Assembly: GCA_023382655.1 (NCBI GenBank)
Contig: JAHDWK010000008.1
Location: 1 to 64,000 of the forward strand
Origin: Anaerolineae bacterium
Lineage (GTDB): Bacteria > Chloroflexota > Anaerolineae > Promineifilales > Promineifilaceae
Length of the DNA stretch: 64,000 nt
Direction: 5' to 3'
This document shows, piece by piece, positions 1 through 64,000 of the stretch (its first letter is position 1; each line of letters begins with the position of its first letter). Below the pieces are notes generated by a model. The model saw nothing but the letters and a program-made list of their open reading frames with translations. It did no database searches and was not told where the DNA came from. A program made the position numbers and the translations under genes.

Positions 1-29
1 AGAAGGTCTATTGTTTTCTCTGCCTGCCT

Positions 30-371
30 TCACCAACTTTGGAAAAGCCCTGGGGCCAGAGGTCGTAACTCTACCGGCAGGGTAAAGGTCAGCATAAAAT
101 AAGGGGTGGGCAGCAGCATCTCCTGCTGCCGGGCCAACCAATCCGCCGCCTTGTCATCCTGACATTGCGGGCAATGGCGATTGCGACACGAGTGGTAGCT
201 ATACTGCGTCTGCTCACAGGCGTCACAGTGATAGAGGTGACCACCCAGGGCCGGCGTGCGACACTGCCCAATGGCGCGGATGGCTTGCCGATGGCTGGGC
301 AAGAGTTGGTCGCGGAACGCTTCGCCGTAAGCAGGGCTATATGGGCGGAAGACGTCGGCCAGCGACACCAC
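30..371 (-). pseudogene. IS91-family transposase, N-terminal fragment
   Basis: The 113 residues match the N-terminal zinc-binding region of IS91-type rolling-circle transposases: a VSLADVFR start, [10 protein letters not shown], and the cysteine cluster YHCDACEQ...[10 protein letters not shown] at about residues 47-72, followed by [13 protein letters not shown]. Full-length family members have about 300-400 residues, so the HUH/tyrosine catalytic part is missing. The reading frame departs from the family after RPLAP and stops six codons later at position 30, so the gene is truncated by a rearrangement or frameshift near the window edge. It lies directly downstream of a tyrosine recombinase relic, an arrangement known for a subgroup of IS91-like elements. 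It is not expected to be active. Confidence 0.8.
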
Positions 372-379
372 GGCGCATC

Positions 380-660
380 GGTCGGCATACTGGGCAGGTC
401 AGCCATGAGCTGGTTGATGGCCGCCGTGGCCAGGTTCTCGGCCGGACGAGTCATATGCGTATAGATGGCCGTTGTCTTGAACGAAGAGTGACCCAACCAG
501 ATTTGGATGAGACGCAGATTGACGCCCGCTTCCAAGAGGTGGGTGGCCCACGAATGACGCAGGCTGTGGACGGAGGCCGCTTTGTTGACGCCACTGTCCC
601 CAGGGCGGCTTTGAATGCCCGCTGTACGCCGGTAGGACACATCGTCTCCCAAACGCCAGT
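380..660 (-). pseudogene. Tyrosine recombinase C-terminal relic with frameshift
   Basis: The C-terminal catalytic half of a XerC/D-like integrase is present: [21 protein letters not shown] contains the HxLRH box, and [18 protein letters not shown] contains the LGH motif and the nucleophile tyrosine. The preceding family-like segment [14 protein letters not shown] is in another frame, and the reading switches to [10 protein letters not shown] close to position 600, so a frameshift splits the gene. No N-terminal SAM-like or core-binding domain is found upstream; only about 90 residues remain. It overlaps the start of the IS91-type transposase fragment, as expected for an IS91-like element with an accessory integrase. 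Family assignment is firm; the element type is inference. Confidence 0.75.
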
Positions 661-747
661 CTCGTTTATGAGGTTGAATTTGAAGAGGGTTGAAGGGAAA
701 ATGAACTGTTCCGGCTTCCCTGCGCGAAGCGCTTAGTTCAACTATTT

Positions 748-774
748 ATTATACGGAAAGTGTCCATATATCAA
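748..774 (-). promoter_or_regulatory. Possible promoter of the IS91-like element
   Basis: Read on the minus strand, TTGATA (769-774) is followed after 15 bases by a perfect TATAAT (748-753). The spacer is two bases short of ideal. It points toward the recombinase and transposase relics. Confidence 0.35.
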
Positions 775-792
775 CCCTCACATGGGTTGATA
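769..792. repeat. Hairpin at element end
   Basis: TATCAACCC (769-777) and GGGTTGATA (784-792) form a perfect 9-bp stem with a 6-base loop. It sits exactly where the coding frame of the neighbouring restriction-modification-like fragment is lost, so it probably marks the terminus of the IS91-like element; such elements lack terminal inverted repeats but carry end hairpins. Confidence 0.5.
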
Positions 793-881
793 GTCCGCAC
801 GGCCGTTTCTTTCCGGCTGCCCCCATAGCGGATAATGCATTCGACTTTATTGTGATATTGCTGGATGAGCTGGACGGACAT
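793..881 (-). pseudogene. N-terminal fragment, possibly type ISP restriction-modification enzyme
   Basis: From ATG at 881 the minus strand encodes MSVQLIQQYHNKVECIIRYG followed by GSRKETAVR, then runs into the element-end hairpin and stops. The pattern QxYxxxVExIxxYGGSRxExxxR resembles the start of large type ISP / helicase-methyltransferase restriction enzymes (over 1000 residues). Only about 30 residues remain, so the IS91-like element appears to have cut off or displaced the rest. The family assignment rests on one short motif and is tentative. Confidence 0.4.
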
Positions 882-903
882 GGGGGGATTATAGCCAGAG
901 ATT

Positions 904-926
904 GGTTCAATCTCCAAGATTGAACC
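904..926. terminator. Hairpin formed by the last codons of the preceding gene
   Basis: GGTTCAATCT (904-913) pairs perfectly with AGATTGAACC (917-926) around a 3-base loop. The arm includes the stop codon and the final codons of the metalloprotease gene (stop at 907). No clear U-tract follows, so termination is only possible. Confidence 0.5.
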
Positions 927-3474
927 AATCTAAACCCTTCACCCCCTCACCATTCGTGCCCATTACCACAATAAAATCCGGTTTGATCAATGTGTCATTG
1001 CCGCCAGGGCCGCTGACGGCGAGCGTGACGGTATAAACCCCCGGCATCTCATACATATGCAGCGGGTTGGTCAGCGCGCTGGTAACGCCATCGCCAAAAT
1101 CCCACAAACTGCTGTCATACTCCCCTTCAGACAAATTGATGAAGTTCACCGGCAGCGGCGCGGGGCCATTTTGTGGCAGCCCGTCAAAGTCGGCTACGGG
1201 TGGTGGAACAGATCGCCAGCCCACCGCATAAATGCCATCTTCCACCACCGGCCCCGAGGCCAGCCAGTTCAGCAAGGGGCTGCGCCCGGACACAGCCACC
1301 ACCTGCCACTGGTTCAAGGCGCGGCTGTAATGCAGCAGTTCCAATTGGGCTTCATTCAGACCCAGGCGGTCAACGGCCGTTTGCGGATAAAACAGCGTCA
1401 ACAACCAGGGCGTGTTGGGGACGGGCAGCAGTACATCCAGGTCTACGGCCGTGCCCACGATGGCGGCAAAACCCGGCGGCAGTGGGGCCGTGAGGGCGTC
1501 ATAATCGGCGGCGGGCATGAGGATGGCTTGATTAGTTGTGCCGGGTACGGCCCGAAGCCGCTTCGGGTTCACCGTGTCTGCCGCCACCATCGCCAGCCCA
1601 TCCAGTAGCGGCGCCTGCCCATCATCATGCGCCGGGCCAACGCCGCCCAACGATTGGAACCAACGCCACAATTCGCCCGTGCTGCCCGCCTGCACCCCCA
1701 CCAACCCATATTTGGGCAATGCCTGACCCGATGGCGCGGTGAATACGGCCGTCCAGGTATTGGCATTCACGGCCGTCATCGTTTGCCGCCAATCCACACT
1801 GGCCGGGCAGCCAACGGCCGCATCCGGCGAGCAGCGTTGGGCAACGGGCGGCGTGGGCAGCGTGGCCGGGCTGGTCAGCGTCACCGTCATGGCCGTCAGC
1901 AGCGGGCCAATCATGCCATACGTTACATCCAGGCTGGCTTCCCAGGAGGCGGCCGTTAACAGCAGCGTACTACCATTGGTTAAAGGCGGGGTATTGCTGC
2001 CGGGCGTGGGATAGATGAACCGGCCACCGGTCGTAGCATCGGTGGTGTATTGTTCAGCGTACACGACGGCGCGGCCGGTGGGTGGCACGCCCAACAAGGT
2101 GATATACCCGGCCGAAGCGGGCAGAGTGCGGTTGCTATCACTCGTGCCCTGGTACTGTACACGGCCGTCTTGCGCCAGATAAACCTGCGGATACAGCGCA
2201 TTGCGTTCGGCCGGCGTGAAGCTGCCATCCAGCGTCAGATGAATAGTGGGTTCGGTGGGGGTGGGTACGGCCGTGCCGCTGTTTGCCAGCGCCGGCAGAT
2301 ACAGCCGGTAGCCCGGCGCGTGCCCAAACAGGTCATCCACCACGTCCGGCGTTTGCGTAGCCAGCGGCAGTGCAGGCGGTTGCAGCCAGTCACCTGCCAA
2401 CTGCTGAATGTCACCCCATCGCTGCAATGTGGCCCAATCTGCCTCCCCATGTACGAGCATCTGATCGGTTTGCTGGCAGACGGAGGGGCTGCCATGTTCC
2501 GTGCTGTGCCAGAGGGCTACGGCCGTGTAATGATACGCCATCGCCGAGGCCGCACATGCGCCGGTGGGCAACGCCAGGCAGGTGCAATAGGTTTCCTGTT
2601 TCCCGGCGGGTTGGTTTTGCTGGTATTCGTCGTACAAAAACAGGGCGTAATGGCCCCATTCATGCGCCAACGTGCGGTAAGCGGCGGGCTGTGCCCAATG
2701 GCCGCTAACGGGATCGGCCGCGTCCAGCCCATCCCAATACCGCCCCAGGTAAATGCCACCGGGCGCGTACACCGTCTGGCTGAGGGTGGCGGGCGCGGTG
2801 TAGGGCGTGGCGGCGGGCACAATGCCGCCCATGTAAGCGGTGGGGCGATAATCGTTGGCGGTCAGGAATCGGAGGTCGGCGCTTTCCCAGTGACGGCCGT
2901 CCGCATGAATCGTCACCGCGCCCACCGCCATTTGCCCCTCCGTCAGGTCATACAAATAGGCGGACATCTGGCGCAGGCCGGTTTGTAATTGAGCCACATA
3001 GGGAGAGTTGGCGGCAGGCTGCCAGGCCAGGCTGGCGACGACGTTGAAAAGAACGAGCGGGTGGCTGTCAACCAGTTGAATATCGCCGGTAGCGGGCTGC
3101 CGTTCCGTGCTGCCTGGTTGCCAGCTTGTGGCATACACCCAGTAGGCCGGGCCGTGCCCCGCTTTGCCGGAAGGCTGTGTGTGGCGCAGCCAGAGCGCGG
3201 TCAGATAGGAGCAGTTGGCGGGCAGGGGGTGGGTCAGGTAGCCATTCGTGTTGGTGCGGGCGGGCAGGTCGGTCAACAGCGGCGAGTGGGCGGTGGCGGA
3301 TGCGTAGCAAAGCAGGCGCAGGTCGGCGTATGCCAGGGGCACATTTTGTTCGTCTACAAAACGGAGCGAACCGGAAGCGGCGGTGGGTGGTAAGGAAAGG
3401 TGAAGGATGACGGCCGTGAGCAACCCCAAGCCGATTAATAAAGTGAACAGATTGTACAGTAATCGCTGAGGCAT
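907..3474 (-). CDS. Secreted CLCA-like zinc metalloprotease with PKD domain
   Basis: 855 residues. Residues about 7-28 form a hydrophobic signal/anchor segment. H271-E-W-G-H275 followed by ALFLYDEY matches the HExxH plus DEY signature of CLCA-type (calcium-activated chloride channel accessory) metalloproteases and their bacterial relatives. The middle part has beta-rich repeats with Thr/Pro linkers. Residues about 770-845 are a PKD domain (WDFGDG...NPLHMYEMPGVYTVTL), a common extracellular adhesion module. The protein should be exported and cell-surface or envelope associated; substrate unknown. It ends in residues encoded by a palindrome (904-926). A 20-bp-stem palindromic repeat lies upstream. 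It shares orientation with the repeat protein upstream, but that repeat separates them. Confidence 0.75.
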   Translation of the reverse strand: MPQRLLYNLFTLLIGLGLLTAVILHLSLPPTAASGSLRFVDEQNVPLAYADLRLLCYASATAHSPLLTDLPARTNTNGYLTHPLPANCSYLTALWLRHTQPSGKAGHGPAYWVYATSWQPGSTERQPATGDIQLVDSHPLVLFNVVASLAWQPAANSPYVAQLQTGLRQMSAYLYDLTEGQMAVGAVTIHADGRHWESADLRFLTANDYRPTAYMGGIVPAATPYTAPATLSQTVYAPGGIYLGRYWDGLDAADPVSGHWAQPAAYRTLAHEWGHYALFLYDEYQQNQPAGKQETYCTCLALPTGACAASAMAYHYTAVALWHSTEHGSPSVCQQTDQMLVHGEADWATLQRWGDIQQLAGDWLQPPALPLATQTPDVVDDLFGHAPGYRLYLPALANSGTAVPTPTEPTIHLTLDGSFTPAERNALYPQVYLAQDGRVQYQGTSDSNRTLPASAGYITLLGVPPTGRAVVYAEQYTTDATTGGRFIYPTPGSNTPPLTNGSTLLLTAASWEASLDVTYGMIGPLLTAMTVTLTSPATLPTPPVAQRCSPDAAVGCPASVDWRQTMTAVNANTWTAVFTAPSGQALPKYGLVGVQAGSTGELWRWFQSLGGVGPAHDDGQAPLLDGLAMVAADTVNPKRLRAVPGTTNQAILMPAADYDALTAPLPPGFAAIVGTAVDLDVLLPVPNTPWLLTLFYPQTAVDRLGLNEAQLELLHYSRALNQWQVVAVSGRSPLLNWLASGPVVEDGIYAVGWRSVPPPVADFDGLPQNGPAPLPVNFINLSEGEYDSSLWDFGDGVTSALTNPLHMYEMPGVYTVTLAVSGPGGNDTLIKPDFIVVMGTNGEGVKGLDWFNLGD

Positions 3475-3495
3475 ACGGCCGTCTCCTCTTCGTTC

Positions 3496-3542
3496 GTAGT
3501 AGGCGATTTATCGCCCCTTGACGGCGATAAATCGCCTACTAC
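3496..3542. repeat. Mobile-looking palindrome, copy 1
   Basis: GTAGTAGGCGATTTATCGCC (3496-3515) and its exact reverse complement (3523-3542) form a 20-bp stem with a 7-base loop. A second complete copy is at 30217-30271 and a half copy at 5860-5879. It lies between two minus-strand genes. Confidence 0.9.
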
Positions 3543-3554
3543 AAACAGGTGAAC

Positions 3555-5831
3555 TTAGTTGATGATGACCGGCAGGTAGATGCTGAATTCCTCGATGGGT
3601 GGCAGATCAAGAGTGTAGCTGGTTGTCTGGCCATCCTGGGTGGTGATGAGCAAGGTTTCTGCCTCGATGGTGATGGTAGCCCGGCCAGGGGTGGGGGCGT
3701 TGAGCAGCAGCAGGCCATCGTTATTATACATCTTCACGGCGCTGTCGTCGGCGGTGATGGTGCGGTTTTCGTAGGCGATGACATCGGCACGGCCGTTGGT
3801 GGGAACATGGCGAACCAGGTTGCCGTCGCGGTCGTAGATTTCTACGGAGTCGTCGTCAATGACGATGATGCGGTCGCTGTTGACCTGGACGGTAGCCCGG
3901 CCGTTGGTGGGGACGCGGCGAATCAGGTTGCCATCCCGGTCGTAAATTTCCACCGAGTCGTCGTCAATAATGATAATTTGATTGCCCTCCAGCCGAACGG
4001 TGGGGCCGTCGCTGCCGGGGTTGAGAACGCTGATGCGGCGAATCAGGTTGCCGTCGCGGTCATAAATTTCCACCGAGTCGTCGTCAATGATGATGATGCG
4101 GTCGCCATCTACCATGACGGTGGGACGGCCACTTTCCGTGTTGAGGACGCTGATACGGCGAATCAGGTTACCATCGCGGTCATAAATTTCCACCGAGTCG
4201 TCGTCAATGATGATGATGCGGTCGCCATCTACCATGACGGTGGGACGGCCACTTTCCGTGTTGAGGACGCTGATGCGGCGAATCAGATTGCCATCGCAGT
4301 CATAGATTTCCACGGAATCGTCGTCAATGATGATGATACGGTCGCCATCTACCAGAACAGTGGGACGGCCGCTTTCCGTGTTGAGGACGCTGATGCGGCG
4401 AATCAAGTTGCCATCGCGGTCATAAATTTCCACGGAATCATCGTCAATAATGATGATCCGGTCGCCTTTTATCAGAACGGTGGGGGGGCCGCTTTCCGGG
4501 TTGAGAACGGTAATGCGCCGAATCAGGTTGCCGTCGCGGTCATAGATTTCCACGGAATCGTTATCAATGACGATGATGCGGTCACCGTCTACCAGGACGG
4601 TGGGCGGGCCATTGAGGACGTTGATGTGGCGCAGCAGGTTGCCATGACGGTCGAGGATTTGAACGAAATCGTCGCTAACCAGGATAACCCGACCGATGTC
4701 TAAATGTACCTGGATAGTGGTGCCGGGGGGTAAAGTGAGGATGCTGACGAGGATGCCTTGTTGGGTGAATATCTGCACGGCCGTCGGGTCTACGATGAAT
4801 AGTTGATCACCGTTCAGGTAGACCTGGGCACGGCCGTTGGTGTTGACGTGCTGCAACAAACCAAAATCCAAACTGTAAATTTCCACCGAATCATCATCAA
4901 TGACGATGATAGATTCACCAACCAGGATGTCGGCACGGCCGTTGGTGGGAATGGTGCCCAGGTGTTGTCCGGTGAGGGAGTAGACCTCGACGGCCGTGTC
5001 GTGAATGGCAAACGAGACTTGTTCTGAGGGTACGAGATGAGGGTCTGGGGCCGGAGTGGTTGTGTTGAGCAAGAGGCCGTTCAGATCGTAAATCTCCACC
5101 GAATCGTCATCCAGAACGAAAATAGATTGGGGCAGGATGTGGACGCGGGGGTGGCCGGTGACGGCCGTTTGCAGCAGCACCGTACCATCCGGCCCATAAA
5201 TGGTGACCACGCCATCTTCAAACAGGTAGGTATAAGCGGAGGGGGGAGCGGTTGGTGGCGGTGGTGGAGGGGGAAGTGGCTGTTCCAGAGGGTGAATATA
5301 CTCCGCATCACACAGGGGGTTTAGCTCCGGGCGGGGGATGACCATCACTTCGATGGTGTAAGCGAACTCGGCATTGGCCGCGCCAAAGACGCCACTGGCT
5401 GCGCCCACAGCCAGTGCCAGTTGACTGGTATCCACACGCCAGCCGTCGTCGTCGCTGAGGGTAAAATGTACGCCCAACGGCCGTTCCAACGGATTACAGT
5501 TCAAGTGGTTATAAAGCAAAATGGGGAAGGGTGCGGGAAACGGGGCGACGGGTGGAGCATTGACGGCGGCGATGCCGGCGGCGGGCAGACGGCCGGCGTT
5601 CCCCTCGTGTCCCGGTTGTACCAACGTCCAATCCAGCCACAATTCGCCGGGATCATTTGCCTGGACATTGTCCATGTCGTTTAAGACATTGACGCCCATC
5701 AGCCAGACAACTTCCTGGAAGGCCGGGGGGCCGGGTGGGTCCAGATGTGCCTGGGTGTGCGCCGCGTTCAGACCGATGACGGCCGTGAACAAACAAAAAC
5801 CAATCAACCATTGCCAGATATGTTTTTTCAT
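3555..5831 (-). CDS. Secreted protein with tandem DDDSVEIYDxDGNL repeats
   Basis: 758 residues from ATG at 5831, preceded by AGGAG seven bases upstream; a longer upstream reading runs through a mobile repeat and is rejected. MKKHIWQWLIGFCLFTAVIG is a signal peptide. After a unique N-terminal domain (about residues 30-200) and a proline-rich linker, about a dozen repeats follow with the core IIIIDDDSVEIYDRDGNLIR, each about 30-40 residues. Strand-turn spacing suggests a beta-propeller or beta-solenoid; the Asp clusters could bind calcium. No enzymatic motif is seen. Adjacent repeats are nearly identical in DNA, so copy number probably varies between strains. It is divergently transcribed from the TPR-CHAT gene. 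Function unknown. Confidence 0.75.
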   Translation of the reverse strand: MKKHIWQWLIGFCLFTAVIGLNAAHTQAHLDPPGPPAFQEVVWLMGVNVLNDMDNVQANDPGELWLDWTLVQPGHEGNAGRLPAAGIAAVNAPPVAPFPAPFPILLYNHLNCNPLERPLGVHFTLSDDDGWRVDTSQLALAVGAASGVFGAANAEFAYTIEVMVIPRPELNPLCDAEYIHPLEQPLPPPPPPPTAPPSAYTYLFEDGVVTIYGPDGTVLLQTAVTGHPRVHILPQSIFVLDDDSVEIYDLNGLLLNTTTPAPDPHLVPSEQVSFAIHDTAVEVYSLTGQHLGTIPTNGRADILVGESIIVIDDDSVEIYSLDFGLLQHVNTNGRAQVYLNGDQLFIVDPTAVQIFTQQGILVSILTLPPGTTIQVHLDIGRVILVSDDFVQILDRHGNLLRHINVLNGPPTVLVDGDRIIVIDNDSVEIYDRDGNLIRRITVLNPESGPPTVLIKGDRIIIIDDDSVEIYDRDGNLIRRISVLNTESGRPTVLVDGDRIIIIDDDSVEIYDCDGNLIRRISVLNTESGRPTVMVDGDRIIIIDDDSVEIYDRDGNLIRRISVLNTESGRPTVMVDGDRIIIIDDDSVEIYDRDGNLIRRISVLNPGSDGPTVRLEGNQIIIIDDDSVEIYDRDGNLIRRVPTNGRATVQVNSDRIIVIDDDSVEIYDRDGNLVRHVPTNGRADVIAYENRTITADDSAVKMYNNDGLLLLNAPTPGRATITIEAETLLITTQDGQTTSYTLDLPPIEEFSIYLPVIIN
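3840..4620. repeat. Tandem coding repeats, period 120 bp
   Basis: Within the repeat protein gene the sequence repeats in exact 120-bp register from about 4021 to 4500, with units differing at only a few bases; diverged units of 90-126 bp extend on both sides. Such an array can expand or contract by slippage or recombination and may collapse in assembly. Confidence 0.9.
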
Positions 5832-5855
5832 CTCGTGTCTCCTAAAAAAATATAT

Positions 5856-5880
5856 GTTCGTAGTAGGCGATTTATCGCCA
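5856..5880. repeat. Half copy of the mobile-looking palindrome
   Basis: GTAGTAGGCGATTTATCGCC (5860-5879), preceded by TTC, is one arm of the palindrome complete at 3496-3542 and 30217-30271. The second arm is absent, so this is a solo or decayed copy just upstream of the repeat-protein gene. Confidence 0.85.
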
Positions 5881-6002
5881 TCCACTATCACGCTCTTACC
5901 AAAAGGACGCACAACGGGCCGCAGACCTTTCCACGAGTTTTGTGGGGAGCAGTGCCCGGCACAGGGCTTGAGGCGTTTGGATGAAAAGCAGGTGTTGCCC
6001 TG

Positions 6003-6035
6003 TGTCTGATACTACTTTGGTTATAATGTCAGACA
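6003..6035 (+). promoter_or_regulatory. Leaderless-type promoter with flanking inverted repeat
   Basis: A perfect -10 box TATAAT (6022-6027) ends eight bases before the ATG at 6036, so transcription would start at or next to the start codon, and no Shine-Dalgarno is present. The box lies between TGTCTGA (6003-6009) and TCAGACA (6029-6035), an inverted repeat that could be an operator. No convincing -35 is visible, which fits a regulated promoter. Confidence 0.5.
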
Positions 6036-8456
6036 ATGAACGAGAATGTGATAGAAGGGAAGGCAGCGTGGACGGCCGTACTCACGGTATCCCCGGATGA
6101 TTTAGCCCAATTGGAACAGACTGACCTGCCGCGCTGGCGGCGGTGGCACGAAGAGGGCGTGGACGCACTGGGGCAACAGGTACGCACGGGCAACACGGCC
6201 GTTGAGCCAGACTTTTTGCGGCTGCTGGAACGGTTAGGCAACCGGCTGCTGCTGGATGACCCGGACGCTTTTGTGGCATTAGCAAAGGGTATGGCCGATG
6301 TGCCCATTCAGACGCGGGCGGGGCAGCAGTTGCTACGTTACTTTGGCGGGGTGGCATTGGGTTTGCAGGATCGCTATGAAGCGGCGCTGGCAGTTTTTGA
6401 TGCGTTGCTGGCGGAGGCGGGACTGGATGAAGTGGTTTACGGCCGTGCCCTCAATTCCCGCGCCCTCTATTGCCGTATCACCGGGCGTTTGCAGGAGGCC
6501 ATTACCGGCTATCGGCAAAGTCTGGCGGTCTGGCAGCGGTTGGGCAACCGGCTGCGTGAAGGGCTGGCCTGGCTGAATCTGGGCATTGTTGCCTACCAGT
6601 TACAGCAGTATGACGAAGGGGAAATTGATCTGAATCAGGCTTTGCAATGTTTCACAGAAACCGGATCGGGGCAATGGGCGGCGGCGGCCCAAAGTGGTCT
6701 GGGACTCATTTACCGCGACCGGGGGCAGTGGGCGGCCGCGATGGCTTGTTTTGCGGCCGTCGTGGCGCGCCGCCGGGCAGACGGCGCCCGAGATTCACTC
6801 GGCCGCGTTCTGGTCAACATCAGTGAAGCCCATCTGATGCAGGGTCATTTAGAGGAAGCCGTAGCCACCGCCCAGGAGGGTTTGGCTTATTTAGAGACCA
6901 AAGTTTATGCGATGAACGCCCATTTAGCCGTGGGGTTGGCGCGGCAGGTAGCCGGTGAGTTAGCCGCAGCCAGGGCCGACTTTGAAGCGGCACTGGCGCT
7001 GGCGCAGGCGATTGGGCGGCAGGATATGTTGGCAGAAGCGCACTTGCGGTTGGGGGACGTACTGCGCCGGTTGGGTGATGATGAGGCCGCGTTAACGCAG
7101 TTTCGCGCGGGGGCTAACGTCATTGAAGCGACCCGCGCCCCGCTGCGCGACGAAGGGGTGAAGATCAGCTTGCTGGGGCGTTGGCAGCAGGTTTATGAGG
7201 CCCTGGTGTTACATTGTTTGGAGATGGGGCGCGCGACGGAGGCATTTGCCTGGGCGGAACGGGCGCGGGCACGGGCGTTTGTGGAAGCGGTGGGTGGTAT
7301 GGTAGAGCCAGAAACAAAAATGGATGATTTGCCGGACATTCCCCCGGATACGGCCGTATTGTCCTACTTTACCACCGGAGTGTTGGATCGAGAGTTACCC
7401 TGGTTGCAACAACTTCCGTCTGACAGTGCGGTACGGGAGCATTTGCTGCCACCGGCGCGGACGGTGCTGTTTTTCCTGACGGCGGCGGGATTGACGGCGC
7501 ACGTTTGCCCGCTGAATCCCAATGACCTGGTCTGGCGTTCACCACGTCTGGAGGATCGGAACCGGTTTTTGGACACGGCCGTCTGCCGTGCTCTGTATGA
7601 TCTCCTTTTGCCTGCTCCAGTTTTGGCTGGCGCGCAGCGCGTTTTGATTGCCCCACACGGCCCTTTGCATGAAGTTCCTTTTGCCGCGTTGCGGGATGGG
7701 GCAGGACGGCCGTTGTCCTGGCCGGGCAATCCCTTGCTTACCATGATTCCCAGCGTGACCTTCTGGCGGCAACATCAGCGGCGACCGACTATTGTCCCAA
7801 ACCGGTTGTGTCTGGCGGTGGGGTATGATGGTACAGGCCATTCGTTGCGGCACACAGAAACAGAAGCACGTTTCATTGCGATTACCACCGGCGGTGATGT
7901 GTGGATAGGGGCGCAGCCGAAAGCGGCGCTGCTGGCCGAGCAGGGGGGGGAGTATCGCTGGTTGCATGTGGCCTGTCACGGCCGTTTTGACCCACAATCG
8001 CCGCTTGATTCTTACCTGGAAACGGGGGCGGGGGAACGGTTGACGGCGCGGCAGGTATTGGCCTGGCGGCTGCCGGTGGAACTGGTGACATTAAGCGCCT
8101 GCCAGACGGGGGTCAGCCAGGTGCAGCGCGGCGATGAACCGATGGGATTGGTGCGCGCTTTCCTGGCGGCTGGAGCCAGAGCGGTGTTGGTCAGCCAATG
8201 GGCGGTGGCTGATTGGCCGACCTTTTTGCTGATGCGCCGCTTTTACCAGGAGTTGATGGTGGGGACGGAGACGACGGCGGCTTTACACATGGCACAAGGT
8301 TGGCTGCAATCGGTAACGCCCGTTGAACTCCAATCCATTGCCTCGGAATTGCCCGGCGGAGCGGAAGAAGCAACTAATTGGCTGGCAGGAAAAGAGGAAG
8401 GGGCACGGCTGTTTGCTCACCCGCGTTTTTGGGCAGCGTTTGTGGTGGTGGGGTGA
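6036..8456 (+). CDS. TPR-CHAT caspase-like protease
   Basis: 806 residues. The N-terminal two thirds consist of TPR-type helical hairpins (for example ALNSRALYCRITGRLQEAI, GLAWLNLGIVAYQLQQYDEG). The C-terminal third is a CHAT domain: HGPLHEVPFAAL, then the catalytic His in LHVACHG (H648) and Cys in TLSACQTG (C689), followed by GLVRAFLAAGARAVLVSQW. CHAT domains are cysteine proteases related to caspases and separases; TPRs usually sense a partner. There is no signal peptide or membrane segment, so it acts in the cytoplasm. It starts without a Shine-Dalgarno directly after a -10 box. It is convergent with a sigma/anti-sigma pair that it might process. The domain call is firm, the target is inference. 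Confidence 0.9.
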   Translation: MNENVIEGKAAWTAVLTVSPDDLAQLEQTDLPRWRRWHEEGVDALGQQVRTGNTAVEPDFLRLLERLGNRLLLDDPDAFVALAKGMADVPIQTRAGQQLLRYFGGVALGLQDRYEAALAVFDALLAEAGLDEVVYGRALNSRALYCRITGRLQEAITGYRQSLAVWQRLGNRLREGLAWLNLGIVAYQLQQYDEGEIDLNQALQCFTETGSGQWAAAAQSGLGLIYRDRGQWAAAMACFAAVVARRRADGARDSLGRVLVNISEAHLMQGHLEEAVATAQEGLAYLETKVYAMNAHLAVGLARQVAGELAAARADFEAALALAQAIGRQDMLAEAHLRLGDVLRRLGDDEAALTQFRAGANVIEATRAPLRDEGVKISLLGRWQQVYEALVLHCLEMGRATEAFAWAERARARAFVEAVGGMVEPETKMDDLPDIPPDTAVLSYFTTGVLDRELPWLQQLPSDSAVREHLLPPARTVLFFLTAAGLTAHVCPLNPNDLVWRSPRLEDRNRFLDTAVCRALYDLLLPAPVLAGAQRVLIAPHGPLHEVPFAALRDGAGRPLSWPGNPLLTMIPSVTFWRQHQRRPTIVPNRLCLAVGYDGTGHSLRHTETEARFIAITTGGDVWIGAQPKAALLAEQGGEYRWLHVACHGRFDPQSPLDSYLETGAGERLTARQVLAWRLPVELVTLSACQTGVSQVQRGDEPMGLVRAFLAAGARAVLVSQWAVADWPTFLLMRRFYQELMVGTETTAALHMAQGWLQSVTPVELQSIASELPGGAEEATNWLAGKEEGARLFAHPRFWAAFVVVG

Positions 8457-8493
8457 CACGGCGCTGTTCCAAGTCAGGCAATCTCTCAATTAC

Positions 8494-9219
8494 TTAATCC
8501 GTAATCGTCAGCGTCACGGTGTCAAGGTTGTCTATGGGGATGTGTTCAAAGGCGGCAACACCCCAGGGGTTGGTGATTTGTTGGTGGGTACGGTCAGGGA
8601 GTTGCAGGGTGACGACGAACCCGGCTAAGTGGGGCCAGGCACGGCCGTGCGGCTGCACCCACACTTCCACCAGACAGTCGGTTGGGGCCAGGGCGTCCCG
8701 ATAAACCAGCACTTTGAGGGGCAAGTCGGCTTGTAACTCCTCGGTTGGTTCAAGCGCCAGCAGTAGCTCTGCATAACGCTCTTCTGTGGAAGAAGCACGG
8801 AGGGGGATAGGCGCGCCTTGGGGTTGCAGCAGGGTCAGCAGCTCGGCAGAGAGGCGGAAAGACCAGCCGTTTTCCAGTTTTTCTACGCCCATGCGCAGCC
8901 TATCTACCAGTGAAGGTGCAGCAGTGGGAGTTGGCAATAGGAAAGAGAGGTTGGGCTGCCGGGCGTTTTGTAGGGAGGGAAGGGCATCAGCCTGGTCGGC
9001 CAGGGCCAGGCGGTAGAGACGGCCGTAGGCGGCAGCACAGGTCAGGCAGCCATCCAGATGCGTGGCGATGTGGGGGAAGAGGGGGAAAGGGTCACGGCCG
9101 TCCATCTGCGCGGCCACATACCCATCAAGCTCCTCTAATACAGCGGCACAGGTGGCATCGTCGCCCGTCACCTGCAAAGCTGCCCTTAACTGTTTGTGTG
9201 TTGTCCTTTCATCGGCCAT
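8494..9219 (-). CDS. Zinc-finger anti-sigma-like protein
   Basis: 241 residues, ATG at 9219 after AGGAGA. H54-x3-C58-x2-C61 (HLDGCLTC) is the ZAS-type zinc-binding motif of anti-sigma factors, inside a helical region of about residues 10-75. The rest is soluble: a middle helical part and a beta-rich C-terminal domain of about 90 residues (LKVLVYRD...VTLQLPDRTHQQITNPWGVAAFEHIPI) resembling carboxypeptidase-regulatory or surface Ig-like modules. No transmembrane segment is seen, unlike most membrane anti-sigmas. It follows the ECF sigma gene in one operon, the normal order for sigma and anti-sigma, and faces the TPR-CHAT gene. It probably binds and silences the sigma factor; the signal is unknown. 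Confidence 0.7.
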   Translation of the reverse strand: MADERTTHKQLRAALQVTGDDATCAAVLEELDGYVAAQMDGRDPFPLFPHIATHLDGCLTCAAAYGRLYRLALADQADALPSLQNARQPNLSFLLPTPTAAPSLVDRLRMGVEKLENGWSFRLSAELLTLLQPQGAPIPLRASSTEERYAELLLALEPTEELQADLPLKVLVYRDALAPTDCLVEVWVQPHGRAWPHLAGFVVTLQLPDRTHQQITNPWGVAAFEHIPIDNLDTVTLTITD

Positions 9220-9308
9220 CCTGATCTTCTCCTATAGCAAAGACGTTCGCGGCAGCTAATTCCTTTCCTGTAAAAGCAGCGACTGGAGTTTGGTCAATCT
9301 CCAATCTC

Positions 9309-9926
9309 CTAATCGCCCATCTCCGCCAACAATATCACTAATGGTGGCCACTGGCGCAGCTTGGCGATGTTTTTAGAACGTGTGACCTGGATGTGGCTGG
9401 GCAGTGTTTCCATTTCAGCCAGTTTGCTTTCAATTTCAGCCAATATCTCATCAGGCAGGTCTTGCAGGTAACGGCCGATCACCACGCGGCGCGAGCGGTC
9501 ACTGATGGGCGCCTGTTGGATGGCGGCGTAGAGATCGTGTAAGTGGGCGGCGACGGCCGTTTCATCTTCCAGTGTAGGCTTTTCTACGGCCACGTTATTT
9601 AAAATATGGTCCAGGTCATCTTCGGCGGCAAAGGTCAGCCGGGCGCGGCGGCGCAGGGCATCAATGGCGATGTGGCTGGCGATTTGCCTGGCCCAGGCAC
9701 GGAAGGCAGCCGGTTCGTGACACGCATCCAGCCGTTGGTGAATGCGAATGAGGGCGGTTTGGGCACAGTCCTGTGCCAACGCCTCAGCTTCCGGCTGATC
9801 ATACACCACTTGCAGCGCCACCCGGCTGAGATAACTGAATAATGCAGCGTAGGCCTGCGGGTTGGCATCCTGGCAGGCATGATACCAGGTGGCGCTGTCC
9901 ATGTAAGCAGGGGGAGCGTGGTTCAT
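9309..9926 (-). CDS. ECF RNA polymerase sigma factor
   Basis: 205 residues. Region 2 is recognisable at about residues 20-95 (AYAALFSYLSRVALQVVYDQ, ALAQDCAQTALIRIHQRL, FRAWARQIASHIAIDALRRR), followed by a linker and region 4 at about 130-195 (SDRSRRVVIGRYLQDLPDEI, then LAEMETLPSHIQVTRSKNIAKLRQ as helix-turn-helix). The region 4 recognition helix is preceded by an unusual glutamate-rich stretch. The start codon lies 11 bases after a perfect terminator hairpin of the upstream cold-shock gene and has no clear Shine-Dalgarno, so expression may need read-through or a leaderless promoter. The ZAS protein follows 90 bases downstream. It likely drives a regulon that includes nearby surface or CHAT genes; that is inference. 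Confidence 0.85.
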   Translation of the reverse strand: MNHAPPAYMDSATWYHACQDANPQAYAALFSYLSRVALQVVYDQPEAEALAQDCAQTALIRIHQRLDACHEPAAFRAWARQIASHIAIDALRRRARLTFAAEDDLDHILNNVAVEKPTLEDETAVAAHLHDLYAAIQQAPISDRSRRVVIGRYLQDLPDEILAEIESKLAEMETLPSHIQVTRSKNIAKLRQWPPLVILLAEMGD

Positions 9927-9937
9927 AACTGGCTTCT

Positions 9938-9981
9938 ACGCAAAAAAATAGCACACGGTTTTGTGTGCTATTTTTTTGCGT
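9938..9981. terminator. Strong bidirectional-type terminator, 19-bp stem
   Basis: ACGCAAAAAAATAGCACAC (9938-9956) pairs perfectly with its complement at 9963-9981 around the loop GGTTTT. Both arms carry a run of seven A/T, giving a U-rich tract for the minus-strand cold-shock transcript. Its downstream edge is 11 bases from the sigma factor start codon. Confidence 0.9.
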
Positions 9982-9996
9982 TATCTATCTGTCTGG

Positions 9997-10212
9997 TTAC
10001 GGTAAAACAACGACATCTTGGGCTTGTAAGCCATTGCGGCCGGGGCCAACTGTGTATTCAACAGCCTGGCCGTCTTGCAATGTTTTGAAGCCATTGCCCT
10101 GGATGGCGCTGTAATGGACGAACAAATCGTCGCCGCCTTCACTGCGCTCAATGAAGCCAAAACCTTTGTCTTTGTTAAACCACTTGACAGTGCCAGTTTC
10201 ACGCTCTGCCAT
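9997..10212 (-). CDS. Cold-shock domain protein
   Basis: 71 residues, a single [23 protein letters not shown] (RNP1 is GFGFIE) and [10 protein letters not shown] (RNP2 FVHYS), with a C-terminal beta strand AQDVVVLP. Such proteins bind single-stranded RNA/DNA, act as RNA chaperones and antiterminators. ATG at 10212 follows GGAGG seven bases upstream. The long upstream gap (10213-10506) probably contains a structured 5-prime leader as is usual for cold-shock genes; no promoter could be assigned with confidence. A strong terminator follows immediately. Confidence 0.95.
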
Positions 10213-10493
10213 ATCAAAACCTCCAATTTCCAGGCAGCCAATTACGAACTAATGTTTACTAATACCGCAAAACCTGCTACCTGACTGTGAAGCTGAGGAG
10301 GTTTGTGGATTTCGTTACCTGTCCTAAAATAGCAGCCTGATTTGTAAATATCGGCGGAAAGGCTAACACAGAGAAGAGAGGTTGTCAATGCGCGGCAGGC
10401 TTTGCCTAAACGCTGCTAAGGTAAAAAGGAGATTGAGCGATCACCTTGCCACCCTATCACTTCCTCACCCTACCCCTCCTCACCCCATCACCT

Positions 10494-10499
10494 TATAAT
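10494..10499 (+). promoter_or_regulatory. -10 box of a leaderless promoter for tyrA
   Basis: TATAAT ends seven bases before the ATG at 10507, with no Shine-Dalgarno in between, the same layout as for the TPR-CHAT gene. Upstream is a C-rich, TCACC-reiterated stretch without a clear -35. Confidence 0.5.
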
Positions 10500-10506
10500 C
10501 AGGGCT

Positions 10507-11379
10507 ATGCAGGTGGAACGAATTTGTATTGTGGGGTTGGGATTGATTGGCGGGTCACTGGCGCTGGCGCTGCGGCTGGCACAGCGCACGGCCGTGCCCA
10601 CCTTTCCCCTCCATCTCACCATCGTAGATACCAACCCGGATACACGGGTGGCCGCCGAGCGGCTGGCCGATGTGGTGACAGACGATCTAGCGACCGGCGT
10701 GGCAACGGCGGAATTGGTGATTTTGGCGACGCCGGTGCGGACGATTTTGCATTGCCTGACGCTGCTGCCAGTGGTACGGCCGTCTGGCCTGATGATTCTC
10801 GACCTGGGTAGCAGCAAGGCGGATATTTGCCTTGTCATGGATAATTTGCCGGCCTCGTTTCAGGCGGTGGGCGGGCACCCCATGGCCGGTAAAGAGGTTG
10901 CCGGGTTTGGCGCAGCCACCCCCGATTTGTTTCAGGATCAGACATTTATCCTGTGCCAGACACAGCGCACGACGCCGCAAGTGGAAACTGTGGTGCTAGA
11001 CCTGGTGCGGCGAGTTCGGGCGCAACCGCTCTTTTTGCCACCGGCGTTGCATGATGAAATGGTGGCCACAATCAGCCATTTGCCATATGTGGTGGCGGCT
11101 TCGTTAATGCGAACGGCGGCGAGCCTGGCGGACGAGCGCTTGTGGCCGGTGAGTTCATCGGGTTTTCGGGACACGTCGCGGGTGTCGGGCACCAATCCCC
11201 AGATGATGCTAGACATTTTGCTCACCAACCGCACGGCCGTATTGGGGCAAATTGCGGCGTTTCAGGAACGGCTGACGGCCGTGACGCAACTTCTGCAAGC
11301 GGCTGATGAGGAGAAGCTCTATCGCTGGCTCAGCGAAACCCAGGCGGTGTATCAGACGTACCGGCGATTTAAGCAGTAA
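10507..11379 (+). CDS. tyrA: Prephenate dehydrogenase
   Basis: 290 residues. N-terminal Rossmann fold with the NAD-binding glycine motif ICIVGLGLIGGSLALAL at residues 6-22, then ILATPVRTI, LDLGSSK and the characteristic GGHPMAGKEVAGFGAA (about 121-136) with the catalytic His of TyrA. The C-terminal helical dimerisation part includes ISHLPYVVAASL and SSSGFRDTSRVSGTNP. It oxidatively decarboxylates prephenate to 4-hydroxyphenylpyruvate in tyrosine synthesis. There is no fused chorismate mutase or ACT domain, so feedback control through an ACT domain is absent. It stands alone, outside any aromatic-amino-acid operon in this window. Arogenate specificity cannot be excluded. Confidence 0.9.
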   Translation: MQVERICIVGLGLIGGSLALALRLAQRTAVPTFPLHLTIVDTNPDTRVAAERLADVVTDDLATGVATAELVILATPVRTILHCLTLLPVVRPSGLMILDLGSSKADICLVMDNLPASFQAVGGHPMAGKEVAGFGAATPDLFQDQTFILCQTQRTTPQVETVVLDLVRRVRAQPLFLPPALHDEMVATISHLPYVVAASLMRTAASLADERLWPVSSSGFRDTSRVSGTNPQMMLDILLTNRTAVLGQIAAFQERLTAVTQLLQAADEEKLYRWLSETQAVYQTYRRFKQ

Positions 11380-11390
11380 TATGTGGCGCA

Positions 11391-11447
11391 AATCGTAATC
11401 CGCAGTCTGAAATCCCAGTTACGGATTACCGATTACGCCGTACCGAT
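11391..11447. repeat. CGTAATC-word intergenic repeat
   Basis: CGTAATCCG (11394-11402) is followed by the complementary words CGGATTAC and CGATTACG (11422-11436), forming an imperfect hairpin between tyrA and the PII-like gene. Related word repeats occur at about 17898, 27429, 40288, 52187, 56920 and 62912. Confidence 0.75.
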
Positions 11448-11461
11448 TAATGGAGGTTCTT

Positions 11462-11827
11462 ATGTATATGCTGGTAATGGTGTTGGATGATCCCACGCGC
11501 CTCAATGAGATTCTGGATGCCTGGACGCAAGCCGGTGTGCCCGGCATCACCATTGTAGAAAGTACCGGCGTCAACCGCGTCCTGGCACGTCAGTCAGCGC
11601 GTGCTGCTTACGCGGGATTTGGGCAAATTTTTGGCGGGGGACGAGTCGGGCACAATACGATCTTTTCGGTGATACCCGCGCTGGAAGTCGCGGAAAAAGT
11701 GGTGGCGGCTACAGAAAGCGTATTAGGAAACCTGAGTGAGCCGCATACGGGGGTAATATTTGTGCTGCCGGTAACCCAGGCATGGGGTCTGTCGCCACAT
11801 ACGGCAAATCATCAGGGGGAGTCATGA
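11462..11827 (+). CDS. PII-like signalling protein
   Basis: 121 residues. The start is the second in-frame ATG (11462), five bases after GGAGG; the first ATG overlaps the ribosome-binding site. MYMLVMVLDDPTRLNEILDA followed by a ferredoxin-like beta-alpha-beta pattern and a Gly-rich loop (FGQIFGGGRVGHNTIFSVI) at the place of the PII T-loop resembles P-II/PII-like proteins of about 110-120 residues. The uridylylated tyrosine of classical GlnB is not conserved. The stop overlaps the start of a CaCA exchanger by four bases (ATGA), so the two are translationally coupled, similar to other PII-like proteins encoded next to the transporter they control. The ligand is unknown. Confidence 0.65.
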   Translation: MYMLVMVLDDPTRLNEILDAWTQAGVPGITIVESTGVNRVLARQSARAAYAGFGQIFGGGRVGHNTIFSVIPALEVAEKVVAATESVLGNLSEPHTGVIFVLPVTQAWGLSPHTANHQGES

Positions 11828-12819
11828 TCTGGTTGCAATTTATTATTAGCGCAGCGGTCGTGGTGATAGCCGCTCATTTTTTGGCGCAACATGGCGACAT
11901 TATTGCCGTGCGCACCAAATTGGGCGGGTTGTTTGTCGGTACGGTCTTTCTGGCGGCGGCTACTTCTCTGCCGGAGCTGCTGGCTTCGTTTAATGCGTTC
12001 CGCGTAGGCGCACCCAATCTGGCGGCCGGTAACTTTTTTGGCAGCAATATGGTGAACATGGCGTTGTTGGCTGTATTAGACCTGCTTTATTTTCAAGCGC
12101 CTTTGATGCGGCGGATTGCCGTCAATCATGTGCTGACGGCGGGACTGACGATATTGCTCATGCTTATTGCGGTTACTTCTATTGTGGCCGATATAGATAT
12201 TACCATTGGCTGGGTGGGACTGGATAGCATCATCATCATTGCCGGTTATTTTGTGGGTTTGTGGGTGATTCAACAGGGGGCGCGGGAAGGGGGGGCTACG
12301 GCCGTAACCCCCGACATAGAACCCGGCCCCAATTTCCCCTCCCTGCGGCGGGGTATCATCGGTTTTGCCCTTGCCACCATTGTCCTGATGACTGTTGTGC
12401 CCGTTTTGGTAAACGCCAGCACCGGTATTGCCGAGATCACCGGGTTGGGGACGGGTTTTGTGGGCACTTCGCTGCTGGCACTGGTGACATCGCTGCCGGA
12501 GCTGATTGCAGCGTTGGCCGCCATGCGGATCAATGCCTTCGATCTGGCTGTGGGCAACCTGTTTGGGTCGAGTGTATTTAATATGTTTGCCATGGGGCTG
12601 GCGGATTTTGCGTATTTAGACGGCCGTTTCCTGGGCGCGATTGATCCCAACTTTGCCATTGTTGGCCTGTTGGGCCTGCTGCTGACGGCGATGGCGCTTA
12701 TGGGCACGTTGGCTCGTGTAGAACGTCGTTTCCTCTTCATTGAACTTGACAGCGCTGCTATTTTGGTTGTCTATTTCCTGGGCATGTATCTATTACTTAT
12801 ACGCGGGGTGGGTATTTAG
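11824..12819 (+). CDS. Sodium/calcium exchanger family (CaCA) membrane protein
   Basis: 331 residues starting at ATG 11824, which overlaps the upstream stop codon. About ten hydrophobic segments arranged as two homologous halves, each with the alpha-repeat signature: FLAAATSLPELLASFNAFR with NLAAGNFFGSNMVNMALL in the first half, and SLLALVTSLPELIAALAAMR with DLAVGNLFGSSVFNMFAMG in the second. These G-S-N/TSLPE motifs form the cation site of YrbG/CaCA antiporters. It probably exports Ca2+ or exchanges cations against Na+ or H+ in the cytoplasmic membrane. Coupling to a PII-like protein suggests that a small-molecule signal controls transport. Confidence 0.85.
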   Translation: MIWLQFIISAAVVVIAAHFLAQHGDIIAVRTKLGGLFVGTVFLAAATSLPELLASFNAFRVGAPNLAAGNFFGSNMVNMALLAVLDLLYFQAPLMRRIAVNHVLTAGLTILLMLIAVTSIVADIDITIGWVGLDSIIIIAGYFVGLWVIQQGAREGGATAVTPDIEPGPNFPSLRRGIIGFALATIVLMTVVPVLVNASTGIAEITGLGTGFVGTSLLALVTSLPELIAALAAMRINAFDLAVGNLFGSSVFNMFAMGLADFAYLDGRFLGAIDPNFAIVGLLGLLLTAMALMGTLARVERRFLFIELDSAAILVVYFLGMYLLLIRGVGI

Positions 12820-12885
12820 CAATCGTTCGTTTGGCGATGGGGGCAGTTTTGGAGATTGGACCCATCGCCGACAGGGAGATGCATC

Positions 12886-13641
12886 ATGTACGAAACCAAT
12901 ATATATGAAGGAATGTTGGCCGAAACTGTCACATTGACCGGCGCAAAGGGGGACATCATCAATGCCTATTATGCCCGGCCGCTTGGCCCTGGCCCTTTTC
13001 CCGGCATGGTAATCATTCACCATATGCCTGGCTGGGACGAGTGGTACCGGGAAGCCACCCGCAAATTTGCTCATCATGGGTACGCGGCCGTGTCACCCAA
13101 TTTGTATTACCGCGCCGGGCATGGCACGCCGGAAGATGTGGCCGCCAAAGTGCGGGCGGCCGGTGGTCTGGCCGATGAGCAGGCGGTGGGCGATATTGCC
13201 GGGGCGCTGCATTTCCTGAAAGCCCAACCAATTTTGAATGGTAAAGTGGGCGTGTGGGGTACCTGTTCCGGTGGTCGCCATGCCTATCTGGCAGCCTGCC
13301 GCGCCCCTGGTTTTGACGCGGTGGTGGATTGTTGGGGCGGCCGTGTGGTCATGGCGGAGGCGGATCTGAATGCGAAGTACCCGGTCGCTGCCATTGATTA
13401 CACCAAAGACCTGGCCTGCCCCTTGCTGGGCATTTTTGGCGCAGATGATCACAGCCCCACGCCGGAGCAAGTGGCCCAGCATGAGGCGGAATTGAAAAAG
13501 CAGGGCAAGGAGTACGAATTCCACATGTATGACGGCGCGGGGCACGGCTTTTTTTATTATGATCGGCCGGCATACCGCCAGCAGCAAGCAGTGGATGGCT
13601 GGCAGAAAATATGGGCATTTTTAGGGAAGCATTTGGTGTAG
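12886..13641 (+). CDS. Dienelactone hydrolase family protein
   Basis: 251 residues, ATG at 12886 after GGGAGA. Alpha/beta hydrolase fold with nucleophile in GVWGTCSGGRHAYLA (the usual G-x-C-x-G nucleophile elbow of dienelactone hydrolases; here GTCSGG), a late aspartate in IFGADDHSPTP and the histidine in DGAGHGFFYYDRPAYR. These motifs are diagnostic of the DLH family, which includes carboxymethylenebutenolidase and many esterases of unknown substrate. No signal peptide, so cytoplasmic. It stands between the CaCA gene and a small DUF6295-like gene with about 40-65-base spacings in one direction, so co-transcription is possible. The physiological substrate is unknown. Confidence 0.88.
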   Translation: MYETNIYEGMLAETVTLTGAKGDIINAYYARPLGPGPFPGMVIIHHMPGWDEWYREATRKFAHHGYAAVSPNLYYRAGHGTPEDVAAKVRAAGGLADEQAVGDIAGALHFLKAQPILNGKVGVWGTCSGGRHAYLAACRAPGFDAVVDCWGGRVVMAEADLNAKYPVAAIDYTKDLACPLLGIFGADDHSPTPEQVAQHEAELKKQGKEYEFHMYDGAGHGFFYYDRPAYRQQQAVDGWQKIWAFLGKHLV

Positions 13642-13680
13642 TGTGTGGCCGCGGCCACACACTACACACTGGACGAGCGT

Positions 13681-13947
13681 ATGTGTACGATGATTGTGCA
13701 GCAGGTAACAATTGAGGGCAGCGGTAAGGGGCGCGAAGGTTGGATGGTGGTAAATCAGGCTAATGTTTCCTATGACCATCCTTTCCATGCGCCCTTTGAA
13801 CATGCCTTGAACATTGATTTTGTGAATGTGGGGCAAGGTCCCGGGGCGCGGGTGGCGGTGGAGTTAAGCGCCGAAGCCGCGCGCTCCCTGGTACAAACCA
13901 TTCAAGCCGTACTCGCCGAAGCGGAGAGTGGGGGGCATATTGTTTAG
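13681..13947 (+). CDS. Small conserved protein, DUF6295-like
   Basis: 88 residues from ATG at 13681 (MCTMIVQQVTIEGSGKGREG). The pattern MCT-I-V, SGKG-GW, V-YDHP-HAP-EH-LNIDF, followed by VAVELSAEAARSLV, matches the small family annotated DUF6295 as far as remembered. It is soluble, mixed alpha/beta, function unknown. The last codons overlap by four bases with the convergent lipoprotein gene. The 5-prime gap contains repeated ACACAC words but no strong Shine-Dalgarno. Confidence 0.65.
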   Translation: MCTMIVQQVTIEGSGKGREGWMVVNQANVSYDHPFHAPFEHALNIDFVNVGQGPGARVAVELSAEAARSLVQTIQAVLAEAESGGHIV

Positions 13948-14480
13948 TGAGCGGTGCAACCCTCCAGACGTGAGCAGAAGGCGTGGCAAACGTCTGCGGT
14001 AAGTCCCGCATACAAGATGTAAAACTCATTGTTGTCGCGGGTCAAGGTATAGCTGTGGCTGCATGGTTCCAGGGTGGGTGACTGTGGTCCGCGTAAGTTA
14101 GTGTCGGGGACGCATTGCATGAAGGTAATCGGATTCAACAGAGCAGCCCGGTCACCGACGGCCACAATACCACTGTTTTGGGGGATGTTGGGATCACTGT
14201 AGACGCGGGTGCTGACGGCGCCGGCCTCCTGATAGCAGCCAACAATGGCACTGATACCGGCAATGGGCGCGCCGAATTGGGGCTGCCCGGCCAGAGTAGC
14301 CATCACCCCCAATGAGGTGAGCGCATCAGTAAAACTTTGCCCTTCAATCGTGTTGTAGCCCTCTAGTTCTGGCAGTAGTTCTGCGGCTGAGCCACCGCCA
14401 CCACCGGGCAGCATGTCACAACTGACCAAAAGCAATAAGGACAACATCATGACGCTTAGAAGAATAAACATTTTGGACAT
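13944..14480 (-). CDS. Putative lipoprotein of unknown function
   Basis: 178 residues from ATG at 14480 (AGGAG eight bases upstream; an in-frame TTG six bases earlier is less likely). MSKMFILLSVMMLSLLLLVSC is a lipoprotein signal with lipobox LVSC, followed by a Gly-rich linker. The mature part contains paired cysteines (GCYQEAGAV, FMQCVP, LEPCSHSY, DVCHAFCSRLEGC) that could form disulfides outside the membrane. No family is recognised. It overlaps the convergent DUF6295-like gene by four bases and is divergent from the epoxide-hydrolase-like gene. Confidence 0.6.
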   Translation of the reverse strand: MSKMFILLSVMMLSLLLLVSCDMLPGGGGGSAAELLPELEGYNTIEGQSFTDALTSLGVMATLAGQPQFGAPIAGISAIVGCYQEAGAVSTRVYSDPNIPQNSGIVAVGDRAALLNPITFMQCVPDTNLRGPQSPTLEPCSHSYTLTRDNNEFYILYAGLTADVCHAFCSRLEGCTAH

Positions 14481-14559
14481 TCGCAAACTCCTTTTTATTG
14501 ATTGCTGGTTTTACCTTTGATAAGAGCAACCAACACAGCCTTTGTGGGAGGTCATCACA

Positions 14560-15450
14560 ATGATAACAATTACCAATGGTTATGAACATGACTTTATTCA
14601 GACCAACGGCATCACCTTGCACACCGTCATGGCCGGGCCAGCAGATGGCCAGCCTATTATACTACTGCATGGGTTCCCCGAAGCCTGGTTTGGCTGGCGC
14701 AAGCAGATCATGGCTCTGGCGGGGCAGGGCTTTCGGGTGATTGTGCCCGACCAGCGCGGCTACAACCTGAGCGACAAACCACGCGGCGTGGCGGCATATC
14801 ATCTGGATAATCTGGCGCGGGATGTAATTGGTTTGATGGATGGGATGGGATACCAGGATGTATATCTGGCGGGGCATGATTGGGGCGGGGTGGTGGGTTG
14901 GTGGCTGGCTGTGCATTTTCCGCAACGGCTGCGCAAACTGGCGTTTCTGAATGTGCCGTTTCCCACCGTTGCCGTGGCCGCGGTACGGGCAGGCAATACG
15001 GCGCAGCGGCGTAAGAGCTGGTATGTGTTGGCTTTTCAACTGCCCTGGATCGCGGAACGGGGTTTCCGGCAGCAAAATGTGGGCGAGGGGCGCAATATCT
15101 TGCTGCGTACCAGTCACAAGACAACATTTTCCCCGGCAGAACTGTTGGTCTATGAACACGCCTGGGCAAAACCGGGGGCGGTAACGGCGATGCTTAACTG
15201 GTATCGGGCTAATTTGCGTTTGTTTCTGACGATGCCGCAGCCACCGTCGGCTTCCATTCTGACGCCGACGTTGATGCTGTGGGGAGAACAAGACCGGGCG
15301 TTGGGCAAAGAGCTAGCGTCGCCGAGTATTGAGTTATGCGCGGACGGCCGTCTCCACTTTTTCCCTAACGCTTCTCACTGGCTGCAACATGATGAGGCGG
15401 AGGCGGTGAACAGGTATTTAGGGGAGTTTTTCAGTACACAAAAGGAATGA
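14560..15450 (+). CDS. Alpha/beta hydrolase, epoxide hydrolase-like
   Basis: 296 residues, ATG at 14560 after GGGAGG. Motifs in order: oxyanion loop HGFPEAWFGW (HGxP, about residues 39-48), VPDQRGYNLSDKP, nucleophile elbow AGHDWGGVVGW with the Asp nucleophile typical of epoxide hydrolases and haloalkane dehalogenases rather than the Ser of esterases, late acid in LWGEQDRALG, and catalytic His in FPNASHWLQHDEAE. The family opens epoxides or cleaves C-halogen bonds via an alkyl-enzyme ester. Lid residues are not sufficient to separate the two activities. It overlaps the 3-prime end of the convergent methyltransferase gene by 20 bases. Confidence 0.85.
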   Translation: MITITNGYEHDFIQTNGITLHTVMAGPADGQPIILLHGFPEAWFGWRKQIMALAGQGFRVIVPDQRGYNLSDKPRGVAAYHLDNLARDVIGLMDGMGYQDVYLAGHDWGGVVGWWLAVHFPQRLRKLAFLNVPFPTVAVAAVRAGNTAQRRKSWYVLAFQLPWIAERGFRQQNVGEGRNILLRTSHKTTFSPAELLVYEHAWAKPGAVTAMLNWYRANLRLFLTMPQPPSASILTPTLMLWGEQDRALGKELASPSIELCADGRLHFFPNASHWLQHDEAEAVNRYLGEFFSTQKE

Positions 15451-15916
15451 GCTTCCGCACCCGGCTTTGGTATTTGCTGTAATTGGCGTATTTTTCGGCC
15501 AGCCATTGTTCTTCGCGGCGGGATTTGGCATCGAACAAGAGGAAGAGCAGCAGCGCCAGCACCAGGGTAAACCCACTATGCATGAACAGTCCCCAGCCAA
15601 ATGCGCCCAAGATGATGCCGCTGTAAATGGGATGGCGTACCAGGCGATACGCGCCATGTTCCACCATTTGCGCGTCTTCTTTGGGATGGGGCACGGCCGT
15701 AATGTTATCCCCCAGACTCCACACCCCCGCCAACGCCAGCAGCAGCCCGCCACCCATAAAAACCAGCCCGGCAGCCAGGCTGATGGTGTGCCAGGGTTCG
15801 GGCCAGGGGGTAGACGGCCGTAACACCAACGGCGTCAGCGCCATCAGCCCTAACAGCCCAAACTGCACCACCACATATCCCTCACCCCGCTTGCCTGCTA
15901 ACTTATCCCATTTCAA
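15431..15916 (-). CDS. Isoprenylcysteine/phospholipid methyltransferase family membrane protein
   Basis: 161 residues with about four membrane spans. The C-terminal signature VEHGAYRLVRHPIYSGIILG and EEQWLAEKY is that of the ICMT/PEMT group, where the RHPxY-E motif binds S-adenosylmethionine. The bacterial members methylate lipids, isoprenoids or unknown membrane-bound carboxyls; the substrate here cannot be deduced. It is convergent with the hydrolase and is followed upstream by an intergenic word repeat before the YeeE gene; no operon partner is evident. Confidence 0.8.
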   Translation of the reverse strand: MKWDKLAGKRGEGYVVVQFGLLGLMALTPLVLRPSTPWPEPWHTISLAAGLVFMGGGLLLALAGVWSLGDNITAVPHPKEDAQMVEHGAYRLVRHPIYSGIILGAFGWGLFMHSGFTLVLALLLFLLFDAKSRREEQWLAEKYANYSKYQSRVRKLIPFVY

Positions 15917-15934
15917 GGTGTGCCTCTAAAGGTA

Positions 15935-15985
15935 TTGGGATATTAACCAATCTCTCAATATCTCAATATCTCAATATCCCAATCT
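15935..15985. repeat. CAATATCTC-word intergenic repeat
   Basis: ATTGGGATATT followed by three copies of CTCAATAT and a CCCAATCTCC tail gives an imperfect hairpin. The same words form a perfect 22-bp stem at 32977-33030. Confidence 0.75.
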
Positions 15986-15992
15986 CCTTCTT

Positions 15993-17225
15993 TTAGCCAC
16001 AGCCGCCGCTGCCGGGGGCGCGTTTTAATTGTAGCTGTATTTTGGGTGTGTAGTTCAGTTCAAACAATTCCGGTTCGGGGGCGGCGGCGGCGTGGTTAGC
16101 GCCCAGGGCAGCGGTGAAGGCGTAACGGAGTTGGTCGTCACGGCCGTCTACGGCCACATATTCCGCGCCAAACGTGTCCTTCGTGAAGGTCGCCAGCCAG
16201 TTATTGACGCCGCCTTCCAGAATGTAGACGTTAGGCACACTTTCAGCCACCAGCAGTTTCCAGGCCTGGGTAGCGGCCGTTTCGTCGTTACTCATCACCA
16301 CCACCACCGTATTGGCCGGTTCGGCAATCAATTCCGGCGTCAGCGCCAATAGTTCTTCTGATGACACATGCTGCGCGTCCTGAATGTGGAACAGGTTGTA
16401 ATCTGCTTCGCTGCGCACATCCAACAGGCGCACCTTGATTTTGGCGTCGTGCAAGGTTGCCAGCAGTTCACCGGGGTGAATTTGTACGGCGCGCTCCGCC
16501 AGCGTTCCTTCCTTTTCCGGGGCAATGGCCTGCCAGCGGTCGGCGGTGGTGGGTTGTCCCAACACAATCAGACCAATGCCGCCCAGGAAGATGATGGCCG
16601 CGGCCACGTAGCGCCAACGGGGAGCCGTGTTGGGATCAGCGTTGCCAAAATGTTGTTCCAGCTTTTCGGCCACCCAAAACATGCCCAATGCCATCACAAT
16701 CAGCCCCAGCACCACCACACCGGTAGGCAGACCAAACAGTTCCGGCAGGGTAAAACGCCCCATATAACTGCTGTTCCACCACTCATCATACAGTCCCACC
16801 GTTTCGCCAAAGAGGAAAATGCCAAACAACACGCCCAGCACGAAGAACACGCCGTCTAGTTTGGCAGTAGCGGCCGCCACCAGCGATGTGCCGGGGCAAA
16901 AGCCGCCGATGATGAAGCCAAAACCCATCACCAGTCCGCCGACAATGCCCGGCCAGAGGTAAGTAGGATTTACCCAGATTAGATTGTAATCCAGCCAGCC
17001 CAGACCAGAAGCCATAAAAATGAGCAGCATGGCCACAATGATCGCGCCAAACATCACCTTCAACACGGTCATGTCTTTGAAATAAAATTGAGCCGCCAGC
17101 TTTTTGCTGTTGCCAAAGCCGGCGCTTTCCAGCACGTAGCCAAAGCCAAAACCAATCAAAATATAGACGACATACGCGCCGTAATGTCCGAGTAATTGCG
17201 TGAGAGGGAGAGGAAAGGTAGCCAT
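15993..17225 (-). CDS. YeeE/YedE-type sulfur transporter fused to a cysteine-less rhodanese domain
   Basis: 410 residues. Residues 1-235 form about seven to nine membrane spans with the family signature GGFCPGTSLVAAATAKLDG, whose cysteine is used by YeeE-type channels for thiosulfate or sulfur-compound uptake. Residues about 245-350 are a cytoplasmic rhodanese-like domain (VRLLDVRSEADYNLFHIQDA), but the loop where the catalytic cysteine is expected reads VVVVMSNDETAATQAW without cysteine. The domain may therefore bind rather than transfer sulfur. A Pro/Leu-rich tail ends in SGGCG. It probably works with the second YeeE-like gene upstream and the multiheme cytochromes. ATG at 17225 after GAGG. 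Confidence 0.85.
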   Translation of the reverse strand: MATFPLPLTQLLGHYGAYVVYILIGFGFGYVLESAGFGNSKKLAAQFYFKDMTVLKVMFGAIIVAMLLIFMASGLGWLDYNLIWVNPTYLWPGIVGGLVMGFGFIIGGFCPGTSLVAAATAKLDGVFFVLGVLFGIFLFGETVGLYDEWWNSSYMGRFTLPELFGLPTGVVVLGLIVMALGMFWVAEKLEQHFGNADPNTAPRWRYVAAAIIFLGGIGLIVLGQPTTADRWQAIAPEKEGTLAERAVQIHPGELLATLHDAKIKVRLLDVRSEADYNLFHIQDAQHVSSEELLALTPELIAEPANTVVVVMSNDETAATQAWKLLVAESVPNVYILEGGVNNWLATFTKDTFGAEYVAVDGRDDQLRYAFTAALGANHAAAAPEPELFELNYTPKIQLQLKRAPGSGGCG

Positions 17226-17241
17226 TTTGCCTCAACTATGA

Positions 17242-17312
17242 TCCACAGATTCCGCAGATTTTACAGATTATTTTGTATGCAAAATCTGCGGAATCTGTGC
17301 AATCTGTGGATT
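17242..17312. repeat. CAGATT-word palindrome, 19-bp stem
   Basis: CACAGATTCCGCAGATTTT (17244-17262) pairs perfectly with its complement at 17281-17299, followed by one more complementary AATCTGTGGAT word. It fills the gap between the two YeeE-like genes and could act as an intercistronic stabiliser. Confidence 0.85.
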
Positions 17313-17314
17313 AA

Positions 17315-17887
17315 TCAGTTCCAAAAACGCCTTAGGGAGTAGGCCAGCAGGTAAGCGCCGGCGAAAACGGCGAACATGAAGGCCCAACTGCCGACGGACA
17401 GTACCGCCCCGCCGGAGAGGGCCTGACCGCTGGTGCAGCCGCGCGCCAGGCGGGCGCCGTAGCCCATCAGCCCACCGCCGACAAAAGCGGTGACCCAGCG
17501 CAATTGTTTAGAGACTTGTGGGCCGCGATTGGTTTCCACTTTGACACGGCCGTTCACCAGCCCACTGACAAAGCCACCCAAAATCGTGCCCACCGTCAAC
17601 ATCACAATCCAGCTATCCAGTGCGTTGGCCTCACCGCCGGCCATTGTCACCAGATAGGCCACGCGGTCTATATGCTCCGGGGCGATCAGGTCTTCAAAAT
17701 AAACCAGGATGCGGTTCAGCCCGCCCGATGCGCCCAACCCATTGCCGGTGATGAAAAAGGCCAGGAACAGCACAATTCCCAGGGCAATGGCCGCCGCATA
17801 CGGGTTGATATACTCCTTCGCCTCCCGCTTTGTCAGCGAAAAGCGTCTGGTTTTGGGTTGGGTTGGTTGCTCGGTTAAAGTGGTCAT
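17315..17887 (-). CDS. YeeE/YedE-type transporter, second half-size subunit
   Basis: 190 residues, ATG at 17887 preceded by GAGGA. A cytoplasmic N-terminal segment is followed by four to five membrane spans. GGGLMGYGARLARGCTSGQALSGG carries the second conserved cysteine signature of the family. Pairs of half-size YeeE/YedE proteins are common and are thought to form a sulfur-compound channel together. Its order, after the cytochrome genes and before the rhodanese-fused YeeE gene on the same strand, suggests one functional unit that imports thiosulfate or a related species released or consumed by the periplasmic cytochromes. The substrate is inferred from family knowledge. Confidence 0.85.
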   Translation of the reverse strand: MTTLTEQPTQPKTRRFSLTKREAKEYINPYAAAIALGIVLFLAFFITGNGLGASGGLNRILVYFEDLIAPEHIDRVAYLVTMAGGEANALDSWIVMLTVGTILGGFVSGLVNGRVKVETNRGPQVSKQLRWVTAFVGGGLMGYGARLARGCTSGQALSGGAVLSVGSWAFMFAVFAGAYLLAYSLRRFWN

Positions 17888-17897
17888 ATTTCCTCGT

Positions 17898-17969
17898 GAA
17901 CCGTAACCCGTGATTCGTAATCCGTAATCTGACGGTCTACGGTTTACGGGTCACGGATTACGGATTACG
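17898..17969. repeat. CGTAATCCG-word intergenic hairpin
   Basis: Words CGTAACC, CGTGATT, CGTAATCCGTAATC on the left and GGTTTACGGGTCACGG, ATTACGGATTACG on the right are mutually complementary and can fold into a long imperfect hairpin between the cytochrome-fusion and YeeE-like genes. Confidence 0.8.
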
Positions 17970-17971
17970 TG

Positions 17972-20722
17972 CTAATCCGTTACGGCCGTCGTCACCTCCA
18001 CCTCGTCATACCCCAACATCATGCCCTTAATGGCGGCGGTGGGGGTATGGCCGGTGGTGGTCAGGTAAACGTGCATGACAACAAAGGCAGCCAGCGTCCA
18101 GGCGATCAGCGTATGGAAAGGGGCCAGGAAAGGCAGGCCGCCGGTACGGGCAGCCATATCCGGCCACTGCTGTGCCCCCCACATCACCATGCCGGTGAGG
18201 ATTTGCAGCGGCAGCAGTACGTTCAGCAGCCCAAAATAGGTAATTTGTTGCAGCGGGTTCAATTTGTGATCCGGTGTTTTCGCGAAGGGGTGGGGATCGC
18301 CCCGGAAAATGCCGCGCAGGTAATAGACGGCTTGCTCAACTGCCTGGTCAATAAAACCGCGTGGGTGGGGCAGGTATTGGCGAATTTCGCCGGAGGCCAG
18401 GTGGTAGAAGAGGGATAGCGCCGCGTTCACCAACAGGATGAGCGCCAGGATGTTATGTACCTGCACCACGTAGTTGAAGCTGAAGAGGCCAAATTTATCC
18501 GGCTTGTGGATGATGAGACCGGTGACAAGGAGGCCAAGAATAACGGCCGTTTGCAGCCAATGCCACAACCGCTCATACACGCCATACATGTACACGCGCT
18601 CGGTCGGTGTGTGGGCTGGCTCATTTTTGCGCCTGAAGTAGATGCGCAGTGAGCTGTGCAACATGATGCCCAAGACCACACCCACAAACATGAATATGCC
18701 CAGCCAGTCCACCCAATAGATACTGCTGTGCCCAAAGATGTAAATGCTGGGCACGGCTGCGTCGTCTGATTGGGTGGCAGGTTTGAAGAAGAGCGCGCCA
18801 CCATCGTCAAGGATGTCGCCGCGCACGGCCGTGCCGCCACTGTTCACAAAGGTCGGCGTGGCTCCACCCGGTGTACTGCCAGACAGGGAAATAGCCTGGG
18901 TAATGCGCGACTCTTCGCCGTGACAGGCGCCACAGTCGCGGGTGGCCCATGCGCCGGTAGCCGTGTTGTGGTTGATGGAGTACGGCCGTATCTCCCCTAC
19001 AATATGTGCGTTTGGCAGACCGCGTTCGGCAAACCGGGTAGCCAACAATGTCTCTTTGGCCTGGGTGTCAACAAGCAGTTCGGTGGGAGACAGACGGCCG
19101 TCATGGTCCGCGTCAAACACCTGGAGCATGTGCGCTTCATACTCATCGCCATCGAGCCAGATCGCCTGTAAATCACGCAGGGGTACCGGCCGTTCCGGGT
19201 CGCCATAGACCCAATACCAGGCGGTGATAAGATTGTAGGGAGCCAGCGGGGCGGCGCCATCAGCGTTTTGACGGGGCAGCAGCACCGGCTCGTAGCCCGT
19301 AATCAATGCATTGGGGTCGCCAGCTTCGCCGTCAATGCCGCGCCAGGTGGTCAGGGGGGAACCGTCGGCGTTAACGGCCGTCCAGTTCACCGATTCCAGC
19401 GCCGGGGCGTAAAGCTGCGGCGTGTGGCAGCTTTCACAAGCCACCGCTGCTGTGTGCCGCTCTTTGTAGGGCAGCCAGTTGTGCGTATCTTCGATGCTGT
19501 GGCAGCTTTCGCAGCGGCGTAGGGTGTTGTCCAATTCCGGGGCGATGGCGCTTTGGGCGCTCTGCCCTTTGGCAAACTGGTGCAGCGGCCGATACAGATA
19601 TTCGCCTAAATCCAGACGGCGCGGATCATACGTCAGATGCTCCGGCTGTGTCTCACCCAATTCCTGAAAGTGGACGGGATTGTTCAGGGCGTAATGGCAG
19701 TCCGCACAGGCCAGCACCCGCTCGGCGTGGATGTCCCAGGAGCGGTTTAATGTCTGCTTGTCGGCCAGATTGAGGCCGGAATTAAGCAGCTTTTGGCCGG
19801 ACATCACCTGCCCGGTAGTGAGTGTGGAATAGACGTCCGACTTCTCGAAGAAGTCGAACGTCTGCAACGCCAGGGTGAGCGGTGTTTGTAAATCGGTATG
19901 CACCGCGCCATGACACGCGCCACAGTTTTCGGTGGTGGGGTCTTGAATGGAGATGTAGTTGGGCAGCAGTTCGCCGTTTTCAGCAAATGCGCCGGCGTTA
20001 TAGTGCCAGCCGTCCAGCATTGGTTCCACGATGCCGCTGTTGAACAGGGTGGCGGTGTTGGCCCAGGCAAACTGGCCAGATTGTAACATTTGGCCACGCG
20101 CTTCGTTGTTCGGGTTTGCCGTGTGGCAGAGGAAGCAGTTCATCTCCACCGTGCCCGATTCGTCCCAATCCCAGGCGACCAGTTCACCCGTGTCCGGGTC
20201 TACGATGTGGGTTTGGGGATCGTTAGGCGCTATGGCCAGGTTGGCGAGAGGCAAACCATCACGGCTGGTGGTGGCGGGGCCGCTGCCTGCGTGCCGCAGC
20301 CCCACGGTCATGAGCCATTCAGGGGTGGTCAGGTCAATCACGTCATCGCCTTCGGGAGAGAGATAGCGGTAGGTGATGGGGTCCCAACGACCGAAAAGCC
20401 CAGGGCTGCTATCCCAACTTTCCCCATCGGGCTGGCCAAACTGGCTCAAACCTACATCGGCGTGGAAGCTGTGGCTGGCAATAAATTCCGTGTCGTGACA
20501 CTGGCCGCAGGTCTGCATGGTGGAGATGGGCGCGCCAGATTCCAGGACGTTACGGCCGTGTGCATCCAATAAGGCAAAGGTGGGGTGCAGTGGTGAACCT
20601 TTTGGCAGGGTTTGTTCCTGGGCAACGGCTGTGCTGCCTATTGCCAGCCATACGGCCGTTAACATCAACGTGATGCCTGTTCCATAAAGAAAGTGGTGTC
20701 GAAAACGATGTAATGTACGCAT
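17972..20722 (-). CDS. Heptaheme cytochrome c fused to cytochrome b561-type membrane domain
   Basis: 916 residues. A signal peptide (residues about 10-34) is followed by a large periplasmic domain with seven CxxCH heme-binding motifs: CGQCH, CFLCH, CGACH, CADCH, CESCH, CESCH and CGACH. Between the sixth and seventh is a canonical EF-hand loop, DADHDGRLSPTE. After a single membrane span (about 665-685) comes a cytochrome b561/PhsC-like domain with four to five spans and His ligands (ERLWHWLQTAVI, VQVHNILALI, PFHTLIAWTLAAFVVMHVYL). Such fusions let quinol oxidation feed periplasmic multiheme centres. It starts 10 bases after the octaheme gene, so both are one operon. The exact electron acceptor is unknown; sulfur oxyanion is inferred from neighbours. 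Confidence 0.8.
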   Translation of the reverse strand: MRTLHRFRHHFLYGTGITLMLTAVWLAIGSTAVAQEQTLPKGSPLHPTFALLDAHGRNVLESGAPISTMQTCGQCHDTEFIASHSFHADVGLSQFGQPDGESWDSSPGLFGRWDPITYRYLSPEGDDVIDLTTPEWLMTVGLRHAGSGPATTSRDGLPLANLAIAPNDPQTHIVDPDTGELVAWDWDESGTVEMNCFLCHTANPNNEARGQMLQSGQFAWANTATLFNSGIVEPMLDGWHYNAGAFAENGELLPNYISIQDPTTENCGACHGAVHTDLQTPLTLALQTFDFFEKSDVYSTLTTGQVMSGQKLLNSGLNLADKQTLNRSWDIHAERVLACADCHYALNNPVHFQELGETQPEHLTYDPRRLDLGEYLYRPLHQFAKGQSAQSAIAPELDNTLRRCESCHSIEDTHNWLPYKERHTAAVACESCHTPQLYAPALESVNWTAVNADGSPLTTWRGIDGEAGDPNALITGYEPVLLPRQNADGAAPLAPYNLITAWYWVYGDPERPVPLRDLQAIWLDGDEYEAHMLQVFDADHDGRLSPTELLVDTQAKETLLATRFAERGLPNAHIVGEIRPYSINHNTATGAWATRDCGACHGEESRITQAISLSGSTPGGATPTFVNSGGTAVRGDILDDGGALFFKPATQSDDAAVPSIYIFGHSSIYWVDWLGIFMFVGVVLGIMLHSSLRIYFRRKNEPAHTPTERVYMYGVYERLWHWLQTAVILGLLVTGLIIHKPDKFGLFSFNYVVQVHNILALILLVNAALSLFYHLASGEIRQYLPHPRGFIDQAVEQAVYYLRGIFRGDPHPFAKTPDHKLNPLQQITYFGLLNVLLPLQILTGMVMWGAQQWPDMAARTGGLPFLAPFHTLIAWTLAAFVVMHVYLTTTGHTPTAAIKGMMLGYDEVEVTTAVTD

Positions 20723-20732
20723 GGTTGTTGTG

Positions 20733-22184
20733 TCAATTTCCGGTTAAACCTTGTTGGTCACGGCCGCCCCAGCGGATGGGGTCGCCGTAGTAGCCGAGAG
20801 CTTGCCAATCTATACGGCCGTCCTCCCCATGGCAATCATTACATTGCAGCGCGTTCTCTTTGGGGGCGACCATATGGCTCAAATTCCAATACATTTCCGT
20901 AGGCGCAAAGCCGTATTCACCGCTGTAAGGCAGCCCGGCCGCGGCCATGCCCAGCCGCGCTGACTGATCCCAATCAAACGTTGTCCAGTATCCATCCTCG
21001 CCGACCGTTTGCGGCTGAATCAGGTAGTTATAACCGGCGTCGTAAATCTGGTTGGCCAGGTGAACTTTGAAGGGCCAGATTTTGGCGCTGTCGTCGTTGA
21101 TGTTACCCAACGGGGTGTTGATAGGGGTGGAAATGGTAGGGTCAATGAGGTCGCCCATAATGTAGCGGTCTGATGTGCCGTTGTACCAGAGATAAGCAGG
21201 CATAAAACCTTGTTCGTAAACGAAGCTGCCCTTGATCTTCAGGTAGGTGTGGGGGTCTTCGGGGATGGCATCATTCCCGGCCGTTGACCAGTCCCAATGC
21301 ATTTTGGTGGCATCGCGCACCGCGCCTTCGGGGATGTGGCAGGTCTGGCAGGCCACATTGTCTACGTGGGCGTTGATGCGTTCATCGCTGTGCAGGTCGG
21401 CGGCGTGGCAGTCGGTGCAGGCCACCTGGTTTTCGCTGTTGACACTGACGGACATGGCCTGCCCGGTGATGCGGTGGTCTTCGGCCTGATGGCAGTCGGT
21501 GCATTGGAGGTCGTAGCGGCCCATGTGCACATCAATGTCTTCGGTGGGGAAGTAGAGCGTTTCGTCCATGTCGCCATGTTTGACGGCGTTGCCGCCGCCA
21601 CCGTTGAAGTGGCAGCTACCGCAGTTTTGGCGGGTGGGGTAATTGACGCTTTGGGCGGCCGCTACCAAATCTATACCTTCGGCGGGCAACCCAGCGGCCC
21701 CTTTGCTGTAAAGACCGGTATCGGCGTGGCAAACCAGGCAGTCTACGTCTGTTTCCGTGGCCGTTTCTTGAAAGTCGGCGTCATCCCAACCATACCCGGC
21801 ATGGCAGCGGGTGCAGCCCGTCCAGTTGCTTTGGATACCAATGCAGAAGTTGTTGATCTGGTTGGCCTTGCCAATGGTGACGGGTTCGTCACGGCCAGGC
21901 AACAGCACCGGTTCACTTTCCCAGGTGAAGTGGGTGGTGTGCATCACCTGGTCGGCGGCTTCTTCATGACATTCCAGGCAGGCGGCGGTGACCTCCTGGC
22001 CGGTTTCATAAGGGCCGGTCATGAGTTCGGTGTGGTCGGTGTGGGGCACTCGTTGGGGGACGTTGCTCCAGGGGTCAGTGGTGACGGCCGTTTCCGCCGG
22101 TTTTACCAGCGCCCAAATGGGAGCGGCAATGAGCAGAATCGTGCCGATGATACCCAGGAGCCAGATGTATTTGAAATCGCGCAT
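20733..22184 (-). CDS. Octaheme cytochrome c, tetrathionate reductase (OTR) family
   Basis: 483 residues from ATG at 22184; a longer in-frame reading begins inside an intergenic repeat and is rejected. An N-terminal span IWLLGIIGTILLIAAPIWAL anchors or exports the protein. Eight CxxCH motifs follow (CLECH, CTRCH, CLVCH, CGSCH, CTDCH, CTDCH, CQTCH, CNDCH), the number and overall length of the octaheme tetrathionate reductase family, which can reduce tetrathionate, nitrite or hydroxylamine in vitro. The conserved middle FNGGGGNAVKHGDM and TKMHWDWSTAG segments are typical. The downstream heptaheme-cytochrome b fusion would supply electrons from quinol. No Shine-Dalgarno is visible. Confidence 0.88.
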   Translation of the reverse strand: MRDFKYIWLLGIIGTILLIAAPIWALVKPAETAVTTDPWSNVPQRVPHTDHTELMTGPYETGQEVTAACLECHEEAADQVMHTTHFTWESEPVLLPGRDEPVTIGKANQINNFCIGIQSNWTGCTRCHAGYGWDDADFQETATETDVDCLVCHADTGLYSKGAAGLPAEGIDLVAAAQSVNYPTRQNCGSCHFNGGGGNAVKHGDMDETLYFPTEDIDVHMGRYDLQCTDCHQAEDHRITGQAMSVSVNSENQVACTDCHAADLHSDERINAHVDNVACQTCHIPEGAVRDATKMHWDWSTAGNDAIPEDPHTYLKIKGSFVYEQGFMPAYLWYNGTSDRYIMGDLIDPTISTPINTPLGNINDDSAKIWPFKVHLANQIYDAGYNYLIQPQTVGEDGYWTTFDWDQSARLGMAAAGLPYSGEYGFAPTEMYWNLSHMVAPKENALQCNDCHGEDGRIDWQALGYYGDPIRWGGRDQQGLTGN

Positions 22185-22207
22185 GTTACACCGGGGAAGG
22201 TAATTGA

Positions 22208-22239
22208 GTAATTGAGTAATTACCCAATTACTCAATTAC
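22208..22239. repeat. CCCAATTACTC-word hairpin
   Basis: GTAATTGAGTAATT (22208-22221) pairs perfectly with AATTACTCAATTAC (22226-22239) around a 4-base loop. A second left-arm copy precedes it at 22200. It overlaps the stop codon of the ArsR-type gene and lies 24 bases upstream of the octaheme gene. Confidence 0.85.
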
Positions 22240-22577
22240 ATAGTTACCAAAACGTCTGATTGCTGCGCCAGGACAGAGCGAAGAATCTGGCGCATGGTGT
22301 TGAGGACTTCGATGATACGGCCGTCGGTGAGTGTGTAGGTAACGGCCGTGCCGTTCCTTTCTGTCTGCACCAACCCGCGATCCCGCAGCACACCCAGGTG
22401 GCGGGAGACGGTAGGTTGGGGCATGTTCAGCGCCTCCGCCAGAGCAGTGACGTGGCGGGGTTCATCGTCCAGGGCATAGAGGATCAAAATGCGTTTGGGG
22501 TCGCCTAACGCCTGGCAGATGTTGGCGTGCAGCAGGCTGAGTTCGTCGAGAGTGGGGTAGTTCATTGTAGTTTCCAT
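22236..22577 (-). CDS. ArsR/SmtB-family transcriptional regulator
   Basis: 113 residues, winged helix-turn-helix: LLHANICQALGDPKRILILY, ALAEALNMPQPTVSRHLGVL (recognition helix), RGLVQTERNGTAVTYTLTDG (wing). Only one cysteine is present, in the alpha-1/2 region (NICQAL), so the two-cysteine persulfide switch of SqrR/BigR proteins and typical metal sites are incomplete. It is first in the operon with the two cytochrome genes and therefore probably regulates them and itself. A palindrome matching ATTC-N8-GAAT lies six bases upstream. The start may be ATG 22577 or the ATG at 22565; neither has a strong Shine-Dalgarno. The inducer, likely a reactive sulfur species, is inference. Confidence 0.85.
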   Translation of the reverse strand: METTMNYPTLDELSLLHANICQALGDPKRILILYALDDEPRHVTALAEALNMPQPTVSRHLGVLRDRGLVQTERNGTAVTYTLTDGRIIEVLNTMRQILRSVLAQQSDVLVTM

Positions 22578-22582
22578 CCATG

Positions 22583-22600
22583 TATTCGCTTATCCGAATA
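22583..22600. promoter_or_regulatory. Candidate ArsR-type operator
   Basis: TATTCG-N6-CGAATA is a perfect inverted repeat just upstream of the ArsR-type gene. It contains ATTC-N8-GAAT, the spacing reported for sulfide/persulfide-responsive SqrR-type ArsR regulators. Confidence 0.55.
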
Positions 22601-22645
22601 GATGCCCGAAGTGTACGCTGATCGCCAGAAACTTTTCAGGGATGA

Positions 22646-22677
22646 TTGTCATTTTCCGATTGTGACATTTGTCACAA
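22646..22677. promoter_or_regulatory. 32-nt element with CRP-like palindrome, copy 1
   Basis: TTGTCATTTTCCG is followed after one base by TTGTGAC-ATTT-GTCACAA, which contains the full CRP-type consensus TGTGA-N6-TCACA. It lies between the divergent ArsR and FHA genes. A second copy (26 of 32 positions identical) is at 26084-26115. Confidence 0.65.
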
Positions 22678-22783
22678 GTTAGGTGGCGGCACGGCCGTGA
22701 CGGTTTTTCATGCCAAACAGGGCTGCTGGCATAGTTGTCGTTTTTATGCTATTTTTGGTTGGCTCTCTTTATGTGGTGAATCC

Positions 22784-23419
22784 GTGACCGACGATCAAAT
22801 AAGTCCAGCTTATTTAGCCAATCTGCTTTCCTTGCTCGATTATCATTTTAGTGAGGAAGAACTGCGCACACTCTGTTTTCAATTGCAGGTGGCGTATGAA
22901 ACGCTGCCCGCTCAGGGCAAAAAGAATAAAGCACGAGAGATGATTGAGTATATGGTTCGTTACCAGCGATTGCCCGAATTGATAACGCTGCTTGAAAACG
23001 AACGTCCCCATGTGAACTGGCAAGCAGGCGTTACATTTGGCAATGAAGCACCTGAATTTGTGCAACTACGCTTCCCGTCACGGCCGTTTGCCGCGCTTAT
23101 CACCACCAATGGCCCCCAGGCTGGAATGTGGGTTTTTCTGACAGAGCAATCACGCCGGATCGTCTTTGGGCGTCAGGCCGAAGTTTCCATACGCGACCGG
23201 AGCCTCAGCAAGAATCATTTTGCTCTTATTGTCACGCTGGCAGAAAACCCGGCACAGCAAAAAAGAGAATATCAGGTGGGCGTGCTAGACCTGCACAGCA
23301 ACAACGGTACGTTTGTCAATGGCCTCAATGCCAACGGATTGATGCCCCTGGAACATGGGGCTATCGTTGAGGCTGGCGGTTCAAGATTCGTTTTTATGGA
23401 ATTGCCAACCAACTACTAA
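22784..23419 (+). CDS. Effector-associated domain plus FHA domain protein
   Basis: 212 residues from GTG at 22784, preceded by GGTGA; a longer in-frame reading upstream crosses the 32-nt regulatory element and is rejected. Residues about 5-75 (LANLLSLLDYHFSEEELRTL, then AREMIEYMVRYQRLPELI, ERPHVNW) look like one of the death-fold-like effector-associated domains that tie NTPase, protease, TIR or CHAT effectors into bacterial conflict or signalling complexes. Residues about 110-205 are an FHA domain (IVFGRQAEVSIRDRSLSKNHF, LDLHSNNGTFVNG), which binds phosphothreonine peptides. It may be an adaptor that recruits a partner with the same domain after Ser/Thr kinase action. No kinase is encoded nearby. 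Confidence 0.75.
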   Translation: MTDDQISPAYLANLLSLLDYHFSEEELRTLCFQLQVAYETLPAQGKKNKAREMIEYMVRYQRLPELITLLENERPHVNWQAGVTFGNEAPEFVQLRFPSRPFAALITTNGPQAGMWVFLTEQSRRIVFGRQAEVSIRDRSLSKNHFALIVTLAENPAQQKREYQVGVLDLHSNNGTFVNGLNANGLMPLEHGAIVEAGGSRFVFMELPTNY

Positions 23420-23523
23420 ATCTATGAGGTGAGGAGTGAGGCATCCTCAAACTTATGTTGGTCAGGTACTACTAATAGAAAATTTAGTTAGAAGTCGGAC
23501 AATACCCCTATTTGAGGGATGAC

Positions 23524-24054
23524 ATGCCTGAATCCATAGCACAAGACGTTGACCATTTCATCACCCGGTGGCAGGCGTCGGGTGCGGCCGAACGGGCCAA
23601 TTACCAGTTGTTTCTCACCGAATTGTGTGAGCTGTTGGGCGTGGAACGGCCGTTACCCAAAACCCCCCATGAGCAGGAAAACGCCTACGTCTTTGAGAAG
23701 GTTGTGCCTTCACCCCACGCCACGACCAACTTCATAGACCTGTACAAACGCGGTTGTTTTGTGTTGGAGGCGAAGCAGGGCAGCGACCCTCACAAGGGTT
23801 ACGACAGGCCGGATGATGGACAGGCCCCCTTTTCGGAGGCGGCGTTGCGGCGGATGCAGCAGCGCAAGAAGGGCACGGCCGTGCGCTCTGCCCTTGCCAC
23901 CTTTGCCTGACCAGTAACGGTGGCAGAAGTAGCGGGGTTGTTTGACGGCCGTGTCACCCCCAAACGCCAGGAACAAATCGGCCAACTGCTGGAAACGCTG
24001 GCAGCGTTGGGACAGGCGGGTACGGAGAGTGATGGAAGGTTTACGGCCGTGTGA
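23524..24054 (+). pseudogene. MmeI-type restriction-methyltransferase, internally deleted and interrupted
   Basis: From ATG 23524 (GAGG upstream) the first 90 codons match the N-terminal nuclease part of MmeI-like type IIG enzymes: RANYQLFLTELCELLGVERP, ENAYVFEKV and the nuclease motif D72-x9-E82-A-K84 (IDLYKRGCFVLEAKQ). The sequence then jumps to the RKKGTAVR region and to a C-terminal-like segment VAEVAGLFDG...IGQLLETLAALGQ. The methylase core of about 700 residues is missing, and an in-frame TGA at 23908 (perhaps once TGG) splits the remainder. The three blocks stay in one frame, so this looks like one gene decayed by internal deletion and a nonsense change. Confidence 0.7.
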
Positions 24055-24067
24055 TAACAAGCCGGAC

Positions 24068-25642
24068 TTACGGCTCTTGTAGCCAGCCCTCAAATTTCGG
24101 GCCGGCGCCAAAGTAGGCATCACTGACGGTGACTTCTACCCGGTCATCCTGGAACCGAAATTGCAGCACCAACTGGTCGTTGGCGGTGACAGCATTGTGT
24201 TCCAGGACAAAGGTCTGTGGATCCGTCCAGGTACCGCGAACGGCCACAAGCCGCCCGACGTCGTTGAATTGGAAGCGATAGACGCCGTCCAGGCCGACGG
24301 GCATGGCAACCATTGGCTCACCACCGGTAGCGACATAAGCGGTTGCTTCGGCCGAGTCGTTGAACGCAAAGGCGACACTTTCCAGATCCACCACATTCGG
24401 CTCAAATACATAGGTCTGACCGGAAATGGTCTGGGCGACATCAGGCAGCGGGGTAACCGGGTTGGCCGCTGGTGGTTGGGCGACGGTGGCAATCGCTGCT
24501 TCGAGTTGGGCAACACCCTCCGGATTGGCCGGTAGAGGCTGTTCAAAGTCGGAGAAAGTCGCCAGGATCGGCTCGGCGATGGCTCCGATATCAAAGCCAC
24601 CACCAGTGGTGACCAGGATCATGTTCCAGAGTGGGAGGATGTAGATGTATTGCCCGTTACGGCCGTCAGCCCGGTAGACGGTCTCGATATCGGGGGCCAT
24701 CCACCAGCCATAGCCGTAAGGTTCTTCCTCGTCGGGCGTTTCTGACTGGGGAACGATAGCCTCATTCACCCACGCACGGGAGATGATCTGCTCACCTTCC
24801 CACTGGCCTTGTTGTAGGAATAGAAGGCCCAGCCTGGCCATGTCTTGTGGGTGCAGAGAAAGGTCGCCCCAACCGCGGTAATAGCCTTGCGGGTCAGTTT
24901 CCCACAGGACATCGTGAATGCCAAGCGGCTCAAACAGATATTGCTGGGCGAACGCCAGGGTAGACATGCCGGTGGCTTGCTCCAAGATAGGCGAAAGCAG
25001 ATGGATGGCCGGGCTGCAATAAACAAACTGACTGCCTGGCTCCGCGGCCATGGGGAGGTCAAGCGCGAACTGGACGTAGTCCGGGCTACCTTGCATCACG
25101 ATGGTGGTGTCGCCTTCCATTCCATCGCGGATGCATTGGAGGCCGGAAGTCATGCTGACCAGGTCGCGGACGGTAATGGCTTCTTTGCGTGGGTCGAGGT
25201 TCGCCATATCGCGGTCGGCAAAGAAGGAGACCATCTTGTCATCCAGGTTTAGTTTGCCCTGGTCAACAGCGATGCCAATCAAGGTGGTCATGACGCTCTT
25301 GGTAACGGAAGCCACGTCATGAATGGTCTCGCCGTCATAAGGATAGAAGGTGGCGTCGGCGACAACATAACCATTGCGGATTGCCAGAAGACTATGAACC
25401 GGGATGTTCTCTTGACGGATGAACAGTAGTAACTCCGCCAGTTTGTCCGAATAAAGCCCTTGTGCCTCAGGGGTGCTGGTCTGCCAACCGGTCGTGGGCC
25501 AGTAGGCTGGCGCAGCCGGTCTTTTTAGCCCACTTAGCCAGGGGATGACCACAAAGATCAATAGCAATACAACGAGGCCAATGGCCACGATGCCCAGGAT
25601 AATCCTGGTGTCATTTTTCTTAAACTTAATTGTATGTTGCAC
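24068..25642 (-). CDS. Membrane-anchored serine hydrolase, beta-lactamase/class C family
   Basis: 524 residues from GTG at 25642, which has AGGAGG six bases upstream; an ATG 15 bases earlier overlaps that ribosome-binding site and is less likely. An N-terminal span (IILGIVAIGLVVLLLIFVVI) anchors the protein with the catalytic domain outside. The beta-lactamase fold has S-x-x-K in VASVTKSVMTTLIG, the YxN-like element FVYCSPAIHLLSP (YCS instead of YxN) and further family blocks GLYSDKLAELL, MTSGLQC and GLLFLQQGQW. The C-terminal 130 residues form a beta-rich domain. It may be an esterase or peptidase for D-amino acid peptides rather than an antibiotic-inactivating enzyme. Confidence 0.85.
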   Translation of the reverse strand: MQHTIKFKKNDTRIILGIVAIGLVVLLLIFVVIPWLSGLKRPAAPAYWPTTGWQTSTPEAQGLYSDKLAELLLFIRQENIPVHSLLAIRNGYVVADATFYPYDGETIHDVASVTKSVMTTLIGIAVDQGKLNLDDKMVSFFADRDMANLDPRKEAITVRDLVSMTSGLQCIRDGMEGDTTIVMQGSPDYVQFALDLPMAAEPGSQFVYCSPAIHLLSPILEQATGMSTLAFAQQYLFEPLGIHDVLWETDPQGYYRGWGDLSLHPQDMARLGLLFLQQGQWEGEQIISRAWVNEAIVPQSETPDEEEPYGYGWWMAPDIETVYRADGRNGQYIYILPLWNMILVTTGGGFDIGAIAEPILATFSDFEQPLPANPEGVAQLEAAIATVAQPPAANPVTPLPDVAQTISGQTYVFEPNVVDLESVAFAFNDSAEATAYVATGGEPMVAMPVGLDGVYRFQFNDVGRLVAVRGTWTDPQTFVLEHNAVTANDQLVLQFRFQDDRVEVTVSDAYFGAGPKFEGWLQEP

Positions 25643-25954
25643 GGGAATCCTCCTCATCTTTACCGAATGCCGCGACGAACACCGAGATCGGTGCGCTATA
25701 CGATGAATGAATTCACTCCAGATTCAGCCGCCTGGTGACAGCAGTCTTATCGCGGTGTATGGTAATGGCTGTGTTGCGGCAAGAGGGGCAGGTGGCCTTG
25801 ATCTTCATGGTCGCCTGCCAGTCATCCATGAGGTATGTATGACTAAAGGGGCGCGCGGCCTCATCGCTGGCTAGTATGCGCCGATAGGAAGTGATTAGGA
25901 AGTAACAAATGTCACGAACCCTCTATGAGATGCCCGGTAAGCTCCTCAGCCCTT

Positions 25955-26077
25955 TTTGCCCGCGAACTCATGGAGTATGGCAACCGTCGCCAAATATTGA
26001 ACAATTTTATCCATGCTTGTGAAACAGCCCGCCCTCACGTCTACTGGCAATTGGATAAAGTTCCGACGCCCTACTAG
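25955..26077 (+). pseudogene. Relic of an effector-associated domain
   Basis: The frame reads FARELMEYGNRRQILNNFIH, then ACETARPHVYWQLDK, and stops at 26075. It follows the same pattern as the effector-associated domain of the FHA protein (AREMIEYMVRYQRL...ERPHVNWQ). The upstream half of the domain is in another frame (LYEMPGK), and no effector domain follows, so this is a broken fragment of a lost gene. Confidence 0.5.
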
Positions 26078-26083
26078 AAGCCG

Positions 26084-26115
26084 TTGTCATTCTCCGCTTG
26101 TGGCAAATGCCACAA
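26084..26115. promoter_or_regulatory. 32-nt element with CRP-like palindrome, copy 2
   Basis: TTGTCATTCTCCG, one base, then TTGTGGC-AAAT-GCCACAA. Compared with copy 1 at 22646-22677 the two arm changes (A to G on the left, T to C on the right) compensate each other, so the palindrome is kept. It lies just after the effector-associated-domain relic. Confidence 0.6.
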
Positions 26116-26129
26116 TGCCACAAGATTTG

Positions 26130-26158
26130 TTGACAACCTATCCACTCTCCTTTACGCT
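26130..26158 (+). promoter_or_regulatory. Possible promoter upstream of the NBR1-Ig glycosidase gene
   Basis: TTGACA (26130-26135), a 17-base spacer and TACGCT (26153-26158). The -35 is perfect, the -10 weak. It would give a leader of about 110 bases before ATG 26277. Confidence 0.4.
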
Positions 26159-26194
26159 TACCGCATCTTTTATCACTCCCAAAGCAGGCAGCGA

Positions 26195-26262
26195 AAGTGT
26201 CATGTGTCGAAGTGTCAAGTGCCAAGCAACCTGAAACCTGACACCTGTTCACCTGATACAGC
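26195..26262. repeat. GTGTCA/CCTGACAC-word intergenic repeat
   Basis: Three AAGTGTCA-like words (about 26197, 26208, 26211-26219) face CCTGAAACCTGACACCTG and CACCTGATAC, which are partly complementary. It belongs to the same class of reiterated-word spacers seen elsewhere. Confidence 0.5.
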
Positions 26263-26276
26263 ACAAGGAGGCAGGC

Positions 26277-27431
26277 ATGAGCGATAACGGCCGTTACATT
26301 GCCGACGTAACCATCCCCGATGACGTGCAAATTGAACCGGGCCAGCAGTTTGTGAAGACGTGGCGGGTGCAAAACAGCGGCAGCACCACCTGGGGGCCGG
26401 GTTATGATCTGGTGTTTGTGAATGGGAATGCCATGGGCAGCCCGACGGCCGTGCCTCTCCCCAACGCCGCCCCCGGCCAACAGGTAGACATCTCCATCAA
26501 TCAGACCGCGCCTGCCACTGCCGGCAAACATTTTGGTGACTGGCGGCTGCGTAATGCCCAGGGGCAATTTTTTGGTGAACTGGTCTACCTGCGTATCCTG
26601 GTGCCTTACCCGGCCAAAGCAGAAGAGAAACCGGCGAAGGTAGAAGAAAAACCAAAAGTAGAAGAAAACCCGGCGCCACCACCGATTGAACCGGCTGAAG
26701 TGGCCTGGGAATTTGAACTGGCTAAATGGCGTCAGACGATCTGGGCCATTACCAGTATCTTTGAATCGGGCAGCCCGGAAGGCAATCCGGCCGCTTACCA
26801 GACCTATGACGCGGGGGTTATCAGTTTTGGCAAACACCAGGCCACGCTGGCATCGGGCACGCTCAACCGGGTGTTGCAAGCCTACCTGTCCCGCAGCAGC
26901 AGCAGTACCGCCCAGGCGCTCAAGAACGAGTATGCCACGCGGGTGGCGCAGATGGATACCAGTTTGAGGAAGGACGGCCGTATCAAACAACTCCTCCTGG
27001 CAGCGGCCCAAGAAGCGGCCATGACCGAAGCCCAGGATGTCGTCTTTGAAGAAAGTTTCTACAAACCGGCTGTGACCGCTGCCCGTGATTACAACGTGCG
27101 CTCCCCGCTGGGATTAGCCGCTCTCTATGACACCAACATCCAGGGCGGGCTGTACATCGTCTTGCCCCGTGTTACCGAGCGGTTGGGTGGCAAAATTGGC
27201 GAGAAAGGCATTACCGAACCACAATGGATTGCCGCCTTTCTGGACTTACGCGAAGAGCGGCTCAACCGCCTGGCCGACCAGTACATCGCCAAAGGGGACA
27301 AAGGCACCGGCAATGCCCTGCGCACCTCCACCTTCCGGGTGCAGGAATATCGCCAACTGCTCCAGGCGGGGAATCTGAAATTGGAAGGCACATTAAACGT
27401 GCGCGGCCGGCAGGTGGCCGGTATTTCGTAA
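26277..27431 (+). CDS. NBR1-Ig domain protein with a lysozyme-fold/chitosanase-like domain
   Basis: 384 residues, ATG after AAGGAGG. Residues about 5-100 are an NBR1-type Ig domain (YIADVTIPDDVQIEPGQQFV, KTWRVQNSGSTTWGPGYDLV, GDWRLRNAQGQFFGELVYL). A Lys/Glu/Pro linker (about 105-140) leads to a helical catalytic-type domain: ITSIFESGSPEGNPAAYQTY and VISFGKHQATLASGTLNRVL resemble GH46-like chitosanase/peptidoglycan hydrolase motifs in which the Glu of IFESG is the acid. No signal peptide is seen, although the substrate would be extracellular glycan, so export must be non-classical or the protein acts after lysis. The next gene shares the NBR1-Ig module. Confidence 0.7.
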   Translation: MSDNGRYIADVTIPDDVQIEPGQQFVKTWRVQNSGSTTWGPGYDLVFVNGNAMGSPTAVPLPNAAPGQQVDISINQTAPATAGKHFGDWRLRNAQGQFFGELVYLRILVPYPAKAEEKPAKVEEKPKVEENPAPPPIEPAEVAWEFELAKWRQTIWAITSIFESGSPEGNPAAYQTYDAGVISFGKHQATLASGTLNRVLQAYLSRSSSSTAQALKNEYATRVAQMDTSLRKDGRIKQLLLAAAQEAAMTEAQDVVFEESFYKPAVTAARDYNVRSPLGLAALYDTNIQGGLYIVLPRVTERLGGKIGEKGITEPQWIAAFLDLREERLNRLADQYIAKGDKGTGNALRTSTFRVQEYRQLLQAGNLKLEGTLNVRGRQVAGIS

Positions 27432-27490
27432 ACCGTAATCCGTAATCCGTAATCCGTCAAGAACGACGGTTTACGGTTCACGGATTACGA
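27429..27490. repeat. CGTAATCCG-word intergenic hairpin
   Basis: Three CGTAATC words (27434-27460 region) face GACGGTTTACGGTTCACGG and ATTACGAG on the other side. The arms can pair imperfectly. It overlaps the stop codon of the preceding gene. Confidence 0.8.
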
Positions 27491-27503
27491 GTCAGGAGGA
27501 CCC

Positions 27504-30212
27504 ATGAAAGTTCATAACAAAATCGGTTTCCACACCGGGCCAGGGGGCAATGCCTCCGGGATTGGCGACTATTTTAAGGCGCTGGATGCAGCGCGTATTC
27601 CTTTTATCATCAAGTCGGTAGGCAGCTATGGGCCTGTTTTTGAGGCCGGGCAACTGGCACGCAAGAGCGGGGTGCCGCATACCCTCGTTTACCGGGTCAG
27701 CACGGTGGGGCAAGGCCATGAATATGATTATGATGTGCCCCCATACAAAGACCCCAAGTATGCGAAAGACCCCGAAGGCGGGGCGGCCTTGCATTGGCGG
27801 CGTACCCGCGACAAGATGCCCCCAGAATTTGACAAGGAATTGACCTGGATTGAACCCATTAACGAAGTAGACAAAGAGTATTGTGACTGGCTCGGCCGTT
27901 TTGCCGTGCATATTGCCAATCTGGCTCATCAGGAAGGCTACAAAGTGAGCCTGTTTGCCTGGTCAAGTGGGGAACCGGAACCGGCCGGTTGGGAAGAGCC
28001 GGGGATGCTGGAATACCTGCGGCTGTGCGCCAAACGGCCGAATCAGGCCGCCGTGGCCCTGCACGAATACAGCTACATCGTGGACAACATCATGGATGGT
28101 TATCCCTACAAAGTCGGCCGCTTCAAGGCATTGTTTGATGTGTGTGACAAACATGGCATCCCCCGCCCCACCGTGCATATTACCGAATGGGGCTGGACGC
28201 TCAACGATGTGCCGCCGCCGGAAAAAGCAATTAAAGACATGGAAAAGGTAGGCGAACTGTATGCAAAGTATCCCGAAATCAAAGGTGCGGCCATCTGGTA
28301 TTTGGGGCCAAGTTTTGGTGATATTGCCAATAAAGCACAGCGCCTTATTGCCCCGGTGCAGGAGTTTACGCTGCGGCATCAATTTAATGTGGAGCCAGAG
28401 AAGGCAACCAGTAAGCCCGTGATGCCACTGCCGGTACCACCCAAACCACCCGCCCCGCCAAAACCACCGGCCCCACCACCAGTCGTAGTGGTAGACCCCC
28501 CGCCCCCACCAGTACAACCGACAGCCAAAAAATCGAACGCTGCTTTTGTGGCTGACGTGACCATTCCCGATGACACCCGCCTGACGGTCGGGCAGAAGTT
28601 TGCCAAAACGTGGCGGGTACGTAACACCGGTGAAACGACCTGGGGCGTCGGTTATTCTCTGGTGAATGTGGGCGGCAGCCAGATGGGGTCTGGTGGTAAA
28701 GCACCTTTGCCGGCAGCCAGGCCGGGTGAGGTTGTGGAGATTACGGTGCAAATGGTAGCCCCAGCGCCGCCGAATGTGTATTACGGGGATTGGCGACTGG
28801 CCGATCCGCAGGGCAACCAGTTTGGGGATGTTGTTTTTCTGCGCATTATATCGGAAGCGGCAACGGCCGTGACCCAACCCGCCACCAGCAACAGCGCCTA
28901 CGTCGCCGATGTCACCATCCCTGACGATACGCCCGTTGCCCCCGGTACGCAATTTGTCAAAACCTGGCGCGTCAAGAACAGTGGCACACGGGTATGGGGT
29001 ACAGATTTCAGCCTCGTCCTGGTGAATGGTGAAGCGATGAGTAGCCAGACCAGCTATCCTCTGCCCGCCATTGCCCCTGGCGTGACGGGCGATGTTTCCA
29101 TCAGGCTGACCGGGCCGACGACGCCGGGTGTCCACTTTGGCGATTGGCGCATGAAGGATGATATAGGGAATTTATTCGGCGAAGTGGTTTATCTGCGAAT
29201 TCAGGTGACGCCAGGCGCGCCCGCTCCTACACCTACACCTACCCCCACACCGCCCCATCACCGTGAGCCACCGGTTGCGCCGCCTTTACAAACCGGCATG
29301 AACATCAACCCGGATGCGCCGCACAGCAACCCGCTGCAAACGGGTGAACTACATGGCCTGGATTGGGTGCGGTGGGTGTTCAAGCTGGCGGCGCGGCACA
29401 ATCCGGCCGAGCGGCAGGACATTCACGCCGCCTTCCGCCAGTTTGACCCGCTGGTGCAGGGGTATGTGGCGCAGGGCATTGGCTCGCTGATTGTGTTGAA
29501 TCAGGAGACGGTGTGGGGTAATGCGCCCTGGTCGGGGAACAATGACTGGCACACCTACGCCAACCAGCTAGCCGATGTGGCCCGCCAGATTGCCGCCCGC
29601 TATAAAAAGTTCGGTGCAGAAGTGGCGTATGAAATCTGGAATGAGGGCGACCTGGAAAATAATCCGGCTTCGGTGTATGTGCCGCCGGCGCAGTTTGCGG
29701 TGGTGCTGAAACGGGTGGCGGAGGCAATTCGGGCGGAGTCGCCGCAGTCGCCGCTGATTTTTGGCGGGCTGGCGACGGGGCCGAATAAGGGCATCCCGTA
29801 TTTGAAGGCGTGTAAACAGGCGCTCAATGGCCCCTGGCCGGTGGATGCGATTGGCGTTCATCCTTACGGCCGTTGGGGAACCAAAGCGCCGTTCGATTGG
29901 GGTCAGACCTTTGGCACGTTGGGGCAGGCGTTTGCCGAGTATGAAAAAGAGCTGCCTGGATTGAAATACTGGATCACGGAGATCGGCGTGGCCGCCGATA
30001 ACGAGATTGGGCCGCAGTATTACCAGGACATTGCTATGTATGTGCAGGATGTGTACAGCACCATTGCCGCCCGATATACGAATCTGATACCGGTGGTTAT
30101 CTGGTTTGCCTGGTCTGACCTGATGCGTAATGCGGGTATTGTGGACGGCAGCGGTCGGCGCAAATCGTCGGTCTACGCCGCCTTTGAAAACATCCGCAGC
30201 CGGAAATTCTGA
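27504..30212 (+). CDS. Two glycoside-hydrolase-like TIM barrels flanking two NBR1-Ig domains
   Basis: 902 residues, ATG after AGGAGG. Order: N-terminal TIM-barrel-like domain (about 1-295) with ELTWIEPINEVD and TVHITEWGW supplying two candidate catalytic glutamates; a Pro-rich linker; NBR1-Ig 1 (about 350-450, FVADVTIPDDTRLTVGQKFA); NBR1-Ig 2 (about 465-565, YVADVTIPDDTPVAPGTQFV); a TPTP linker; and a C-terminal clan GH-A-like domain (about 590-900) with AYEIWNEGD (acid/base Glu) and KYWITEIGV (nucleophile Glu). The layout suggests a polysaccharide-degrading or cell-wall enzyme. There is no signal peptide. The three NBR1-Ig copies in this and the previous gene are close relatives. Confidence 0.75.
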   Translation: MKVHNKIGFHTGPGGNASGIGDYFKALDAARIPFIIKSVGSYGPVFEAGQLARKSGVPHTLVYRVSTVGQGHEYDYDVPPYKDPKYAKDPEGGAALHWRRTRDKMPPEFDKELTWIEPINEVDKEYCDWLGRFAVHIANLAHQEGYKVSLFAWSSGEPEPAGWEEPGMLEYLRLCAKRPNQAAVALHEYSYIVDNIMDGYPYKVGRFKALFDVCDKHGIPRPTVHITEWGWTLNDVPPPEKAIKDMEKVGELYAKYPEIKGAAIWYLGPSFGDIANKAQRLIAPVQEFTLRHQFNVEPEKATSKPVMPLPVPPKPPAPPKPPAPPPVVVVDPPPPPVQPTAKKSNAAFVADVTIPDDTRLTVGQKFAKTWRVRNTGETTWGVGYSLVNVGGSQMGSGGKAPLPAARPGEVVEITVQMVAPAPPNVYYGDWRLADPQGNQFGDVVFLRIISEAATAVTQPATSNSAYVADVTIPDDTPVAPGTQFVKTWRVKNSGTRVWGTDFSLVLVNGEAMSSQTSYPLPAIAPGVTGDVSIRLTGPTTPGVHFGDWRMKDDIGNLFGEVVYLRIQVTPGAPAPTPTPTPTPPHHREPPVAPPLQTGMNINPDAPHSNPLQTGELHGLDWVRWVFKLAARHNPAERQDIHAAFRQFDPLVQGYVAQGIGSLIVLNQETVWGNAPWSGNNDWHTYANQLADVARQIAARYKKFGAEVAYEIWNEGDLENNPASVYVPPAQFAVVLKRVAEAIRAESPQSPLIFGGLATGPNKGIPYLKACKQALNGPWPVDAIGVHPYGRWGTKAPFDWGQTFGTLGQAFAEYEKELPGLKYWITEIGVAADNEIGPQYYQDIAMYVQDVYSTIAARYTNLIPVVIWFAWSDLMRNAGIVDGSGRRKSSVYAAFENIRSRKF

Positions 30213-30216
30213 AAAC

Positions 30217-30271
30217 GTTCGTAGTAGGCGATTTATCGCCATCTGACGGCGATAAATCGCCTACTACGAAC
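30217..30271. repeat. Mobile-looking palindrome, copy 2 (24-bp stem)
   Basis: GTTC plus GTAGTAGGCGATTTATCGCC (30217-30240) pairs perfectly with 30248-30271 around a 7-base loop. It begins four bases after a stop codon and ends 13 bases before the toxin-like gene. Confidence 0.95.
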
Positions 30272-30284
30272 CTGAGGCGTTGTC

Positions 30285-30554
30285 TTGAGCAAAATTGCTG
30301 AGATTCAAGCGTTAGTCCGGTATGGCCTTTATTACCTGACTGAACACGCCGATGATGAAGCCCTTGAGGATGACTTTGACGTTTATGATGTGGAGAATGG
30401 TATCTTGACTGGTAAAATCAGGCGTACATGGTCGAAGGGTGGTAAGTATGAGGTAGTGGGCAAATCTCTTGACGGCCGTGATATTGGCATCGTTTGTCGC
30501 ATAACTCAAACCAACAAGGTTCGGGTTATCACTGTCTATGAAGACAATCTCTAA
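30285..30554 (+). CDS. DUF4258 family toxin-like protein
   Basis: 89 residues from TTG at 30285 (GAGG nine bases upstream). ALVRYGLYYLTEHADDEALE, GKIRRTWSKGGKYEVVGKSL and DIGIVCRITQTNKVRVITVY match the DUF4258 pattern, a small RelE-like beta-sheet fold regarded as an mRNA-interferase-type toxin with an N-terminal His and a C-terminal basic strand. It is followed after three bases by a YgiT-type zinc-finger antitoxin, the usual partner, and then by rtcB. It begins 13 bases after a mobile palindrome. Toxicity is inferred from the family and context. Confidence 0.75.
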   Translation: MSKIAEIQALVRYGLYYLTEHADDEALEDDFDVYDVENGILTGKIRRTWSKGGKYEVVGKSLDGRDIGIVCRITQTNKVRVITVYEDNL

Positions 30555-30557
30555 GAA

Positions 30558-30815
30558 ATGAACGAAAAGACTACAACTGACTTTTGGAAAGGTGAGACCT
30601 GTGAATACTGCGGCGGGGAAATTGTAGAGAAGTTTGTGACCCTGCACCGCAAAGTGAATGGACATTATGTGCTGGTAGAGAACGTACCGGCTGGTGTGTG
30701 TAAGGAATGTGGTACGCGCTACTTTGCCGCAAATACGCTGAAGATTGTGGAGGAAAGCGTACACGGCCGTCGTCAAGCAGGCCGTGAAGAGATGGTAAGG
30801 GTATACGCCCTGTGA
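30558..30815 (+). CDS. YgiT-type zinc-finger antitoxin
   Basis: 85 residues. Two CxxC pairs, CEYCG (about residue 15) and CKECG (about residue 50), form the zinc site of the MqsA N-terminal domain; LVENVPAGVCKECGTRYF is the typical YgiT/MqsA motif. The C-terminal helix-turn-helix DNA-binding domain of MqsA is absent, so it can neutralise the toxin but may not repress the operon by itself. It starts three bases after the DUF4258 stop and its TGA overlaps the GTG of rtcB by four bases, so all three genes should be translationally coupled. Confidence 0.85.
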   Translation: MNEKTTTDFWKGETCEYCGGEIVEKFVTLHRKVNGHYVLVENVPAGVCKECGTRYFAANTLKIVEESVHGRRQAGREEMVRVYAL

Positions 30816-32215
30816 ACGCAAGCAAATTAGCCCGGTTGGGGGTGCCGCCAGGGGAGGCGATGAAGGCGGCGGGCACGGCCGTGCGTGACGCCCGCGCGAT
30901 GGGTATTCCGAAGCGAGACATACCGGATTTGATTACGGCCGTGGTCGAAAACCCGGCCGACTACACCAATGATGACCTGTTTGGCGGATTAGCCAATGCC
31001 ATCCTGGCCCAGCACACGCCAATTCCCACCTTTAAGCCCCGCTCCCAGCCCGCCCCCTTTCGCATCTGGGGTGAAGGTTTGGAAGCCGGTTCCATCGAGC
31101 AAATTGAAAATGCGGTGCAACTGCCCGTTTCGGTGCGTGGTGCGCTCATGCCCGATGCCCATATAGGTTACGGGTTGCCCATTGGTGGTGTGTTAGCCAC
31201 GCGCAATGCCGTCATCCCTTACGCCGTCGGTGTGGACATCGCCTGCCGCATGAAACTGACGGTGTTGGATATGCACCCGAATATGATTCGTGGCGAGCAA
31301 AAACGACTGGCAAACGCCATTGAAGCCGAAACCCGCTTTGGTATTGGCGCGAATTTTCCCCGCCAACTGCGGCGTGACCATCCGGTGATGGCGGAAGATT
31401 GGCACATCAGCCCGATTACCCTGCGTAACCGCGATAAGGCGTGGGAGCAGTTGGGCACCAGTGGCAGCGGCAATCACTTTGTGGAGTTTGGCATTTTGGA
31501 AGTGCTGGACGAGGCGGTGGGTCTGGCAAAGGGGCAGTACGTGGCCCTGCTCAGCCATAGCGGCAGCCGGGGCACGGGGGCATCGGTCTGTGACTATTAC
31601 AGCAAACTGGCGATGGATTTGCACCCGGAACTGCCCAAACAACTGCGCCACCTGGCCTGGCTAGATTTGGATACCGACGCTGGTCGGGAGTATTGGGCAG
31701 CTATGCAGTTGATGGGTCTGTATGCCGCCGCCAATCATGCCCTGATTCACAAACATATCGCCAAAAACCTGGGGGCCAAAGTGCTGCTAGACATAGAGAA
31801 TCATCACAACTTCGCCTGGAAGGAAGAACATGATGGCGAAACGGTGATTGTCCACCGCAAAGGAGCCACGCCGGCGGGGAAGGGAGTGTTGGGCATCATT
31901 CCCGGTTCAATGGGCGCGCCCGGTTTTGTGGTGCGGGGTAAGGGCAATGAGGCGTCGTTGCAATCGGCCGCGCATGGCGCCGGTCGCCGCATGAGCCGTA
32001 AACAGGCAATCAAATCCTTCACCTGGCACGACGTGAAGAAGTATTTGCGCGAGCGGGATGTCACCCTGATTTCCGCCGGTCTGGACGAAGTGCCCATGGC
32101 CTACAAGGACATTCACGAGGTGATGGCGGCGCAGCAAGACCTGGTAGAAGTGCTGGCCCGCTTTGATCCGCGCCTGGTAAAAATGGCCCCGGCCGGCGAA
32201 CGGCCGGAAGATTGA
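30812..32215 (+). CDS. rtcB: RNA-splicing/repair ligase RtcB
   Basis: 467 residues starting with GTG at 30812 that overlaps the antitoxin stop (GTGA). Conserved blocks: VRGALMPDAHIGYGLPIGGV, YAVGVDIACRMKL (Mn ligand region, Cys145), ETRFGIGAN, LGTSGSGNHFVEFG, ALLSHSGSRGTG, and SAAHGAGRRMSRKQA with the histidine that accepts GMP. RtcB joins 2-prime,3-prime-cyclic phosphate or 3-prime-phosphate ends to 5-prime-OH ends, the ends left by ribonuclease toxins. No archease or RtcR gene is present. Coupling to a toxin-antitoxin pair suggests an RNA damage and repair cassette. The enzyme identity is firm; the link is inference. Confidence 0.95.
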   Translation: MNASKLARLGVPPGEAMKAAGTAVRDARAMGIPKRDIPDLITAVVENPADYTNDDLFGGLANAILAQHTPIPTFKPRSQPAPFRIWGEGLEAGSIEQIENAVQLPVSVRGALMPDAHIGYGLPIGGVLATRNAVIPYAVGVDIACRMKLTVLDMHPNMIRGEQKRLANAIEAETRFGIGANFPRQLRRDHPVMAEDWHISPITLRNRDKAWEQLGTSGSGNHFVEFGILEVLDEAVGLAKGQYVALLSHSGSRGTGASVCDYYSKLAMDLHPELPKQLRHLAWLDLDTDAGREYWAAMQLMGLYAAANHALIHKHIAKNLGAKVLLDIENHHNFAWKEEHDGETVIVHRKGATPAGKGVLGIIPGSMGAPGFVVRGKGNEASLQSAAHGAGRRMSRKQAIKSFTWHDVKKYLRERDVTLISAGLDEVPMAYKDIHEVMAAQQDLVEVLARFDPRLVKMAPAGERPED

Positions 32216-32235
32216 CAATTGTTAATGGGCAATTA

Positions 32236-32964
32236 TCAATGAGTAATTGAAAATGGGTCAGGAGTACCCGCGAAGATTTGGTCCAGGATATGGTATTCGC
32301 GTTGTTCCACGATAGCCAGAAATTGATCAGCCCCGCGCATCTCCTTAAAGGCGGCAAAACCCCGTTCCATAAACTCATGCAGCTCAATCCAGCCGGTGCG
32401 GCTGGCCGGGTGGCGGGCGGCGCGCAGCACCATGCCGATCATGGGGAAGCGGGTGAGGTTGTCTACACCCCGACCAACATCAAGCACCATGACTAACTGC
32501 CGACGGCGTGTTTCGTAGTTGTCACAGAGGCGATAGGCTTCAGCATACAGTTCGGCGGTAAGGGTATCGCTCATGCCCAGCCGGTTTACCAACACATCGA
32601 GCAGGTGGGCGTCTAACTGCTGCGTGATTTTGTTGAGTTCGATGGTTTTGCCCATGGTGGCGAGCAGGCGGTCGGGCAGGTATTTGCGCATGGTGCGGTA
32701 GACGTTTTCGGCGTCGGCGTCACGCTGGCTGAAATCTTTAGCGCCGTAAATGTCGCTGAGGAAAAATTGGCAGGCACGGCCGTACCGCTTACTGCGCAGC
32801 AAATCCTCATGTGTTTGCGCCAGCCGGTCTACCTGCCACTGTCGCAGCACCGCCATTTGGGGCGACAGGCTGGTGGTCTCGACCAGTTCCCGTTCCCCGG
32901 CAATGTGCCCCCGCAAGACTTGTTTGAATAATCCGGTTTGTTTCTGATCTTCTATTTCGTCCAT
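32236..32964 (-). CDS. Conserved protein of unknown function (FFLSDIYGAKDFSQRD family)
   Basis: 242 residues from ATG at 32964; 19 further in-frame codons upstream come from an intergenic palindrome and are rejected. The protein is mostly helical, with the conserved-looking block CQFFLSDIYGAKDFSQRDAD near residue 70 and RKYLPDRLLATMGKTIELN after it. No cysteine cluster, membrane span or nucleotide-binding motif is visible. Similar FFLxDxYGPxDF proteins are widespread and uncharacterised. It follows CapA and VanY on the same strand, separated from CapA by a 22-bp-stem palindrome, and faces rtcB convergently. Confidence 0.6.
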   Translation of the reverse strand: MDEIEDQKQTGLFKQVLRGHIAGERELVETTSLSPQMAVLRQWQVDRLAQTHEDLLRSKRYGRACQFFLSDIYGAKDFSQRDADAENVYRTMRKYLPDRLLATMGKTIELNKITQQLDAHLLDVLVNRLGMSDTLTAELYAEAYRLCDNYETRRRQLVMVLDVGRGVDNLTRFPMIGMVLRAARHPASRTGWIELHEFMERGFAAFKEMRGADQFLAIVEQREYHILDQIFAGTPDPFSITH

Positions 32965-32976
32965 AGTGAGTGGGAT

Positions 32977-33030
32977 ATTGAGATATTGGGATATTGGGTA
33001 ATTTTCCGCCCAATATCCCAATATCTCAAT
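32977..33030. repeat. CCCAATATC-word palindrome, 22-bp perfect stem
   Basis: The left arm 32977-32998 (ATTGAGATATTGGG...) is perfectly complementary to 33009-33030, with a 10-base loop. It fills the gap between capA-like and the unknown gene and shares words with the repeat at 15935-15985. Confidence 0.9.
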
Positions 33031-33036
33031 TACAGC

Positions 33037-34659
33037 TTAACGGCCGTTCAAAATCCGCGTCAGATAAAATACCCGTTCCAGCGCCGGGAACGATTCCCAG
33101 GCTTCCACCAGGCGGGGTTGGCCGCCAAACTGGATGATGGCCGGAATCAATTCCAGTTCGCGCACGCCGTCGGCGTCCAGCCACACATTCAAAATGGCGG
33201 TGCTGGGGTCACCGTCAATCTCAAAGGCAAAGTTGCCCAGTCCGTACACAATCACGCCACCATTGTAAAACTCAATGCCTTGCAAGATGTGGGCGTGGTG
33301 ACCGATGACCAGGTCAGCGCCGGCGTCAATGGCAGCACGGGCAATGGCGGCCTGGGGTTCACTTGGTTCTTCAATGTACTCATAGCCGCTGTGCAGCACG
33401 ACGACAACCAGGTCGGCCAGGGGGCGCACGGCCGTGACATCCTCAGTCACCACATCCGGTTCACCCCAGGCCAGGCCAGGGGTCGTCTCCGTAGCGTCCC
33501 AGGTTTTTACATCAAACGCACTCAGTGCTTCTACAGGTACATTCACGTAACCCAGGAAAGCGACGGTCAGCCCATTGGCTTCGGTGATGAAGGGGGTGCG
33601 GGCCTCGGCACGGTTGGCGCCCGCACCAATCGGTTGCACATGGGCCGCTTTGAGCAGTGATATACCTTCTAACAGCGTTTCTGGCCCATAATCCATGCCA
33701 TGATTGTTTGCCAACGAGACCACGTCAAAACCGGCCAGTGCCAGCGCTTCGGCGGCTTCTGGGGGAGCGCGGAAAGGGTAACTTTTGGGGGCCGGTTCGC
33801 CGCCGGTGCCCAGCGCCGATTCTACATTGCCGACGGTGATGTCGGCGGCCTGGAACAGGTGGGTCACTTTGGCAAAGGGATAGGCCAGGTGGCCCTGAGT
33901 GAGGTTATAGCCCAGGCCGCGATCCATCATGATGTCGCCCACGGCCGCCAACTGCACTATGGGCGCGGGCTGTAGCTCTACTTGTAGTAAGGGCAGTAGT
34001 TGGGACACGGCCGTTTCCATGCCCGGTACGGCCGTGAGCGTCAGTTGGGTTTGCAGGGGGTAATTCGGCTGATTGGGCCGGATACCATCCACATGCAGCG
34101 CCTTCAAATCGGGCGTTATTTCATGCCAGGGCAGTACCGTAACAATCTGGTGGCCGTTTTCCAGAATGGCCTGGGCGTCGGCCAGGGTGATGAACCGCCA
34201 GTTGGTGGTAAAAGGGATAGCCAGCGCCAGCGGTTCCTGAACAATAAGCACACCCTCAGGATCATCGCTCACCGCTAAGTGGGCCACACCGGCGGCCAGG
34301 TCGGCGGCGGGGTCCTCACTGCGATGATACTGCCAGGGTTGTTGCGCGGTTGCCAGCTCGTTCAGGGCGGAGGTCACGGCCGTTTCCCATTCCGGGGCGG
34401 CGGCGACGATGATGGGTGGGTTGCGTGTGGCGGGGGGCGCCTGTGTGGGTGTGGTAGTGGGAGTCAATGTTGGGGTTTGGGTAGGCAGGGATGTCGCTGT
34501 GGAGGAAGGTGAGGCAGTGGGCCGAATGGGGGTTTCGCCAAGTACGGCCGTGACTAACACAGAAGCCAATTCCACTGACTCCACCGGCGGCGAAGCACAG
34601 GCAACCAACAAACTGGTTAAGACCATGCCGCTAAGAATAAACAATAAACGCTTTATCAT
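33037..34659 (-). CDS. CapA-family lipoprotein
   Basis: 540 residues, ATG at 34659 with GAGAGA upstream. Lipobox in LTSLLVACASPP, followed by a Ser/Thr/Pro linker with repeated TPT. Residues about 60-210 are a unique domain with a periplasmic-binding flavour. Residues about 225-490 are the PGA_cap/CapA metallophosphatase-like domain: AAVGDIMMDRGLGY, NVESAL, SLANNHGMDYG, VVVLHSGYEYIEEPSEPQ, DLVIGHHAHILQGIEFYNG and IVYGLGNFAFE. CapA proteins take part in poly-gamma-glutamate or other surface polymer production. No capB/capC is nearby, so the role here is open. It starts 10 bases after the VanY-like gene ends, indicating an operon. Confidence 0.85.
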   Translation of the reverse strand: MIKRLLFILSGMVLTSLLVACASPPVESVELASVLVTAVLGETPIRPTASPSSTATSLPTQTPTLTPTTTPTQAPPATRNPPIIVAAAPEWETAVTSALNELATAQQPWQYHRSEDPAADLAAGVAHLAVSDDPEGVLIVQEPLALAIPFTTNWRFITLADAQAILENGHQIVTVLPWHEITPDLKALHVDGIRPNQPNYPLQTQLTLTAVPGMETAVSQLLPLLQVELQPAPIVQLAAVGDIMMDRGLGYNLTQGHLAYPFAKVTHLFQAADITVGNVESALGTGGEPAPKSYPFRAPPEAAEALALAGFDVVSLANNHGMDYGPETLLEGISLLKAAHVQPIGAGANRAEARTPFITEANGLTVAFLGYVNVPVEALSAFDVKTWDATETTPGLAWGEPDVVTEDVTAVRPLADLVVVVLHSGYEYIEEPSEPQAAIARAAIDAGADLVIGHHAHILQGIEFYNGGVIVYGLGNFAFEIDGDPSTAILNVWLDADGVRELELIPAIIQFGGQPRLVEAWESFPALERVFYLTRILNGR

Positions 34660-34669
34660 AAAAATCTCT

Positions 34670-35608
34670 CTATGGAATACACGGTTCTTGCTGGTTAACC
34701 AGTTGGAACTGGGTAAGGGAAAGTCCCTGTTCGTGCAGCATGGTTGCCATTTGTACGCCTACGTAGCGGTAATGCCAGGGTTCGTAGTAAAAGCCGGTGA
34801 GTTCAAACGTTTCCAGCGGCCAACTTAAGGTAAACCCATGCTGGTGGGCGTTGGCCAATAGCCAGATACCTTCGTTTGTTTTATAGAAGTAGGTATGAAA
34901 CTGTAAATTGGGATCGCCGGTGTAAAGCGGTAGCTCGGGGGAACCAAAATCAATGGTTGTGCCTAATTGGTGTTCGCTGTAGCCGGGTGGGGCGCTGATG
35001 ATGTTGACGTGGCCGGGGAATTCGCTGGCCCATTTGTTGTAAGCGATGGATTGGGCGCTGTAGCTGCGGTAGCCAGATAACACCTGGGGTTGTAGACCGG
35101 CGGCTTGCATGGCTGTGATCAGCTCTATCAATGGCTCCACCATGATGGCGCGGACTTCAATGGGGTAGCCCAATGTTACGTCATTCCCCAGATGATCATT
35201 AAGTGAGACCAGGTCGGTAGGAGCATAATCCCGGCTCAGGCCGTAGTTTTGGGTCACAATAGCCCACAAATCGTCCTCAGCGATTAAGCGGTTGGCGCAG
35301 GGGCCAACCGGTGTGGGGGTAGGTGTAGCGGTAGGGGTGGCCGTATCAACCGGCGGTGGGGTGGGGGTGCTGGTGGGCACGGCCGTAGGCGGTACGGGTG
35401 ATGGGGTGATGGGGTGAGCGATGGTCGGTTGGCTGCCAACCGCGATATCGCCGGGTGATGGGGTGATAGAAGGAGACAATGTGGCGGTCGCTGGGACAGA
35501 TAGGATAGTGGCCGGGGGAGGGGCAACGGCCGTGACCACCGGCTGGCAACTCACCACGACGAACATCATCACCATCAGGCTGAATAAGACAGAATATGGC
35601 TGTTTCAT
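34670..35608 (-). CDS. D-Ala-D-Ala carboxypeptidase, VanY/M15 family, lipoprotein
   Basis: 312 residues. Lipobox in FVVVSCQP and a long Pro/Thr/Ser linker (about 25-100). The M15B domain occupies the C-terminal 190 residues: VLSGYRSYSAQSIAYNKW, GYSEHQLGTTIDFGSP (zinc ligands H and D) and PWHYRYVG (third ligand H). These enzymes trim the terminal D-Ala of peptidoglycan stem peptides outside the membrane. No vanRS-like or ligase genes adjoin it, so it is more likely a wall-remodelling than a resistance enzyme. It is divergent from an Lrp-type gene and upstream of the CapA gene in the same operon. Confidence 0.88.
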   Translation of the reverse strand: MKQPYSVLFSLMVMMFVVVSCQPVVTAVAPPPATILSVPATATLSPSITPSPGDIAVGSQPTIAHPITPSPVPPTAVPTSTPTPPPVDTATPTATPTPTPVGPCANRLIAEDDLWAIVTQNYGLSRDYAPTDLVSLNDHLGNDVTLGYPIEVRAIMVEPLIELITAMQAAGLQPQVLSGYRSYSAQSIAYNKWASEFPGHVNIISAPPGYSEHQLGTTIDFGSPELPLYTGDPNLQFHTYFYKTNEGIWLLANAHQHGFTLSWPLETFELTGFYYEPWHYRYVGVQMATMLHEQGLSLTQFQLVNQQEPCIP

Positions 35609-35656
35609 AGAGGTTCATATTGTAGCGCAAGCCTTCTACTTGCCCAAAAGTACAGG

Positions 35657-35685
35657 TTGACAAGAGAGGCGCACAACCGTATTAT
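35657..35685 (+). promoter_or_regulatory. Sigma-70-type promoter of the Lrp-family gene
   Basis: TTGACA (35657-35662), 17-base spacer, TATTAT (35680-35685); start codon at 35743. A second TATTATAGG lies a little downstream. It is in the divergent region with the VanY gene. Confidence 0.75.
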
Positions 35686-35742
35686 TTCCGGTATTATAGG
35701 TTTTTTACCGAAGTTTATCCGATTAAATGGTGGTTTTGTGGA

Positions 35743-36228
35743 ATGATTGACGATATTGACGCTCGAATTTTGAACCTCTTGCAAGAAAACGGCCGTCTGG
35801 CCAACGCCGCTATTGCCGAACAGGTTGGTCTGACGACTTCAACCGTCTTTGACCGCATTAAACGGTTGGAGAAACGCGGCATTATTCAACGTTATGTGGC
35901 TGTAGTAGACCCGGCTGCATTGGGAAAACCCATTACTGCTTTTGTGCGGTTGGTGGTGGGGGCGGACACGAATGAGGATTACCTGGCGAGCAAGCGCCAG
36001 TTTGCGGAAGTGTGTCTGGCCGAACCCGACGTATTGGAATGCCATACCGTAGCCGGTGAAGATTGTTACATATTAAAAGTGCGCGCGGCCAATACGGGGC
36101 AGTTAGAATCCTTGATTGAGCGGCTGCGGTCGCAAGCATTGGTGACCAGAACCACTACCAACATCGTCCTGTCTACGTTCAAGGAAGAAACAAAAGTAAC
36201 CGTTACTTTAGCGCAAGATTCGGATTGA
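35743..36228 (+). CDS. Lrp/AsnC-family transcriptional regulator
   Basis: 161 residues. N-terminal helix-turn-helix (IDDIDARILNLLQENGRLAN, AAIAEQVGLTTSTVFDRIKR) followed by the RAM effector-binding domain (AFVRLVVGADTNEDYLASKR, CHTVAGEDCYILKVRA, LESLIERLRSQALVTRTTTN). Lrp-type proteins bind amino acids and control their transport or catabolism. The next gene is a DMT exporter in the same direction, which is the common arrangement for an Lrp-controlled amino acid exporter. It has a good promoter at 35657-35685. The ligand is unknown. Confidence 0.92.
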   Translation: MIDDIDARILNLLQENGRLANAAIAEQVGLTTSTVFDRIKRLEKRGIIQRYVAVVDPAALGKPITAFVRLVVGADTNEDYLASKRQFAEVCLAEPDVLECHTVAGEDCYILKVRAANTGQLESLIERLRSQALVTRTTTNIVLSTFKEETKVTVTLAQDSD

Positions 36229-36290
36229 GAGCAGCATGGGGTAATTGCATAATGTGACAAATACCCAATTACCCAATCACGAGGTGCATG

Positions 36291-37211
36291 ATGAATTGGA
36301 AAAATCTGTCATTGATGGTTTTGTTGGCGGCTCTGTGGGGGCCATCTTTTGTTTTCATTAAGGTGGGGGTTGAGACCATCCCCCCGTTCACGCTGGTATT
36401 TGGCCGGGTGGCCCTGGCGGCTGTGTTACTTTACCTGGTATTGCGCTGGCAGCACGGCCGTTTGCCAAACTCCCTGGATACCTGGAAGCACATCTCCTTT
36501 GTAGCGCTGGTACACAATGCCATTCCCTTTGTCCTTTTTGCCTGGGGCGAGCAATATGTAGACAGCGCTCTGGCCTCTATTCTCAATGGCACCATTCCCT
36601 TGTTTACCATTCTGCTGGCCCATTTTTTCACACAGGATGATCACCTGACCTTCACCAAAGTTACCGGCGTGCTGGTAGGTTTTGCCGGTATGGTGGTTTT
36701 GGTTTACCCTGCCTTTCAAGATGGGGTAGCCGCCACGGCCTGGGGCGTGTTGGCGTTGGTGGTGGCTTCTTTTTTGTATGGTGTGGCGATTGTGTATTCC
36801 CGCAATCATTTGCGCGGTTTGCCCTCTTTGGTGGCCCCCACCGGGCAGATGATCATGGCTTCGCTCTTTTTGCTGCCGGTGATGCTGTTGGTGGAACGGC
36901 CGTGGACCATACCCGCCCCCTCTACGCTCTCTGTCCTCTCCATGTTGGCCCTGGCCGTGTTGGGTACGGCGCTGGCCTTCATCGTTTACTACCGTCTGCT
37001 GGAACGCGCCGGCGCCAGCTACCTTTCTATGGTGGCGTATGTCATCCCCGTTTTTGGCATCATTTTTAGTGTGGTGCTGCTGGGTGAACAGCTAACCCGG
37101 GAAATGATCTTGGGTGGTGGGCTGATTTTATTTGGCGTGATGATCGTCAACGGCCTGTTCAATGCCGTGTTTGTGCGGCGTGTGCCGCAGCAAGTCGGCG
37201 CTGGCGACTGA
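36291..37211 (+). CDS. EamA/DMT-family permease
   Basis: 306 residues; of the two adjacent ATG codons, the second (36291) has GAGG at a six-base spacing. Ten hydrophobic spans in two EamA repeats: MVLLAALWGPSFVFIKVGVE at the start of the first and GVLALVVASFLYGVAIVYSR at the start of the second; the later segment ILGGGLILFGVMIVNGL closes the protein. These transporters usually export amino acids or other metabolites. The Lrp-type gene 60 bases upstream suggests amino-acid-responsive expression. A 16-bp-stem hairpin follows the gene. Confidence 0.9.
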   Translation: MNWKNLSLMVLLAALWGPSFVFIKVGVETIPPFTLVFGRVALAAVLLYLVLRWQHGRLPNSLDTWKHISFVALVHNAIPFVLFAWGEQYVDSALASILNGTIPLFTILLAHFFTQDDHLTFTKVTGVLVGFAGMVVLVYPAFQDGVAATAWGVLALVVASFLYGVAIVYSRNHLRGLPSLVAPTGQMIMASLFLLPVMLLVERPWTIPAPSTLSVLSMLALAVLGTALAFIVYYRLLERAGASYLSMVAYVIPVFGIIFSVVLLGEQLTREMILGGGLILFGVMIVNGLFNAVFVRRVPQQVGAGD

Positions 37212-37219
37212 TTCTATTA

Positions 37220-37281
37220 GTGCCAGGCAAGGGGCAGAATCGTGTTGGTCAACCAGAGTTGAACAGCCCCTTGCCTGGCAC
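37220..37281. terminator. Convergent-gene hairpin, 16-bp stem
   Basis: GTGCCAGGCAAGGGGC (37220-37235) pairs perfectly with 37266-37281 around a 30-base loop. It separates the convergent DMT and Usp genes and probably terminates both; there is no strong U-tract. Confidence 0.7.
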
Positions 37282-37285
37282 TGCC

Positions 37286-38101
37286 CTAAATCACCAACAC
37301 CGAAGTGTCAATTTTGGTCACAATCTGGTGCGCCAGATCATCCAACAAATAGCGTTCCCAACCACTGCCCTGGTGCGCACCAATGACTACCAGGTTATAA
37401 CCCTCATGTTTGGCCTCGGCCACTACCTCATCCACTACCAACCCATGCCGTACTTTGGCCTGCAAATGGAGGGGGATCGCCTGCAAAACTTCTGCGTCAT
37501 GTGCCAGCAACTCTCCTTCGCGGGTGTGTTTAGCCATCAATTCGGCGGCATCCGCCCGCAACTCCCACCCCGCCACACCGGGCGCGGCCGTAATTTGGGA
37601 CATCACATGGAGCACGGTTATCTCTGCGGCCACCCGCAGCAATGGTTCCAGCCGGACTTGCAACCGTTCCAGCAGTGATGGTTCACGCCCTCCTTCACAC
37701 AGCAAAATTCGATCCAGCGTGCTGGCGTCTTTGCGGGCGATTAACACCGGGCAGGGCATCTGGGCGATTACCCGATCCGCTGTTGGCCCCAACAGTCGTT
37801 TGATGAGCCGGTGTCCAGGACGGTCGCCCAACATCACCAGGTCATACTGCCCTTTTTGCGCAACCTGCACAATTTCGGGGGCCACCGCGCCCAGGCCAAT
37901 CTGTTTTTGGGGCACAATTTGGTAGGGCGCCGTTAATGTGGTGGCACGCTTTAGGATCGCTTCGGCCTGAGGGCGATCCGTTTCGCTGTGAATCACCGTT
38001 AACAGCGTCAGGTGACTATTGGTTTTGTTTGCCAGATAAGCACCCAGGCGCACGGCCGTGTCCGAATGCGCCGCACCCCCGGTGGCTACTAAAATTCGCA
38101 T
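37286..38101 (-). CDS. Universal stress protein, tandem Usp domains
   Basis: 271 residues, ATG at 38101 after GAGGAGAG. First UspA domain residues 1-125 (MRILVATGGAAHSDTAVRLG ... GDRPGHRLIKRLLGPTADRVIAQMPCPVLIAR), second about 130-271 (RILLCEGG ... VVIGAHQGSGWERYLLDDLAHQIVTKIDTSVLVI). The ATP-binding pattern G-2x-G-9x-G(S/T) is only partly kept. Usp proteins adjust metabolism or transport under stress. It is the last gene of a run that includes a Na/Pi-type transporter and the sulfate ABC operon, whose ATPase also carries Usp domains, which supports a role in controlling anion uptake. Confidence 0.85.
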   Translation of the reverse strand: MRILVATGGAAHSDTAVRLGAYLANKTNSHLTLLTVIHSETDRPQAEAILKRATTLTAPYQIVPQKQIGLGAVAPEIVQVAQKGQYDLVMLGDRPGHRLIKRLLGPTADRVIAQMPCPVLIARKDASTLDRILLCEGGREPSLLERLQVRLEPLLRVAAEITVLHVMSQITAAPGVAGWELRADAAELMAKHTREGELLAHDAEVLQAIPLHLQAKVRHGLVVDEVVAEAKHEGYNLVVIGAHQGSGWERYLLDDLAHQIVTKIDTSVLVI

Positions 38102-38112
38102 CTTCTACTCTC

Positions 38113-38156
38113 CTCTGAAAAATTATGAATTATGAAAGATGAATTATGAATTTTCA
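38113..38156. repeat. AATTATGAATT-word intergenic repeat
   Basis: GAAAAATTATGAATTATGAA, GATGAATTATGAATTTTC: three near-identical words between the Usp and Na/Pi transporter genes, another member of the reiterated-word spacer class. Confidence 0.65.
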
Positions 38157-38188
38157 TTTCTGGTGATATGCCCTGCGTATCGGGGCTC

Positions 38189-39343
38189 CTATAAAAACAA
38201 GAGAATGATAGGAACGATAAGAATAGTGAACATGAACAACGCCAGGTTACGATTGCTGCTCATAATGCCATTGACCAAGGCCAACATCCCCCGTTCATAA
38301 CGACGATAGATCAAGGCCAGAATGAGGATGGAGACAATGGTGATGCTGGTCATCTCTACCAGTACCACGGTAAAGGCCGGTGGATTGTTTAGCAAAACAG
38401 CAGCCAACAGCGTATCTATAAATGTGGTGATGTTTGCCCCCATAATGTAGGGAATGGCATTTTCCCGGCGCACAAACCCTCGCTGGCTCAGCGGCACCAA
38501 AATGCTTAACGACAGGCTGACCGACATGGAAATCAGCGTAATACTGGCCCCTAACAAAAACATGACCCAGGGGCGATACACCAGTCGAGACATGCGCCCG
38601 ACCTGGCTTTCTTTTAATGCCATTTCGGGCAGGCATTTATCAAACAAATTAAAGCTAACCATGATAATGGCTAAACCCACCAGGAACAATGACCAACGGG
38701 GCAGGAAAGACATGAGGAAGGCGGCAATGGGGTCAAAAATCACGTCAGTTATCGAGGTAAGTACCGTGCCGGAGCGGAGTTGCACATGGTCAAAAATACC
38801 TGCTCGTAACATTGCAACACCAACAAAAAGGGCGGCAATATAGGTTGTGCCGGTGACGGTGAGGGAAAGCAGCCCCATACCCAGGCTGTTGGTCCGGCTG
38901 CGGCCACGTAACACATAGACAAAACCGATGAATAACACAATAAAACTGGCCCCCAGCCGGCTGCCGGTAATCATGGTGAACGTACTCATCTGGTCAATGA
39001 TGCCGGCGTCAAAAAAAGCTAAGGCAGCAGCGGCAACGGGGGAACCACTCATTACCATATAGGCAAAAATCCAGCCAAAACCAAGACTGTTGATGGGGTT
39101 GCTGACAGCAAAACGATCCCGCACCAGTGGCCCCATATCGCGCGCCCCCTCCTTCATCAGCGTAATAGCCAGGATGAACAAAAAGATACTAACGAAAAAA
39201 ATACCTACTTTTTTCCAGGCGATCCGCTGCCAGAAGGGGCGTGACTGGTGGCTGGTGGCAGGGGACACGGCCGTGTCCATTTTCTGCCTGCTCGTCTGAG
39301 TACTTTCCCCGGTTTCAACCCCTATTTTGTTGGGTTCATCCAT
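38189..39343 (-). CDS. Na/Pi-cotransporter-like membrane protein
   Basis: 384 residues from ATG at 39343; GGAGG lies seven bases upstream, whereas an ATG six bases earlier is too close to it. A polar N-terminal tail of about 40 residues is followed by about eight spans. The paired signatures of the PF02690-type family are visible: MVMSGSPVAAAALAFFDAGI in the first repeat and IMGANITTFIDTLLAAVLLN in the second. It should move phosphate or another oxyanion with sodium. No PhoU-like C-terminal domain is present. It lies downstream of the sulfate ABC genes in the same orientation and upstream of a Usp gene, so it may belong to the same unit. Confidence 0.8.
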   Translation of the reverse strand: MDEPNKIGVETGESTQTSRQKMDTAVSPATSHQSRPFWQRIAWKKVGIFFVSIFLFILAITLMKEGARDMGPLVRDRFAVSNPINSLGFGWIFAYMVMSGSPVAAAALAFFDAGIIDQMSTFTMITGSRLGASFIVLFIGFVYVLRGRSRTNSLGMGLLSLTVTGTTYIAALFVGVAMLRAGIFDHVQLRSGTVLTSITDVIFDPIAAFLMSFLPRWSLFLVGLAIIMVSFNLFDKCLPEMALKESQVGRMSRLVYRPWVMFLLGASITLISMSVSLSLSILVPLSQRGFVRRENAIPYIMGANITTFIDTLLAAVLLNNPPAFTVVLVEMTSITIVSILILALIYRRYERGMLALVNGIMSSNRNLALFMFTILIVPIILLFL

Positions 39344-39440
39344 TGACATACCTCCATCGCCCGTTTCCTACGTCATACCGGTTAAGATTACCGTGTAGAT
39401 GAGGAATCGGCAATGGAGGTTTAGATATTTGACGGCCGTG

Positions 39441-40280
39441 TCACTCCTGCCGCCGCCGCAACCAATCGGTACCCAGGATTAAGATGATGGAAAACAGCCC
39501 CAACAGGACGGCCGTGCCATAAGCACTGGTATACATGCGCCCATCCAATGAACGGAAGATATAAATCGGCACCGTCTCCGTTCGCCCCTGAATGCCCCCA
39601 CCCACCACCAACACCGCCCCAAACTCCCCCAACGCGCGGGCAAACGTCAGCGTAATGCCATACACAAACCCCCAACGCAGCGCCGGAAACGTCACCCGGC
39701 GGAAGGTCAGCCAGCCACCCGCCCCCAATGTGGCTGCGGCCTGTTCCTGGCGCACGTCAAATGCCTCCAACACCGGCACTAACACGCGCACCATGAAAGG
39801 CATGGTCACAAACAGGGTGGCTAAGATCATGCCCGGCACGGCAAAAACCACCTGCATATCCCAGGCTGCCATCAGCGGCGCTAAAATTCCCCGCCGGCCG
39901 AAAATCAAAATGAGCATGTAGCCCACCACCACCGGTGAAACGGCAAAGGGCAAATCCATGATAGCATTCAACACCCATTTGCCCCGAAAATGATCACGCA
40001 CAAAGACCCAGGCAACGGCCGTGCCAAACACCGTATGTACCACCACCACAATCAGCCCAATTTTCAGCGTCTGCCAAAACGCCTGCCACACATCAGGCTT
40101 ATTCACCGACTCCCACATTGTCCCCAGCCCCTCAGCAAATGCCCCGCGCAGCAGCGCCAGCAGCGGTGCAATAATCAGCACCCCCACATAAAGCATCACC
40201 ATACCAATCAACACCCGCCGCCGCCACAAACTGGCCTGCGTCGCCGGCGTCCCCCGCACCACCGTCGTCATTGTCGCCAT
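39441..40280 (-). CDS. cysW: Sulfate ABC transporter permease CysW
   Basis: 279 residues from ATG at 40280 (GGGGA upstream; 12 extra in-frame codons come from a word repeat). Six membrane spans with the inner-membrane EAA loop in the form AAATLGAGGWLTFRRVTFPA, and the sulfate/molybdate-type ending ARALGEFGAVLVVGGGIQGRTETVPIYIF. It pairs with CysT to form the channel of the CysTWA-Sbp importer for sulfate or thiosulfate in the cytoplasmic membrane. It is the last of the four classical cys genes here. Confidence 0.92.
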   Translation of the reverse strand: MATMTTVVRGTPATQASLWRRRVLIGMVMLYVGVLIIAPLLALLRGAFAEGLGTMWESVNKPDVWQAFWQTLKIGLIVVVVHTVFGTAVAWVFVRDHFRGKWVLNAIMDLPFAVSPVVVGYMLILIFGRRGILAPLMAAWDMQVVFAVPGMILATLFVTMPFMVRVLVPVLEAFDVRQEQAAATLGAGGWLTFRRVTFPALRWGFVYGITLTFARALGEFGAVLVVGGGIQGRTETVPIYIFRSLDGRMYTSAYGTAVLLGLFSIILILGTDWLRRRQE

Positions 40281-40287
40281 ATCATTT

Positions 40288-40346
40288 CCCCACGTAACTC
40301 GTAATCCGTAGCCCATAATCCGACCACCGATTACGGATTACCCATT
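40288..40346. repeat. CGTAATCCG-word intergenic repeat
   Basis: CGTAACTCGTAATCCGTAG and CATAATCCG face ACCGATTACGGATTACCC. The arms pair imperfectly. It overlaps the stop codon of cysT and precedes cysW. Confidence 0.75.
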
Positions 40347-41210
40347 CTCCTTCTTCCGTGCCCGCCGTTCCAGCCAGCCCACCAGGGCAATGACGCCAAA
40401 AGCAATCGCCATCATTACCACCGACACGGCGCTGGCCCCCAAACGGTTTTCCGATTCCACCTCGCCAAACACATACACCGCCGCCGTCTGCGACCGGAAC
40501 GGGATATTCCCCGCCACAATCACAATGGCCCCAAACTCGCCAATGGCGCGGGCAAAACTGAGCAGCATACCACTCAGCAAGGGCAGCCGCACGGCCGGCA
40601 GCGTAATGCGCCTGAAAATCGTCCACGAACCGGCCCCCAATGTGGCGGCTGCATCTTCTTGCATCTGGTCAAGGTCAAGCAGCACCGGCTGCACACTGCG
40701 CACCACAAACGGGAATGTGACAAACAGCAGCGCCAGCACAATACCCGGCGCAGCGAAAATGATCCGCTGGTCAAACTGCTGCAAAATCCAGCCACCCACC
40801 ATTTGCTGCGGGCCGTATAACGCCACCAACATCAATCCTGTTACCAGCGTGGGAATTGCCAGCGGTAAATCAATGATCGCGTTGAGAAATGTTTTGCCAG
40901 GGAAGGTGTAACGCACCAGCACATAAGCAGTTAACAAACCCATGACGCCGTTGATGAGCGCCATCACGGCCGAAGTCCACAACGTCAGCTTGAGCGCGCT
41001 CCAGGCAATCGGTTTTGTCACCTCCTGCCACATAGCGGGGAAACCTTCACGCAGCCCATCCCAGAAAATGACGCTCACCGGGATGATGAGCATGATAAAA
41101 AGGTAGGAGAGCGCCATCGCCCGTATGCCCAGTTTGCCCCAGGGAATTCGTTCCTTGCCGGCCGGGAGCGCTTCAATTTTGTCGTTTGCCAAAACATCAA
41201 TAGCGGTCAT
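40338..41210 (-). CDS. cysT: Sulfate ABC transporter permease CysT
   Basis: 290 residues. Six spans with AAATLGAGSWTIFRRITLPAVRLPLL (written here only as the EAA loop) and the family ending FARAIGEFGAIVIVAGNIPF followed by TAAVYVFGEVESEN. It starts 22 bases after the binding-protein gene and is followed by cysW. Together they form the heterodimeric membrane part of the sulfate/thiosulfate importer. The stop codon lies inside a CGTAATCC word repeat, so the last residues (RRARKKENG) may have been reshaped by repeat insertion. Confidence 0.92.
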   Translation of the reverse strand: MTAIDVLANDKIEALPAGKERIPWGKLGIRAMALSYLFIMLIIPVSVIFWDGLREGFPAMWQEVTKPIAWSALKLTLWTSAVMALINGVMGLLTAYVLVRYTFPGKTFLNAIIDLPLAIPTLVTGLMLVALYGPQQMVGGWILQQFDQRIIFAAPGIVLALLFVTFPFVVRSVQPVLLDLDQMQEDAAATLGAGSWTIFRRITLPAVRLPLLSGMLLSFARAIGEFGAIVIVAGNIPFRSQTAAVYVFGEVESENRLGASAVSVVMMAIAFGVIALVGWLERRARKKENG

Positions 41211-41232
41211 AGTCTAATCCTCAATTACCTGG

Positions 41233-42348
41233 TTACTCCGTAGACGGCACGTTCAGGGTGGCAAAGACATTGGTAAAAATGCCATCATCGCCAAAGAAGG
41301 TGGGGGTGGCTTTTGCCCAACCGCCAAAGTAGTCAATGGTGAATACATCTTCAAGCGGGGGATATTGCACGGCCGTAGCCGCCGCTACCTCCTCATCCAC
41401 CGACCGCAGCCCATATTCGGCAAAAATCTCCTGTGCTTCTTTGGTGAAAAGGAAATTCACAAATGCCTCGGCCACTTCGCGGGTGCCGTGTTTATCCACG
41501 TAGGTATCCACCACCGCCACCGGGTTTTCGATCAGGATACTGGAACGGGGAATGACCATTTCGTAATCCTGACCCGCTTTTTGCCCCACCAGCATCTCAT
41601 TTTCATAGGTAATGATCACACCGCCAACACCTTGTTCGTAGTTGGTAATGCTTTCCCGCGCCCCTTTATCCATCACGGTCACATTGTTGAGAACACTTCT
41701 CATAAACGCAGTCGCGGCTTCGTCATCATCGGCCGGGACGCCTTCTATAAAACCGCGTTTGGCCGCACCGTACAGGGCAAGGATATTCCACATCGCCCCG
41801 CCGCTGGTCTTGGGATTGGGCGTGAGCACTTCGATACCGGGTTGGGCCAGATCAGCCCAATCTTCGATACCCAACGGGTTACCGGGGCGCACGCCAAACA
41901 CCACCACCGAGTCACTGACCATGCCACTGTCGCCCACACTTTTCCAATCATGGGTAATAAGGCCAGCATCCACAATGCGGTTGACATCCGCTTCCAGCGA
42001 GAGAGCGATCACGTCAGTTTCAAACCCTTCCACCACTGCCCGTGACTGTGCGCCAGAACCCAGATAGGATTCTTCAAAAATCACATCTTGCCCGGTTTGT
42101 TTTTTCCAATATTCCTGGAACAGGGGGATGATCTCCGCATAAGCCTCGCGGGGGGTGGTATATGCGCCTAAAATCAGGGTGATCGTTTCGCCATCGGAGT
42201 TGTCCACCCCTTCAGTCGCGCCGCCTGTGCTGTTGCAGGCCGTCAACAGAGCTAGCAGCAGCAGGGAGAGGAGGTGGAGAACACGGCCGTGTCCCCCCCG
42301 CCTGATCTGGTTCAATAAAAATGCATTTGTCGTCATCATGGCATTCAT
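41233..42348 (-). CDS. sbp: Sulfate-binding lipoprotein of the ABC importer
   Basis: 371 residues, ATG at 42348 with AAGGAG upstream. Lipobox LLTACNST marks it as a lipoprotein anchored outside the membrane. The mature part is a periplasmic-binding protein of the sulfate type: TLILGAYTTPREAYAEIIPL, FEESYLGSGAQSRAVVEGFE, DVIALSLEADVNRI, PNPKTSGGAMWNILALYG and KHGTREVAEAFVNFLFTKEA. It captures sulfate or thiosulfate and passes it to CysTW. It is encoded between the ATPase-Usp fusion and the permeases in one operon. Confidence 0.9.
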   Translation of the reverse strand: MNAMMTTNAFLLNQIRRGGHGRVLHLLSLLLLALLTACNSTGGATEGVDNSDGETITLILGAYTTPREAYAEIIPLFQEYWKKQTGQDVIFEESYLGSGAQSRAVVEGFETDVIALSLEADVNRIVDAGLITHDWKSVGDSGMVSDSVVVFGVRPGNPLGIEDWADLAQPGIEVLTPNPKTSGGAMWNILALYGAAKRGFIEGVPADDDEAATAFMRSVLNNVTVMDKGARESITNYEQGVGGVIITYENEMLVGQKAGQDYEMVIPRSSILIENPVAVVDTYVDKHGTREVAEAFVNFLFTKEAQEIFAEYGLRSVDEEVAAATAVQYPPLEDVFTIDYFGGWAKATPTFFGDDGIFTNVFATLNVPSTE

Positions 42349-42400
42349 CTCCTTTTTCTTGTTTCACTTTTCTCACACCACTTTTCTCACATCACTTTCC

Positions 42401-44335
42401 TCACACCACTTCCTTCAAGGCATGGATTCGTATATTGCTGTGAATCAAAGGCATATCAGCGCGCCGGGACACGGCCGAACGCACAATCAACACCGGCCGT
42501 TCCTGCGAATCTGCCAGCACCCGGCTAATCGTTCCGGTCAGGCTAATTTGCCCCATCGCATCTGGCAACGGCGCACCGACCACCAGCATGTCGTAACTAT
42601 TGCGCTGCAATTCAGCCACAATTTCATCACGCACCGTGCCGGTACGCACGGCCGTTTCCGTCGGCACCCCCAACAATTCCATCGTCCGCCCGCCGCTCAT
42701 CAAGAAACGTTCGGCGCGTTCCGGCTCTTTCACGTCCGCTTCTTCCGGCGGCAACACCGACAACAACGTCGCTGACGCCCCCAGATGGCGCGTCAGCCGC
42801 CCGCTAAACAGCACATCTTCCTTGCCCGGCTCACCGGCCGCCACACAAATCAGAATGTGAGTGGGCGCGGATTGGGCGGTGGGAATGAGCAATAAATGAT
42901 GTTCCCCCACCTCCAACAGTTGTTCAGCCAGGGCTAACTGCTCGTTCTGACCGTTGAAGCCCATGATCACCAGATCATACGGCTGGCGTTCCACCTCTTG
43001 TCGGGCGGCCTGGGCGGGTGCGTCAGACGTGGGACGAATGTCCAGCGCCGCCAGCCCGCTGCCTAACTGTTCTCTGGCCGCCTGCAAATGTTGGTACATG
43101 GCTTCCACGTTCAGGTTGTAACCAAGCAGCGTCACCCGCGCATGGGCCAGCCGGGCGATGTGCCCGGCCGTCTGAATAGCCGCCTGCGCCAGCGGCGAGC
43201 CATCGGTGAGCAAGAGGAAACGCAAACCGGGATGTTCCAGAGCGTGGACTTGCCGCACACCCACCCACACATCTTGCCCCACTTGCAGCGGCAGCCGTTC
43301 CACTTCATCCTGGGAACGGGTAGCTTCTACCAAAATGGCATTGCCGCCAAAAGAGACCGGCGGGGCAATGGGGCGCACACCGGGCAACGGAGGCAGCCGC
43401 AGCCGCAGCCGTTCAAATGAGCCGCCAAACGTCACCTGTTCCACTTCGCCCAAACCGAGGCGCGGCGCGCCTAAATCTTGGGGTGAACGGGACAGCACCA
43501 CATCTTCGGGGCGGAACAAAACCTGGACACGATCATCATGATGCAGCAGGCTGGAACTGTCTTGCAGGGGGAAGGTGAGCGCGCCTAGCTGCACCCCCTC
43601 GCCCTGCGCCTGCCCCACTAACAAGTTGGCCGTGCCCAAGAAGGTAGCCACGAATTCGGTCTGCGGCCGTTTGTATAAATCTTCCGGGTAGCCAATCTCC
43701 ATGAGACGGCCAAAGCTCATCACCCCCAGCCGGTCGGCCAGTTCAAATGCCTCTTCCTGGTCATGTGTCACCAGAATGGTGGTGATGCCGGTTTCGCGCT
43801 GGATGCTTTTGAGCGTGCGGCGCAGCTCCAGCCGGATTTTGGCGTCCAATGCGCCTAATGGTTCATCCAGCAGCAGCACGTCTGGTTTGTGGGCCAGGGC
43901 ACGGGCCAGCGCCACACGCTGCTGCTGCCCGCCGGAAATCTGCTGGGGCAGGCGGCTGCCCAGCCCGGCCAGCCCCACCAGTTCCAGCAGTTCATTGCGG
44001 CGGTGACGGCGTTCAGCTTTGGGCACTTTGCGCGTTTGCAGGCCAAATTCGATGTTGTCGGCGACGGTCATGTGCTGGAAGAGGGCGTAGTTTTGGAAGA
44101 CCATGCCGATGTGCCGTTCCTGGGTGGGCAGGTGGGTAACATCACGGCCGTGCAGCAAGATGCGTCCCTGGTCGGTGCGGATCAGGCCGGCGACCATATT
44201 CAGCACCGTTGTCTTGCCGCTGCCGCTGGAACCGAGCAGCACAAAAAACTCACCATCGGCCACTTCCAGGGAGACGTTGTTCACCACCGGATGGCCGTCA
44301 TACCGCTTCGTCAGATGCTCAAGGACAATAGACAT
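42401..44335 (-). CDS. cysA: Sulfate ABC transporter ATPase CysA fused to two Usp domains
   Basis: 644 residues from ATG at 44335 (AGAGGAG upstream). Residues 1-230: ABC ATPase with Walker A GSSGSGKTT, Q-loop QNYALFQHM, signature ISGGQQQRVALARAL, Walker B DVLLLDEPLGALD and switch VTHDQEEAFELAD. Residues about 235-350: the TOBE-like regulatory domain of CysA. Residues about 365-495 and 500-635: two UspA-like domains (LLLTDGSPLAQAAIQTAGHI, YDLVIMGFNGQ; ILICVAAGEPGKEDVLFSGR, YDMLVVGAPLPDAMGQISLTG). Normal CysA has about 350 residues, so about 290 are added. The Usp part probably senses nucleotide or stress to gate sulfate uptake. First gene of the operon. Confidence 0.9.
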   Translation of the reverse strand: MSIVLEHLTKRYDGHPVVNNVSLEVADGEFFVLLGSSGSGKTTVLNMVAGLIRTDQGRILLHGRDVTHLPTQERHIGMVFQNYALFQHMTVADNIEFGLQTRKVPKAERRHRRNELLELVGLAGLGSRLPQQISGGQQQRVALARALAHKPDVLLLDEPLGALDAKIRLELRRTLKSIQRETGITTILVTHDQEEAFELADRLGVMSFGRLMEIGYPEDLYKRPQTEFVATFLGTANLLVGQAQGEGVQLGALTFPLQDSSSLLHHDDRVQVLFRPEDVVLSRSPQDLGAPRLGLGEVEQVTFGGSFERLRLRLPPLPGVRPIAPPVSFGGNAILVEATRSQDEVERLPLQVGQDVWVGVRQVHALEHPGLRFLLLTDGSPLAQAAIQTAGHIARLAHARVTLLGYNLNVEAMYQHLQAAREQLGSGLAALDIRPTSDAPAQAARQEVERQPYDLVIMGFNGQNEQLALAEQLLEVGEHHLLLIPTAQSAPTHILICVAAGEPGKEDVLFSGRLTRHLGASATLLSVLPPEEADVKEPERAERFLMSGGRTMELLGVPTETAVRTGTVRDEIVAELQRNSYDMLVVGAPLPDAMGQISLTGTISRVLADSQERPVLIVRSAVSRRADMPLIHSNIRIHALKEVV

Positions 44336-44372
44336 GCTTTCACTCCTCTGCTTGCCAGCATAAAACAAGCCG

Positions 44373-44413
44373 GTAACAAATTGGTCTTAAAAGGAGTAAC
44401 AATCTGGTAACAA
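44373..44413. promoter_or_regulatory. Three direct repeats GTAACAA upstream of cysA
   Basis: GTAACAA occurs at 44373-44379, 44396-44402 and 44407-44413, spaced 23 and 11 bases, close to two and one helical turns. The position 38-78 bases upstream of the cysA start fits a regulator-binding site. Confidence 0.4.
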
Positions 44414-44488
44414 AAATAAACAGGTGTCAGGCATATTCTTGTTTGTGCCAGCGGATGACACGGCCGTACCTCCCCGCCAGAGAGTATC

Positions 44489-44517
44489 TTGACACCTTAG
44501 AACAAAAGAGCTAGTAT
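44489..44517 (+). promoter_or_regulatory. Sigma-70-type promoter of the DUF1801 gene
   Basis: TTGACA (44489-44494), 17-base spacer, TAGTAT (44512-44517). The start codon at 44555 has AAGGAG eight bases before it. Confidence 0.8.
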
Positions 44518-44554
44518 TCTCGTGTTGTGATTCCCCCATAAGGAGAAGGACAAA

Positions 44555-44986
44555 ATGACCCAACCAGTCGAAGCGTACATTGCCTCACTTGATGATGAGC
44601 AAACTGTAAAAGATAGCCACGTGCTTATTGAAATGATGCAGCGAATAAGTGGTCATGAGCCAAAGCTATGGAACGTGGGCACTATCGGGTTTGATACCTA
44701 CCATTACAAATATGCCAGCGGGCGCGAAGGCGACAGTCTTATTATTGGCTTTTATCCCCGAAAAGGTAAGATCACCGTTTACCTGATGGACGGCACGGCG
44801 CGCTACTCTGGATTGCTGGCTAAGTTAGGTAAACACACAGGCAGTGGGTATTGTGTTTATATCAAGCGGCTTGGCGATGTAGAGCTGCCAATCCTCGAGC
44901 AAATCGTGCAGCACTCTTATGACCATATAAAGTCAATGTCCCAAGACGGGCCTATAGACCGGATATTATGGCAAACTGAAAAATAG
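44555..44986 (+). CDS. DUF1801 domain protein
   Basis: 143 residues. The start (VEAYIASLDDEQTVKDSHVL), the core MMQRISGHEPKLWNVGTIGF followed by DTYHYKYASGREGDSLIIGF, and KLGKHTGSGYCVYIKRLGDV are typical of the small DUF1801/YdhG-like family. The fold is alpha/beta, cytoplasmic, function unknown. It has its own good promoter and begins a block of seven small genes in the same direction that have separate ribosome-binding sites and no ACGGCCGT copies, unlike the surroundings, which suggests acquisition from another genome. Confidence 0.8.
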   Translation: MTQPVEAYIASLDDEQTVKDSHVLIEMMQRISGHEPKLWNVGTIGFDTYHYKYASGREGDSLIIGFYPRKGKITVYLMDGTARYSGLLAKLGKHTGSGYCVYIKRLGDVELPILEQIVQHSYDHIKSMSQDGPIDRILWQTEK

Positions 44987-45042
44987 GCATTTCTGCTTTA
45001 ACTATTACCGTAATGGCAGGAACTATTATGATCGGAGAAGAC

Positions 45043-45723
45043 ATGGCTAAACATACGCGGGTGACGTTGGAAATCGGCCCGAAGGGCAAGAAGGTGGTGG
45101 CGGTGGCCCCAGACTGGCCCGGTCTTTCACGCGGGGCGAAGACCGGGGAGGAGGCAGTCGAAAAGCTACGCTCCTATATTCCGCGATATGCACAGGTGGC
45201 AAAGCTGGCTGAGATGAACGCGGAGTTTGAGGCCATCAAGGACGTCGATGTGGTGGAGCAGTATCCAGGTACAGGCTCAACCGACTTCTGGGGCATCTCG
45301 TTCGCGTTTTCGAGCATTGATAAACAAGCCATGTCGGGTGAGGAATTGGAACGTGAGCTGAGGCTGATGCAGGCGTGCTGGGCTTTTTTCGACGATGTGC
45401 GCCGGCGGGTGTCGGCGGAGATGCAGAAGGGGCCGCGAGGGGGAGGACGAGACCGGGACCACATCGTTCGTCATACATTTGCCGCGGAGCAGGATTGGGC
45501 GAAGCAGGTCGGTGTGCTCACCCCGGACGGGGCGATGCTGACTGATGAGGGGCTGAAAGCGCATCGAGATGCCTATTGCCAGGCATTCCGGGAGTACCAC
45601 GCACAGGGCAAGTTGGCCGGCAAGAAATCGACGCTCCGCTTCCTGATTCGGCACACTGCCTTTCACACCCTGGACCATGCCTGGGAAATGGAAGACAAGG
45701 ACCTGACTGCCAAACAAGCGTGA
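45043..45723 (+). CDS. Conserved protein with HicB-like start and DinB-like C-terminus
   Basis: 226 residues from ATG at 45043 (GGAGAAG upstream; an in-frame ATG 30 bases earlier lacks one). Residues 1-45 (RVTLEIGPKGKKVVAVAPDW, PGLSRGAKTGEEAVEKLRSY) resemble a HicB-like partial RNase H fold; the remainder is helical, with LRFLIRHTAFHTLDHAWEME near the C-terminus resembling the His-bearing end of DinB/YfiT metal-binding bundles. The function is unknown; related proteins appear annotated as hypothetical in Actinobacteria and Chloroflexota. The codon choice is rich in GAG/AAG/CTG compared with neighbouring core genes. Confidence 0.6.
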   Translation: MAKHTRVTLEIGPKGKKVVAVAPDWPGLSRGAKTGEEAVEKLRSYIPRYAQVAKLAEMNAEFEAIKDVDVVEQYPGTGSTDFWGISFAFSSIDKQAMSGEELERELRLMQACWAFFDDVRRRVSAEMQKGPRGGGRDRDHIVRHTFAAEQDWAKQVGVLTPDGAMLTDEGLKAHRDAYCQAFREYHAQGKLAGKKSTLRFLIRHTAFHTLDHAWEMEDKDLTAKQA

Positions 45724-45763
45724 GGGCGACAGGTCGGCGCCAGGTCGGAGGCGGGCAATCGAG

Positions 45764-46252
45764 ATGGTAAGTATCGAATGTGCGAAGGTTGAGGACGTAA
45801 CAGAAATTAAGCAAGTGCTTAGCGAGACGTGGCGAGCCACCTACAGTTCGTTCCTGTCTCCAGCAACGATCAACGCGGTCACATCCGTCTGGCACAGTCT
45901 GGATCGGTTAGCAGCGGAAATCCAGAATCCACGCATCTTTTTTGGCGTGGCCAAGACCGAAAAGGGCACGATCCTTGGTCTAACTACAGTGGGACAAATC
46001 AGTGACGATACGGTTATGCTATCCCGCTTATATATTCACCCTCACTGTCAACGACAAGGAATTGGGAGCCAACTCTTACAGGCAGGCATTACCGCATTTC
46101 CCATCGCCCGCACCATCCGGCTTGAAGTTGAGGAAAATAATCACTCCGCGTACACCTTTTATCATACCCACGGCTTTCGCGAAACAGAAAGCAAAGAAGA
46201 GCGGGTGGAAGGGGATGTGATTAAGGTCAAGGTCATGGAGAAGCTCATTTAA
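45764..46252 (+). CDS. GNAT-family N-acetyltransferase
   Basis: 162 residues. GNAT motif A is clear: MLSRLYIHPHCQRQGIGSQL, with the Q/RxxGxG/A acetyl-CoA pyrophosphate loop (RQGIGS), followed by IRLEVEENNHSAYTFYHTHG, the motif B region in which the residues N-x-x-A-x-x-F-Y are typical. It transfers an acetyl group from acetyl-CoA to an unidentified amine. The upstream Shine-Dalgarno is weak (GGAG 13 bases away). Member of the accessory block. Confidence 0.88.
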   Translation: MVSIECAKVEDVTEIKQVLSETWRATYSSFLSPATINAVTSVWHSLDRLAAEIQNPRIFFGVAKTEKGTILGLTTVGQISDDTVMLSRLYIHPHCQRQGIGSQLLQAGITAFPIARTIRLEVEENNHSAYTFYHTHGFRETESKEERVEGDVIKVKVMEKLI

Positions 46253-46374
46253 TTGCCCTCCTATGATTGCAGGGCATCATTCCGAAAAAAGAATACCCGG
46301 CAATCGGTGCAGGCCTGCAATAGGTGCAGGGTAATAAATAGTCAGGCGACAACCTGAAAAGAGGAGACAAACAG

Positions 46375-46836
46375 ATGAACAAAGTGACACCTTTCCTGAT
46401 GTTCGATGACCAACTCGAAGCTGCAATCGCGTTCTATACCGCTACGTTCCCAGACTCTGAGATCAAGACTGTTGCCCGTACTGGTGAGGACGGCCCCATC
46501 ACTTCTGCCGAGTTTGTCGTTGGTGGTCAGTTCTTCATGGGGTATAACGGGGGTTCATACTTCACATTCTCTCAGGGCTTCTCGCTCTTTGTTAACTGCA
46601 AGGATCAGAGCGAGGTTGACGAATATTGGAACAAACTCGTCAGCGCTGGCGCAACCCCATTGCAATGCGGATGGATTACCGATCAATTTGGCGTCACCTG
46701 GCAAATCGTGCCGAGCCGTTTCATGGAACTCATAGCCGACAAGAACCCGAGAAAGGTACAGGCTGTAATGGAAGCTATGATGCCAATGGTGAAGCTCGAC
46801 GTGGCGGCACTAGAGAAAGCCTATGATGCTGCATAG
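46375..46836 (+). CDS. VOC superfamily protein, PhnB-like
   Basis: 153 residues, ATG after GAGGAG. KVTPFLMFDDQLEAAIAFYT followed by FPDSEIKTVARTGE, and FSLFVNCKDQSEVDEYWNKL, CGWITDQFGVTWQIVPSRFM match the PhnB/3-demethylubiquinone-methyltransferase-like glyoxalase fold. The paired beta-alpha-beta-beta-beta units make a small metalloenzyme or binding protein. The metal ligands of true glyoxalase are not all present, so the activity is unknown. It belongs to the accessory block of stand-alone enzymes. Confidence 0.85.
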   Translation: MNKVTPFLMFDDQLEAAIAFYTATFPDSEIKTVARTGEDGPITSAEFVVGGQFFMGYNGGSYFTFSQGFSLFVNCKDQSEVDEYWNKLVSAGATPLQCGWITDQFGVTWQIVPSRFMELIADKNPRKVQAVMEAMMPMVKLDVAALEKAYDAA

Positions 46837-46898
46837 CAGACGATATGCTGGCAACTGTCTACCGATAAGCACAATAAAATTCTTGGAGAAAGAAGATC

Positions 46899-47240
46899 AT
46901 GGCAAAGTATCTAATTTCATTCCCCAGTGCGGCAATGAATGTACCCGACAGTGAGTGGGAGGCGGTGGGTCGAGACTCTCATGCGGTGATACGCGAGGCG
47001 AAGGCAGCGGGCGTCTACGTTTTCGGCGGTGGTATTGATGAAACAGTACCGCCCGTTCTGGTTTCGGCCAATGGCTCAGTCGCTGAGGGAGGCTACCCGT
47101 GGGCGCCTCCGCTCAATGGTGGATTCACTGTACTTGAGCTGCCTTCAAGTAAGGAGGCCATCGCCTGGGCCGCCCGTATCGCGAAAGCGTGTCGCTGTGA
47201 TCAGGAGCTTCGCGTATTCGGGTTTGATCCAGAGTCGTGA
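46899..47240 (+). CDS. YCII-related protein
   Basis: 113 residues. AKYLISFPSAAMNVPDSEWE, AVGRDSHAVIREAKAAGVYV, FGGGIDETVPPVLVSANGSV, GGFTVLELPSSKEAIAWAAR follow the YCII/DGPF pattern: an N-terminal strand, long helix, beta hairpin and a helix after the strand GGFTVLEL. These small ferredoxin-like proteins are often encoded near sigma factors or detoxifying enzymes. The function is unknown. It precedes the SRPBCC gene by 47 bases. Confidence 0.8.
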   Translation: MAKYLISFPSAAMNVPDSEWEAVGRDSHAVIREAKAAGVYVFGGGIDETVPPVLVSANGSVAEGGYPWAPPLNGGFTVLELPSSKEAIAWAARIAKACRCDQELRVFGFDPES

Positions 47241-47287
47241 GAACGATAGATCCCGTTTCTCACTCAAGAACCCTGGAGCGCTCCGCC

Positions 47288-47779
47288 ATGAAGTACACCG
47301 TATCAATTGAGATCGCCATGCCGCGAGAGGAGGTGGCCCAGCTGCTCGCCGACCCGGCACACCTCCCGAAGTGGCTGCGGGGGCTGGTGCTGCACGAGCC
47401 GCTGAGTGGGGTACACGGGCAAGTCGGTACCAGGTCGCGGGTCGTGATGCAGATGGGGCAGCAGAAGATGGAGGGCACCGAGACCATCACGCGCCGGGAA
47501 CCGGCAGACCTGCGTGGGATCCCGAAAGGGAGCGTCGTTCACTTCGACCGCGAGATCGTCAGCGAGGGCATGTGGAGCGCCGTGCGCGACCGGCTGACCG
47601 AAGCCAGTCCGGATACGACGCTCTGGGTGAGTGAGAACGAATACCGGTTCAGCGGCTGGCTGATGCGGCTGGTGGGGCTTCTGATGCCCGGCGCATTCCG
47701 CAAGCAGTCGCAACAGCACATGCAGGACTTCAAGGCGTTCGCCGAGCAGGGAAAGGACGTCCGCGAAGCGAAGGAGTGA
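47288..47779 (+). CDS. SRPBCC/START-like lipid-binding family protein
   Basis: 163 residues from ATG at 47288 (GGAG nine bases upstream). MKYTVSIEIAMPREEVAQLL, DPAHLPKWLRGL and the C-terminal helix FRKQSQQHMQDFKAFAEQGK are those of the polyketide-cyclase-like SRPBCC fold, which binds hydrophobic ligands in a deep cavity. The substrate is unknown. It has a markedly higher third-position G+C than the genes around 50 kb, consistent with the block being foreign. Confidence 0.82.
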   Translation: MKYTVSIEIAMPREEVAQLLADPAHLPKWLRGLVLHEPLSGVHGQVGTRSRVVMQMGQQKMEGTETITRREPADLRGIPKGSVVHFDREIVSEGMWSAVRDRLTEASPDTTLWVSENEYRFSGWLMRLVGLLMPGAFRKQSQQHMQDFKAFAEQGKDVREAKE

Positions 47780-48207
47780 TCTGCTGTAGACCGCGGCGAG
47801 GATCCGGGCGCACCTGGCTAACGCGGACGTACGCCTGGTCTCCAACACGCACTATGGCAGCTTCTCAGCCCGAAGGGTTGCTCTTCCAGACCGTGCCACC
47901 CCATGGGGCAACGGCCGTAACCAGTGTGAGTAGAGATGGTACGGCCGTACCCTCCACCTATCTTCCCTCGCTCAACAGCAAGATTGTTCAATTTTCTGGA
48001 CAACTTCCACCTCCTCTTGTACCCTATCTGCCAGTTGCCAATTACTCAATTTGAGGATAGAGCATGAAACGGGGAACAATAACCACCATGAACAAAAAGG
48101 ATTGTCATTTTCCCACCATGTAGAATTGTTGATTTATGCTGATTCGTTGTGTAATGAATCGGCATAATCAATAGTTCGGTGTCCGGAACAGACCAGGGAT
48201 AGTCGTC
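47780..48207. other. Gene-free gap with two ACGGCCGT palindromes
   Basis: No credible gene is visible. The gap holds two close ACGGCCGT copies (about 47910 and 47940), a CAATTACTCAATTTGAGG word (48038-48055), a copy of TTGTCATTTTCC (48102-48113) that matches the first part of the 32-nt element at 22646, and a stem-loop (48135-48166). Confidence 0.6.
48135..48166. repeat. Stem-loop upstream of the methyltransferase gene
   Basis: TATGCTGATTCGTT (48135-48148) faces AATGAATCGGCATA (48153-48166) around a GTGT loop; the two non-identical positions form G-U pairs, so all 14 positions pair in RNA. Confidence 0.55.
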
Positions 48208-49017
48208 ATGCCCGATATCTACACGAAGGTCACGAAAGCACCCTCGCAAACCCTCATGGGCCTGATGGACGCTCTGGAACTCCGCGCAGCCGACCCGCAG
48301 CAGCGAGCAATGCTGCAAACATACCTCACCGACGCGGCTCTCCCACAGGGAGCCCGGGTGCTCGAGGTGGGCTGCGGCACGGGGGCGGTGACTCGCGTGC
48401 TGGCAACTTGGCCTGGAGTGGGCGAGACGGTCGGCGTCGACCCCTCGCCGGTCTTTCTTGCTAGAGCTCGCGAACTGGCCGGCGGCTTGACCGCCATCTC
48501 CTTTGAGGAGGCCGACGGGCGGTCGCTTCCGTTTGCGAGCAGCACGTTTGACGCAGTTGTCTTCCACACCACGCTCTGTCACGTGCCAGATCCGGCTGGA
48601 ATGCTGCATCAGGCTGTGCGGGTGCTGCGGCTCGGCGGCTGCCTCGTCATATTCGAAGGCGACTACGCCACGGCCACCGTAGCCACGAAGGCTGGAGACC
48701 CGCTGAACACCTGCGCTGAGGCGTTTCGCGAGCACTTCGTGCATGATCCTTGGCTTGTACGCCGCCTGCCAGCGTTGGTACGGGCAGCCGGCGTGGACCT
48801 CAATCGTGTACGTAGCTATGGCTATGTGGAAGCGCCCAACCCAGGCTTCATGCTGTCCAGTTGGGTTGATCTGGGTGCGGATGCGCTGGTCGCCGCGGGC
48901 CGGATTGGAGCAGACATGGCGTTAGCGTTGAAGGCAGAAGCCCGGCGGCGCGTCGCCAGCGGCGAGTACTTCGGCCATATTGCTTACATGAGCCTCGTGG
49001 CGCGGAAGCCACACTGA
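48208..49017 (+). CDS. Class I SAM-dependent methyltransferase
   Basis: 269 residues. Motif I VLEVGCGTGAVTRVLA (about residues 51-66), acidic post-I VGVDPSPVFLARAR, motif II/III region EEADGRSLPFASSTFDAVVF, HTTLCHVPDPAGMLHQAVRV and LGGCLVIFEGDYA. This is the Methyltransf_11/25 group with a C-terminal extension covering the active site. The substrate is unknown; neighbours give no pathway. Like the block at 44.5-47.8 kb it contains no ACGGCCGT copy and uses CTC/GCG-rich codons. Confidence 0.88.
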   Translation: MPDIYTKVTKAPSQTLMGLMDALELRAADPQQRAMLQTYLTDAALPQGARVLEVGCGTGAVTRVLATWPGVGETVGVDPSPVFLARARELAGGLTAISFEEADGRSLPFASSTFDAVVFHTTLCHVPDPAGMLHQAVRVLRLGGCLVIFEGDYATATVATKAGDPLNTCAEAFREHFVHDPWLVRRLPALVRAAGVDLNRVRSYGYVEAPNPGFMLSSWVDLGADALVAAGRIGADMALALKAEARRRVASGEYFGHIAYMSLVARKPH

Positions 49018-49086
49018 ACCGCGGTGGCCACCACCGACCGACACCGAACCTGGGCATGAGCCGACGTCCTCCATCTCCTCCCTCAT

Positions 49087-49755
49087 TTATCCCTGGCGCA
49101 GGCTGTAGCCCACGCCGGGAATGGTTTCAATCGCGGCAGCGCCGCCGGTTTCCAGCTTGGCCCGCAGGCGGTAGACCAACTGCTTGAGCATCGTTTTGTC
49201 GCCACCGTCGCTGCCCCACACGGCCGTGATCAACCCCTCACTCGTCAACACCTGCCCGGCATTGATCAGCAGCGTTTCCAGCAATTTGGTCTCCAATGGT
49301 GTCAGGCGAATGGGTAATTCGTTCGGTCTTTGCACTTCGTTGCGGGCGCGATCCAATGTCAGGCCGGCCACGGTCAATGTGCCCGGCGTAGCCGCACCGC
49401 CCGCCCGGCGCAGCACCGCCCGTATGCGCGCCACCAACTGCCCCGGACTAAACGGCTTGACGATGTAATCATCCGCCCCCTGCTCCAACCCGGTCACAAT
49501 CGCTTCATCGCTGCCGCGCACACTGAGGATGATGATCGGCGTTTTGTCATGCGCCCGGATATGGCGGCAGACGCCCAGGCCATCCAGTTTTGGCAAATTC
49601 AAATCCAGCACGAGCAGATCAGGTGATTCTTTTTCCCAGGTGGCGATACCGGCCAGCCCATCATGTACTACCAGCGTGTCAAACCCGGCGCGCCGTAACG
49701 TAAAGGCCAGCACATCGGAAAGAGGGAGATCGTCTTCAACAATGAGGATTTTCAT
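49087..49755 (-). CDS. OmpR-family response regulator
   Basis: 222 residues. Receiver domain 1-115: acidic pair [10 protein letters not shown], phospho-acceptor aspartate in [13 protein letters not shown], Thr/Ser switch in [10 protein letters not shown] and Lys in DDYIVKPF. The C-terminal winged helix (about 125-222, [44 protein letters not shown]) binds DNA. It lies 41 bases downstream of its histidine kinase on the same strand, with a 15-bp-stem hairpin between them. Targets are unknown; the divergent P450 region beyond the kinase is a candidate. Confidence 0.95.
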
Positions 49756-49764
49756 AGTTGATCA

Positions 49765-49797
49765 AGACCTGACAGGTTTCAAAAACCTGTCAGGTCT
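49765..49797. repeat. Intercistronic hairpin, 15-bp stem
   Basis: AGACCTGACAGGTTT (49765-49779) pairs perfectly with 49783-49797 around CAA. It overlaps the kinase stop codon and separates it from the response regulator, so it could lower the amount of downstream product or stabilise the upstream message. Confidence 0.9.
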
Positions 49798-51889
49798 ACA
49801 CGAATGGTAATTCAAACCAAAATACAGACCCACCATCCGGCCGATCCTCCACGCCCACACGGCCGTGGTGCGCCTCGATCACCGTCTTCACCACATACAG
49901 CCCCAGGCCAATGCCATACTGCTCCCGGTCTACCGAGTCCAGGCGTACAAAGCGGTGAAATAAATTATCCCGCTCAGCCGGGGGGATACCTGGCCCTTCG
50001 TCACATACCGCTACCCGCAAACGGCCGTCCGCCCACTGCGTTTCGATGGCAATGGTTGCGCCAGGCGGGCTATATTTGCTGCCATTCGTCAGCAAATTGA
50101 CCACCACCTGTGTCAGCCGGGCGGGGTCAGCCGTGATCTCCGGCAAATCATCAGGTTCGCGGCGGGAAACAGCCTGCTGCCGCCTTTCCAGCAATGGCCG
50201 GACAATGTGCAGCGCGTCGGTAATGGAATCCTGAATAAGACACGGCCGTGGCCGAATAACAAATTCTCCTGCTTCAATACTGCTGCTTTCCAGCAAATTA
50301 TCAATCAATGTTTGCAGGCTGGAAAGGCTGAGATAAGATGGCTTTAGTAGTTCCCGCATCTCGGTGGCAGAGAGGTTTTCCTGCTCATCCAGTAGTAGTT
50401 CCATTGATGCCTGGAGCGTACTCAACGGGGTGCGGAACTCATGTGAAATGTTCGCCAGGAAATAGGAGCGCAAGCGCCGCACCGCTTCCTCCTGGGTCAC
50501 ATCACGCAAGACCAGCACCACTCGTGCCGATGGCTGGGCCAAATCCTGTTGCAACGGATGCAGGCGCGCTCCGGTCACCGCCAGCACGCTATTTTTGCCA
50601 CTGCGGGCGCGAATGACGATCTGGCGTTTGCTGCCTGCCGGGGGTACCAATTCTAAAAAGCGGCGGCTTTCTGGCTCCACCATCTGGAAAACTTCATTGG
50701 CCGTCATGCCCACCGCTTCCCCGGCTGACCAGCCGGTAAGCGTCTCTGCACCCTGGCTGAAGAAGGTGATACGGCCGTAGCCATCCAGCGTCACCACCCC
50801 CTCCACAATAGATTGAATGAGGGTATTCAACCATTCCCGCGCCTGCGACTGTTCTTCCAGCGAATGCAGCATCATCTCCTGGCTGCGATGCAATGCCGTC
50901 GCCAGTGTGCTGATTTCGGCCGGGGACGAAATCAGCGGAATGGGGGCGATCAAATCGCCCTGACTGATTTGTTCGGCCACACTCGTTAGCTTTTGCAGGG
51001 GCGCGACCAGTTGGCGTACATACCAGCCGCCTAACAACCCGGCCAACAACACAACAACGGCCGTGCTAATCACCAACACCGCCAACGCCTGCCTCTCGGT
51101 GGTGATCAAATCATTCACCGGCAGCGCCACCTCAGAAAAAATAACGGCCTCGCCGCTGGCGCCTGGCAACGGCATGTAGGCCACCAAATAGGTATTGTCT
51201 TTCACCATCATCTCTGACTGCTGCGCCAGCAAAACATCCTGCTGGCTCGTTGCGACTGTGCCATTAACGGAAAAAGAGACTTCATCCACTCCTGCCAGGC
51301 TGCTGCTCAATCGCTCGCCCGCCGGCGAAAGAATGGTGTGGGCGACGCCGGTGTTCTGGGCAAGCTGGTTGAGGGCGGCTTCATCCAGCCAGCGACCGGT
51401 AACGGTTGCCCCCAGCAGTTGTTGGTTGGTGGTGTCTGTGACCGGCCGGCTGGCGAGGATGGCCGGTTGGCCGTTGAGCAGAGTGAAATGATTGGATGAT
51501 GGCGAGGCGCAAACGGCCGTAAACACCACATCGCCCGCCAGCAAACGGCCGTCCTGGCAAAAAACCAGAATATCCAGGTCACTTTGTGTCTGAAAATCCT
51601 GCAAATAGGATGATAGTTCACTCAAGGCGTTGCGGCGTACAAGCTGCTGCAATGTCGGCCGTTCCGCAAAAAGCTGGGCCAGATCGGCCAGCCGTACCTG
51701 TTCCGCCTGCAACAGCGACAGGGTGGCCTGCCGTGCATTATGCACATTTTGCCATGCTTGCTGTTCTAATTGGCGGCGGGTGAGCCAGTAGGCGGGCACG
51801 CTGGTACTCAGGGTAGTCAACACAATCAGTAGCAAAAAGGCTACTAACAGGCGCATGGAAAAGCTATGAATAATAAACCACCGTCTCAT
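49796..51889 (-). CDS. Membrane sensor histidine kinase with HAMP and PAS domains
   Basis: 697 residues from ATG at 51889 (an in-frame TTG 45 bases earlier is possible). First span near residues 12-32, then a large extracytoplasmic sensor domain of about 230 residues, a second span (AVLVISTAVVVLLAGLLGGW), HAMP (RQLVAPLQKLTSVAEQISQG), a PAS domain (WLNTLIQSIVEGVVTLDGYG), the H-box FLANISHEFRTPLSTL with phospho-histidine, and N, G1, G2 boxes (NLLTNGSKYS, VCDEGPGIPP, GIGLGLYVVKTVIEAHHG). The sensor domain has a CACHE-like look. Signal unknown. It phosphorylates the response regulator encoded downstream. Confidence 0.9.
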   Translation of the reverse strand: MRRWFIIHSFSMRLLVAFLLLIVLTTLSTSVPAYWLTRRQLEQQAWQNVHNARQATLSLLQAEQVRLADLAQLFAERPTLQQLVRRNALSELSSYLQDFQTQSDLDILVFCQDGRLLAGDVVFTAVCASPSSNHFTLLNGQPAILASRPVTDTTNQQLLGATVTGRWLDEAALNQLAQNTGVAHTILSPAGERLSSSLAGVDEVSFSVNGTVATSQQDVLLAQQSEMMVKDNTYLVAYMPLPGASGEAVIFSEVALPVNDLITTERQALAVLVISTAVVVLLAGLLGGWYVRQLVAPLQKLTSVAEQISQGDLIAPIPLISSPAEISTLATALHRSQEMMLHSLEEQSQAREWLNTLIQSIVEGVVTLDGYGRITFFSQGAETLTGWSAGEAVGMTANEVFQMVEPESRRFLELVPPAGSKRQIVIRARSGKNSVLAVTGARLHPLQQDLAQPSARVVLVLRDVTQEEAVRRLRSYFLANISHEFRTPLSTLQASMELLLDEQENLSATEMRELLKPSYLSLSSLQTLIDNLLESSSIEAGEFVIRPRPCLIQDSITDALHIVRPLLERRQQAVSRREPDDLPEITADPARLTQVVVNLLTNGSKYSPPGATIAIETQWADGRLRVAVCDEGPGIPPAERDNLFHRFVRLDSVDREQYGIGLGLYVVKTVIEAHHGRVGVEDRPDGGSVFWFELPFV

Positions 51890-52215
51890 ATTTGTGATGC
51901 ATCTCGGCCATTTCCTGATTATGCCACTTTTCAAACAGGGTTTTATAGATTAAAAAATTAACAAGGTAATGCTGTGGCCGGTGTCACCACCGTGCCACCC
52001 GGCTCGGTCAGAGACCGGCCAGAGCTTTTACCCGATTTATTATTTAATGAACAATACCTTGTTGGCCGGTAATGGGCAATGGTCATAAAATGGCTGGGCC
52101 CTTCACCAACCGTTGACCAATCCGGCTGATTGGGGAACTGTGTGGTATGTGCAACAAGGCTAACTGAAGGAGATTCTCCCTCTTCACCGATTACGGATCA
52201 CCGATTACCAGACCA
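51890..52215. other. Divergent intergenic region between histidine kinase and P450 genes
   Basis: No gene. CAAGGTA near 51961 is the complement of TACCTTG near 52051, and GGTC-AGA-GACC occurs near 52005, so some dyad symmetry exists. The stretch ends with ACCGATTACGG and ACCGATTACC words (52187-52210) immediately before the P450 start, leaving no Shine-Dalgarno. Confidence 0.5.
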
Positions 52216-53463
52216 ATGCCTACCTTTGACCTCTTCAGTCCCGCTTTTAAGCGCGACCCCTTCACCACCTTTGCGCAGATGCGCCAGGAAGCACCCGTTT
52301 ATGCGCATGTGTCACCCAGCGGCGCCATAACCTGGTACATCACCCGGTACGAGGATGTGTTGGCCGTCCTCAAAGACAATGACCACTTTGTGAAAGATAT
52401 ACACAATACGCGGTCGGGCACGGCCGTTTCCTCCACCTCACGACCCACCCTCCACCAATTGATCAACCAGAATATGCTCTTTTCTGATCCACCTGACCAT
52501 ACCCGGCTGCGGGCGTTGGTAAACCAGGCATTCACGCCACGCCGCGTGGAACAGACCGCGCCACGCATTCAGGCGGCAGCCGATGATCTGTTGGATCGGG
52601 TAGCGACAGCCGGTCAGATGGAGTTGATTGCTGACTATGCCCTGCCACTGCCGGTAGTGGTCATTTCGGAAATGTTGGGCATCCCCGCGGCCGACCAGAC
52701 GGATGTGGCCGATTGGTCACAGGCGATTATTTCACCGGGCGGTCGCGGATTGGGGCAACGAGTACGCAAACAGAAGATGCGGGCGTTGGTGGAGTATCTG
52801 GATCGTCTGTTTGCCGCTCGCCGCCGCCAACCGCAGGATGATCTGGTGACGGCGCTGGTGCAGGCTAGAATGGAGGCAGGGGACCGGCTGAGTGAACCAG
52901 AACTTTCCAGTATGGTGGCGCTGCTATTGGTGACAGGGCATGAGACGACGGTAAATCTGATTGGCAATGGGGCGCTGGCGCTGCTGCAAAACCCGACCCA
53001 GTTGGCCTGGCTGCGGGAGAACAAAGAGGGGTGGGGAACGGCCGTTGAAGAACTCTTACGCTACGATGGGCCTGTGGAAACGTCTACTACCCGGTGGGTG
53101 CGTGCGGATTTCACGTTCAAGGGCAATCTGCTACGGCGGGGCGACGTAGTGCGTGTCTGCCTGGCCTCCGCCAGCCGGGACGCCACCCAATTTACCCGCC
53201 CTGACGACCTGGATTTAACCCGCGCCGATAATAAACATCTGGCGTTTGGGCACGGAATCCATTACTGCCTGGGTGCACCGCTGGCCCGGCTGGAAGGACA
53301 AATTGGGCTGCAAACGTTGTTTACCCGGTTTCCCCATTTGCGGCTGGCCATGTCCCCGGCCGAACTGGTCTGGCGGCCTGGGGTATTGTTTCGCGGACTA
53401 CATAGTTTGCCGGTTAGCGGGTTGGAGAATGGGACATCAAATCTCCCATTCTCCAACCCTTAA
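52216..53463 (+). CDS. Cytochrome P450
   Basis: 415 residues. I-helix MVALLLVTGHETTVNLIGNG with the oxygen-activating HET-T, the ExxR pair in VEELLRYDGPVETSTTRWVR and the heme loop FGHGIHYCLGAPLARLEGQI with the proximal thiolate C351. It is a class I bacterial P450 of the CYP107-like type, soluble and dependent on separate ferredoxin partners not encoded here. The substrate is unknown. The final 13 or so codons (LENGTSNLPFSNP) are encoded by a 16-bp-stem palindrome, an addition to the normal C-terminus. Confidence 0.93.
   Translation: MPTFDLFSPAFKRDPFTTFAQMRQEAPVYAHVSPSGAITWYITRYEDVLAVLKDNDHFVKDIHNTRSGTAVSSTSRPTLHQLINQNMLFSDPPDHTRLRALVNQAFTPRRVEQTAPRIQAAADDLLDRVATAGQMELIADYALPLPVVVISEMLGIPAADQTDVADWSQAIISPGGRGLGQRVRKQKMRALVEYLDRLFAARRRQPQDDLVTALVQARMEAGDRLSEPELSSMVALLLVTGHETTVNLIGNGALALLQNPTQLAWLRENKEGWGTAVEELLRYDGPVETSTTRWVRADFTFKGNLLRRGDVVRVCLASASRDATQFTRPDDLDLTRADNKHLAFGHGIHYCLGAPLARLEGQIGLQTLFTRFPHLRLAMSPAELVWRPGVLFRGLHSLPVSGLENGTSNLPFSNP
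53419..53459. repeat. Palindrome inside the P450 C-terminal codons, 16-bp stem
   Basis: GGGTTGGAGAATGGGA (53419-53434) pairs perfectly with 53444-53459 around a 9-base loop. It ends two bases before the end of the stop codon region and may terminate transcription. Confidence 0.9.
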
Positions 53464-53494
53464 TATGATATACTTCCGCCAGGAGAATACACCT

Positions 53495-54064
53495 ATGGCA
53501 ACAATGACAAAATCCCCCACCAAAACATTGTTATCGGCTGCCGAGCTTTATAAACAGCCTGATCATGGTGGCCGCACGGAACTGGTAAAAGGAGAACTCA
53601 CACCCATGTCCCCGGCTGGAACTCAACACGGGAAGATCGCCTTGAGATTAGGCGCGATTGTCTGGAATTATGTGGAGGCGCATGGCTTAGGGGAGGTATA
53701 CGCCGCGGAAACGGGTTTTACCATTGAAGAAGACCCGGACACGGTGCGCGCTCCTGATGTTTCTTTTGTGGCGCGCAGCCGCATTCCGCCAGAGGGTGAG
53801 CCGCCGGGTTTTTGGGCGATTGCGCCAGATTTAGTGGCCGAGGTGTTGTCACCGTTTGATGTAGCCAGCAAGGTGCAGCAAAAGATCACAGAGTATCTCC
53901 AGGCCGGTGTGCGTCTGGTGTGGCTGGTTGACCCGGAAACGCAAACTGTCACTGTTTATAAATCATTGGCTGAGGCCCACATTTTGCTCCGTGAGAATGT
54001 GCTGACTGGGGAGGATGTCTTGCCAGGTTTTTCGCTGCTTCTGACTAAATTGTTCCGCCAGTGA
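53495..54064 (+). CDS. Uma2 family (DUF820) putative endonuclease
   Basis: 189 residues from ATG at 53495, with AGGAG nine bases upstream; a longer in-frame reading overlaps the P450 gene and is rejected. TELVKGELTPMSPAGTQHGK, TGFTIEEDPDTVRAPDVSFV, DLVAEVLSPFDVASKVQQKI and YLQAGVRLVWLVDPETQTVT are the Uma2 blocks; the D-x-n-E-V-L-S and following K make a PD-(D/E)xK nuclease-like active site. These proteins are abundant in cyanobacteria and Chloroflexota, and their role is unclear. It overlaps the convergent kinase-like gene by 20 bases. Confidence 0.88.
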   Translation: MATMTKSPTKTLLSAAELYKQPDHGGRTELVKGELTPMSPAGTQHGKIALRLGAIVWNYVEAHGLGEVYAAETGFTIEEDPDTVRAPDVSFVARSRIPPEGEPPGFWAIAPDLVAEVLSPFDVASKVQQKITEYLQAGVRLVWLVDPETQTVTVYKSLAEAHILLRENVLTGEDVLPGFSLLLTKLFRQ

Positions 54065-55055
54065 AGGCGCGGTCGGCCGCTTCAATTGTGCCCCCAGAAA
54101 GAAAATTGGACTGCAAATAGTGTAGGGATTGTGCCCGATCCGCGCCGCCTTCGCTGCTGAGCAGAAGTTGCTGGCAATAGATGGCAATGTCTTCAATGAT
54201 GCGCTCATAGCGATAATAGGCCAGAGCAGCGGGATTGACTTCTGTTTGGCCGTAGCCCTGGTAGAACAGCGTTTCTTCCTGGGTCGGGGTACGGCCGTCC
54301 CCAAACAACCCCGCACCGGCAAACATCAAATCCCGCTCTTTGGGCGCAAAAATAAGGGTATCCCAATCCACGACGTAAAACGCATGGTCGCTGGTCAGCA
54401 CATTGCCGGCGTGAATATCCGCATGGCACAGTGTAAAGGCCGGCGCTTCTGCCTGTACAGCTTGCGCCAGCCGTTCCGTGCGCTCGACCAGATCGGCAAT
54501 CTGCGTTCGTTTGCTCTGCAAAAAGGCGGCGCAGGCACGGGCAATGGGGTCATCGTACATGGCCGTCACCCACAACGCCAGCGCCTCTCGCACCACATCA
54601 CGCCACTGTGGTGAAAACGTCTCCTGACGGATGTGATGCGCCAGGGGGGGAGGTAACACGGCCGTATGCAGCCGCCGCAGGGTCGTCCCCAACTCCCGCC
54701 AGTCGTCGTCTGTTAACGGCCGTTCATACCCATTCTGCCCGGCCACAAAGGGATAGAGGATCACCTTGAAGCCATCTAAATCGGCCCAGAGTTGACCCGT
54801 TTCGGTTGCCAGCGGGGGAATGATTTGGCGGATGCCCTGGCCGCTCAGAAATTTGGGCAGCAGCACAGAGGGTTCATCAAAGATGCCCGACCTTAACTTC
54901 AAGAAATAGGAAGTAGCGCCGGTAGTGATGTGGTAGACCGCCGTGTTCTCATCCGCGCCCAACGGCAGAAACATAACCTGGATGACCGGCAGCCCATACG
55001 CCGCCTGCAAACAGGCAACAATCCTATCATCAGCCAGGTCAGGTTTTTCTAGCAA
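54045..55055 (-). CDS. Aminoglycoside phosphotransferase (APH)-like kinase
   Basis: 336 residues from TTG at 55055 with AGGA eight bases upstream. The kinase fold is visible from AVYHITTGATSYFLKLRSGI (Lys of the N-lobe), a Gly-rich NVL pair, the catalytic loop FTLCHADIHAGNVL with H-x-D-x-x-x-x-N and the metal-binding VVDWDTLIFAPKERDLMF. The APH family includes homoserine, choline and fructosamine kinases and antibiotic phosphotransferases; this one cannot be narrowed down. It is 31 bases from an ABC exporter gene upstream on the same strand, so they may be co-transcribed. Confidence 0.85.
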   Translation of the reverse strand: MLEKPDLADDRIVACLQAAYGLPVIQVMFLPLGADENTAVYHITTGATSYFLKLRSGIFDEPSVLLPKFLSGQGIRQIIPPLATETGQLWADLDGFKVILYPFVAGQNGYERPLTDDDWRELGTTLRRLHTAVLPPPLAHHIRQETFSPQWRDVVREALALWVTAMYDDPIARACAAFLQSKRTQIADLVERTERLAQAVQAEAPAFTLCHADIHAGNVLTSDHAFYVVDWDTLIFAPKERDLMFAGAGLFGDGRTPTQEETLFYQGYGQTEVNPAALAYYRYERIIEDIAIYCQQLLLSSEGGADRAQSLHYLQSNFLSGGTIEAADRAFTGGTI

Positions 55056-55086
55056 GCGAATTTCCTAAAGCCCCCGATCATCTCTT

Positions 55087-56916
55087 CTAATTCTTTTTCA
55101 CCGTCGCCCGCCACTGCCCCAAACTTTGCAGATATTCTGGCGATTGGTGGCGGAAGTAAGTGTCATACAGTTCAGCGTAATGGCCGCCCTGAGCCATCAA
55201 CCGCTCATGGCTGCCCTGCTCAATGATGCGCCCTTTTTGCAGCACCACAATCCGGTCGGCGGCGCGCACGGTGGAGAGACGGTGGGCGATGATGATGGAG
55301 GTGCGCCCGGCCATGATCAGGTTCAGGGCTTGCTGAATTTGGGATTCGGTGAAGGGGTCTACGCTGGCGGTAGCTTCGTCCAGGATGAAGATACGGGGAT
55401 CTTGCACCAGTACGCGCGTCAGCGCCACCAACTGCCGCTGCCCCAATGAGAGACGGCTGCCCCGTTCGCCCGCGTCGCTGAGCAGCCCTTCGGGCAGGGT
55501 TTCCAACCATTCGCCCTCGCCAATTTGGTGCGCTATCGTTTCAATGTCGGCGTCGGTGGCGGTGGGACGGCCGTAACGGATATTCTCCGCTACTGTACCC
55601 GCAAACAAAAATGGCACTTGCGACACAATACCCAATTGGCGGCGGTAATCATGTAAATTCAGCGTGCGAATGTCACGGCCGTCAATACAAATCTCGCCTG
55701 CCTGAAATTCATAAAAGCGAGCGGTCAGTTTGCTGATGCTGGATTTGCCCGCGCCGGTGTGCCCCACCAGCGCCACACTCTCACCGGGCGCAATGGTCAG
55801 CGAAAAATTGTCCAGCACTTGTTCCTGGGTCGAATAGCGAAAGGAGACATTTTGGAAGGCAATTTCTCCGCGCAAAGCTGGCGCCGGTTGGTTATCGGTC
55901 TGAGTAACGGCCGTTTCCACATCCATCAACGCAAATACCCGTTCTGTGGCCGATAACCCGGCCTGGAACTGGCTCCAGAAGGCTGCCAGATTGGTGACGG
56001 GAAACCAGAAGCGGTCAACGGTGCTGATGAACAAATACCAGGCGGCGGCGCTGATTGCCCCGGCTACCACAGCCAGACCGCCAAAATAGATGATCACGGC
56101 CGTGCCAATACCGGCCAACGCATTCAACACCGGGAAAATGTTTGCCAACACAAACCCCCGCCGCACATTAATGTCATACGCCTGCTGGTTAATAGCGCCA
56201 AACTCATCATAAATCGCCTGCTCCTGGCGGAAATTTTTAGCCACACGAATGCCGGTCACTGCTTCTTGAATGGATTTATTTACCTCACCCATCGCCCGCG
56301 ACCCCTGCCGCGTGGTGCGCCGTGCCAACCCGCGAAAGCCCAGAGCCACAAAGGTCACAAACGGGGCCATAATCAAAACAGCCAGTGTTAGCTTCCATTC
56401 GATGGTGAACAAAATGGCAATCAGGATAACGGCCACCGCCAGTTGGTTGATCACATCGGCGCTGAGCATCAGCACTTCGCCAAACTCCTGGGTGTCGCTG
56501 GTAATACGGCTGACCACCCGACCCGAACTGAATTCATCGTAAAAAGACATGTCCTGGCGCGCCGCCGCGGCAAAGGCCTCCCGGCGCATCTCCAACACCA
56601 CATCTTGTACCACTTGCACCATAAGCAACCGGCGCACCCAGTTGAACGCCCAAATAGCAATGCCCAGGAGAAAAACTGCCCCTACCAGCCACGGCCCCAA
56701 ACTGCTGTTGCCGCTCGTGGTCATCAGGTCAACGGCCCAGGCGACCAACAGCGGTACGGTCGCATTAGCGGCGGCGATCAGCGTGATGGCGATGACTGTG
56801 ATAATCATTTTGCGGCGATGGGGTCTAAAATAGTGGCCAATGCGCCGGACTAAGTCTTTGTCATTGTATTGACGGTCATACGCTTCGGCCTCCAGGCCAC
56901 CGGTAATTGCTGCCAT
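55087..56916 (-). CDS. ABC exporter, fused membrane and ATPase domains
   Basis: 609 residues, ATG at 56916 after GGAG. N-terminal six-span type IV exporter domain (about 25-330: HRRKMIITVIAITLIAAANA, LAVAVILIAILFTIEWKLTL) and C-terminal ATPase (about 360-590) with Walker A GHTGAGKSSI, Q-loop SQVPFLFAGT, signature LSLGQRQLVALTRVL, Walker B IFILDEATASVD and H-loop IIIAHRLSTVRAAD. It works as a homodimer or with a partner half-transporter that is not encoded here. The family exports lipids, drugs or peptides. The N-terminus is cytoplasmic and polar. Substrate unknown. Confidence 0.93.
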   Translation of the reverse strand: MAAITGGLEAEAYDRQYNDKDLVRRIGHYFRPHRRKMIITVIAITLIAAANATVPLLVAWAVDLMTTSGNSSLGPWLVGAVFLLGIAIWAFNWVRRLLMVQVVQDVVLEMRREAFAAAARQDMSFYDEFSSGRVVSRITSDTQEFGEVLMLSADVINQLAVAVILIAILFTIEWKLTLAVLIMAPFVTFVALGFRGLARRTTRQGSRAMGEVNKSIQEAVTGIRVAKNFRQEQAIYDEFGAINQQAYDINVRRGFVLANIFPVLNALAGIGTAVIIYFGGLAVVAGAISAAAWYLFISTVDRFWFPVTNLAAFWSQFQAGLSATERVFALMDVETAVTQTDNQPAPALRGEIAFQNVSFRYSTQEQVLDNFSLTIAPGESVALVGHTGAGKSSISKLTARFYEFQAGEICIDGRDIRTLNLHDYRRQLGIVSQVPFLFAGTVAENIRYGRPTATDADIETIAHQIGEGEWLETLPEGLLSDAGERGSRLSLGQRQLVALTRVLVQDPRIFILDEATASVDPFTESQIQQALNLIMAGRTSIIIAHRLSTVRAADRIVVLQKGRIIEQGSHERLMAQGGHYAELYDTYFRHQSPEYLQSLGQWRATVKKN

Positions 56917-56919
56917 TGT

Positions 56920-57000
56920 TTACTCCGTAGTCCGTAATCGGTAATCCGTTATCGGTAATTGGGTAATTGATCGCCTTATCACCCTGTCACCCCATTACCC
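56920..57000. repeat. Mixed CCGTAATCGG and GGTAATTGGG word repeat
   Basis: ACTCCGTAGTCCGTAATCGG, TAATCCGTTATCGG, TAATTGGGTAATTG are followed by ATCACCCTGTCACCCCATTACCC. Two word families meet here, upstream of the ABC exporter and downstream of the GH3 gene. The first words supply the ribosome-binding site of the exporter. Confidence 0.7.
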
Positions 57001-57002
57001 GC

Positions 57003-59981
57003 TCATCTCATCACCCATAGCCGGTAAATAACCAGCCCGACCAGACCGCCGAGCAGGGTGGTGACCAGGCCAGACCAGGCGCCGAAGTTAATGAACACGG
57101 CCGTACCCGGCAAACCCAGGATCACATAGGTATACAATAATAACCCACCAACCAACCCCCACAAAGGCCAGCCTACCTGCTGCGTGGGTTCCAATTGCAG
57201 ACGGCGGCCGCCGACAACGGCCGTGACGGCAATACATACCAACCCAACCGTCATTGTTACCAACGTCAACAGTTCTGACAATTCAATCAGAATACCTGGC
57301 TCCTGGGTATCGTCTGGCGGCGGCGCGAGCGTCAGCATCAGCGTAGGCGTGGGTGAAGGCGTGGGTGTACTGGTAGGCGAAGGGGTAGATGTGGGCGTGG
57401 GGGTGTTGGTGGGAGCCGGCGTGGGATCAATGATGCGTACCTGGGCTTCCCCCCGGGCGTTATTGCTGACCGTAATATCCAATTCCTGTGAAATCAGCGC
57501 ATTCCCGGCTGTGACGCCAATGCGAAACGTGCCACCTTCTGTACGTGTTGCCAACACGTAGTCCCACTGTGCCAGCCCATTGCGCGTGGGTACTTCGGCC
57601 AGGATGCTGCGACCACCGCCTACGCGATCCCATTCAACAAAACGGACAATTGTGTTATCCGGCACCGGGTTGCCATTGCTATCCATGATCACACCGGCTT
57701 GCAGCCGCAATGAGTCACCCACCGAGACGGGCAATGGTTCTACCCCAGCAGCCGATTCGATGACCTGGTCATCGGCAATATAACGCAAGGGAATAATCTG
57801 GTTAGGGTCTGGTTGAGTGCGCGCCGTCACATTATAGCCGATGGCGTCTATATTCACCGGCGCTACACCACGCAGTGGTAGCTCTTGATACAAGGCGCGT
57901 ACCGAGGCGTCAATGGCGGCGGCTGTTTTGCTGAAAAGGCCGTAATATGCCGTAAGTTGGGTGATTTCGGTGGTATCCAGAAAACCAGGGGCGTTATAGG
58001 CAAAGACAATGAGACGATGATTACGCGCCAGATCGGGCCGTAGCGCCAAAAAATCACTGAGTGCCTGAGATTGCGCATCGTCGGCCAAAAGGGCAAAGAT
58101 GATCCAGTCGGCGGTGCGCAGCGATTCCTGTACCAGATAGCCGGGTGGTGGGGTGGCTGTGGGGTAAGGCACGGCCGTACCTGCTTCCGGCGTTAGTTCT
58201 TCTTCGGGAAAGTCAGGAGACAAAGTAGGCGTGATGGGCACGGCGTTATACACAATCGGCTCTGGACCGCTTGCCAGAAATGCGGCCAGATCGGCAAACG
58301 AGTAGCTGGTGATCTGTTCTGCCCGCGCCTGCCCGCTGGCTTGTGGCCCATAAAGCGCCAGAATGTGGTCTTCAATAGCTGTCAGGCCAATGGCAGGTTG
58401 GGGCGGGCAGACGGTACATTGTTGCGCCAACCGCATATCGGTGAAGATTACCAGTTGCTCATTGGGGGCGGGCGGGCGCAGCCGTTCCGCCAGCACATCG
58501 GCGCCAGGGGAGATAAGGGTGACGGCGTTTTGGACAACATCTACCATGGCCGGGTAGTGGGCGGTGTTGGCGGAAAAGGCGGTCTCCGCCAGTAGCACAT
58601 TTTCGGGCGTAAAGTTCCCGGCGTACAAACGGAGTTTTAACTGCAAGATGCGCAGCACGGCCGTGTCTACTTGAGCCTGAAAAGCTATATCGCTTTCATA
58701 CCGCTCCTGAAACCAACGGATAGCGTCTTGCATATTTGCCATCTGGGTCGCAAATGGCGCATCACCTAAAGCAAAATTATCCAGATACAACAGGTCATTA
58801 CCTGCCAGAAGGGCATCTTTGGCAATGACCCGGTGCGGAAATTCCTGAGCGGTATCATCATAAAAACGTTCAATGGCCCGCGCCCCCAGGCTATCAGACA
58901 CGATCACGCCGCCATTCTGCCGCCATCCGCTAAAACCTGGCTGCTGCATAAGCGTTGTCAATGCCTGTGGATCGAGACTCACCGGATTGGTGGCGGCGGT
59001 GATATTACCCTGAAAGCCCTGATAACGAATATGGGTAGCCAGCAGCCCATCTACGGTTTGGGCAGGACTGCCTGCGCCACCGGTGACGGCCACAAACGGC
59101 GCCAACTCCCCCTTTTCTAATTCGGCCAGCTCTTTTTGTACGGTCGGGATTTCTTCCTGCAAGGGACGGTCGCTGGCGCCAAAACCGGGGAAATGTTTGG
59201 CAATGACGGCGATACGGCCGTTGCTGCCTTGATGCACACCGGCCGTATACGCCTGCCCCATCAACCCCACCCAATAAGGGTCGCCTCCAAAGGAGCGCAC
59301 ACCCAAATTGTTACCGGTGGCAGCTGGTTTTTCCAGCACGTCCAACACCGGGCCGAGCAGCATATTAACGCCTATGCTGGCTAATTCTTGCCCTACCACC
59401 TGGCCTACAGCCTGAGCGTTGGTTGGTCGCCAGGTAGCGCCCACCGTCATATTACTGGGCGTTTCCGTCAGCCCGTTAAAGAGGTGCGTATATGGATAAC
59501 CATCCCCCTCCTGGTTGAGGGCAATGAGAAGAGGGATGCCGGTCATCTCATTGTTTTCGCCCAACAAATCAAGATCAACGGTAGCCGTGCCGGTAAAGGT
59601 AGGGGTGCCATACAAAACCAGCGATTGGAGCTGGTTGGTGAGGTTGGCTACCTGGGTGGGGGCGTCAGCGGGACGGCCATAACCGGTGATGTTATCATTC
59701 TCCCGGTTTAGCACCACGCCACCCACATGATAATTTAGCACCAGATCGGTGATGGCACTCTCTGGTAAAACCTGGTCGCCGGTAAATGTCACCAGAAAAA
59801 GCTGCCCCACCCGTTCGGCGGCGCTCATTTGCGACCAGAGGCGGACAGCTTCGGCCGCCGCGTCTGGGATGGGTGCGGGGGTAGCTTCCTGGCGTGGCGG
59901 ATTGGCAAATGTGGGAGCAGCCGGTGACGCCAGCAGGAGGACGGCCGTGACCAATAACAAAATAAACCAGAATCGTTTCAT
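57003..59981 (-). CDS. Membrane-anchored glycoside hydrolase family 3-like protein
   Basis: 992 residues from ATG at 59981. A signal peptide (FWFILLLVTAVLLLASPAAP) is followed by a GH3 barrel (about 45-420): AAERVGQLFLVTFTGDQV, RSFGGDPYWVGLMGQAYTAG and AVIAKHFPGFGASD, the KH(F)PG motif of beta-N-acetylhexosaminidases of the NagZ group. A second alpha/beta domain (about 480-720) and a beta-sandwich (about 740-860) follow, then a TPTP linker and a C-terminal part with three hydrophobic spans (TMTVGLVCIAVTAVVGG, WPLWGLVGGLLLYTYVILGL). The aspartate nucleophile region (VIVSDSLGARAIE) is present. It probably removes GlcNAc residues outside the cell. Confidence 0.82.
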   Translation of the reverse strand: MKRFWFILLLVTAVLLLASPAAPTFANPPRQEATPAPIPDAAAEAVRLWSQMSAAERVGQLFLVTFTGDQVLPESAITDLVLNYHVGGVVLNRENDNITGYGRPADAPTQVANLTNQLQSLVLYGTPTFTGTATVDLDLLGENNEMTGIPLLIALNQEGDGYPYTHLFNGLTETPSNMTVGATWRPTNAQAVGQVVGQELASIGVNMLLGPVLDVLEKPAATGNNLGVRSFGGDPYWVGLMGQAYTAGVHQGSNGRIAVIAKHFPGFGASDRPLQEEIPTVQKELAELEKGELAPFVAVTGGAGSPAQTVDGLLATHIRYQGFQGNITAATNPVSLDPQALTTLMQQPGFSGWRQNGGVIVSDSLGARAIERFYDDTAQEFPHRVIAKDALLAGNDLLYLDNFALGDAPFATQMANMQDAIRWFQERYESDIAFQAQVDTAVLRILQLKLRLYAGNFTPENVLLAETAFSANTAHYPAMVDVVQNAVTLISPGADVLAERLRPPAPNEQLVIFTDMRLAQQCTVCPPQPAIGLTAIEDHILALYGPQASGQARAEQITSYSFADLAAFLASGPEPIVYNAVPITPTLSPDFPEEELTPEAGTAVPYPTATPPPGYLVQESLRTADWIIFALLADDAQSQALSDFLALRPDLARNHRLIVFAYNAPGFLDTTEITQLTAYYGLFSKTAAAIDASVRALYQELPLRGVAPVNIDAIGYNVTARTQPDPNQIIPLRYIADDQVIESAAGVEPLPVSVGDSLRLQAGVIMDSNGNPVPDNTIVRFVEWDRVGGGRSILAEVPTRNGLAQWDYVLATRTEGGTFRIGVTAGNALISQELDITVSNNARGEAQVRIIDPTPAPTNTPTPTSTPSPTSTPTPSPTPTLMLTLAPPPDDTQEPGILIELSELLTLVTMTVGLVCIAVTAVVGGRRLQLEPTQQVGWPLWGLVGGLLLYTYVILGLPGTAVFINFGAWSGLVTTLLGGLVGLVIYRLWVMR

Positions 59982-60002
59982 CAACAACCTAGCGCCAAAA
60001 GA

Positions 60003-60055
60003 AGAAAGTAATTGGGTAAGCAGGTAATTGGGTAATTATCCAATTACATCATTAC
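60003..60055. repeat. GGTAATTGGG-word hairpin
   Basis: AAGTAATTGGGTAAG, CAGGTAATTGGGTAATT and ATCCAATTACATCATTACC: reiterated words that pair with each other, upstream of the GH3 gene. Confidence 0.75.
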
Positions 60056-60173
60056 CATATTTGGGAGCGGCTCCAGCGCCATACTCCAAACCAGAATTCC
60101 AGACATTCAGGGGCAAGCGGCGTTTTTATGCCCGGTCTGGTTTACCTGATGATGAGTTGGATTATAACGTAGA

Positions 60174-60201
60174 TTGTCATGCCTACCACCTGTGTTACAA
60201 T
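60174..60201 (+). promoter_or_regulatory. Promoter of the S41 protease genes
   Basis: TTGTCA (60174-60179), 16-base spacer, TACAAT (60196-60201). It would give a leader of about 120 bases that contains the hairpin at 60252-60283. Confidence 0.65.
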
Positions 60202-60251
60202 CCCGCGATTCTAAACTGGACACCTGTAAGAGAGCCATGAGGTTTGATATT

Positions 60252-60283
60252 GGCGATTAGAGATTGGGCAATTTCTAATCGCC
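60252..60283. repeat. GATTAGAGATTGGG-word hairpin
   Basis: GGCGATTAGA (60252-60261) and TCTAATCGCC (60274-60283) form a perfect 10-bp stem with 12-base loop; the flanking CGTCTCTAATCTCC pairs partly with it as well. It lies in the leader of the S41 protease gene. Confidence 0.8.
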
Positions 60284-60331
60284 CGTCTCTAATCTCCTGT
60301 CTTCACTCTCAACTCATTTCTGGATAATCGT

Positions 60332-61528
60332 ATGTCCGACCGGATACGCAATTTATTAGCTCTCGTGTTATTGATGTTACTGGCCGCCAGTGCTTTTGTA
60401 GCTGGATATTTCACCAACGATTTTGTGGAAATGCAGCGTGGCACACCGGTTGCCGAAACAACCGATGGTGACTTCCGACTGTTTTGGGAAGCATGGGGTT
60501 ATGTGGAATCCAGCTTTTTGGGGGAATTACCTTCTTCGCAGCAGGTGACCTATGCGGCCATCCGGGGAGCGATGGGACTGCTGAACGATCCCTACACCTT
60601 TTTTGTGGAACCGGTAGCGCGGGAACAGGAGCGCCAATCATTGCAGGGCACATACGGCGGCATTGGCGCTTCCCTGACCCGGCCAGAGGAAGGCGGCGAT
60701 ATTATCCTGGAGCCTATTCCGGGGAATCCGGCAGAGATAGCAGGTATTGAAATAGGGGATGTGCTGCTGGCGGTAGACGGCCGTGCCATTGCCCCCGACA
60801 TGACCGTCCAACAAGTAGCCGATCTGATCCGGGGTGAGAAAGGGACAGTGGTCGTCTTGACGGTTCGCCATGTGGGCGCGGCCAACTCCATTGATATTGA
60901 AGTGGAACGAGGTGACATTCTCATTCCCTCGGTGGCTTATCGCCTGCTGGCGGAAGATGAAACCATTGGCTACATTCAACTGACACGCTTCAGCGGCGAA
61001 AGCAAAAATGAAGTGGCGCAGGCAATTACCGATTTGCAGGCGCAAGGCGCCGAAAAGTTAATCCTGGATTTGCGCACTAATGGCGGTGGGTTGTTGGATG
61101 CGGCAGTGGAACTGGCCGACTTGTTTCTGACGGATGGGCCTATTTTATATCAGCAAACACGCGGTGAAGAGGAGAAGGTGTTTAATGCCACGGCCGATAC
61201 CTTAGCGCCGGACATCCCGTTGGTGATATTGGTGGATGGCGGCAGCGCCAGTTCGTCCGAGATTTTGGCCGGTGCGTTACAAGACCGGGAGCGGGCCATC
61301 CTGGTGGGCAGCGGCCCCACTTACGGCAAAGGGTCAGTCCAGTTGGTTTATGACTTGAGTGATGGTTCCTCAGTGCATGTGACCGCTTCCCGCTGGTTTA
61401 CGCCCAACCGCCACCAGCTTGACCAGCAAGGTTTACAACCGAATGTGCTGGTAACGGTGACCCAAGAGGATATTGATAACGGCCGTGACGCCGTGTTAAA
61501 CCAGGCCATTCAAGAATTACAAAAGTAA
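60332..61528 (+). CDS. S41-family C-terminal processing peptidase, paralogue 1
   Basis: 398 residues. A single N-terminal span (LLALVLLMLLAASAFVAGYF) anchors the protein outside the membrane. A helical N-terminal domain, a PDZ domain (about 105-190: YGGIGASLTRPEEGGDIILE, GIEIGDVLLAVDGRAI) and the tail-specific protease core with LRTNGGGLLDAAVELADLFL, the nucleophile Ser in DGGSASSSEILAGALQ and the Lys in YGKGSVQLVYDLSDGS. It degrades or trims envelope proteins from the C-terminus. It is followed after 13 bases by a second S41 gene, so the pair is co-transcribed from the promoter near 60174. Confidence 0.93.
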   Translation: MSDRIRNLLALVLLMLLAASAFVAGYFTNDFVEMQRGTPVAETTDGDFRLFWEAWGYVESSFLGELPSSQQVTYAAIRGAMGLLNDPYTFFVEPVAREQERQSLQGTYGGIGASLTRPEEGGDIILEPIPGNPAEIAGIEIGDVLLAVDGRAIAPDMTVQQVADLIRGEKGTVVVLTVRHVGAANSIDIEVERGDILIPSVAYRLLAEDETIGYIQLTRFSGESKNEVAQAITDLQAQGAEKLILDLRTNGGGLLDAAVELADLFLTDGPILYQQTRGEEEKVFNATADTLAPDIPLVILVDGGSASSSEILAGALQDRERAILVGSGPTYGKGSVQLVYDLSDGSSVHVTASRWFTPNRHQLDQQGLQPNVLVTVTQEDIDNGRDAVLNQAIQELQK

Positions 61529-61541
61529 AGGAATTAAACGC

Positions 61542-62909
61542 ATGTCTGTTGAACCAGAGAAAAAACAGGGCCACAAAACGCTCATTATCGTTCTGGTGGG
61601 GTTAGGGATTGTGTTGGCGTTGGGTTCAGCCGGGGGCGGGTATGTGGTTGGTCGGGCTTCGGCCACGCCGCAGACCATTACCGAAACCGTATTGGAGACA
61701 GTGACAGAAACGATCACCGAGACGGTGATGGAAACGGTGGAAGTGACCCGTGAAGTAGAGGTGACCCGCGAAGTGGCTGTGCCGGCGTCAGCCGATGGTG
61801 TAGCCGGTAGTACAGCGGAGGAAAGTGAGACAACGGCCGTGCCCCCCGGCAACCCCGAAGACATTACCTTCGACGTGTTTTATGAGGCCTGGCAGTTGGT
61901 GGAGCAACAATACGATGGCGATGTTCCGCCCAACGATGATGTGCTGTATGCGGCCATTGAAGGCTCGCTGGAAACATTGGGTGATGAATTTACCCGCTTC
62001 GTCCGGCCTGATGTGGCCGAACGACTGCGCCAGGATGCAGCCGGGGCGGTGGAAGGCATTGGCGCATTTGTACGCGAAAATGAAGAAGGGCAGTTTGAAA
62101 TTGTGCGCCCCATCCCCGGCCAACCGGCCGAACTGGCCGGACTGTTGCCCGGCGACATTATCATCGGCGTGGATGGGCAGTCCATGGAAGGCGTTTCATT
62201 TGACGAGGTGATTTTGTTGGTGCGTGGGCCACGGGGCACAGATGTCACGCTGCTGGTACAACGGGAAGGCGAAGAAGAGCCATTGGAATTTACCATCACC
62301 CGCGTCCGGTTTGAAATTCCTACAGTGGAATATGAGATGCTGGAAAATGGCATCGCCTACATTCACCTGCAAGAGTTTAACCAGACGGCCACGGAAAAAA
62401 TGCAAACCGCGTTAGAAGAGCTGCTGGCCCAAAATCCGCAGGCGCTCATTTTGGATTTGCGCGACAATCCCGGTGGTTTTCTCAACCAATCGGTGGCTGT
62501 AGCCGATCTGTTCCTGCCCACTAACGTCGTGTTATTTGAACGTAATCGCAACGGGCTAGACCAGACATTTAACGCCGACGATGGCGACATTGCCGAGACG
62601 ATTTCGCTGGTGGTGTTGGTGAATCCGGGCAGCGCCAGTGCTTCGGAAATTGTGGCCGGGGCGTTGCAGGATCACGGCCGTGCCATCCTCATCGGCGAAA
62701 CCACCTTCGGCAAAGGCTCAGTACAACAGGTTCATGAGTTGTCCGACGGTTCCGAAATGCGCGTCACCATTGCTCGTTGGTACACACCGGCCAACAACTC
62801 GATTGACAATGAAGGCGTCACCCCAGACATCGAAATCATCATGGAGTTCGGCGCTGAAGAAGATGTGCAGTTAGAGCGGGCCATTGAGTACGTCCTGACG
62901 GGAGAATAG
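61542..62909 (+). CDS. S41-family C-terminal processing peptidase, paralogue 2
   Basis: 455 residues. The membrane span (LIIVLVGLGIVLALGSAGGG) is followed by a Thr/Glu/Val stretch of about 45 residues made of repeats such as ETVTETITETVMETV, likely a rigid or coiled spacer. Then the same helical, PDZ (GIGAFVRENEEGQFEIVRPI, LLPGDIIIGVDGQSM) and S41 core domains as the upstream protein, with NPGSASASEIVAGALQ (Ser) and FGKGSVQQVHELSDGS (Lys). About half of the core is identical to paralogue 1, consistent with an old tandem duplication; the longer spacer places the active site farther from the membrane. Confidence 0.93.
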   Translation: MSVEPEKKQGHKTLIIVLVGLGIVLALGSAGGGYVVGRASATPQTITETVLETVTETITETVMETVEVTREVEVTREVAVPASADGVAGSTAEESETTAVPPGNPEDITFDVFYEAWQLVEQQYDGDVPPNDDVLYAAIEGSLETLGDEFTRFVRPDVAERLRQDAAGAVEGIGAFVRENEEGQFEIVRPIPGQPAELAGLLPGDIIIGVDGQSMEGVSFDEVILLVRGPRGTDVTLLVQREGEEEPLEFTITRVRFEIPTVEYEMLENGIAYIHLQEFNQTATEKMQTALEELLAQNPQALILDLRDNPGGFLNQSVAVADLFLPTNVVLFERNRNGLDQTFNADDGDIAETISLVVLVNPGSASASEIVAGALQDHGRAILIGETTFGKGSVQQVHELSDGSEMRVTIARWYTPANNSIDNEGVTPDIEIIMEFGAEEDVQLERAIEYVLTGE

Positions 62910-62911
62910 CT

Positions 62912-62972
62912 CGTAAACCGTAAATTGTAATCCGTGAGCCGACGGATTACGGCTCACGGATTACGGATTACG
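62912..62972. repeat. CGTAATCCG-word hairpin before smpB
   Basis: TCGTAAACCGTAAATTGTAA, TCCGTGAGCC on the left face GACGGATTACGGCTCACGG, ATTACGGATTACG on the right. The inner arms (CCGTGAGCCG / CGGCTCACGG) pair well. It ends four bases before the smpB start and leaves no Shine-Dalgarno. Confidence 0.85.
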
Positions 62973-62975
62973 AAT

Positions 62976-63440
62976 ATGAAGGTAGTCGGGAAGAAGATAG
63001 TAGCCCAAAACAAACGAGCCACGTTTGAATATGAACTGCTGACCAAATATGAAGCCGGGCTGGTGCTGCAAGGGACGGAGATCAAATCCATCCGCAACAG
63101 CCAGGTGAGCTTGCAGCGTAGTTATATTCAGGCACGAGACGGTGAGTTATGGCTGGTGGAGGCGCATATTGCCGAGTACAAACACGGCAACCGGGAAAAT
63201 CATGACCCGGTACGGCCACGCAAACTGCTGCTCAAACGGCGCGAAATCAACCACATTCTGGATGGTTTGCAGCAAAAGGGTCTTACCTGCGTGCCCACCA
63301 TGTTGTATCTGAAAGACGGCCGTGCCAAAGTCGAAATTGCCCTGGCGCGGGGTAAAAAATTGCATGACAAACGGGACTCGCTCGCCAAACGGGATACCGA
63401 ACGGCAGGTGGAACGCGCTCTTCGGGAAAAGTACGGTTGA
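62976..63440 (+). CDS. smpB: SsrA (tmRNA)-binding protein SmpB
   Basis: 154 residues from ATG at 62976; 14 further codons upstream come from the word repeat and are rejected. KIVAQNKRATFEYELLTKYE, GLVLQGTEIKSIRNSQVSLQ, YIQARDGELWLVEAHIAEYK and RPRKLLLKRREINHILDGLQ are the conserved OB-fold blocks, with the basic C-terminal tail KLHDKRDSLAKRDTERQVER. SmpB delivers tmRNA to stalled ribosomes. No tmRNA gene was recognised in the window. The hairpin directly upstream suggests unusual translation initiation. Confidence 0.96.
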   Translation: MKVVGKKIVAQNKRATFEYELLTKYEAGLVLQGTEIKSIRNSQVSLQRSYIQARDGELWLVEAHIAEYKHGNRENHDPVRPRKLLLKRREINHILDGLQQKGLTCVPTMLYLKDGRAKVEIALARGKKLHDKRDSLAKRDTERQVERALREKYG

Positions 63441-63445
63441 TGAAG

Positions 63446-63492
63446 AATGGGGATTAGAGATTGGGCAATCTCCCCATCTCCCAATCTTCCAA
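63446..63492. repeat. GATTAGAGATTGGG-word repeat after smpB
   Basis: GGGGATTAGAGATTGGGCAA is followed by TCTCCCCATCTCCCAATCTT; GGGGA/TCTCCCC and GATTGGG/CCCAATC can pair. Same word family as 60252-60283. Confidence 0.75.
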
Positions 63493-63498
63493 TTGTCA

Positions 63499-64000
63499 AT
63501 GCCTCCCTCTCCTGCCGCTCCGCTGACCATCATTGTGCCCACCCGCAATGAGACGGCCAACATCCACCCTTTGCTCAGCCGATTGGCGGCTGCTTTGAAA
63601 GAGATTCCCTTTACCGTCTTGTTTATAGACGACAGCACCGACAATACCGCTCAAGTTATCCGCGACACGGCCATGACCTTCCCCTTCCCCATCCAACTTA
63701 TTGCCCGCCCATTGGCGCAGCATAATGGATTGAGCGGCGCAGTGGTAGACGGTTTCCGCGCCGCTCAGGGGGAATGGTTGTGTGTCATGGACGCCGACTT
63801 GCAGCACCCACCGGAGATCATTCCTGTGCTGCTGGCGCGGGCGCAGGAGGCTGAGGCTGATGTGGTGGTGGGCAGCCGCAAAGCCGGGCGCTGGGGGCCG
63901 TTGGGTCTCAGTCGCAAACGCGCGCTGACTTCGCAGGCGCTGACCTTGCTGGCGCGCATCTGGTTTCCTCGCCTGCTCAAAAATGTTTCTGACCCATTAA
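63499..64000 (+). CDS. Family 2 glycosyltransferase, N-terminal part (runs off the window)
   Basis: At least 167 residues from ATG at 63499. LTIIVPTRNETANIHPLLSR is the nucleotide-binding start of GT-A family 2 enzymes, LFIDDSTDNTAQVIRD and CVMDADLQHPPEIIPVLL contain the DD and DxD-type motifs (DADLQHPPE), and VVVGSRKAGRWGPLGLSRKR resembles dolichol/polyprenol-phosphate mannosyltransferases. It would transfer a sugar to a polyprenyl phosphate or another membrane acceptor. The C-terminus is missing because of the window end, so membrane spans cannot be assessed. Confidence 0.88.
   Translation, partial: MPPSPAAPLTIIVPTRNETANIHPLLSRLAAALKEIPFTVLFIDDSTDNTAQVIRDTAMTFPFPIQLIARPLAQHNGLSGAVVDGFRAAQGEWLCVMDADLQHPPEIIPVLLARAQEAEADVVVGSRKAGRWGPLGLSRKRALTSQALTLLARIWFPRLLKNVSDPL

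Follow-up and report, generated by a model that had tools for sequence, protein, structure and literature searches.

A CRISPR-free unit of TPR-CHAT protein, ZAS-type anti-sigma and ECF sigma factor in Chloroflexota as a possible protease-controlled sigma switch

Introduction

In the type III CRISPR set CalpL-CalpT-CalpS (protease, anti-sigma and sigma factor), a cytosolic protease cuts the anti-sigma and the ECF sigma factor is freed; cyclic oligoadenylate activates CalpL, a protease of the Lon-SAVED type. CalpL appears in PMC11417357. The type III-E Craspase/CASP system comprises the TPR-CHAT protein Csx29, Csx30 and CASP-sigma (PMC10028731). In DdvS-DdvA of Myxococcus xanthus (8rot, 8rw5), the anti-sigma DdvA is one transmembrane protein that includes a CHAT fold. 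In the ChrR-SigE and RsrA-SigR pairs, a soluble ZAS domain is partnered by an ECF sigma factor, and ChrR has a beta-rich C-terminal domain (PMC8999054).

Here, we describe a locus in a 64,000-nt stretch of DNA from an Anaerolineae bacterium, referred to as the window. The locus resembles the type III-E Csx29 system in that a TPR-CHAT protein with a caspase-like His/Cys dyad, an ECF sigma factor and a putative sigma inhibitor are encoded alongside each other, and, as in CASP, sigma motifs lie within its own locus. Unlike type III-E, no CRISPR array was seen at the loci, and the predicted output consists of exported proteins and the anti-sigma itself. The CHAT protein scores 34.1 bits on NF041237 against a cut-off of 300, and the inhibitor, unlike Csx30, is of the ZAS type with a beta-sandwich and has no Pfam or PDB sequence match. 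Judged by the lack of an array in a crude search of the loci and by the Csx29 score, the locus is not a type III-E member. The proposed logic is the same as that of CalpL-CalpT-CalpS, but the protease would be of the TPR-CHAT type and a CRISPR signal is absent.

The CHAT protein and the putative anti-sigma are two soluble proteins, in contrast to DdvA; a DdvA-like one-chain anti-sigma was ruled out due to the two separate genes and the lack of a predicted membrane span in either product. The ZAS protein shares the soluble ZAS domain, the ECF partner and the beta-rich C-terminal domain with the ChrR type. However, ChrR and RsrA sense oxidants, whereas the zinc site is dispensable here; the C-terminal domain is MATH/Ig-like in the model instead of a cupin as in ChrR, and a CHAT gene belongs to the unit. 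The caspase/EACC2, ECF sigma and DUF1822 neighbourhoods (PMC8195603) also place the gene of a caspase-like protease close to those of an ECF sigma factor and a TPR protein, but they comprise different domains and no anti-sigma is described. A CHAT-ZAS-ECF set outside CRISPR was not found in the literature searched.

Locus layout and conservation

Table 1. Features of the locus, in window positions unless residues are given.
Feature	Position	Strand	Details and basis
Secreted metalloprotease-like gene	907–3474	−	Presumed CLCA-type motif HEWGHYALFLYDEY; PKD domain
Secreted repeat protein gene	3555–5831	−	Propeller-like tandem repeats; sequence reading
ECF-type promoter GGAAAGGT-N15-CGTC	5906–5932	−	Points away from CHAT, into propeller/metalloprotease genes
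TATAAT box	6022–6027	+	8 nt 5' of CHAT ATG; direct sequence reading
TPR-CHAT gene	6036–8456	+	806 aa; Pfam CHAT and TPRs
Putative ZAS-type anti-sigma gene	8494–9219	−	241 aa; zinc motif, alignments, AF2 model
ZAS domains	linker, residues ~89–95; beta-sandwich C-terminal domain, residues ~112–241		Preceded by putative helical anti-sigma domain; alignments, AF2 model
ZAS ECF-type promoter GGAAAGGA-N15-CGTC	9242–9268	−	22 nt from ZAS start
ECF sigma factor gene	9309–9926	−	205 aa; TIGR02937, Sigma70_r2

Scans of relatives showed that the order sigma, ZAS and convergent CHAT was kept in 16 loci, with ZAS identity down to ~30%, and the triad was common to many genera. The order and orientation of the unit hold at ~30–40% identity while other flanks differ, and conservation of the remaining window flanks is limited to the genus. 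Because it recurs in 16 loci with genus-limited flanks, the convergent triad is not a chance arrangement. The conserved unit reaches position 907, with the secreted metalloprotease-like gene as fourth partner. The triad is co-inherited and the four-gene unit is conserved.

The first-pass annotation had read CHAT as convergent with a sigma-ZAS operon and had suggested checking whether the three genes are neighbours in relatives. The neighbourhood and the convergence were both recovered, whereas the single operon was not: since a separate sigma-type promoter precedes ZAS at 9242–9268, sigma and ZAS are, on this promoter reading, not simply one operon.

Genome G001 carries two separate triads, each of which groups with different genera, consistently for all three proteins. 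The CHAT and ZAS identity matrices correlated with r=0.96 (0.905 without the source genus), a mirror-tree correlation to which species phylogeny contributes partly. In four loci (L111, L121, L127, and L129), CHAT lacked an adjoining ZAS; CHAT may have other work there, or ZAS may lie elsewhere, as in genome G007, where the genes are on separate contigs. With a crude finder, neither the window nor loci L107–L130 showed CRISPR-like repeats, and an array was seen at none of the core loci. PADLOC reported no defence system, with weak TPR/BovA matches only, and Rfam gave no match on positions 1–20,000.

TPR-CHAT protein, ZAS protein and sigma factor

The TPR-CHAT protein matched Pfam CHAT PF12770 with 170.9 bits (5.5e-50), in addition to TPRs, and no membrane span was predicted. 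The dyad residues H648 (in LHVACHG) and C689 (in LSACQTG) were invariant in 13/13 and 22/22 relatives in the alignments, and they align with the CHG and ACET motifs of Csx29. The top PDB matches of the AF2 model (pLDDT 87) were Csx29/Craspase, separase and DdvA, with Csx29 as the best fold match (Z ~30); Rap, NprR, and LGN were also among the fold matches. The DdvA structure matched the model along its length (Foldseek E ~1e-12, TM 0.5; sequence E 1.3e-6). Against PDB sequences, the single CHAT-domain query gave no match, whereas the CHAT-domain profile picked up Csx29 with an E of 3.6e-14. The protein is, from these motifs, a putative caspase-like cysteine protease and the proposed input, a sensor-protease, although the dyad could be conserved for a substrate other than ZAS. 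The TATAAT box at the CHAT gene, with similar boxes in congeners L108–L110, suggests a housekeeping-type, near-leaderless promoter instead of an ECF type.

The ZAS protein harbors the zinc motif HLDGCLTC at residues 54–61, with C24, H54, C58, and C61 as ligands. All four ligands were kept in 11/15 aligned ZAS members and lost together in 4/15; in the latter, the linker stays, and so does the CHAT dyad whenever the contig includes the CHAT gene. The linker PDLSFL is conserved among relatives (PNLSFL in the window) and may serve structure or sigma contact instead of being a cut site. The C-terminal domain is well conserved in the alignment and beta-rich in the AF2 model, and no membrane span was predicted. 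Searches against Pfam and NCBIfam gave no usable family, the ZAS profile gave only chance T-cell-receptor matches among PDB sequences, and the model had no Foldseek match at E<=0.001. Residues 18–96 matched ChrR (2z2s) weakly (Z 6.3, 70 residues, rmsd 11.9, 21% identity), and residues 111–241 fell weakly on MATH/TRAF domains (Z 6–6.7). This Z is the level expected of a common sandwich, and membership in the MATH/TRAF family is not claimed. From its position, motif and weak model match, ZAS is a putative soluble anti-sigma.

The sigma factor scored 48.1 bits on TIGR02937 (cut-off 42.9; match spanning 25–165) and 35.2 on Sigma70_r2 (cut-off 24). Region 2 is clear; region 4 is divergent (RS.RVVIGRY...SHIQVTRxKNIAKLR), with a conserved HTH-like stretch and no Pfam region-4 match. 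The protein is conserved in all complete triads. The initial identification of a cytoplasmic TPR-CHAT protein with both catalytic residues and of an ECF sigma factor was therefore borne out. The description of a HxxxCxxC protein without a span and with a beta-rich C-terminal domain is valid for the window, but its zinc motif is not universal among relatives.

Promoter element and regulon

The element was present in 14/19 ZAS upstream regions (at most one mismatch in the −35), and 17/19 contained the GGAAAG core. At 15/19 CHAT loci it points away from CHAT, and at 0/19 towards it, which ruled out CHAT as a sigma output. Upstream of the sigma gene, a single element in 16, with two −35 mismatches, ruled out an autoregulated sigma gene. 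Exact copies numbered 30 at spacing 15, in 19/25 loci, and none at spacings 10–14 and 16–21; the copy at 5906–5932 is the only exact one in the 7.7-Mb genome. Enrichment was found only in system-bearing genomes, with 40 versus 13 control matches in 15 genomes, and 19 versus 37 in the 41 others (Fisher p=2e-5). In G007, ZAS and the metalloprotease gene each still carry the promoter on their separate contigs. An export-type N-terminus was found in 28/33 non-ZAS targets, against a background of 35%. The element was not found in the distant loci L070–L102, as would be expected of other sigma factors.

Since the promoter lies ahead of ZAS and secreted genes, never of CHAT and essentially never of sigma, ZAS and the exported proteins look like the sigma output and CHAT like the input. 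The CHAT and sigma genes are outside the regulon and probably constitutively expressed.

Proposed switch and alternative explanations

The best explanation, which we favour with moderate confidence, is a CRISPR-free, protease-controlled ECF sigma switch in which CHAT cuts ZAS. It builds on computed results, namely the conserved unit of four genes, the invariance of the dyad, the promoter with its direction and targets, and the concerted zinc-site loss. We infer that, in the resting cell, the N-terminal anti-sigma domain of soluble ZAS would hold the sigma factor. The TPR array would read an intracellular cue and thereby render the CHAT caspase-like site active. CHAT would then cut ZAS, with the flexible conserved linker between the two ZAS domains, or its vicinity, as the most plausible site, and free the sigma factor. 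Free sigma would read the GGAAAGGT-N15-CGTC promoters ahead of ZAS, as negative feedback, and of exported-protein genes, foremost the CLCA-like metalloprotease and, in the source genus, also the propeller-like protein. Gene convergence itself is no guarantee of a CHAT-ZAS interaction. The Csx29-Csx30-CASP-sigma (PMC10028731) and DdvA (8rot) precedents were counted in favour of the switch. The original suggestion of a Csx29-like logic without CRISPR is thus partly supported, by the core loci, at which a crude finder saw no array, the Csx29-like fold, and the promoter, which puts CHAT upstream.

ZAS itself might sense, through zinc/thiol redox or a ligand of the beta-sandwich, and free sigma without proteolysis, with CHAT as a modulator or in a neighbouring function. 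ChrR, a soluble ZAS protein with a second C-terminal domain, acts in this way in the singlet-oxygen response (PMC8999054), and both the alignment of the ZAS N-terminal domain with ChrR and the well conserved C-terminal domain agree with it. However, zinc or redox cannot be the common input because 4/15 relatives lack all four ligands. This concerted loss in four lineages, with linker and dyad kept, weakens the purely redox-sensing form, although a ligand may be sensed by the C-terminal domain. Linkage to CHAT and co-inheritance with it also hold in nearly all loci; we consider sensing by ZAS alone unlikely.

No more probable is partner switching, in which TPR-CHAT would bind ZAS or sigma and displace it stoichiometrically, catalysis being for another use or self-processing. 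TPR arrays are peptide-binding platforms, as in the fold matches Rap, NprR, and LGN, and DdvA is made of the same parts, but none of the 22 sequences departs from the His and Cys of the dyad, as catalysis would predict. CHAT could also terminate the response by degrading sigma, or be a downstream effector such as a regulated cell-death protease, instead of an activator. Proteolysis of the sigma factor itself controls some ECF sigmas (PMC8999054), and conflict systems have caspase-like domains alongside ECF sigma genes (PMC8195603); against either role, CHAT lies outside the regulon of ZAS and exported proteins, with a TATAAT box instead, and we regard this explanation as quite improbable. Chance or merely positional conservation without functional linkage is hardly credible, since, although CHAT (8) and sigma-70 (34) genes are plentiful in the source genome, the preserved order and orientation and the promoter element common to the unit contradict it.

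If cleavage of ZAS by CHAT is true, caspase-like anti-sigma proteolysis would be a general bacterial route from an internal cue to transcription, with the CRISPR version as a special case, and a large group of TPR-CHAT proteins now without a function would gain one. Tentatively, TPR-CHAT protease control of ECF sigma factors may be a widespread CRISPR-independent class. The Chloroflexota tetrad (mostly Anaerolineae-type) would be one family of it, with its own promoter code and secreted-protease output, and type III-E CASP may have recruited such a pre-existing module. As the promoter is short and strict and the regulon of the source genome is confined to one locus, the pathway is directly testable.

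Secreted genes

The secreted fourth gene and the sigma regulon were not noted in the first-pass annotation. The repeat-protein ORF opens at 5912, where the promoter overlaps the start; because of this overlap, and of the signal-peptide-like N-terminus that follows M28 (5831), M28 is the likely start. The propeller-like protein was found in the source genus only. The metalloprotease-like gene, divergent from CHAT, was found in most, or nearly all, loci (34 locus matches, among which some repeat a single place). Its product has a HExxH-x6-D-x-Y zinc motif, which we take to be of the CLCA type, and H271, E272, H275, D282, and Y284 were invariant in 18 members. The best CLCA Pfam match remained below the cut-off (E 0.007, 16.3 bits versus 25.6), with weak matches in 4/18 members, and the metalloprotease profile had no match in PDB. 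The source genome encodes one full-length member.

Conservation of the three-gene module

The window carries the three genes that the first-pass annotation had described, namely a TPR-CHAT protein with its catalytic dyad (CHAT, 806 aa, a putative caspase-like cysteine protease), an ECF sigma factor (205 aa), and a soluble ZAS-type putative anti-sigma protein (ZAS, 241 aa), in which neither a membrane span nor a Pfam match was detected. The CHAT residues H648, in LHVACHG, and C689, in LSACQTG, are invariant across all aligned relatives, and 37 nt separate the stop codons of ZAS and CHAT.

Features of the module in the window
Feature	Position	Strand	Remark
Secreted protein, fourth partner	907-3474	-	metalloprotease-like; HEWGHYALFLYDEY
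ECF-type promoter copy	5906-5932		exact match to motif
CHAT	6036-8456	+	strong CHAT domain, TPRs
ZAS	8494-9219	-	HLDGCLTC motif
ECF-type promoter copy	9242-9268		GGAAAGGA
ECF sigma factor	9309-9926	-	above ECF cut-off

The window's genome contains 34 sigma-70 and 8 CHAT genes. Queries over 56 genomes of the order returned ZAS relatives in 14 and CHAT relatives in 15. Co-occurrence in relatives, the check proposed by that annotation, was confirmed: in the combined core set, all three genes were present in 16 loci, ZAS and CHAT at a contig end in 2 more, and CHAT without an adjoining ZAS in four (L111, L121, L127, and L129). The order sigma->ZAS-><-CHAT is kept in most gene maps with sufficient contig, to about 30-37% ZAS identity. 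Because the other flanks (csp, prephenate dehydrogenase, etc.) are common mainly to members of the genus, conservation applies to the module rather than to the surrounding stretch. Carriers include MAGs labeled Ardenticatenaceae, Anaerolineae, Thermoflexales, Chloroflexaceae, and Herpetosiphonaceae. Genome G001 has two triads, one clustering with the window's genus and the other with L025/L026 for all three proteins.

A wider class search found the convergent layout with more distant proteins at L053, L070-L073, L081, L086, and L102. The same search found a second, mostly co-directional layout (L033, L074, L076, L077, L079, L096, and L100) of an about 1100-aa CHAT, an ECF sigma factor, and two ZAS proteins, one short (90-130 aa) and the other long (about 220-300 aa), with one copy in the window's genome (contig C31). 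At L082, L084, L085, and L091, tandem proteins of about 240-290 aa carry HVARCP[HN]C and a ZAS-like C-terminal domain; no anti-sigma domain match was detected in them, and most have no neighboring CHAT. In L109 alone, a secreted 1169-aa FG-GAP/PKD protein (3688-7197) is inserted between CHAT and ZAS.

Promoter and secreted partners

Comparison of upstream regions revealed a shared element, GGAAAGGT-N15-CGTC. Within 25 loci (266 kb), 30 exact copies with spacing 15 were found, in 19 loci, and zero at spacings 10-14 or 16-21. Of 19 ZAS upstream regions, 14 have the promoter leading to ZAS with at most one -35 mismatch (17 with the GGAAAG core). Of 19 CHAT loci, 15 have it leading to the metalloprotease or propeller gene and 0 to CHAT; what precedes CHAT is a TATAAT box, 8 nt 5' of the ATG, read directly from the sequence. 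The element precedes sigma in only 1 of 16, with two -35 mismatches. In the window, a near-perfect terminator-like hairpin (9942-9980) between a cold-shock-type gene (9981-10241, minus strand) and the sigma start means that either a promoter of its own for sigma or read-through would have to make do with about 13 nt.

The 7.7-Mb genome as a whole contains a single exact copy of the motif. The 15 genomes with the system gave 40 matches versus 13 for the reversed control, and the 41 others gave 19 versus 37, so that enrichment was restricted to system genomes (56 genomes; Fisher p=2e-5). There, more distant matches mostly precede large exported proteins; an export-type N-terminus was found in 28 of 33 non-ZAS targets versus 35% of background ORFs. 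In G007, sigma, ZAS, and CHAT/metalloprotease lie on different contigs, and both ZAS and the metalloprotease retain the promoter. From the linkage and the ECF-like form of the promoter, we infer that the linked sigma factor reads it.

Metalloprotease relatives adjoin CHAT divergently in nearly all loci, even in L121, whose ZAS gene lies on a different contig. Residues H271, E272, H275, D282, and Y284 are invariant among them, and their spacing matches the motif of CLCA metalloproteases; the corresponding Pfam model (CLCA) gives only a weak score. The window's genome has one full-length member. Between this gene and CHAT, the window's genus has a gene for a secreted propeller-like repeat protein, and both are probably co-transcribed from the promoter at 5906-5932 (window 907-5932). 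The ATG at 5831 is the likelier propeller start because the first GTG (5912) overlaps this promoter. An 881-aa putative NTPase-like protein without an export signal lies directly 3' of an exact promoter copy and adjoins the module at L170 (612-3257) and L022 (9611-12256).

Proposed mechanism and known systems

CHAT would act as a sensor-protease that removes ZAS, which would then be resynthesized from within the regulon, shutting the system off. By promoter position, ZAS is within the regulon and CHAT outside, the wiring expected for such a protease. Three points make ZAS the best candidate substrate: the dyad does not vary, CHAT and ZAS are inherited together, and Csx29-Csx30-CASP-sigma (PMC10028731) provides a precedent. 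The rival explanations are that ZAS acts as its own sensor, that partners switch without proteolysis, or that CHAT acts on the sigma factor. Redox sensing by ZAS as the shared input is excluded, since C24, H54, C58, and C61 are all lost in four lineages (QQSA, FMSL, NWDL, and WLSI); accordingly, the zinc site has a structural role or can be dispensed with. The ZAS linker persists in these lineages, as does the dyad wherever CHAT is present.

In the ZAS model (pLDDT 82), the helical N-terminal domain aligned with ChrR of the ChrR-SigE complex (2z2s; Z 6.3, 70 residues, rmsd 11.9). The C-terminal beta-sandwich weakly resembles MATH/TRAF (Z 6-6.7, a level common for unrelated sandwiches), and the low-confidence interdomain linker carries the conserved motif P-[DN]-[LF]-x-F-L. 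The CHAT model (pTM 0.85, pLDDT 87) matched Csx29/Craspase (Z about 30), separase (Z about 25), and the anti-sigma factor DdvA (Foldseek E about 1e-12); at the sequence level, the CHAT-domain profile found Csx29 at 3.6e-14 and DdvA at 1.3e-6.

The removal of ZAS by CHAT would most likely work like the CASP circuit of type III-E CRISPR systems. However, the module is not a type III-E member, as a crude finder saw no CRISPR repeats in the window or at the core loci, the Csx29 family model scored CHAT far below its cut-off, and another protein, ZAS, takes the place of the putative inhibitor. Among the open-access papers searched, we found no description of a CHAT-ZAS-ECF sigma module outside CRISPR. 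Unlike ChrR/RsrA, the module does not depend on zinc, and it has two soluble proteins whereas DdvA is a transmembrane anti-sigma factor. The CHAT fold is present in this Myxococcus protein (PDB 8rot / 8rw5).
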